IMG/VR virus record: IMGVR_UViG_3300030101_002235
Span: 14,938-37,914 of that record
Direction: 5' to 3' (one strand)
Source: a virus
Length of the DNA stretch: 22,977 bases
In this document: one piece after another, positions 1 through 22,977 of the stretch
Numbering within the stretch: the first letter of the stretch is position 1
Layout: every line of letters starts with the position of its first letter
Program-made: the position numbers and the translations under genes
The notes under the pieces: generated by a model
Database searches by the model: none
What the model was told of the DNA's origin: nothing
The model's input: the letters and a program-made list of their open reading frames with translations, nothing else

Positions 1-16
1 CCCCCGCCTATCTTAA

Positions 17-784
17 TTAAGCGGCCCTCCGCAACCGCTCTTCTTGTAAGAACTGCATAAGTTCTGCTGTTTCTTGATCCGCGCACTCTGGATTGTCACG
101 CGACAACTCCTGAACAGCGCGACCTTCTTGCATGAGCTCATCCCACATATCTTTATAACTTACTCCATCGAAAGAAAAATCATCTCCGATTATTGTAAAT
201 GTACCAAAAGACCCGCGGCCTTTTTCCTGACGAAAGTCGCCAAGTCCAATAAACCGTCCGGCATTTTGCACAAGAGAAGATATAGAGTGAGTGCTAAAAT
301 TAGGTGTAGCGAACCGGATTTCTACTTCGGCACACCAGTTAGGAAGATAGGCGCGAGTACGCATATCCGGTGTCCGGTTCATATCCGCGGATTTGACTAC
401 GTCGATCTTCAGATACGGCTTGCCCCAGATGTTTATGTTTGTCTGTGGCAAGAAGATAAGCCGGTTAACATTGGTTTTGTTTACACCTGCCGTTTCAAGA
501 GCCGCCGTAGCCATTGCACCTTTTACGCCAGCCGCTGGGAAACACAAAAGCGTGTCACCTTTGGCTTGGGTATGCATGGAGTCGGCAAACTCCTGTTCAG
601 GATTATGTTTGATTTCTTTCTTTTCAGCCGCTGTCTTGCGGCCCGCGCCAACGAGAAGGTCCCGTTTAGCTTTTGCCGACATACTGTTGAAGTACATCGG
701 GGTTTGTCCCATCAAGCGGATTTTGATTTGGCCCTGCTTGATGACGGGGATGCTGATTGCATCACTTGTCTTTTTTGCTGCCAT
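17..784 (-). CDS. RAMP-superfamily-like (Cas7/Cas5/Csm3-type) phage protein, 255 aa
   Basis: Three features seen in the sequence match the RAMP (RRM/ferredoxin-like) superfamily of CRISPR effector subunits. There is a first strand followed by a TP element (IKIRLMGQTPMYF, residues 20-32). A FPAAGVKGAMATAA segment (82-95) resembles the PGSSLKGxLR loop of Csm3/Cmr-type proteins. A C-terminal glycine-rich loop (IGLGDFRQEKGRGSFG, 179-194) fits G-x-G-x(n)-G-x-G. Residues 205-255 are charged and helical. The start has a good AAGGAG ribosome site 6-7 nt upstream. The gene sits alone between its own promoter and the window edge, downstream of a terminator, so it appears to be separately transcribed. 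No other CRISPR-type gene is near. The RAMP assignment is by eye; role unknown (RNA or ssDNA binding is the natural guess). Alternative: an unrelated conserved phage protein with a chance glycine loop. Confidence 0.6.
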   Translation of the reverse strand: MAAKKTSDAISIPVIKQGQIKIRLMGQTPMYFNSMSAKAKRDLLVGAGRKTAAEKKEIKHNPEQEFADSMHTQAKGDTLLCFPAAGVKGAMATAALETAGVNKTNVNRLIFLPQTNINIWGKPYLKIDVVKSADMNRTPDMRTRAYLPNWCAEVEIRFATPNFSTHSISSLVQNAGRFIGLGDFRQEKGRGSFGTFTIIGDDFSFDGVSYKDMWDELMQEGRAVQELSRDNPECADQETAELMQFLQEERLRRAA

Positions 785-806
785 TTTTTTCTCCTTTTGG
801 TTAATG

Positions 807-845
807 ACATAAGATTTATCCTACATATATGAGATAACATAAGAT
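807..845. promoter_or_regulatory. Candidate operator pair: direct repeat ACATAAGAT flanking the -10
   Basis: ACATAAGAT occurs at 807-815 and 837-845, exactly 30 bp apart, on either side of the promoter -10 region. The 13-mer ATATATGAGATAA (825-837) lies between them and recurs at 1791-1803 in the promoter of the RHH gene. The arrangement suggests cooperative binding of a small repressor; the encoded RHH protein is the obvious candidate. No binding data exist here. Confidence 0.4.
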
Positions 846-850
846 GTCAA
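822..850 (-). promoter_or_regulatory. Sigma70-like promoter of the RAMP-like gene
   Basis: On the minus strand a perfect TTGACA (850-845) is followed by a 17-nt spacer and TATGTA (827-822); TATATG (829-824) is a better -10 but with a 15-nt spacer. The start codon is at 784. The -35 is strong and the -10 weak, which would suit a regulated promoter. The -10 region includes the 13-bp sequence shared with the promoter at 1790-1818. Confidence 0.55.
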
Positions 851-854
851 GCAT

Positions 855-895
855 AAAAAAAACCCCCAAGGCGGGGGCAAACCAACCTTGGGGGT
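855..895 (-). terminator. Rho-independent terminator after the zinc-protein cassette
   Basis: A perfect 10-bp stem (ACCCCCAAGG, 862-871, with CCTTGGGGGT, 886-895) encloses a 14-nt loop and is followed on the minus strand by a U-tract (861-855). It lies about 76 nt past the stop codon of the NrdR-like gene. The loop holds a second G5 run that could pair with the distal C5 run to form a competing shorter hairpin. Confidence 0.85.
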
Positions 896-971
896 CCAAC
901 TACGGGATGTTTCTTATATACACCTTTAAACGCGCAGATACAAGCCCTTTTATCGCATATTACAAAGATAA

Positions 972-1250
972 TTATCCAATTCGACCATCATAAATAGCCC
1001 GTTCTAGCTCTTCGTCGGACATATTATCTATGTCAAGCTCCGTAAGCCGCGGTTTTACCACCCGTGGTTTAAAAGATTTTCTTTTTGGAACGGGTGGGGG
1101 CGGCTGGTTAACCACTTTTGGTTCTTCTAAAATTTCAATGGTGAACACACGGTGCTTGCACTTTTTACACTCACGCCGCCGCCGGAGGGTTCCGTCATGC
1201 GGACGACTGCCAAGCACCTTGGTGTCCGCACCGCACTTAACACACTTCAC
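972..1250 (-). CDS. NrdR-like zinc-ribbon protein without ATP-cone, 92 aa
   Basis: The N-terminus closely follows the zinc ribbon of the NrdR repressor of ribonucleotide reductase genes: CVKC (residues 3-6), TKVLGSR (10-16), DGTLRRRREC (19-28), KKC (29-31), then a FTIE stretch (36-39). In bacterial NrdR this is followed by an ATP-cone that senses ATP/dATP. Here it is replaced by a proline-rich linker (about 49-56) and a short acidic helix (LDIDNMSDEELERAIYDG). I chose the GTG at 1250: it is preceded by GGAG at 6 nt spacing, and its first codons begin the CxxC motif directly, whereas the longer frame back to 1382 adds 44 residues with no motif that run against the upstream gene. It overlaps the upstream zinc-ribbon gene by 14 nt. 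Likely a DNA-binding regulator, target unknown. Confidence 0.75.
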   Translation of the reverse strand: MKCVKCGADTKVLGSRPHDGTLRRRRECKKCKHRVFTIEILEEPKVVNQPPPPVPKRKSFKPRVVKPRLTELDIDNMSDEELERAIYDGRIG

Positions 1251-1425
1251 TTCGCTCTCCGATATAAAGTTTACAACAAAAACACTGAACCTGACCGTGT
1301 ACTTCGACGGAAGGTAGATTACATTTGCAACGCGGGCACTGGTTGTTGTCCAATAGCTCCTGCATTTTACCGGCGTATCCAAACGGTTTATACTGAAGTT
1401 CTCTATTCTTCGGCCATGCCATCAT
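1237..1425 (-). CDS. Small zinc-ribbon protein, 62 aa
   Basis: Two CxxC knuckles, CPRC (30-33) and CFCC (48-51), are separated by a short beta-hairpin-like stretch, a typical zinc ribbon. The first 28 residues are polar and carry no recognised motif. AGGAG lies 6 nt before the ATG. It overlaps the DnaJ-type gene upstream by 23 nt and the NrdR-like gene downstream by 14 nt, so the three are almost certainly co-translated. Phage zinc ribbons of this size act as transcription modulators, nuclease parts or protein adaptors; nothing here chooses among these. Confidence 0.7.
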   Translation of the reverse strand: MMAWPKNRELQYKPFGYAGKMQELLDNNQCPRCKCNLPSVEVHGQVQCFCCKLYIGERSEVC

Positions 1426-1555
1426 CTATTTCTCCTGTACCATTACACTCTTCGCAATCGTCCATGTACCCTTCAAGGTAACCGCCTCTTGTCCAATCGA
1501 CAACAGCGCGTTCATACTCCACTTTACCCTCTCCGCCACATTCTGGACATATCAT
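1403..1555 (-). CDS. Small DnaJ-type zinc-finger protein, 50 aa
   Basis: A very short gene with two CxxCxGxG motifs, CPECGGEG (residues 3-10) and CEECNGTG (34-41). Together these make one zinc site of the DnaJ central domain. There is no J domain and no substrate-binding domain. I chose the ATG at 1555 because GGGAG lies 8 nt upstream and the start runs straight into the first motif; an in-frame ATG at 1570 would add five residues but lacks a ribosome site. It overlaps the next gene by 23 nt. The Cys and Gly spacing and the overlap make it a convincing gene despite its size. Possible role: protein-protein contact in replication or regulation. Confidence 0.7.
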   Translation of the reverse strand: MICPECGGEGKVEYERAVVDWTRGGYLEGYMDDCEECNGTGEIDDGMAEE

Positions 1556-1614
1556 CCCATAAACTCCCATCTAATAGGTAAATTTTTTTTGGGCAACGCC
1601 CGACACATTTTAAA

Positions 1615-1758
1615 TTAAACCTTTTGTGCTCGTTTGTAAGTATCAAAGATTATTCGTAGCTGACCGCTAATCGTGCGGCCCTCTGCTTTGGCAATCTTCT
1701 TGATTTCGGAGTACACCTCAATCGGAACCAGAACAGATTTCCATTTAGTCGTATCCAT
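1615..1758 (-). CDS. Ribbon-helix-helix (Arc/CopG-type) DNA-binding protein, 47 aa
   Basis: The 47 residues fit one RHH domain: a short strand (WKSVLVPIEV), helix A (VYSEIKKIAKAEG), a turn (RTIS) and helix B (GQLRIIFDTYKRAQ). Such proteins bind DNA as dimers through the paired strands, usually as transcriptional repressors. The ATG at 1758 is chosen because GGAG sits 5 nt upstream and the RHH strand follows directly; the frame stays open to 1821, but that would pass through the promoter. First gene of the cassette that continues with the three zinc proteins. It probably regulates its own promoter, whose -10 is flanked by paired TTATGTAA sites, and perhaps the RAMP-like gene. Confidence 0.8.
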   Translation of the reverse strand: MDTTKWKSVLVPIEVYSEIKKIAKAEGRTISGQLRIIFDTYKRAQKV

Positions 1759-1778
1759 AATAACTCCACATATTGTGT

Positions 1779-1812
1779 TTATGTAAGCGAATATATGAGA
1801 TAAGTTATGTAA
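1779..1812. promoter_or_regulatory. Candidate operator pair: TTATGTAA repeats around the RHH promoter -10
   Basis: TTATGTAA occurs at 1779-1786 and 1805-1812, flanking the -10 and the 13-mer ATATATGAGATAA (1791-1803). TTATGT is the reverse complement of the ACATAA core repeated at the other promoter (807, 837). Likely autoregulatory sites for the RHH protein; inference only. Confidence 0.4.
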
Positions 1813-1818
1813 TTGCAA
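1790..1818 (-). promoter_or_regulatory. Promoter of the RHH/zinc-protein cassette
   Basis: On the minus strand TTGCAA (1818-1813), a 17-nt spacer and TATATT (1795-1790) make a good sigma70-type promoter. This puts the transcript start about 25 nt before the RHH start codon. The -35 abuts the U-tract of the polymerase operon terminator, so one transcription unit ends exactly where the next begins. Confidence 0.65.
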
Positions 1819-1845
1819 CAAAAAAGACCCCGCCGGAGCGGGGTC
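1818..1845 (-). terminator. Rho-independent terminator of the replication operon
   Basis: GACCCCGC (1826-1833) pairs perfectly with GCGGGGTC (1838-1845) around a 4-nt loop. It is followed on the minus strand by six U residues (1825-1820). It lies 27 nt past the polymerase stop codon. Confidence 0.9.
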
Positions 1846-1872
1846 AGGTCTCTTCGGGAGGAATAAAAAAAC

Positions 1873-3768
1873 TTACTCAGCTTCACCCCAACTAGATCCG
1901 ATTTCTACATCGCACTTGTTGGGCACCTCCAATGGTACAGCATTTTCCATAATTTCTGCAACCTCTTTTGCTTCTTCACGAGATTTCACGGAAATAGCCA
2001 CTTCATCATGTATTTGAATTAAAGGTATGCGTCCTGTTTCATAAATATTCACCATTGATTGTTTGGTCATGTCTGCGGCAGAAGCTTGGATCAACCGGTT
2101 TAACGCTTTGTAGGTATATGCCCGCTTCAATCTGGTGGTAGGACCGTATTCATCAACGGCATCTTTGTATGGCAGAGCCTTATTCATGCCAAACGTATCG
2201 GGCTCCCACAGATCAAATCGGCATCTGCGGCCCAGTATGGAGCTTACAGCCCCTTTGCTCTTCTTACTGTTGAGGTGTTTCATTACACCGTTTTGTAGAC
2301 CTTTAACAAACGGCACTCGCTCATGGTATTGCTTGATTAGCCCCCGTGCCTCATCCACTTCAATATCTAACTGGTCTGCAAGCTTGTTGACCCCCATGCC
2401 GTACATCATGCCAAGGTTGATCGTTTTGGCCTGCTTACGTTTGATGCCAGCCATTTCTGCTACCATCGTATGAAAGTCCATGTCGGGATCGTTGCGGTAG
2501 CCGTCAACAAAGTCCTGTGCGCCCTCTAGCGGCACCCGCCCTCTAGAATTTCCTAAAACTTGTGCATAGTGAACCAAGATCCGTGGCTCCTGTTGTGAGA
2601 AGTCTATGGACGCCCACTGTTCTCCCTCTTCTGGTAGGAACAGACTGCGTATCATGGGGCCTAGCTCTGGATCGCGAGCCGGTATCTGTTGCAGGTTGGG
2701 GTTGGACATTGATATGCGGCCCGACACGGTCCCGCCGTCGTCAGACCGGATCTGGTTTATGTGACTATGTATACGCCCGTCAGACCGGCAGTGCTTCATA
2801 ATGGTATTGATGAACGTACCGCTGGTTTTGTTTAGGTTGCGGGCCTCGACTATGAGCTTTGGAAACTCATGCGTATGGTCAGACAAAAACTGCTTTCTAA
2901 ACGACGGTGCGCCCTTTTCTGTCTTTGGGTAGGCTATGCTGAGATGATCAAACGCTTTAGCAAGGGATTGAGCCGCCCATATCTCAACATCCATGCCTGA
3001 CATATCTTTTATCTGCTTGAGTACGGCTTTCTCTCTTTTGAGCAAACTATCCTTGGTACGCTCCACCTTGTCTTGATCTACGCGGACACCCTTCCATGTC
3101 ATGTCTATCAGGCATGGCAACAAGGCTAGCTCCAGATTAGCTATGGACCACAAGTCCTCTTTGCCTATTTCTACAGACAGATAGTTCCATAAGTCTAAGG
3201 TAATCTCCGCATCACCTTGTGCGTAGGGCCCGACATACATAGCGGGCATCTTCCACATTTCCGACTTGGCATCCAGACCAAAGCTGACTGCCGCTTCTCT
3301 TAGTTCTTTTTCTGTCTTTGTTTTTTTAAGATAGTCGTAAGCTATGTTGTTTAGGCTGTAGCTAAACCTGTTCTCATCAAGCAGAGACACTATCAGCATG
3401 GTGTCGATTATGCGGCCCTTGATAGTAAATCCCATGCGTCTGATCCAGCCCGCATCGTATTGTGCATTGTGCATGATCTTGTCAGCAGGACACTCAAACA
3501 CTTTCTTCAGCCACTTGTTGACTATGCGCTCATCCAGATTACCGCCATTCTCGTGACGTATGGGTATGTAACCTGCCCAGCCCTCGACAGCTATGGCGTA
3601 GCCCACAACCTCGCCATCACCTGTAGGCCATCCCGGTCCATTGGATTTAAGGTTGGGATCTTTTGTCTCAACGTCAATGGCTATCTGCTTGGCATCAAAT
3701 ATGTCAGGTAGCTCTGCCGGTGGCACCCACTCTGAAACGGGCACACTCTTATGAATGGTCAAACTCAT
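1873..3768 (-). CDS. polA: Family A DNA polymerase with 3'-5' exonuclease, 631 aa
   Basis: The replicative phage polymerase. The N-terminal proofreading domain has Exo I D32-x-E34, Exo II N101-x3-D105 and Exo III Y182-x3-D186. The polymerase domain has SGRISMSNPNLQQIP (about 349-363), motif A with D389 (WASIDFSQQEPR), motif B R444-x3-K448 ... Y456, and motif C HDE (587-589). There is no 5'-3' exonuclease domain and no insertion between the two domains; the length suits a phage PolA. The residue equivalent to E. coli Pol I Phe762 is Leu452 (codon 2413-2415). I chose the ATG at 3768, which overlaps the preceding stop as TAATG behind GGAGG; the frame is open to 3801 but would overlap the DUF6378-like gene. 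Last gene of the replication operon. Confidence 0.97.
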   Translation of the reverse strand: MSLTIHKSVPVSEWVPPAELPDIFDAKQIAIDVETKDPNLKSNGPGWPTGDGEVVGYAIAVEGWAGYIPIRHENGGNLDERIVNKWLKKVFECPADKIMHNAQYDAGWIRRMGFTIKGRIIDTMLIVSLLDENRFSYSLNNIAYDYLKKTKTEKELREAAVSFGLDAKSEMWKMPAMYVGPYAQGDAEITLDLWNYLSVEIGKEDLWSIANLELALLPCLIDMTWKGVRVDQDKVERTKDSLLKREKAVLKQIKDMSGMDVEIWAAQSLAKAFDHLSIAYPKTEKGAPSFRKQFLSDHTHEFPKLIVEARNLNKTSGTFINTIMKHCRSDGRIHSHINQIRSDDGGTVSGRISMSNPNLQQIPARDPELGPMIRSLFLPEEGEQWASIDFSQQEPRILVHYAQVLGNSRGRVPLEGAQDFVDGYRNDPDMDFHTMVAEMAGIKRKQAKTINLGMMYGMGVNKLADQLDIEVDEARGLIKQYHERVPFVKGLQNGVMKHLNSKKSKGAVSSILGRRCRFDLWEPDTFGMNKALPYKDAVDEYGPTTRLKRAYTYKALNRLIQASAADMTKQSMVNIYETGRIPLIQIHDEVAISVKSREEAKEVAEIMENAVPLEVPNKCDVEIGSSWGEAE

Positions 3769-4022
3769 TAGTCCTCGCCTCCCAAAGCACCGTAGCCGCA
3801 TATGTCTATCCAGCTATCCTCGTGTTCCGGCGTCACTATAAGCCTTGCCAGCTTGACGGCAACCATACATTGGTAGACTTGTGAGACACTTACGTCGGTA
3901 TCCAACAGCACAGACCACATTTTGGCAATGCGCTCATGGTTGTCATGTGCATCGCCGTAATCTTGGGCCCGTGGTCCGTTGACTAGGCTCTCTGCTTCCT
4001 TGAGTATCTCTTCACGTTTCAT
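3768..4022 (-). CDS. DUF6378-like small phage protein, 84 aa
   Basis: The sequence runs REEILKEAESLV, then DYGDAHDNHERIAKMW (21-36), then VAVKLARL and HEDSWIDICGYGAL. This matches the conserved pattern of a widespread phage family of unknown function (DUF6378, from memory): DYGD...N...IA..W, KxARL, DSWxDxxGY. The conserved acidic and His residues in a small all-helical protein resemble MazG-type NTP pyrophosphohydrolases in style, but no MazG signature is complete. It overlaps the helicase stop (ATGA, 4 nt) and the polymerase start (TAATG, 1 nt), so expression is coupled to both. Confidence 0.8.
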   Translation of the reverse strand: MKREEILKEAESLVNGPRAQDYGDAHDNHERIAKMWSVLLDTDVSVSQVYQCMVAVKLARLIVTPEHEDSWIDICGYGALGGED

Positions 4023-5575
4023 ATCAGATCATAACTTTTTGCTAGGTCCTGCGGCTCCACAAGATACAGGTTTTCCTTGGCACGGGTAACCCCCACATAG
4101 AATACGCGGTGCGTGTCATCAGGGTCTTTCCTGAACGCTTCTTCTGATGCCGTTGACAGGTCCGTAAACAGAACGACGTTGTCCGCCTCGCCGCCCTTTG
4201 ACCCGTGGATCGTGGACACCTTGATGCGGGGCTCTGCATTAAACTTTTCTCCGCGGCGCAGTAATGCTGTTATGTACGCCCGTTCTGCTGACGGTAGATT
4301 GTCCATCGCCTCATGCCAGATGCAGTCACGGATATCAGACTCCAGCCAAGCTGTACCCACTATGTGTACCAACTCCATGAGCCCGTGGTCCGCGATTAGC
4401 TGGTCAAGCGTCACCATGTCCTCATCACCAAGTGCGGGTAGCTTTTTAAAGCCGCGCTTCAGTCTGTCTTTGGTGGACATATAGCTGTAGATAGTGCGAG
4501 CCACTGCGCCGGTTACCTCACGGCCTTTGCGTAGTTGCTCCCAACCGTTGACGGCCTCGCTCACCTTTTCGGATATGGACCGTGTTCCGCGGTAGTCAAA
4601 CAGGTAACCGTCTGTTTTAAGCTCTGTTGCTACGGGAGCCAGCATATAACCGGCTTGCGCCAGTATCAGCCAAGTGCCTTCGCTCATGTCCAACTCATTC
4701 ACGGCATATATGTTACGAACAGTGCCCATGAAATCTCTGGCTTTATAAGTTTTAGGGTAACGACGGTGTATCCGGCTAGCTACCTTGCGAGCTAAGAAGT
4801 GAACGGCTTTGGGTATGCGGTAGGACTGTGACAGGGTTTCGGATGCGCCCTCAAGATTAATAAATTGATCAACGTCCGCACCCGCCCAGCGGTAGATAGC
4901 CTGATCGTCGTCACCCGCGCAATACATACGGTCTGACTTGGCATCCAGTGCGTGAGCTATGTCCCATTGCAAAGCGGACAGATCCTGCGCCTCATCCAGA
5001 AACGTCAGGGCAAAGCGAGGGCAGTAGTGCTCTGCACCTTGTGCAAACTGCTCCAGCATATCGGTGAAATCGTACACCTCGTTCTGCTTTTTATATTCAA
5101 GCAGGGACTTGGCGACATAGCTTACAGTGTTCCAAGACTCTTCGATGTCTGTCTCGTTGTACTGATCTCGCAAGTCTACCTTGCGAAGCCGCGCCAAATT
5201 GATAACGCCCAGTATAGGGTCATTAGCTTTTACTATACTTGGTATGTCGTCGTTGTAATCTATGCGCTTGTCTGTCGATAGCTCAAAGCCCATGATTTGG
5301 CTAAGTTCTTTGTAATGCTCCTTCTGCATGACTTGGTCTGTGCGTATATCGCTCATGGCAAGAGACATACTATGCAGGGTGCGAAAGAAGGGTAGCTCCT
5401 TCGGGTCTAGGTTGAACTTTGCCGCCGCTCTGTCCCGCGCTTCTTCTGCGGCTTTACGGGTAAATGAGAAGAACCCTATCTGGTTTGGCAGTACGCCCGC
5501 ACCAAGGGCCTTCTCCACCTGATTTATCAGCGTGGTGGTCTTACCAGTTCCGGGTGGTCCGAAGTATCTAAACAT
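4019..5575 (-). CDS. UvrD/Rep-like superfamily 1 DNA helicase, 518 aa
   Basis: A 3'-5' SF1A helicase with the motifs in order: Walker A GPPGTGKT (6-13), motif Ia FFSFTRKAAEEA (35-46), motif II DEAQD (194-198), motif III GDDDQAIYRWAGA (221-233), motif IV SYRIP (251-255), motif V TIHGSKG (454-460) and motif VI VGVTRAKENLYLV (about 494-506). It is shorter than UvrD (about 720 aa) because the 1B/2B insertions are reduced. The protein begins only five residues before Walker A, with no Q motif ahead of it. It may unwind the fork or process recombination intermediates with the phage polymerase. It starts inside the last codons of the preceding gene (8-nt overlap) and ends overlapping the next. Confidence 0.95.
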   Translation of the reverse strand: MFRYFGPPGTGKTTTLINQVEKALGAGVLPNQIGFFSFTRKAAEEARDRAAAKFNLDPKELPFFRTLHSMSLAMSDIRTDQVMQKEHYKELSQIMGFELSTDKRIDYNDDIPSIVKANDPILGVINLARLRKVDLRDQYNETDIEESWNTVSYVAKSLLEYKKQNEVYDFTDMLEQFAQGAEHYCPRFALTFLDEAQDLSALQWDIAHALDAKSDRMYCAGDDDQAIYRWAGADVDQFINLEGASETLSQSYRIPKAVHFLARKVASRIHRRYPKTYKARDFMGTVRNIYAVNELDMSEGTWLILAQAGYMLAPVATELKTDGYLFDYRGTRSISEKVSEAVNGWEQLRKGREVTGAVARTIYSYMSTKDRLKRGFKKLPALGDEDMVTLDQLIADHGLMELVHIVGTAWLESDIRDCIWHEAMDNLPSAERAYITALLRRGEKFNAEPRIKVSTIHGSKGGEADNVVLFTDLSTASEEAFRKDPDDTHRVFYVGVTRAKENLYLVEPQDLAKSYDLI

Positions 5576-5813
5576 CTTCTTCGTACAGTTCTTCTATGCT
5601 GGACATGGCTTTTATAAAGATAGGGGTTTTGTCTCCCACCCATGACCCCAGAGTATTGAACCAGAAAAACTCCACGGCATCGTCATACTCCATGCCGTCT
5701 CGCTCACAAAGAATGGCTATACACTTGTCATAGTCGTAAGCCGCGACATCTTCTTGACAGGCTCTGTGTGCTACACCAACAAACGCTTTTTCAAATCCAT
5801 CAGCTAATAACAT
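5568..5813 (-). CDS. Conserved small acidic phage protein, 81 aa, unknown function
   Basis: A short acidic protein with features typical of a family seen beside phage helicase and primase genes: GFEKAFVGVAHRA near the start, AYDYDKCIAIL, RDGMEYDDAVEFFWFN (39-54) and GSWVGDKTPIF. I do not know its function. Its place between primase and helicase with 1-nt and 8-nt overlaps means it is made with the replication proteins. Confidence 0.75.
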   Translation of the reverse strand: MLLADGFEKAFVGVAHRACQEDVAAYDYDKCIAILCERDGMEYDDAVEFFWFNTLGSWVGDKTPIFIKAMSSIEELYEEDV

Positions 5814-7351
5814 TAGAAAGGCACCTCCGTTGTTTCAAAATCTTTTAACGTAATGTCTACATCTGCATTGTCGAAAGCGGGCACGGACCAAACGCGAACC
5901 GTTCTACCTTTAATTTTTAAAACCGTACTTTCCCCGTTTATGTCCCGAAGCCGTTGCGCTATGCGGTGTGATTTGTATTCAAAAAACTTGTTCTTCTTCA
6001 AGAAGCTCTCAAAATCCCTCAAACGGAAATAGGTTACACCAGACTCTTCGTCTGTCCACGGCTTGCGGAGCAAGATTTCTTCACGGTCTTTTGCTTGCTG
6101 TAGGTGACGACAAAACTCTTCCAAGTAATCATAGAACTGTCCGCTGACACTTGCGTCTTCTGACACCTCCATGATGGCAGACTCGTTGTCCCGCATCTCT
6201 GTCATCATCGCAGAGATGCGCCCCTCCCAGACTATCTTGCTAACAGTACGAGGCATGAAGCTGAGTTGCTCCATACAAGCCTTTTGAAACGCGGGCTGAG
6301 ACAACAGGGCCTCTGTGTCTAGCTCCAACGGCTCGCCGTTTACATCCATGAACCACACAGGCGGGTTGGAGTTGTACTTTCTGAGGTTTGCTACGATAGC
6401 CCCTTGAACCGCGGCACCTATGCCGTGCTTACGGGTCATGCAGAGTTCTTTGTTACAATGTGTAACAATAGGCGCATCGCTACAACGGTAAGCGTAGTCC
6501 TTCTTCTCAAGCTGTTTGGCTATTATGTTGATCTCATTCAACGGCAAAGGTGGCGACAAAAACTCGTTGTTATACCGCAACAGTTCTGTGTCCCAGCTAT
6601 CTGGAAACGCTTTACGAAGATACACACCTATGTTGAACAGGCCGTTATTGCGCCCGCCTTCGCTTATGAGTTCTTTACACAAATGCTGTAGACAAGGCGG
6701 CCCATCACGCATGACGATGGCGTTCTTATCGCTGTCCGATAGCTGTAACTTCATCACCTCTTCAGGTGTCTGCTTATATTTTTCGTATTGAGCAATGAAC
6801 TCATCAAGAGTGATACTGACACCCTTGTTATCAAAACCATAGCGCAACCCGTCTTCAGCATCGTAGTACGGCAGGTTTAGAAAATTACCTACATCGCCAC
6901 GATCCAGATGCAACTTGACCTGCTTTGGAAATATCTCACTGCCACCGTAGCCAAGTGCCGCCGACACCTGTTGCAGTGTGGCTTGCATATCCTTGGCGTC
7001 TATCCACTCTGTGGTAAACAAGAAGCAGTGCGCCCCGCCAGATTTAGAGCGGGTCACAACTAACGGAAGCTTGAGCTTCCTGATCTTCTGTATCAACAGT
7101 TTGTGGTCTAACGGATACTGATCTACGTCAATACAGCCCCAGACGCACTTGTTCTGCTCGTTAATCGGAATGATACCAATGGACTGACCCTTACCCGACA
7201 GGTGACCTTGCCATAGTTCCGTGGTCCGTGGTTCGCGTAAAATAGCCGCCTTACCGGAGTTCTTTCCGTTAGACTGAGTTTTCTCAATCTTGTAAGTGCC
7301 ATACGCCGCCTCAAGGCCGCGGAATATCTCCTGAAACTTTTCTACAGACAT
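5813..7351 (-). CDS. Archaeo-eukaryotic-type (AEP) DNA primase, 512 aa
   Basis: The N-terminal half shows the AEP catalytic pattern: a DxD metal site (CIDVDQY, D75 and D77), an S-x-H-type motif in SGGAHCFLF (104-112) and a following basic/hydrophobic stretch DRGDVGNFLNLPYYD (150-164). Residues 231-285 read as a primase C-terminal (PriCT-like) helical domain: GRNNGLF ... N ... PPLPLNEINIIAKQL. Cysteines C220, C290, C299 and C304 could bind zinc or an Fe-S cluster. It most resembles the primase domain of phage and TOTE-type AEPs rather than DnaG or T7 gp4. No helicase domain is fused. The last ~110 residues contain a winged-helix-like segment (FRLRDFESFLKK ... SHRIAQRLRDI). Primes DNA synthesis for the PolA encoded downstream. 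Confidence 0.85.
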   Translation of the reverse strand: MSVEKFQEIFRGLEAAYGTYKIEKTQSNGKNSGKAAILREPRTTELWQGHLSGKGQSIGIIPINEQNKCVWGCIDVDQYPLDHKLLIQKIRKLKLPLVVTRSKSGGAHCFLFTTEWIDAKDMQATLQQVSAALGYGGSEIFPKQVKLHLDRGDVGNFLNLPYYDAEDGLRYGFDNKGVSITLDEFIAQYEKYKQTPEEVMKLQLSDSDKNAIVMRDGPPCLQHLCKELISEGGRNNGLFNIGVYLRKAFPDSWDTELLRYNNEFLSPPLPLNEINIIAKQLEKKDYAYRCSDAPIVTHCNKELCMTRKHGIGAAVQGAIVANLRKYNSNPPVWFMDVNGEPLELDTEALLSQPAFQKACMEQLSFMPRTVSKIVWEGRISAMMTEMRDNESAIMEVSEDASVSGQFYDYLEEFCRHLQQAKDREEILLRKPWTDEESGVTYFRLRDFESFLKKNKFFEYKSHRIAQRLRDINGESTVLKIKGRTVRVWSVPAFDNADVDITLKDFETTEVPF

Positions 7352-7370
7352 GTTTGCCCCCCAAAGGAAG

Positions 7371-7403
7371 AGACGGCGAGCCTCTTTGGATTACTCGCCG
7401 CCT
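7371..7403. other. Intercistronic hairpin without U-tract
   Basis: In the 59-nt gap between the SSB-like and primase genes, AGACGGCGAG (7371-7380) pairs with CTCGCCGCCT (7394-7403) over ten positions, one a G-U or A-C mismatch depending on strand, around a 13-nt loop. No U-run follows on the minus strand, so it is more likely an mRNA stability or processing element than a terminator. It would protect the abundant SSB message from 3' decay. Confidence 0.5.
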
Positions 7404-7410
7404 CAACTGC

Positions 7411-8199
7411 TTAGAACGGTGTATCGCCATCTTCTTCGTTTGTGGCGTTATCGTCCTGATGCTTCACGACAACATCTCCTGTTGTCACGCTTTGGGCAAA
7501 TGTCTTAGCCTGTCCGTAAATACCGGCGTTCTGTACCGGTCCTTCAAGGCTCATTTCCCATCCGTGCCAGCTTCCTTTGCTGTTTTCCTCTGACACGGTC
7601 TTCAAATTGTAAATGTGACTGAAACGTGGCGGGGTAAACGGACCGTTTTTCCCTTGCATGACCCGTGAAGATATCATGCTATTCCACTTACGGCTCTTCT
7701 TCAACTGCGTAGACTTCATCGCAATCAAAGCCGTTTCAGAGGAACCGTCCTCGTTCATCACAATTACAAAATGTTGGTGAGTTTCTTCTATATACTCACC
7801 CTCTCCCCCAACAACATACTCTTTGTTATCCTCAGAAGATCGTTCCGTCTTTGGCATAGTATCGCCCGGAGAATAAATAGCCTGCGGAGCCCCGCTTCCA
7901 ACGCCTCTGGGGGCCCATTGAATGAACCGACGCTGATAAGCACACGGAATGACCTTGATGCCGTCCTTGCCCGTGTAAACGTGTCCAGTGACGGTATTAT
8001 ATATGTCACCTTTGCGAGCAGTCTCATGTGTATCCAGAAGAGGATCTAAACCTGACAGGATCTTAAGAAACGGTAGAGCAAGATCTTCCTGCCCCATATT
8101 CTCCATGCCCATACCGGCATCATCTTCAAACATGGTCGGGTCAAAAGGGATTACTTCAGCCGACTTTGTTTCTGCAACTTCTTTTTTCTTATCAGCCAT
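7411..8199 (-). CDS. Probable single-stranded DNA-binding protein, 262 aa
   Basis: The C-terminus is an acidic tail ending NEEDGDTPF, strikingly like the DDDIPF tip of bacterial SSB that recruits partner proteins, and like the acidic tails of T7 gp2.5-type SSBs. The body is rich in beta-prone stretches (VTGHVYTG, IKVIPCAYQRRFIQW, HQHFVIVMN, ALIAMKSTQLKKSRKWNSM), compatible with an OB fold, and has many aromatic and basic residues for ssDNA. I chose the ATG at 8199: GAGGAG lies about 9 nt upstream and it follows the preceding stop by 1 nt. The frame is open to 8463, but the extra 88 residues are Arg/Lys-rich, lie wholly within the neighbouring gene and look like shadow sequence. Followed by a hairpin. 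The family name is not recognised; the SSB role is inferred from tail and context. Confidence 0.65.
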   Translation of the reverse strand: MADKKKEVAETKSAEVIPFDPTMFEDDAGMGMENMGQEDLALPFLKILSGLDPLLDTHETARKGDIYNTVTGHVYTGKDGIKVIPCAYQRRFIQWAPRGVGSGAPQAIYSPGDTMPKTERSSEDNKEYVVGGEGEYIEETHQHFVIVMNEDGSSETALIAMKSTQLKKSRKWNSMISSRVMQGKNGPFTPPRFSHIYNLKTVSEENSKGSWHGWEMSLEGPVQNAGIYGQAKTFAQSVTTGDVVVKHQDDNATNEEDGDTPF

Positions 8200-8200
8200 C

Positions 8201-8779
8201 TTATTTACTCCTCTTGATAACTGCGCGTTGTCCGACATAGGCTCCGAATAACTCCATTGGGAAGTCGTCACCATTCTCAACACGTTCCTTGACAAAGGCA
8301 CGAAGCGTCTGCGGATGGATCTCCGTTTTTTGCTCCGCGTAATGGCCTTCTTTTTCGGCAAGGGCTTTGAAGGACGACGCCTTGTCGTCTTCGCCCCTGC
8401 CAAATTGACACGCAACGGTATTTTTAATGATGTCATCGTAGCCTTTCTCCCGAAGCCACTCATAAGCGGCAGGTCTGTTATCCACGAGGATAGATGCCCC
8501 GTAGGTTTGTTTAACGGTCACTTCTGACCCATCGTCTAGTTTCATCGAAGACAGACCGATTTCTGCAAGCATCGTCGGTAAATCTTCATCCGTAAGTTTC
8601 AAAAGACCTTTCTTCGCCTTCTTGAGGTCCGCCTCAAGTGACGATATGTATTCTTCTTCATCTCGGATTTTGCGGGCTATCTCAGCCACTGTTTGCAGAC
8701 CAGCTTGATCTAGCTTTTCTACGCCGGAGGACAGGCTTTGTTCAAAGTCCTGCTCCATTTGATCAAAGATATCGCTCAT
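8201..8779 (-). CDS. Conserved phage replication-module protein with N-terminal coiled coil, 192 aa
   Basis: Residues 30-62 form a charged heptad-like helix (AEIARKIRDEEEYISSLEAD...). The middle has LPTMLAEIGLSSMKLDDGSEVTV (68-90), then YEWLREKGYDDIIKNTV (106-122), FGRGEDD (126-132) and HPQTLRAFVKERVENG (155-170). I recognise this as a widespread but unnamed phage family, usually next to an SSB or nuclease gene. It is the first gene of the replication operon, preceded by GGAG at 7 nt and by the divergent promoter. A scaffold or recombination-mediator role with the SSB-like neighbour is a guess. Confidence 0.7.
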   Translation of the reverse strand: MSDIFDQMEQDFEQSLSSGVEKLDQAGLQTVAEIARKIRDEEEYISSLEADLKKAKKGLLKLTDEDLPTMLAEIGLSSMKLDDGSEVTVKQTYGASILVDNRPAAYEWLREKGYDDIIKNTVACQFGRGEDDKASSFKALAEKEGHYAEQKTEIHPQTLRAFVKERVENGDDFPMELFGAYVGQRAVIKRSK

Positions 8780-8817
8780 CGCGTTTCTCCATCGTGGTTA
8801 AAGGCACCGGTTGGGCC

Positions 8818-8846
8818 TTGACAAATTGTATATAGACGCATAAATT
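8818..8846 (+). promoter_or_regulatory. Promoter of the SNF2-like helicase gene
   Basis: TTGACA (8818-8823), a 17-nt spacer and TAAATT (8841-8846), followed by AAGGAG (8856-8861) and the ATG at 8868. The leader is very short, about 15 nt. Overlaps almost completely with the opposing promoter at 8829-8857. Confidence 0.75.
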
Positions 8847-8857
8847 CGCATAGTCAA
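8829..8857 (-). promoter_or_regulatory. Promoter of the replication operon, opposing the helicase promoter
   Basis: On the minus strand TTGACT (8857-8852), a 17-nt spacer and TATATA (8834-8829). The start codon of the first operon gene is at 8779. The -35 boxes of this and the plus-strand promoter sit in an inverted repeat CCTTGAC (8816-8822) / GTCAAGG (8853-8859), so the two cannot be occupied at once. Confidence 0.7.
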
Positions 8858-8867
8858 GGAGAAAATT

Positions 8868-10316
8868 ATGGGAAAATACAAGTTCAGGACAGAACCTTTT
8901 GAACACCAGCAGAAAGCTTTAGATGACTCGTGGTCCGCTGACTATTACGCGCTATTTATGGAGATGGGAACAGGTAAGTCCAAAGTAGCTATTGATACAA
9001 TCGGCATGTTGTATCAAGCAAGAAAGATAAGCGCGGCACTTATAGTTGCACCAAAAGGTGTCTATGACAACTGGGTACAAGGAGAAATACCTGCACACCT
9101 GCCAGATGAGATCAAACGCATGGTGGTACGGTGGACGCCGTCTAATACGAAGAAATTTCAGCAGGAAATGAAAGACTTAGTGTATGGGCCCTTTGACGGC
9201 ATAAAGATATTTGTGATGAACATAGAGGCGTTGTCTACGCCGCGGGGGACTAAAGCGGCATATGCTTTTTTATGCAGAAATCCCAATAATATGATGATTG
9301 TGGATGAGAGCACTACTATCAAAAACCGTAAGGCTACTCGTACAAAAAATGTAATGATGTTAGCCAAGGACGCAAAGTATAGGCGTATCTTGACTGGCTC
9401 TCCTGTAACCAAGTCACCTATGGATCTGTTCAGTCAGTGTGCGTTTCTTTCGCCCTCTGCCCTCAACTTTAAAAGTTATTACTCGTTTCAGAACCGTTAT
9501 GCCGTTGTGCAGAAGCGGACTATGGGTCCGCGAGCATTTCAGGAGATCGTGGCCTACAGGCGCTTGGATGAGTTGAACGAGAAGCTCAACCGGTTCAGTA
9601 ACCGCATATTGAAAGAAGAGTGCCTTGATCTGCCTGCCAAGATGTACATACGGCGTGATGTGCCGTTGACCGCGGAGCAGGATAAAGCTTACGTGCAGAT
9701 GAAAAAGCTAGCCTTGGCAAAGCTGGACAACGGAGAGTTAGCCACAACAGCCAGTGTTCTAACGCAGATTATGCGCCTGCAACAGATATGCTGTGGGCAC
9801 ATACAATCTGACGACGGTGAGTTGGTTACTTTGGCGAGCAACAGATACAAAGAGCTAATCGACGTAACAGAAGAGTTACAGGGAAAGGCGATCATTTGGG
9901 CGACGTATACACACGACATCCAACAGATAGCCTCTGCCCTGCGCGACCGCTTTGGGCCCGAAGCGGTCGCAACCTATTACGGTGACACCCGACAAGATGA
10001 ACGACAAGAGACTGTAGATAAGTTTCAAGACAAAGATAGCCCGTTGCGTTTCTTTGTTGGTCAGCCGCGGACGGGGGGCTATGGCATTACCCTGACTGCC
10101 GCCAACACCGTGATATATTTTAGCAACAGCTATGATCTGGAGATACGTCTGCAATCTGAGGACCGGGCGCACCGTATCAGTCAGGATCAGAAAGTTACTT
10201 ACATTGATCTTGTATCGCCTAAGACTATTGACGAGAAGATCTTAAAGGCTCTACGAGGCAAGATAGATTTAGCGGGCAAGGTGCTTGGAGAGCAGGCTAG
10301 GGCTTGGTTGGTTTAA
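8868..10316 (+). CDS. SNF2/DEAD-type superfamily 2 helicase, 482 aa
   Basis: Walker A MGTGKS (33-38), motif Ia-like VAPKGVYDNWV (60-70), motif II DEST (146-149), motif III LTGSPV (175-180), a C-terminal helicase half starting near GKAIIWATYTHDIQ, motif V TGGYGITLTAA (402-412) and motif VI QSEDRAHRISQ (429-439). The QxEDRAHRxxQ form is typical of SNF2 proteins. It lacks accessory DNA-recognition domains and is a compact phage version. Such phage proteins are thought to be the replication helicase or a fork-remodelling or translocating ATPase. The only plus-strand gene; AAGGAG 6 nt before the ATG. Its stop codon overlaps the stop of the converging virion gene within TTTAAA. Confidence 0.95.
   Translation: MGKYKFRTEPFEHQQKALDDSWSADYYALFMEMGTGKSKVAIDTIGMLYQARKISAALIVAPKGVYDNWVQGEIPAHLPDEIKRMVVRWTPSNTKKFQQEMKDLVYGPFDGIKIFVMNIEALSTPRGTKAAYAFLCRNPNNMMIVDESTTIKNRKATRTKNVMMLAKDAKYRRILTGSPVTKSPMDLFSQCAFLSPSALNFKSYYSFQNRYAVVQKRTMGPRAFQEIVAYRRLDELNEKLNRFSNRILKEECLDLPAKMYIRRDVPLTAEQDKAYVQMKKLALAKLDNGELATTASVLTQIMRLQQICCGHIQSDDGELVTLASNRYKELIDVTEELQGKAIIWATYTHDIQQIASALRDRFGPEAVATYYGDTRQDERQETVDKFQDKDSPLRFFVGQPRTGGYGITLTAANTVIYFSNSYDLEIRLQSEDRAHRISQDQKVTYIDLVSPKTIDEKILKALRGKIDLAGKVLGEQARAWLV
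9943..9970. repeat. Perfect 10-bp GC-rich inverted repeat inside the helicase gene
   Basis: GCGACCGCTT (9943-9952) and AAGCGGTCGC (9961-9970) are exact reverse complements around an 8-nt loop that contains GGGCCC. It encodes RDRFGPEAVA, in a surface region between the C-terminal helicase strands. No U-tract follows. Confidence 0.6.
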
Positions 10317-11650
10317 ATTTCTTGGAAAGATCTTCCGGATAAAAGATTTTGTCTAGCAACAGATCGCGGAGATAACGTCTGAAAAGCATTAGGCACTCCC
10401 ATAAGATCTGATTTAAACTTTTCCATATCTTGTTTAAGAAGCCTGTTTTCTGTGCGTTGATCTTCTAGCATTTTATTCAATCTTTTTTCATCCATTGCCT
10501 CTTGTAGAGTTTTTCTTTCTAACAAGGGGTCTGCTAAACCACCAAATCTTTGTGGCAATAAATCTTCAGGATTAGATAAAAGTAGACCATATTGTTCAGA
10601 CCCTAAAAGCGGAAGAGGATCAGAATCAGGTGGTGTAAATACACCAACGTCTGATTGCTCTTCTAGATAATTATCTATCATGGCGCGATTAATATCTCTT
10701 TCTCTATCACGCTCATATTGCTCACCGTACATCTGATTCAAACGAGCCGCACGTTCCGCGTCAGTTTCTGTATCGGGGTTAGGGGGGAGGGAGGGCGCTG
10801 TTGAGCTTGAAATGGGTATTTTATAGCTTAAACCAAAACTTTTGTTTTCTGGGGACAAACCAAAAGTAGGCTTAATAGCACCCGGACCCACCTTTAAACC
10901 TTCCATTGCTTTTTTTACAAAACCACCTATTCCATCTCGTGGTATGTTTTGAAAAGCTGGGTTTAACGAAGACGGACCACCTTGATCAGCATTGTAACTA
11001 ATTAACCGTCCTGCTTTTGTGGGTTGAATGTCAGTGGCTTCTTCCATCACGTCTTCTGTGAAAGAGCCCTCCATAGGAACCAGTTCTGTTTTTGGACCCA
11101 TTAGAGCTTGTGCTAAATTAGATCCGGGAATCACGGAAAAGGGACCAAGATCTCTGGGTACAGCTTGTGCTCGTGCAGGAAATCTTGCACCAGTTGCGGG
11201 ATCTGTTAACAGCGCTAACTCATTCGGTCTAAACTGACGTAGATTACCTTGTGCATCAGCGGGATTTAGGTACTTGTCATATGCACGATCAATTATAGCT
11301 TGTCTTTGACTAAGCGGTATAGTGTCGCTGTAATCTAACCCTGAACCACCAAAGCGTTGATTAGCTGACTCAAAAAATCGTCCTATACCGCCCTTAGTTA
11401 GTCCGAAGGGGTCTGTTACGGTGCGACCCGTGGCTTGCATATATTGGTCGCGAGTTAAGGCTCCTTCGGGTATAGGTAAGGGCCTAAAAGCATCTATCTC
11501 TCGGTCAGTTGTGCCAGTTACCCTACCAAACATATCAGGTTGAGCGGCTTTACCTGTGCCGGGGTCCCTGATCAAATTGTCGGAGCCGATAACCGTAGAG
11601 GTTCTGCCGGTGTTGGGGTCCCGCGGTCCTGAACGAAAAGTGTATGACAT
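10313..11650 (-). CDS. Unrecognised virion-module protein, 445 aa
   Basis: The last gene of the virion block. It is Pro/Gly/Asp-rich, with a low-complexity N-terminal 60 residues (repeated TGR and TG turns). GLTKGGIGRFF (84-94) and GIGGFVKKAMEGLKVG in the middle could be amphipathic segments. A charged, probably coiled-coil region lies near the C-terminus (KTLQEAMDEKRLNKMLEDQ... to about 420). No enzyme motif, signal peptide or clear membrane span was seen. Its start overlaps the upstream stop as TGATG. The context suggests a minor virion or DNA-ejection protein; it may instead be non-structural. Visibly more A/T-rich than the virion genes upstream. Confidence 0.75.
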   Translation of the reverse strand: MSYTFRSGPRDPNTGRTSTVIGSDNLIRDPGTGKAAQPDMFGRVTGTTDREIDAFRPLPIPEGALTRDQYMQATGRTVTDPFGLTKGGIGRFFESANQRFGGSGLDYSDTIPLSQRQAIIDRAYDKYLNPADAQGNLRQFRPNELALLTDPATGARFPARAQAVPRDLGPFSVIPGSNLAQALMGPKTELVPMEGSFTEDVMEEATDIQPTKAGRLISYNADQGGPSSLNPAFQNIPRDGIGGFVKKAMEGLKVGPGAIKPTFGLSPENKSFGLSYKIPISSSTAPSLPPNPDTETDAERAARLNQMYGEQYERDRERDINRAMIDNYLEEQSDVGVFTPPDSDPLPLLGSEQYGLLLSNPEDLLPQRFGGLADPLLERKTLQEAMDEKRLNKMLEDQRTENRLLKQDMEKFKSDLMGVPNAFQTLSPRSVARQNLLSGRSFQEI

Positions 11651-14600
11651 CAGCCCATCAAGCTCCCTATGCCCTGTTGACGGATAAGACCAGAAGCTAC
11701 GTCGTTAGGGAACATCGCCGCATAACGAGTGCGGTCTACGTTACCGCTAGGTGCAGGCGTCTGAGGTGACACCGACGCAAGGGTGGTTGTGGGTTGTGCC
11801 ACCGGTTGCGCCGGAATTGGTGGTGGTGTAGGCATAGCTGTTGGAGCGACGGAGCTTACAGACATATTTTGCGGTGTAGGAAGTGGCGTCGTGCGACCAG
11901 TTCCAACATCTTCATCTTCTGCGGCTTCTCTAATTGCAAACGGTGACATAGACCCCGCAGTCGCAAAACCTTTGCGTGAAAGTATTTCTACTATTGCTCT
12001 AGTTTGTTTTACGCCCTCTTCTGCTGTCTTTGGACTTCGTATTAATTTAGCGGCTACTTCAGGGTCTGTAAAAATTAACTGAATGACTTCCATTCTCTTA
12101 GAAGCAGGGATATTTTTAAAGAAATCCAAAGCAATTCCTTTGGTAAATCCTGCGGCGCTAATTGATGCGGTGCCGCCAGTTCCCCCTGTTAAAGCTTGAT
12201 AAGCTTTTGTACCGCCAGCTAAACCAATCATGCCAACATAAAAATCAAACAAAGGTCCCGCTTGTTTAACTATATCGGGATCAGCTAATTTGCCTGCTGA
12301 ATCGGCAGCGGCTAATCGAACCATTTGATTAGATATTGCTCTCATACGGCGTATTTGGTTTTTATCCATAATGCCGTAACTTTCAGCCATATCTACTAAG
12401 GATCTTTTACCGGCCCCCTGTCCGGGTAACGGTTGAAAAAGAATTTTGTGAAAAGTTAAGTGGTCAAAAGTTTTACCTTCGCCACCCGCTTCCATCATGG
12501 CGTGTTGAAGAATTGTGTTAAAATATCCTTCTTTAATTTTTGATTGCATTTTGGCTTGTTCTGCGGCGGGTAAAAATTTGCCGTCAGGGCCTTTATATTT
12601 AACGCTGGTTAAACGAAACAGACGACGTAACCCGCCTATTGGATCAGCCTGACGCGCACCTTTAGGAATAAAATTTAGCGCTTCTGTTAAAGCAATATGT
12701 GGAGAAGAATTACCTATTTGGGCCGCAAGAAAAGTTTGGCTGTCCGTTATTTGTTTCGCGGCATCAGAGCGGTTTTCATAAAATTCAACGGTGCGTTGTG
12801 CCTTAACCGCACTATCAAGGTCTGACTTTAAATTAGGAAACAACTCCATTAATTCAGCGTTGTCTCTCTTCCAATTTTCTAAAGATTTAGCGTTTATAGA
12901 ACCATCGGGGTTCATAGCAGATAATCTTAAAGTTCTAACCGCACCTTCCATAATATTATTTATGGAAGTAAAAGTGCCTGTAGCTCCCTCAAAACCTTGT
13001 TCTTCTGCAAATTTAGCTACCCCTTGAAGCTGTTGTACTCGTAAATCAACCATGTCCGGGTTGCTTCTAACGAAGGAACTAATAAGAAGCTCTGGGGGGA
13101 TACGATTACCGCGCATCATATCTTTTGCGCGGCCTTTTCCAACTATAGACCGCGTAAATACGTTATTTAAGGCAAAAGAAAACGCTCTTGCAATGTCAAA
13201 GGAATCTTTTTCTCCATCAGGTAAAAGATCTAAATCGTCCATGATGGCTTCTGCTATTTCGCCTAATTTACGAGCTTGGTTTGCCGTTCCCATACGAGTA
13301 GTCGCGCCGCTAGCCACTTGTGCCAAAGTATTTAAAACTTCGGACCTAACGTCAAATAATTCTTTTGCGGATATTGGAGAAACTCGTTCAGGGTCTAATT
13401 TTTTCTGCTCCAACTCCAGAAGTTTTAATTTAGCTTGTGCTACTTTCAAGAAATTTTCTTGAGAAGGCCCGGATACATCAATTTCAAAAACTTCATTCGC
13501 TCCGTCGCCTGTTTCAGGATCTTTAAGAATAAACCTTTCATCTCCCCTAAATTTACCCTTTTCTAAATTCTCAATTAAGGTCTGCATTCGATCAACTTGC
13601 CTATTTAAAGGAGCCCCTCTCATTTTGGCTTCTACTTGAGTTCGTATTAAGGCAACCGGATCAGAATCTTGCGCGTCTATGGACTGTATTATTAGATTTT
13701 GTTGTTCAATAGCTTCTTTTATGTCTAACCCTAAACGAGCTTTGGCACTCCTAACAAAATTAGGTAGACCGCCAAGAGCAGCAACAAACTCTTCCCTATA
13801 ACCAGCAGGCAAGTCGTTTACGAGCTCATCATATTTAGTTATAAAAGAAGGCATTACGTCTCCATCTATAACGTCCTCCGGCTCAAACACATTTACTCCG
13901 CCGGTTTTCCCCCAAAGTTCTTTCTCTCTAGCTCTGGCAAAACCTAGCTGAGTGTCTAATATGTCGGCTAGTTCCAAAGAAAAAGTTTTACGAGACTTAG
14001 GAGTGCCTAAATTTTCATCTCCTGTTAAAACCCTATTACGAGCAGCTATTCTTGTATCTACGGCTCTGCGTAAACGACCCGTTATCATATCACTCATTAA
14101 ACTTTTTCTGAGAATAGCAGCAGTTCGCAAGGACTCTGGGCTGTTTTCAGACACCAACCCATAAATAAACTTATCAAAAAAGGATTTTGCATTTCTGTCT
14201 GCTTTTTTCCTAGCAGCCAGTAGATCAGGGTTTTTAGTAGCCATTTCAGCTTCTAATCCCATAATAATACCTGTGTTATCCTCCAATCTTTGAGCAGCAG
14301 TAAAATTAACTCCGGGGAAAACTTCTTGTAAGATGGCATTTGTTTCAGGACTGTTTAAGTCCTCCATCATACGTTCATAATCTCCGTCATATTTTGTGTA
14401 TAGTTCGTCAATACGCTTAAACAACTTTCTTTGTTTGCCTTCGGCCATTTTACGAATAAAATTATCGGCTTCTTCTCCAGCATCAACTTGAGTGGCTTTT
14501 GAATAAACGCTCGGCAAAAATTTAGCAAAAGTGGCTGCAAGAGTGTTTCCACCTAAAAACTCAGCCGCTAATCGTAATCCTGTCCCTCCGGGATCTGCCC

Positions 14601-15489
14601 CTTCTGCAACATATGCTCCTCCGGCTGAACCTAGCCCTGCCACTGTTTCAGCACCAACTGTCAAACCTGCGCCGACTTTGCTTCCACGAGCAGTTCTACC
14701 CATGCCCTCCAGCATATCTTCTATAGTTGCTGTAATACGAGCACCCGTGGGACGAGGAGCGCCTTCCGCTATATTTGCAAGAAAATCACGAGCGGCTCTA
14801 GTTCCTGTCTCTTTAAATAAAAAAGGAAATTGTATACCGGCGGTAGCCCCGCCAAGGGTTCGCATGGTCTCTATTGCTTGTTTCTGACCGGGAAGAATTG
14901 GTTTTTGAGGCCCTAAAGCTAATTCTTCTAAGGCGTCCGCGCCTTCATAAAGAAGTAAGCTACCCCCTATAAAAGAGGCAACTACGGGGGTGGCTCTTAC
15001 ACCAAACCCTATAAGAGATCTAGGCGGAGTTCTAAAAGTCTTAGCAGCCGTCAACTGTGCGGCTTTTGTCCCCGCTGCTACACTAGGGGCTGTTTTGAAC
15101 AACTCACCAAAAAAAGCACGAGATAAAGATCCTTTTTCAGCAGTTGTTAAAAGGGCGTTGATAGAGTCTGGATCTTTAAAATAAATGCTACGTTCAACTG
15201 GGTTCAAGTCGCGTATAGGGCGCTCCTCTGGCCCGTTAGGCCCTTCCATAGTCACAGTGTAATCAGGGCTTAAAAAATCGTAAAAGGTAGCCGTGCCATC
15301 TTGCAGTTTTTCATAACTAAAAAAGTTGGGGTCGTTTGCTATTTGAGGGGCGTAATCTTGAGTTGCAAACGTGGTTACCAAATCACGAGCCAAAGCTTCT
15401 GGGGCCTTTTGACCAAACTGTAACCGAAAGTCGTCGATCTCTTCCGGCAGCAAGTCTATTTTGTTAATTTGCAGATTCATCTTCGTCAT
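11650..15489 (-). CDS. Giant internal-virion/ejection-like protein, 1279 aa
   Basis: A very large protein without cysteine-rich or catalytic motifs. An Ala/Gly-rich hydrophobic stretch lies at about 160-185 (TPVVASFIGGSLLLYEG), with further Ala/Gly segments to about 330. Long charged helical regions follow (about 350-1000), then another Ala/Gly-rich stretch (LFDFYVGMIGLAGG) and a Pro/Thr/Ala-rich tail. This design, a helix-rich core with membrane-active segments, matches ejected internal virion proteins of short-tailed phages (T7 gp15/gp16 style), but I see no lytic transglycosylase motif. Start: the ATG at 15489 has AAGAAGG 4-5 nt upstream; the ATG at 15480 and GTG at 15543 are poorer. It overlaps the upstream gene by 26 nt. 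Function is inferred from size and position. Confidence 0.8.
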   Translation of the reverse strand: MTKMNLQINKIDLLPEEIDDFRLQFGQKAPEALARDLVTTFATQDYAPQIANDPNFFSYEKLQDGTATFYDFLSPDYTVTMEGPNGPEERPIRDLNPVERSIYFKDPDSINALLTTAEKGSLSRAFFGELFKTAPSVAAGTKAAQLTAAKTFRTPPRSLIGFGVRATPVVASFIGGSLLLYEGADALEELALGPQKPILPGQKQAIETMRTLGGATAGIQFPFLFKETGTRAARDFLANIAEGAPRPTGARITATIEDMLEGMGRTARGSKVGAGLTVGAETVAGLGSAGGAYVAEGADPGGTGLRLAAEFLGGNTLAATFAKFLPSVYSKATQVDAGEEADNFIRKMAEGKQRKLFKRIDELYTKYDGDYERMMEDLNSPETNAILQEVFPGVNFTAAQRLEDNTGIIMGLEAEMATKNPDLLAARKKADRNAKSFFDKFIYGLVSENSPESLRTAAILRKSLMSDMITGRLRRAVDTRIAARNRVLTGDENLGTPKSRKTFSLELADILDTQLGFARAREKELWGKTGGVNVFEPEDVIDGDVMPSFITKYDELVNDLPAGYREEFVAALGGLPNFVRSAKARLGLDIKEAIEQQNLIIQSIDAQDSDPVALIRTQVEAKMRGAPLNRQVDRMQTLIENLEKGKFRGDERFILKDPETGDGANEVFEIDVSGPSQENFLKVAQAKLKLLELEQKKLDPERVSPISAKELFDVRSEVLNTLAQVASGATTRMGTANQARKLGEIAEAIMDDLDLLPDGEKDSFDIARAFSFALNNVFTRSIVGKGRAKDMMRGNRIPPELLISSFVRSNPDMVDLRVQQLQGVAKFAEEQGFEGATGTFTSINNIMEGAVRTLRLSAMNPDGSINAKSLENWKRDNAELMELFPNLKSDLDSAVKAQRTVEFYENRSDAAKQITDSQTFLAAQIGNSSPHIALTEALNFIPKGARQADPIGGLRRLFRLTSVKYKGPDGKFLPAAEQAKMQSKIKEGYFNTILQHAMMEAGGEGKTFDHLTFHKILFQPLPGQGAGKRSLVDMAESYGIMDKNQIRRMRAISNQMVRLAAADSAGKLADPDIVKQAGPLFDFYVGMIGLAGGTKAYQALTGGTGGTASISAAGFTKGIALDFFKNIPASKRMEVIQLIFTDPEVAAKLIRSPKTAEEGVKQTRAIVEILSRKGFATAGSMSPFAIREAAEDEDVGTGRTTPLPTPQNMSVSSVAPTAMPTPPPIPAQPVAQPTTTLASVSPQTPAPSGNVDRTRYAAMFPNDVASGLIRQQGIGSLMG

Positions 15490-18400
15490 TAACCCTTCTT
15501 GAGTTAGCCGTTGCACTGCCGGATGCCACGTTGGCCGCAGCACCTCCCGGTGTCAGGTTAGCCTCATATGCAATTATGGCTGCGGTGTATTCGGCGATTA
15601 ATTTTTCTGTATCTCGCATTGCAAGTCTCGCATCAGAAACTCTATCTGTAAATGCCGCAGGGTTTTCCGTATTTGCATCTACAATAGATTTAGCACGAGC
15701 GTAATCTGAAGCTAAAGCTGAACGCACGGTCCTAAGTTGTTGAAGGGCGGAGACATCCGATTTAACTCCTCCGGGCTGGAAACCTTTTACTTCCTGTTCC
15801 AAAAGTTGCAAATCAAGAGCAAAGACTCGGCCATCTACACCCGCTCGTGCTACATTAATTGTTTTACGAGCTAAAGCGTCCAACTGTTTGTCCGCGGCAC
15901 TTGTTATTTTTGCATCATTACCAGCATATCCCGTCCCTATGCCTACTTCAGCCAGTTGTCCTGCAATTCCGTTAAAGAACCTGTTTACACTTGATACAAA
16001 ACCTTGAGATTGAGTGTAATCCAGACCTGTTATAATAAACGTAGGATCAGCGAGGGCACGATCTATATTGACGGTGTTGTCTGCGTTAAGTAACGGAACA
16101 TCCTGATCCGGTGATACCATTTGCAATTCTGCTACAGTAAGACCAAGGGTGTTTAACGGAACAGGTGAACTACCTCCAGCAAGAACACGCTTTTTAATAG
16201 CCGCTTTCATAAAGTCAGGCAGTTGACGCTTTTGAAGTAATCCACTCTTGTCGATAGACGGCGCGGTATAAATGCTGATCTGACTTTCCATGACAGGATC
16301 GTCCGCACCTGCTGCATAAAGGTCCGTCATCTTTGTGCCAGCATTGTTAGTTTCTATAGAGAAGTACCTAAGAGCCTTGCCCGCGTCTCCTTTACCAAAC
16401 ATATCTGGTGGAGAGTCCGGTTTTTCGTATGGAACAATAGCCCCACCACCAAAAGTCTCTTTAATGTTGTCAATTTCAGCATCTGTTGGGTAGAAAGGAG
16501 CTCCGGCTTTTATCTGCTCCCCACGGAAGGTTATATCGGTAGCAGCGGTAACTGGTTTAGTGGTTGCAGCTTTCGGATCATCTACAACGCTTCCTATAGC
16601 AAAGTCCTGTCTTGCAAGTCTGTAATAATCTTCGCTAAACTCTACAACTGTCTGACGATCCCCAGTCTCTGTGTTTATCATGTTAACAAGCTTACGGTCT
16701 TTTTCTGATACCGTGCCAGATAGCACCGCCTTGTTTGCAATCGCCTTTTTAAACTCAGGGCTGTTCTTTTCAAAAGCCTTTATGTCTCCGTTTGGCATAC
16801 GTAAGTTAACTGTGTCTGTGTCTGGAACTGTAGCTGTACCCGATAACAGACCGCCTCTTCCGCCTTCAGATACAGGCTTAATTGCATTGATATACGCTTC
16901 GCTTCCCGGAGTTAAAACCTGCTGTGTATTGTCCGGGAAAAGCACGTTTACATCGCCCTGCTTCTCAGGGGCTTTGTACGGAATGACCGAGGTCGAGAAC
17001 TTATCAATCTCGTTGGCCTCTACGGAACTAACAACGACAACATCACCCGTTTTTCGTTTTACACCGTTAACGGTTATAGGTTGAGTCACAGTGTACGCTT
17101 TTTTAGCGCCAGCCTCGCCAGTTTCAGCTTTGTACGGCGTTAAAGCGCCAGCATCCTCTATCTGTGCAACCTGTGCGGGACGTAAATTTAAAAGTGTGTT
17201 TGCTGGGTATGTTTTATTATCAATAACGACAGATTTCTTGGTAACAAAAGGGCTTGTTTTATTAACTGCTGTGGTTTTGTTTTTTATTTCTTGAAGTTTA
17301 ATAGCCTGTTCCGCAGCTATTTCAGTGTCTATCTCCGTCTCGCCGCGCTGTACCGCAGCAAGCTTGAGTGCGCGTTCCTCTTTGTCCGCGGCTTTCTTAT
17401 ATTCAAGCTGCTGTTGGGCCCGTGCGCCAATAGTCTGAGGCAGTTGCGTGGTCCGTGCGGCCATAGCCAATCGTTCTGCGGGGCTCATACCGGCCCGTTC
17501 ACCTTCCATAGGAGCGGCAAACGCTAGTGCGGTGTTTGCAATATCAAAAAGCATCTGAGCTTGCGTAAGCTTCTTTTGTTCTTCAAGGTCCGCGGCCCGT
17601 GATTCAGGGGAGCCCAACCCCGCTTTTATATAGCGAGCTTCTGCATCTCTAGCTCTTTCCAACACTCGTTCGTCATAAGAACGCTCTGGTTTGGGTAAAG
17701 CCGCTGCCGCCGCAGGACTTAAAGTAGCACGAGCCGCTGCTTGCGCTTTTGCTGTGTTGATGTTGTCCAACAACCTGCCTTGACGAATAGCTGAAACATC
17801 TATTTCAGGATCGTCTCTACGCATGTAATCTTGAATATCGCCAATGGTGCCGCTAAGTATAGGTGCGCTTAAAGGTACACCTCCACCTAAGTCAAATTTC
17901 TGGACCGGCTGGTTGTCTCCTCGGCGGACCAGCCCGCCATCCTTAAAATTTGCGGGTGGAGGCCCTCCCATCATAGGAGGTGCCGTGGGCGGCATAGGGG
18001 CAGGCTCTGGAGGTGCCATAGTGGACATAATACCTTCAGCCATTGGTCCTTCTACAGACTCAGTCATGGTCTCTTGAGCCAAGCCGCCAATGCCTTCATC
18101 AACAGAAGCTATCTGAACGACAGGCTGAACCAGTGCCAAAACAGACTCTGGAGTCTGCGCGGCATCCTGCTCTCCAACAAGACCTGCAAGCTCTGTGCGT
18201 CTTTCAGGCACACTGGCTTCGTCTCCACGGATCATGTTCATCATCTGTTCGTAGTTGTCTACATTTTCCAGATCTTGAATGCCCTCGCCTGCTCTCATCA
18301 GCATGTCTTGCATAATAGCTGGGTCAACGGACTCCATCATAGAGCCAACACCTTGTGCCATAGCCGGGTCTCCGCCCATTGCCATGCCTACAGCATCCGT

Positions 18401-18838
18401 TTCGGCCTCTGTTTCAAAAATTTCAAACTCTTCTGGTTTTAAGTTTGTTCTAAAAAAATTATTGTAATCAGATACGGTAGTTCCCGGATTACTTCTTAAA
18501 AAACGCACTATATTAAAAAGATTATTAGGGTCAAAATCTTCTGCTTCACTAGCGTCGGCTCTGCTCACATCATCTAAACCTGTAAGCGGCACACCATATT
18601 GATTAGCACCCATCGTCTGAGCTTGTGCCCTATCCCTAATAGCTTGAAAAGCTTCTATATTGTCTCTCTGACGCTGTTCCATAGCTACATCACCGCCTTC
18701 TGCATATTTTTTAGCGGCAACAGGATCCATCTTCATCTGAACATCTTCAGGCAGTTTTGAAAAACCCTTGTACTCTTTAGGTACAGCGGCTCCGCCTTGG
18801 GCAAACATCTGTCTTGATAATACGCCTCTATTCATCAT
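15464..18838 (-). CDS. Giant repeat-bearing virion protein, 1124 aa
   Basis: Layout: an N-terminus with Gly-Gly motifs (AQGGAAV 13-19, AEGGDVA 46-52); a Met/Gln/Ala-rich region (150-300) with a Pro/Met tract (277-296); more Gly-Gly motifs (KDGG 299-302, LGGGVP 317-322); a helical stretch to 525. A repeat region (531-806) follows, with three copies of a ~43-residue module ending VxPYK/E (531-571, 581-624, 762-806) and three looser copies of a ~37-residue module starting VNxxxP-D/N-G (629-668, 676-710, 717-753). The last 200 residues are coiled-coil-like (LDLQLLEQEVKGF ... RLAMRDTEKLIAEY). The repeats look like small beta domains, suggesting a fibre, spike or internal core protein. It starts at an ATGA overlap with the upstream gene and has a weak ribosome site, so it depends on coupling. 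Confidence 0.85.
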   Translation of the reverse strand: MMNRGVLSRQMFAQGGAAVPKEYKGFSKLPEDVQMKMDPVAAKKYAEGGDVAMEQRQRDNIEAFQAIRDRAQAQTMGANQYGVPLTGLDDVSRADASEAEDFDPNNLFNIVRFLRSNPGTTVSDYNNFFRTNLKPEEFEIFETEAETDAVGMAMGGDPAMAQGVGSMMESVDPAIMQDMLMRAGEGIQDLENVDNYEQMMNMIRGDEASVPERRTELAGLVGEQDAAQTPESVLALVQPVVQIASVDEGIGGLAQETMTESVEGPMAEGIMSTMAPPEPAPMPPTAPPMMGGPPPANFKDGGLVRRGDNQPVQKFDLGGGVPLSAPILSGTIGDIQDYMRRDDPEIDVSAIRQGRLLDNINTAKAQAAARATLSPAAAAALPKPERSYDERVLERARDAEARYIKAGLGSPESRAADLEEQKKLTQAQMLFDIANTALAFAAPMEGERAGMSPAERLAMAARTTQLPQTIGARAQQQLEYKKAADKEERALKLAAVQRGETEIDTEIAAEQAIKLQEIKNKTTAVNKTSPFVTKKSVVIDNKTYPANTLLNLRPAQVAQIEDAGALTPYKAETGEAGAKKAYTVTQPITVNGVKRKTGDVVVVSSVEANEIDKFSTSVIPYKAPEKQGDVNVLFPDNTQQVLTPGSEAYINAIKPVSEGGRGGLLSGTATVPDTDTVNLRMPNGDIKAFEKNSPEFKKAIANKAVLSGTVSEKDRKLVNMINTETGDRQTVVEFSEDYYRLARQDFAIGSVVDDPKAATTKPVTAATDITFRGEQIKAGAPFYPTDAEIDNIKETFGGGAIVPYEKPDSPPDMFGKGDAGKALRYFSIETNNAGTKMTDLYAAGADDPVMESQISIYTAPSIDKSGLLQKRQLPDFMKAAIKKRVLAGGSSPVPLNTLGLTVAELQMVSPDQDVPLLNADNTVNIDRALADPTFIITGLDYTQSQGFVSSVNRFFNGIAGQLAEVGIGTGYAGNDAKITSAADKQLDALARKTINVARAGVDGRVFALDLQLLEQEVKGFQPGGVKSDVSALQQLRTVRSALASDYARAKSIVDANTENPAAFTDRVSDARLAMRDTEKLIAEYTAAIIAYEANLTPGGAAANVASGSATANSRRVNDEDESAN

Positions 18839-19752
18839 CCGAATAACCCCGCTTTTTGTGCACCTGCCGCTGCTGACAGGCCAGCAATGCCTAGACCGGC
18901 AAACTGTTGGAAGGGCGAAACAGACGGAGATGCTGCCTGCAATAGCGTCTGTTGTGAAGACGGAGCGCCCTTGAAAATATCTGACAGAAAGCCATACCGT
19001 TGATACGGCTCATATAGCTGTTGTAGCTGAGTTTGACGCACGGCATCAATACCTGATTGACGTTGTGCGCGTTCACGCTCCCCAAGATCAAACAAGAACC
19101 CAGCCTCTTCACGACCCAGAGCAGTCCCTAGTTGCCCAAGGCCCGCAAGGTTTTGACCCAACTGCGCCTGACGAAGACCCATGATACCCATCTGGTCCGC
19201 TATGCCTCGCTCACGCTCTAGTTGACGCTCTGCCATGCCAGCAGCGTTCATGTAATTTTCAGCAGCAGCGCGGGCCAAGGCATCTGATCTGCCGCGCTCA
19301 ATCTCTCCACGAAGCAAATCGCCACGAGATCCGAAGGCCGCGGCCCCTCCCCCCTGTTGCACGGCCCGCAGGCCCTGTTCAGCTTGGCTTTTGTCAAAAG
19401 CGCGGTTGATCTCAGCCTGAATAGATTCCTGAAACGGGTTCATATACTGAGACACTTCGTCCCCAGTTACCCGTCTGGCCGCACCCTGAAGCATAGGCTC
19501 TGCGCCTGTGATGCGTCCAAGACCTCCTGTCATGGCCGCTCCACCAGCGTCTAGGAACGGCTGATACCCACCAATACCGGCATCCGCTATTTCAAAAGCT
19601 TTGTCTTGCAAGTCACCAAAACCGGCAACCTGATACTTTGGCAAAGTAATTCCTTTTTCGGCGAGCTTTTTGGCCTGTTCAAGAAGTCCTAGTTTATAGG
19701 CTTCTATTTCAGGGGCTTCTCGGACTATCTGTACACTGGTGTCGGTAGCCAT
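18835..19752 (-). CDS. Conserved phage virion (ejection-like) protein, 305 aa
   Basis: Rich in Ala, Gly, Gln and Arg. It contains a YMNPFQESIQAEINRAFDKSQ helix start (about 103-123), a GGGAAAFGSRGDLLRGE loop (132-149) and long amphipathic helices with many Gln and Arg (RQLERERGIADQMGIMGLRQAQ). I recognise the NPF...I..., then AFGSR pattern from uncharacterised virion proteins of short-tailed phages. The C-terminus (FQQFAGLGIAGLSAAAGAQ) is a Gly/Ala hydrophobic helix that could insert in a membrane. TAATG overlap with the gene before, ATGA overlap with the gene after. Possible DNA-ejection protein. Confidence 0.75.
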   Translation of the reverse strand: MATDTSVQIVREAPEIEAYKLGLLEQAKKLAEKGITLPKYQVAGFGDLQDKAFEIADAGIGGYQPFLDAGGAAMTGGLGRITGAEPMLQGAARRVTGDEVSQYMNPFQESIQAEINRAFDKSQAEQGLRAVQQGGGAAAFGSRGDLLRGEIERGRSDALARAAAENYMNAAGMAERQLERERGIADQMGIMGLRQAQLGQNLAGLGQLGTALGREEAGFLFDLGERERAQRQSGIDAVRQTQLQQLYEPYQRYGFLSDIFKGAPSSQQTLLQAASPSVSPFQQFAGLGIAGLSAAAGAQKAGLFG

Positions 19753-21191
19753 TACGCCATTGCCCTTCCTTTAGCTTCAAGGCCCCGCATCATCTGATAC
19801 ATGTTCCGTATGCCTTGTTCATTGTCTCCATTGCCAAGCCCTTTGACAGCATCTGTTGTCATAACAAATTCACCCGGCATCAGCATAGCCCTGACGCTAT
19901 CCTCATTTGGAATGCCCTCATCAGGCATAATACCACCTGTGCGGCGAGGGAACACCTCTGCCACGCCGCCATCTTCGGCGGTAAAGACGGGGCGCTGCGG
20001 AACAAATGGGTCATAATCTGCAACATATTGAATCTGCTCGTCAGGCAGCGCATATTTGTCTCGGTCCCGTGCTAGCAAGTCTGCGCCGGTTATGAACTCA
20101 GGCTCTTCTTCTTCCGGAACGTCAAAGAAGCCCGCCGATCCGGCTGCAAGGCCCGCAAGAGCTATGCTTGGGCCGTAGCGCCGCATGAAACCCGGACCTT
20201 TAGCTACAATACTTTCAGCGACTTTGATATTAGCGTCTGTGGCCTTTGCAGGATCTACACCCATCTGCTCAAGAGCATCAGTCAAGGTGACCTTTTCCGG
20301 CATTAAAAAATCTTTAGTGCGGTCAAGGAACGACGGGTCAGTAGTCGTAGATTCTGTTTGTACGCCAGAGCCTATTGGACCCGCTGATCTTTGAGTAGAA
20401 ACTGTTTGAGGAGACATTTGAGATTGATTAGCGGTTGCCTGAATATCCGCCGTTGATACCGGCACCCCAGAAGCGTCAAACGGACGGAAGAAGTTTTCCG
20501 AACCGGTTATGCCCTGACCCAGTTGCGAGAACCGTGCTCCGGGGTTCGCGAGCTCTGCACTTATATTTTCGCCAAACGAACCTGTGCCAGTAGCTCCTTT
20601 AAACAAAGCGCCTGTGCCACCTGCAATAACGGCGCTCTTCAACGCATCTTCAATATCGCCGCCCTGCAACAAAGTCCCTAAACCAGACCCCAGAGCCGCA
20701 CCATATACGGCCCCCAAAGGGGTAAAAGACAAAGCTACAGGTAATACAACAGGAGCAGCTTTTTTAAGAGCTTTACCCACATTTTTAAAAGCTTTGGATA
20801 CGCCTTTGAAAACTTTATTTAGGAAAAACTCAGGCATCCCAGTTTCAGGATTTAAACTGTTAGCACTTGATCCAACAACATAACGCTCCGGGTTTTCAAT
20901 GCCTTGATCACGCAAGTGACCAAATATAGACTCTTTGAGCGTTGGATTGTTCTCAATCAGGGCTCTTGGTACAACAATTTCGCCTTTTTCAACATGAACA
21001 ACCATGTTGTCGCCGAAACGGCCATAAGAAGCCATTCTGGAAGCCACCTCTTGAAAGTCTGCTACCCCGGATTCCCCAAACTCTTTTCTAGCAACTTTTG
21101 CATCTATCGCAGCAATTTCTTCGTCCGAAACGATGAAATCTGCAATACCCCCTTCAGGGATTAGCTCTTCCTGTAGCGCTGCCTCTGACAT
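19752..21191 (-). CDS. Conserved virion-associated protein, 479 aa
   Basis: Domains seen: an N-terminal segment with GDNMVVHVEKGEIVVPRALI (60-79), then RYVVGSSANSLNPETGMPEFF (103-123), a run of Lys-rich and Ala/Gly-rich segments (KAFKNVGKALKKAAPVVLPV, then LGTLLQGG) like an amphipathic, membrane-active zone, a polar middle, and a C-terminal PGEFVMTTDAVKGLGNGD motif (about 444-461). The first and last motifs recur in many marine phage virion proteins of unknown function. Double-Gly sites (PEGGIAD 12-18, EDGGVAE, RTGGIMP) recall those in the 1124-residue protein. The start has GAGGG upstream, 42 nt after the previous stop. Confidence 0.75.
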   Translation of the reverse strand: MSEAALQEELIPEGGIADFIVSDEEIAAIDAKVARKEFGESGVADFQEVASRMASYGRFGDNMVVHVEKGEIVVPRALIENNPTLKESIFGHLRDQGIENPERYVVGSSANSLNPETGMPEFFLNKVFKGVSKAFKNVGKALKKAAPVVLPVALSFTPLGAVYGAALGSGLGTLLQGGDIEDALKSAVIAGGTGALFKGATGTGSFGENISAELANPGARFSQLGQGITGSENFFRPFDASGVPVSTADIQATANQSQMSPQTVSTQRSAGPIGSGVQTESTTTDPSFLDRTKDFLMPEKVTLTDALEQMGVDPAKATDANIKVAESIVAKGPGFMRRYGPSIALAGLAAGSAGFFDVPEEEEPEFITGADLLARDRDKYALPDEQIQYVADYDPFVPQRPVFTAEDGGVAEVFPRRTGGIMPDEGIPNEDSVRAMLMPGEFVMTTDAVKGLGNGDNEQGIRNMYQMMRGLEAKGRAMA

Positions 21192-21232
21192 GAAACCCTC
21201 AATGTATTTGCCACATGATAATCTATTTTTGT

Positions 21233-21463
21233 TTAAGTCACAATCTTAACTGTGCCGGAGTCGTTAAACAGCGCCCCCGTTTCTAAACCAGTTGCGCTTG
21301 TAGGTAAATCAGTCAAAGTAATTTTTGTTCCCCGTAGCTCTCCGGGATTGCGTTCTTGTGCTATAAACAACTCAAGAGAACGAATTAAATCAGACATATA
21401 CTGCACCGAATACTCCGTTGGCGCTTCTGGTAGTCTTGGTGGTGCAATCTGGTTCGATGACAT
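21233..21463 (-). CDS. Conserved small virion-module protein, 76 aa
   Basis: Begins with a Pro-rich leader (IAPPRLPEAPTEY). A helix follows (VQYMSDLIRSLELFIAQE), then a C-terminal part with TLTDLPTSATGLETGALFNDSGTVKIV (about 48-75). The LPTSA-GL-x-G-L-D-G-VKIV ending is a recurring signature of small phage proteins next to tail or neck genes, function unknown. The start overlaps the upstream stop as TAATG. Confidence 0.75.
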   Translation of the reverse strand: MSSNQIAPPRLPEAPTEYSVQYMSDLIRSLELFIAQERNPGELRGTKITLTDLPTSATGLETGALFNDSGTVKIVT

Positions 21464-22977
21464 TAGCGTCTACCATCCTGTCGTATATCTATGCGTGGAC
21501 TACCAAGTTTCCACCTTGCGCCTAGTGCAGATGACTCTATTCGTAAAGCAAAAGATCTACCACGGGACCGTAAAAACAACTGGTTCGTGAACGTCTCAAC
21601 GGGGGAAGCAGCCGTGCGTATTGTGTCCCCTGCTGCTGTATTGTCAAACCCAGCCCCCGGAAAGTTTCTGGACTTTACGGTAAATGTGGCCTGCGGGCTA
21701 CTAAGGTTTGTTGATCCGTCAAAAGTAATGTCAGGAATTACACGGTTTATGTATGTAAACTTGTCACCATCACCGATGTCGATGGGCGACGATTCGATGT
21801 ACGAGTTCATAGCTGATCCGTCGTCATCGTACCCAAGCTCATGGTTATATAGGTATTGATTGCCTGCCGCCAATGGGAAGGATCTTACACCACGGTCTAA
21901 CCATGCGGTACGAGCAAGATTACCAAAGTACCAGACCTTTTCAGCGTAATTATATATGACATATCTGTCATTGTCAGAACTGCTGGCACTAGGGTAATAC
22001 CATACAACCTCTGAAAACTCAGAGTTAACCCCAGATACTACCTTGTCCCGCTGACTTTGGTTGAAGTCAAGGAACACCTTGTCTTTTACAGAGCAAGGTA
22101 GCTGCTGTGTCTGACCAGCATAGACGTAGAAGTTGTCGATACCCATCCAGTAGACAACATCTTCTGTACCAACCGCAGCATTTGGGCCAGCTATCGTAAT
22201 GTTAGAGGCAAGCTGCTGTATACCAAAGGTAAACGGAGGCCCAATAAAGCGCATGGAACTGAGTGCAGTGTCAGTCCACACCAGTATCTCACGCTTTGTT
22301 TCAACGGCCTGTACGAAGGTGGACCCTGATCCAAGGCGCAAGTCCCCTGCTGTATTGGTAGCAGCCGGATACCAGATAAGTGGATTCTCCTGATCAGAGA
22401 AGCGTATGAGCAGAGGGTCTTGCACACCGTTGCCTTGGTTCGCTGTATTGCTTGCGTTCAGAGCGTCACAACCAAAAGCAATAACATGCCTATCTTGATC
22501 AGAGACAAGCACCTGCTTTGCAATTTGCGGTACGCTGGTCTTTGTGCCACTGAGTGTGGACAATTCAATCGCTCTTGTAGATAGGTTGTTGCTTCTGTCC
22601 CAGTAGTAAATGTTACTGTCACGGGGGTTTATGAGTAGATCTTCACCAAAGTTATCATGTGACCACAGTCTGATCTGCGTGGTTGTAACAAGACCGCTAG
22701 ATGCTGCATCACCCCAGCCATCTCTGCCCCATGTTCCTGCGCCCCAGCCAACACCACCAACGGTGGTATCAAGGCCCACGTTTATTTGATACACGCCAAC
22801 AGTATTAGACCCACCGTTACCCGTATCAGAGCTATTAGCGGTAGCAGACGCCGTAATCTTGTAGCTGTTAGCGTTAACAATCTGTGTAATCTGATGCTCA
22901 GTATTCAATACTGCCGCCGTGATATTTCCACCAAGGCTTGCCGCACTAGAGAAAGTAACAAAGTCATTCTCAACCGC
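21463..22977 (-). CDS. Neck/tail-hub-like virion protein, N-terminus beyond the window, 504 aa seen
   Basis: The frame is open to the right window edge, entering with VENDFVTFSSAASLGG, so the gene is partial at its 5' end. Repeated beta-rich stretches contain WGAGTWGRDGW, GEDLLINPRDSNIYYWD, QVLVSDQDRHVIAFG, DVVYWMGIDNFYVYAG, SEVVWYYPSASSSDNDRYV and KVWYFGNLARTAWLDRG. This style matches large conserved proteins at the portal/neck junction of short-tailed phages, often compared with P22 gp10 (DNA stabilisation) or T7 gp12 (nozzle). A multi-bladed beta fold is likely. The TTG at 22908 is an internal codon, not the true start. First gene of the virion block in the window. Confidence 0.75.
   Translation of the reverse strand, partial: AVENDFVTFSSAASLGGNITAAVLNTEHQITQIVNANSYKITASATANSSDTGNGGSNTVGVYQINVGLDTTVGGVGWGAGTWGRDGWGDAASSGLVTTTQIRLWSHDNFGEDLLINPRDSNIYYWDRSNNLSTRAIELSTLSGTKTSVPQIAKQVLVSDQDRHVIAFGCDALNASNTANQGNGVQDPLLIRFSDQENPLIWYPAATNTAGDLRLGSGSTFVQAVETKREILVWTDTALSSMRFIGPPFTFGIQQLASNITIAGPNAAVGTEDVVYWMGIDNFYVYAGQTQQLPCSVKDKVFLDFNQSQRDKVVSGVNSEFSEVVWYYPSASSSDNDRYVIYNYAEKVWYFGNLARTAWLDRGVRSFPLAAGNQYLYNHELGYDDDGSAMNSYIESSPIDIGDGDKFTYINRVIPDITFDGSTNLSSPQATFTVKSRNFPGAGFDNTAAGDTIRTAASPVETFTNQLFLRSRGRSFALRIESSALGARWKLGSPRIDIRQDGRR

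Follow-up and report, generated by a model that had tools for sequence, protein, structure and literature searches.

The 47-residue RHH protein encoded in this phage DNA is likely, on the sequence evidence, an autoregulated repressor of early and replication promoters, which would bind as side-by-side dimers on one face of the DNA. Its predicted sites stand before its own gene and before many early and replication genes, not before structural genes; hence it is probably the phage's early-gene repressor. The features on which this reading is built are all read from sequence: the 7-bp units, their spacing, their position within promoters, their conservation, their location in the early region, and their association with the RHH gene. 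The family that carries this predicted DNA-binding protein consists of uncultured, mostly marine phages.

The window, the whole stretch of 22,977 nucleotides that was analysed, runs from position 14938 to position 37914 of an uncultured virus record with a length of 37,914 bp (IMGVR_UViG_3300030101_002235, also labelled L004). Runs of N are present in L004 at about 9921 and at 14930, the latter at the left edge of the window; together with unusual sequence at 14500-14937, they suggest scaffold joins or misassembly just outside the window.

The 7-bp unit and its arrays

The conserved unit is TC[CTG][CT][AT]TA, repeated directly at 10 bp or, as a divergent inverted repeat, at 11 bp, with the pairs placed between the -35 and the start region. 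In the window and 34 dereplicated relatives taken together, 63 direct pairs are spaced by exactly 10 bp, against a shuffled mean of 0.3; other spacings give 10 direct pairs at 16 bp, 6 at 20 bp and few elsewhere. Divergent inverted pairs in the same loci have start offsets of 11 (27 pairs) and 21 (14 pairs), plus a few singletons. In the largest subgroup of relatives, the sequences upstream of the RHH gene share the core TATCCTATATATTCGCTTACA over the -10, with variants elsewhere. A scan with this core yielded other promoters built from the 7-bp word in 10-bp steps, and the 11-bp divergent form (TATGGGATAAATCTTATA and similar) was found upstream of further genes. In 133 TTGAC promoters the units sit between the -35 and the start; the array mostly begins 5-10 nt from TTGAC or else lies over the -10 and the start, its offset from the -35 differing among promoter classes.

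The features of the window are as follows.

17-784, minus strand: 255-aa gene behind P1 (phrog_4652, unknown function)
808-847, minus strand: predicted P1 operator, units TCTTATG (844-838), TCTCATA (834-828), inverted TGTAGGA (825-819) and TCTTATG (814-808)
822-850, minus strand: P1, promoter of the 255-aa gene; TTGACA (850-845), 17 bp, TATGTA (827-822), a weak -10
862-878, minus strand: intrinsic terminator just upstream of P1
1552-1571, minus strand: further site, possibly a coincidence (19.4 bits), which overlaps the start codon of the gene at 1403-1570
1615-1758, minus strand: RHH gene, 47 aa (MDTTKWKSVLVPIEVYSEIKKIAKAEGRTISGQLRIIFDTYKRAQKV)
1784-1803, minus strand: predicted P2 operator, units TCTCATA (1800-1794) and TCGCTTA (1790-1784), 10 bp apart
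1790-1818, minus strand: P2, promoter of the RHH gene; TTGCAA (1818-1813), 17 bp, TATATT (1795-1790)
1804-1810, minus strand: possible degenerate third P2 unit, TTACATA, 10 bp upstream; not conserved in relatives
1826-1845, minus strand: intrinsic terminator just upstream of P2
1873-3768, minus strand: DNA polymerase A, which ends the series of replication genes and immediately precedes the RHH gene
8201-8779, minus strand: DUF7307 (Pam3 gp33-like) gene, by profile match; it begins the series of replication genes
8818-8846, plus strand: P3 rightward promoter, for the SNF2 helicase gene; TTGACA-17-TAAATT
8823-8852: predicted P3 operator, three units in 10-bp phase (TTGTATA, GACGCATA, TTCGCATA), common to two opposed promoters
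8829-8857, minus strand: P3 leftward promoter, for the replication genes; TTGACT (8857-8852)-17-TATATA (8834-8829)
8868-10316, plus strand: SNF2-type helicase, 482 aa (Pfam SNF2-rel_dom and Helicase_C, phrog_62)

P1 and P2 each directly follow an intrinsic terminator. The preliminary description had proposed a regulon of these two promoters under the RHH protein, linked by a shared 13-mer and by paired ACATAA/TTATGT flanks. Its observations were reproduced: the 13-mer ATATATGAGATAA is an exact match at 825-837 and 1791-1803, ACATAA or its complement stands at 807, 837, 1779 and 1805 with spacings of 30 and 26 bp, both 13-mers lie in promoter-like places on the minus strand (TTGCAA-17-TATATT at P2, TTGACA-17-TATGTA at P1), and the 47-aa RHH-like ORF starts at 1758 on that strand, downstream of P2. 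A shared promoter element in a regulon, with the RHH gene behind one of the promoters, is strongly favoured by the sequences of relatives; the limit of two promoters falls, the record holding about a dozen sites and more than two such promoters.

The 13-mer itself was rejected as the shared element. Repeated 13-mers number 13 in the window versus 9.2 expected under a first-order Markov null, so that this repeat alone is unremarkable and compatible with chance. It is changed in near relatives, where it becomes ATATATAAGATAA while the 7-bp units persist; at P1 the units are kept in L005, L008 and L011 although the 13-mer changes, and in L009 and L010 the 255-aa gene lies behind differently arranged copies of the same unit. 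The hexamer pairs were likewise abandoned as paired operators: ACATAA occurs 16 times versus 11.8 expected, and its upstream copy at P2, accounted for by the degenerate unit TTACATA, is missing in relatives, while the downstream copy overlaps the edge of the conserved TCTCATA/TCGCTTA array (1800-1784). A 20-bp palindrome, TTATC...GATAA, prompted by a one-mismatch copy at record position 9543, gave way to the unit model because that copy is a divergent pair.

On its own strand, P1 reads TTGACA TCTTATG ttA TCTCATA taTGTAGGATAAA TCTTATG. A single unit thus occurs three times, as the two TTATGT words and as the 13-mer, with steps of 10 and 20 bp between copies, and once more inverted at 11 bp. Given that they share a single 10-bp register, the 30-bp spacing at P1 is simply three times 10. 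With a matrix trained on relatives, the P1 direct and divergent pairs score 15.7 and 15.0 bits, and the exact pair at P2 scores 19.7 bits.

For a scan of the genome, this record was held out of the training of the unit matrix. The window has four composite-site clusters of at least 14 bits (808-847, 1552-1571, 1784-1803 and 8823-8852), whereas its null has a mean of 0.5 and a maximum of 3 in 200; the array of 10-bp-phased units is not a product of chance. The whole 37.9-kb record holds 13 such clusters versus 0.73 for the null, all within record positions 6440-25250 and none in the terminase, portal or other structural genes. Similarly, the 58.6-kb G001 has no cluster in 40.4 kb of structural genes and eight in the remainder. 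Scatter at non-promoter sites, which the preliminary description had named for the 13-mer as evidence against a regulon, was not found: of the 85 clusters in nine records, all but three (82) fall outside predicted coding sequence, a boundary that is approximate because genes were predicted by a simple ORF rule.

At L004 11914-12023, a dense cluster of units that recurs in relatives lies between two divergent TTGAC promoters; the 490 bp around it contain no clear gene. Promoters with arrays are followed by a conserved block, AGCGCGAAAC...TCCTACGG, at L004 12082-12133 (plus strand), L005 9859, L070 3197-3242 and L073 2189. This block occupies two unrelated contexts, here a stretch in which no gene is clear, and in L070-type phages the leader of the RHH mRNA. 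It is possibly a small RNA; its folding z-scores are weak (-0.8 and -1.7), and an Rfam search of the early region, the block included, returned nothing at gathering score.

The two opposed promoters of P3 overlap completely around a single array, which scores 14.4 and 16.8 bits, and the replication genes run from 8779 down to the polymerase. Relatives of P3 were sampled through the DUF7307 gene, not through the RHH gene, which gave 54 distinct loci. The nested TTGAC...GTCAA arrangement is kept in 53 of these, the remaining one starting with TTGTC, and a tandem pair of at least 12 bits is present in 45 of the 54, compared with 0.9% of shuffled sequences.

The RHH protein and its proposed action

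The protein matches Pfam RHH_5 with an E-value of 7.7e-5 and 22.8 bits, under the 26-bit gathering cut-off, and the Arc-like repressor families of PHROG at E 0.04-0.05. IMG/VR holds 365 relatives; a tblastn search against isolated phages gave no match. The AF2 monomer, built from 14 sequences, has helices at 13-26 and 30-46 after an N-terminal segment (pLDDT 84), in keeping with a layout of a strand then two helices in about 45 residues, although the strand itself needs the dimer. Its nearest folds include CopG (TM 0.72), Arc (0.61), AmrZ (0.74) and CdbA, with non-significant E-values, as is unsurprising for only 47 residues. When the protein is aligned by hand to CopG, its DNA-facing residues would be W6, S8 and L10.

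In published phage genomes, unannotated RHH-like proteins were seen at L086 8538-8759 (HTVC023P gp13) and L085 10602-10778 (023Pt_psg01); gp13 has the strand MDIDKWKSV, and its genome is without array enrichment. Three RHH-carrying contigs of 20-27 kb with arrays (L189, L190 and L191) come from bacterial MAGs (Verrucomicrobiales, Flavobacteriaceae and Pirellulaceae) and are probably mis-binned phage contigs.

We infer from the arrays that the RHH protein is the binder, that its binding represses, and that the effect is one of timing. RHH dimers would bind the 7-bp units in both arrangements, the direct repeats and the divergent ones. Since 10 bp is one helical turn, adjacent dimers would lie on the same face of the DNA, and cooperative binding is possible. 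Bound RHH would exclude the host RNA polymerase, because the arrays lie on the -35/-10 spacer, on the -10 or on the start region. At P2, this would provide negative feedback on the RHH gene; at P1, control of the 255-aa gene together with anything behind it; and at P3, joint control of the replication genes and the SNF2 helicase. The early genes would thus fire first and then be damped as RHH accumulates, while the structural genes, which have no sites, would continue. A phage integrase was not found in the nine records, some of which are partial, with controls positive in 14 of 14. A lysogeny repressor is therefore unlikely, and we propose timing control within the lytic cycle.

It is also conceivable, if unlikely, that RHH binds the arrays but activates or switches promoters, for example between the opposed P3 promoters, rather than simply repressing them all. 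The single array common to two fully overlapping promoters at P3 would suit such a role, as would the variable offset of arrays from the -35 between promoter classes. However, the placement of most arrays, on the -35/-10 spacer, on the -10 or on the start, is one that repressors typically use, and the array of the RHH gene itself lies over its -10. Given these positions and the precedents of RelB, F55 and omega/ParB, repression by occlusion is the most economical reading. A bolder extension of repression by RHH can be offered only tentatively: one 47-aa protein might govern early and replication transcription in a large group of marine phages by a combinatorial code, in which the number, orientation and offset of the units would set the order and strength of shut-off, with the triple array of P3 as a switch between replication genes and helicase.

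Association of the arrays with the RHH gene

In the first set of loci, the co-occurrence of arrays and RHH gene is by construction, because those loci were chosen for having RHH. Two independent samples bear on this point, one of loci chosen by DNA polymerase and the other by the DUF7307 gene described above. In the polymerase sample, 54 loci with a clear RHH gene (577 kb) have 0.81 direct and 0.50 divergent exact pairs per 10 kb, whereas 23 related loci without it (235 kb) have 0.04 and 0, a comparison in which phylogeny and composition are partly confounded because the RHH-less loci are also the more distant ones and contain fewer units per kb. The sole pair among the latter is in L125, a locus cut shortly after the polymerase. 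Of the 52 distinct RHH upstream regions in this sample, 46 carry an array of at least 12 bits (shuffled, 0) and the other six have no pair at that threshold, and the spacing profile of these upstream regions has a sharp peak at 10 bp.

HTVC023P and 023Pt_psg01 have more units per kb than this record, yet 0 and 1 exact direct pairs, respectively. The RHH-like protein of HTVC023P has a strand that begins similarly (KWKSV), but that genome has no clear arrays, which counts against the main reading. For 023Pt_psg01, weak arrays led, through a search, to an unannotated RHH_1-type protein of 58 aa with an array upstream of its gene. The Burkholderiales contig L192 encodes the RHH helices behind another strand (WKTIAVQ) and lacks an array, a single case that would fit a strand that determines specificity.

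The neighbours of the RHH gene are zinc-ribbon proteins and the DNA polymerase; no toxin gene was recognised beside it with Pfam and PHROG. Directly after it, at 1403-1570 (minus strand), lies a gene for a small DnaJ-CXXCXGXG-like protein, and the RHH gene of 023Pt_psg01 is likewise followed by a DnaJ-like zinc-ribbon neighbour. At 972-1382 (minus strand) an NrdR-like zinc-ribbon protein is encoded (Pfam E 3.7e-10). The presence of such genes in the RHH operon, and the fact that arrays accompany backbone genes as well as RHH, could point to another phage protein, such as one of these, or to a host protein as the binder, with RHH as a bystander. We regard this as very improbable: the NrdR-like gene, rejected as a candidate for this reason, occurs only in this record among those compared, the DnaJ-like gene is found in just 2 of 8 others, no promoter carries an array more consistently than that of the RHH gene itself, and related phages without RHH lack arrays. 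Less probable still is that the host RNA polymerase recognises the repeats as part of the promoter, in the manner of an extended -10: the units do overlap TATA-like -10 elements and follow TTGAC, but the TC before each ATA, the exact 10/20-bp repetition, the reversed or divergent forms and the arrays downstream of the -10 are not promoter features, and arrays are again lacking in relatives without the RHH gene.

Comparison with known systems

Among the nearest folds of the 47-aa protein are Arc of phage P22 and CopG, RHH proteins of phage and plasmid; the sequence similarity to Arc is weak (Arc-like chain 1u9p, E 0.043). Arc and CopG bind one or a few palindromic operators and are not known to use a dispersed array code. 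Three phages with related replication genes (polymerase 49-57% identical) and a similar gene order were also compared: DSL-LC04 has neither a detected RHH protein nor arrays, and the RHH-like proteins of HTVC023P and 023Pt_psg01 are very divergent.

Repeated operators are already known for RHH repressors. In the open-access literature searched, we found no RHH protein controlling lytic-phage early promoters, nor any description of this lineage, the 10-bp phase, the direct/divergent grammar or an early regulon of this scale in phages.

The RHH protein omega/ParB of plasmid pSM19035 binds as dimers along adjoining short repeats, whose orientations are mixed (PMC9499535); its repeats are 7-bp heptads in a centromere, whereas the units here are in 10-bp direct phase or 11-bp divergent and lie in phage promoters. 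In the RHH antitoxin RelB of E. coli, dimers bind on one DNA face and a precise spacing of half-sites is needed (PMC2812701). RelB belongs to a toxin-antitoxin pair and reads 6-bp repeats, unlike the RHH protein here, which has no recognised toxin gene beside it. F55 of the Sulfolobus virus SSV1 is a small viral RHH repressor acting on tandem repeats in early promoters and its own (PMC5569661). The present system resembles it in having short repeats at a fixed 10-bp spacing in the regulator's own promoter and in others. However, F55 comes from an archaeal virus with a lysogenic state and has the consensus ATAGATAG, while the units here are TCYYATA, the promoters are of bacterial type and no integrase was found in the nine records.

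The predicted 10-bp-phase operator is an addition to the RHH repertoire. For the related phage group there is now a concrete candidate for its early regulator, together with an operator code that can be read and a set of promoters for study. With this code, regulated genes can be predicted in contigs that lack annotation, and it has already led to a hidden RHH gene in the published genome of 023Pt_psg01.

Follow-up and report, generated by a model that had tools for sequence, protein, structure and literature searches.

With respect to the closest described systems, the bidirectional bacterial promoters reported by Warman, Grainger and colleagues are characterised by transcription starts that lie 7-25 bp apart, usually 18, and by -10 elements that overlap (PMC10268837), and they are described as a recent subject whose control has hardly been studied (PMC12825309). 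For five such promoters of E. coli, no competition between polymerases was reported at basal activity, competition being seen only at high activity (PMC12825309). A related arrangement is that of the Pr and Pc promoters of plasmid pLS20, in which, as placed by the authors, each promoter has its -35 box on the partner's -10 box and its -10 box on the partner's -35 box; according to the same account, overlapping promoters make a switch when their activities differ and a regulator acts differently on each (PMC4207663). The alphaproteobacterial sigma70 consensus, as given for Sinorhizobium meliloti, is CTTGAC-N17-CTATAT (PMC2873474), the phage HTVC027P is said by its authors to have no RNA polymerase of its own and to rely on that of the host (PMC12753301), and 5'-terminal stem-loops are known to stabilise mRNA, as stated in a review citing the ompA and papA papers (PMC3997798). 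Judged by titles and the beginnings of abstracts, the literature returned no paper on the promoter pair of these phages that is described below; the words 'promoter' and 'intergenic' do not occur in the main text of PMC9599517, and on temporal expression in HTVC027P, the word 'helicase' is absent from the main text of PMC12753301.

In this study, a short site was investigated in 22,977 nucleotides of viral DNA, hereafter the window, which cover positions 14938-37914 of a 37914-base virus record. No named phage matched the window at the DNA level, and by terminase the nearest named phages were HTVC027P (62.6%), 023Pt_psg01 (62.4%), DSL-LC04 (58.3%) and HTVC023P (54.2%). From its sequence, its conservation on both strands, its spacing, the covariation of a leader hairpin and the layout of the genes, we consider it likely that the site is a compact bidirectional promoter for host sigma70, from which an SNF2-like helicase and a leftward replication operon would be expressed jointly and with mutual exclusion, the leftward transcript of the window's clade carrying a protective hairpin. 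With each start predicted at 7 nt past its -10 box, 31 bp separate the pair of starts in the window, and the same calculation gives about 28-35 bp across clades. Provided that these predictions are right, the site lies outside the definition of Warman et al. (starts 7-25 bp apart, reciprocal -10 overlap) and is in another register.

Layout of the site and its gene setting

Table 1. Features of the site and of the adjoining genes, in positions of the window.
Feature	Position	Strand	Remarks
Plus -35 box TTGACA	8818..8823	+	Candidate helicase promoter; CTTGAC at 8817-8822; sequence reading
Plus -10 box TAAATT	8841..8846	+	Candidate helicase promoter; 4/6; spacer 17 nt
Predicted helicase-transcript start (GUCAAGGAG...)	8853	+	Placed 7 nt past the -10 box
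Minus -35 box TTGACT	8852..8857	-	Candidate replication-operon promoter; CTTGAC at 8858-8853
Minus -10 box TATATA	8829..8834	-	Candidate replication-operon promoter; 4/6; spacer 17; alphaproteobacterial form CTATAT at 8835-8830
Predicted replication-operon transcript start (GUCAAGGCCC...)	8822	-	Placed 7 nt past the -10 box
5'-terminal leader hairpin AAGGC CC [AACC] GG u GCCTT	8801..8819	-	Covariation, in the window's clade
Likely Shine-Dalgarno AAGGAG, helicase gene	8856..8861	+	Sequence reading; overlaps the minus -35 box
Likely Shine-Dalgarno GGAG, first minus gene	8787..8790	-	Sequence reading; outside the leader hairpin
SNF2-like helicase gene	8868..10316	+	Only plus-strand gene recognised in the window
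DUF7307 gene (Pam3 gp33-like)	8201..8779	-	Opens the leftward operon

We observed that each strand of the site carries a complete set of -35 and -10 boxes, with bases shared between the sets and directions that diverge (Table 1). The initial annotation had described a plus promoter, TTGACA-17-TAAATT, and a minus promoter, TTGACT-17-TATATA, and their boxes, spacers and coordinates were confirmed on the sequence, as were the 7-bp inverted repeat that holds both -35 boxes (CCTTGAC at 8816-8822, GTCAAGG at 8853-8859), the extent of 29 bp per promoter and the offset of 11 bp; the bases common to both promoters amount to 18 bp (8829-8846). The term 'face-to-face', which had been applied to the pair, is a misnomer, as the predicted starts diverge and the transcripts would neither face each other nor overlap. 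The two -10 boxes stand side by side without overlapping, and the predicted start of either promoter falls at or next to the -35 box (TTGAC) of the opposite one; the minus transcript is predicted to begin with the complement of the plus TTGACA. A few base pairs would in this manner hold several jobs, as -35 box, as start region of the opposite promoter, and as hairpin foot or Shine-Dalgarno. Occupancy by two polymerases at once appears implausible from the overlap, in agreement with the earlier statement that only one can bind at a time. The motif CGCATA occurs twice within the element, at 8837-8842 and 8847-8852, 10 bp apart, and no such pair was seen in most of the relatives compared.

Concerning the genes, where a recognised gene denotes a family match or the longest frame at its place, the leftward order is DUF7307, Pam3_Gp34, then primase, UvrD-like helicase and family A DNA polymerase. 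We infer that these replication genes form one transcript, and both they and the SNF2-like helicase look like replication functions. No RNA polymerase was found among the proteins of the window phage that were scanned, a scan that took in part of its frames, and no regulator gene was seen adjoining the promoter site. A possible regulator does occur elsewhere in the window: the minus-strand gene at 972-1382 encodes a small protein that has an NrdR-like zinc ribbon. An 81-aa protein of the window was considered as a phage sigma-like factor, its positional counterpart in DSL-LC04 bearing the annotation 'RNA polymerase sigma-G factor'. It was set aside, since nothing in Pfam matched it and its one assignment was to a PHROG of unknown function. 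Downstream, the helicase gene converges with a minus-strand gene (10313-11650), the stop codons overlapping at 10313-10316. No terminator-like site was listed on the minus strand at this junction, and leftward transcripts might run antisense through the helicase gene. GC skew was uninformative about a replication origin, the cumulative skew falling along most of the 37.9-kb record, with a local pause at about 24-28 kb. This stretch adjoins the element (23.8 kb) on its right and coincides with the helicase, a gene of the opposite strand.

Other lone TTGAC-type promoter-like sites were also noticed on the minus strand, at 850 in the window and near 13910, 11971 and 9578 of contig L090. Some of these share a TATATATG(T/G)GGATAA-like sequence from the -10 box onwards and perhaps represent a family of phage promoters. 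The same contig encodes at 3346-4842 (-) a protein with an ADP-ribosyltransferase-like (ART-PolyVal) match just below the Pfam cut-off.

Conservation of the element and fit to promoter consensus

With a generic sigma70 scan of positions 1-20000, no excess of promoter-like sites was detected (20 found, 25.6 expected), and only the plus promoter of the pair was listed, the minus promoter being missed because the scan requires a final T in the -10 box. The paired arrangement itself is rare by chance: TTGAC-N30-GTCAA occurs once where 0.02 occurrences are expected, and among 500 dinucleotide shuffles of the window, four gave a TTGAC/GTCAA pair of 36-42 bp with -10 boxes of at least 4/6 on both strands. 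Against the alphaproteobacterial consensus, whose host class is only presumed for this phage, the minus promoter matches at 12/12 (CTTGAC-N17-CTATAT, 8858-8830) and the plus promoter at 10/12; the former is the sole CTTGAC/CTATAT match with N16-18 on either strand of the window.

Of 322 candidate helicase relatives, the best 80 (71-89% identity) were taken, and TTGAC...GTCAA was present in 80 of the 80 sequences with 110 nt upstream, namely the window and 79 loci, L012 being left out for its short upstream region. The element measures 41 bp in 70 of these sequences, 40 bp in nine and 48 bp in one. A DNA-only pattern scan of viral contigs, with no gene in the pattern, returned at least 120 rows, of which the first 120 were used; all 112 newly fetched loci among them led back to the same locus, and 26 of the 112 have a 500-nt stretch in common with a locus from the helicase search. 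The helicase is adjacent, within 150 nt, in 103 of these loci. The minus neighbour gene is present in all nine others, seven of which hold the first helicase codons at the contig end, while L182 is cut at the start codon and L114 has its helicase 5.7 kb from the element. In L114 the element (908-950) is retained beside the minus operon although the helicase is so far off.

Taken together, 185 of 189 loci of the SNF2-like helicase have TTGAC...GTCAA ahead of the gene, the window and its own record included. These loci are best-of-list and first-row samples with at least 60 nt upstream each, shorter ones such as L084 of HTVC027P being dropped, and they comprise 122 distinct sequences, counted over a stretch that opens 24 nt ahead of the element and closes at helicase codon 20; other counts of distinct sequences were 102, 58 for leaders and 88 for cores. 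The four loci lacking the element at the helicase are L114 (element elsewhere), DSL-LC04, HTVC023P and ct3Et533. The samples (best 80 of 322, best 80 of 343 and the first 120 scan rows) under-represent distant relatives, and the loci share ancestry, so the locus counts are not independent events. On this conservation, the candidate promoter pair is more than a chance arrangement.

A second clade, grouped around phage 023Pt_psg01 and with a helicase about 55% identical, was sampled as the best 80 of 343, two loci being too short. All 78 loci with enough upstream DNA harbor a 36-38 bp version of the element, at most 110 nt from the helicase in 74 and about 160-210 nt upstream in the other four. 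In each of the three of these four that were translated (all but L264), a small open plus-strand frame stands between the element and the helicase (L210 307-464, L251 2793-3001, L263 2840-3001), and the frames of L210 and L263 resemble each other. Of five named, more distant relatives, 023Pt_psg01 alone has the full element. HTVC027P, a cultured relative with Pelagibacter HTCC1062 as host, whose upstream region was read by joining ends, keeps the helicase-side promoter TTGACT-N17-TATATA, its minus strand being weaker, with only TTTACT and TATATA at 16 or TATAAT at 18; in HTVC023P, DSL-LC04 and ct3Et533 the element is absent at the locus. The initial annotation had looked to related phages for both boxes and their symmetry: nearly all sampled close relatives retain them, but most of the five named distant ones do not.

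Further variants include an element shortened to 32 bp (L286), from a distant relative on a Flavobacteriaceae MAG contig, whose boxes TATAAG and TATATG both stand at 16 nt, and one that is 7 bp longer in L080, with TATAAG at 16 (minus) and TATCCT at 18 (plus). A search of genome contigs for a prophage copy that could name the host gave only that one distant relative and was not host-informative. A different CTTGAC...GTCAAG site, of 45 bp, is identical in L091 (7631-7675) and L093 (2968-3012), contigs in which no match to the SNF2-like helicase of the window was found.

As the elements scored for -10 boxes and dyad symmetry were chosen by exact match to TTGAC...GTCAA, their invariant TTGAC/GTCAA is no evidence, and the conservation test proper is the share of helicase loci that have the pattern. 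Of the 88 distinct elements of the first clade, 83 have -10 boxes of at least 4/6 at 16-18 nt on each strand, against a mean of 11.7 (sd 3.2, maximum 22) when the inner bases were shuffled 300 times; for the second clade the figure is 33 of 42 (shuffles 11.0, sd 2.8, maximum 18), with nine of the 42 minus -10 boxes reaching only 3/6 and the plus strand scoring best at a 19-nt spacing (5.12 of 6). The plus and minus promoters score alike on average. On the alphaproteobacterial consensus of the presumed host class their means are 10.5 and 10.1 of 12, compared with 9.0 and 8.9 in shuffles.

The initial annotation had also suggested that the site might serve a symmetrical regulator. The -35 boxes alone show strong dyad symmetry, and there is little of it between them: the column-wise test, which took in 80 elements of 41 bp and 40 of 37 bp, gave at its best position pair complementarity in 64% of the former and 75% of the latter, at most 14 points above column expectation. 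What is conserved between the boxes of the 41-bp elements is mainly two TATA blocks and one C (76/80) that is unaccounted for by the promoter boxes. The distance between half-sites shifts by non-helical steps (41, 40, 37, 32 and once 48 bp), the TATA-like boxes staying at promoter spacing as the length varies, so that half-sites at one fixed helical spacing, as a symmetrical operator would have, were not found among the relatives. Together with the -10 boxes on both strands, these observations argue for two promoters rather than one symmetrical binding site and disfavour the symmetrical regulator. The sixth -35 base is asymmetric in the first clade (plus A in 84 of 88; minus A in 51 and T in 36) and symmetric in the second (A in 41 and 40 of 42).

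Leader hairpin of the predicted leftward transcript

A conserved base-paired stem is present near the predicted 5' end of the minus transcript in the window's clade only, at +4 to +22 (8819-8801) of the predicted GUCAAGGCCC... transcript, about 3 nt from its end. Its statistics refer to the 7-pair structure over 58 distinct leaders, those near a contig end being dropped; leaders without the bulge are out of register in the alignment and count against the structure. Paired cells make up 91.4%, against 82.0 when shuffled and at most 62.6% in slid controls, and cells with double changes number 41, against 9.0 in shuffles. Further pair types (12 against 8.1) were matched by 2 of 500 shuffles, and the signal was weak for the number of pairs showing a double change, 4 where shuffles averaged 2.3, with 43 of 500 shuffles being as high; the shuffles leave relatedness uncorrected, and the slid controls keep it. 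At least six pairs form at the same place in 53 of the 58 leaders, compared with 3.2% of shuffles, and the other five have shifted or interrupted hairpins. All 58 leaders fold below -5 kcal/mol, and none of the 21 distinct leaders of the second clade does. The hairpin is accordingly an extra that does not belong to the core element. An Rfam search of 8400-9300 (E up to 1) gave no match at 8801-8819 and one sub-threshold match at 8495-8545.

A new finding is that the predicted minus transcript of the window's clade opens with this covarying hairpin. As the hairpin leaves the Shine-Dalgarno free, protection of the 5' end is its likeliest role, and it probably guards the long mRNA of the leftward operon from 5'-end-dependent decay.

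Competing readings and comparison with described systems

The reading we prefer, joint expression from a bidirectional promoter, may be summarised as follows. Host sigma70 RNA polymerase would read two superimposed and opposite promoters, and a polymerase bound one way would cover the other promoter, so that the two would fire in turn. Rightward firing would give a helicase mRNA with a short leader; leftward firing would give the mRNA of the replication operon, from DUF7307 to the DNA polymerase, which in the window's clade the 5' hairpin would guard. Joint expression with shared firing is favoured on two grounds, the similar scores of both strands and the finding of no regulator gene next to the site. 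The exclusion may be mild, by analogy with the E. coli pairs that do not compete at basal activity.

A switch between the helicase and the rest of the replication genes, as the initial annotation suggested, would have a regulator drive the two promoters at different times, in alternation. The promoter overlap would permit this, the overlapping divergent promoters of pLS20 do belong to a switch (PMC4207663), and the NrdR-like zinc-ribbon protein could serve as an unlinked regulator. However, there is no regulator gene beside the site, little is conserved between the boxes of the 41-bp elements beyond the TATA blocks and the single C, the promoters of both strands score alike, and the two gene sets both look like replication functions, which leaves the switch unsupported and, in our view, unlikely.

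It is quite improbable that one promoter is used and the other box is kept for its remaining duties, namely as transcript start, as part of the Shine-Dalgarno (in the window) and as hairpin foot. GTCAAGGAG does overlap the likely Shine-Dalgarno of the helicase, and in the window's clade the hairpin stem shares bases with CTTGAC, but relatives such as L048 retain GTCAA with a Shine-Dalgarno-like stretch further downstream, the second clade keeps both boxes without any hairpin, and -10 boxes are enriched on both strands. The least probable reading, that the TTGAC/GTCAA repeat is an operator for a symmetrical dimeric regulator, can point to the exact half-sites of the 185 sampled loci and to the symmetric sixth base of the second clade, but it is opposed by the non-helical half-site distances, the low inner complementarity, the asymmetric sixth base of the first clade and the fact that TTGAC is a plain sigma70 -35 sequence.

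Returning to the bidirectional promoter, a more far-reaching and tentative possibility is that the element represents a distinct bidirectional class outside the 7-25 bp definition, in which the -35 box of one promoter is the start region of the other, kept over long evolution within a phage group as a device that sets a ratio. Competition between polymerases would then divide firing between the helicase and the replisome genes, and in one clade the 5' hairpin on one transcript would set the final ratio. With 130 distinct elements (88 and 42) in several fixed lengths, nature supplies a series of evolved material on which the rules of polymerase competition are testable.

With reference to the described systems, the site resembles pLS20 Pr/Pc in that divergent promoters are superimposed, but in pLS20 one promoter is weak and depends on a regulator, the switch working with RcoLS20 and DNA looping (PMC4207663), whereas no regulator gene adjoins the site in the window and no operator was found there. 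Both of its promoters are like the Sinorhizobium meliloti sigma70 consensus (PMC2873474), the minus one in every position, for a host class that is only presumed. The hairpin agrees with mRNA-stabilising 5' stem-loops (PMC3997798) in lying a few nt from the predicted 5' end and apart from the Shine-Dalgarno, and differs from them in that its first stem bases (AAG/CTT) are also found in the promoter -35 region. As in the promoters of Warman, Grainger and colleagues (PMC10268837, PMC12825309), pseudo-symmetric DNA could seat sigma70 RNA polymerase either way, giving divergent transcripts, and one binding event would presumably exclude the other. Unlike those promoters, the site has predicted starts about 28-35 bp apart and -10 boxes side by side, and the parts that overlap here are the -35 box and the start region.
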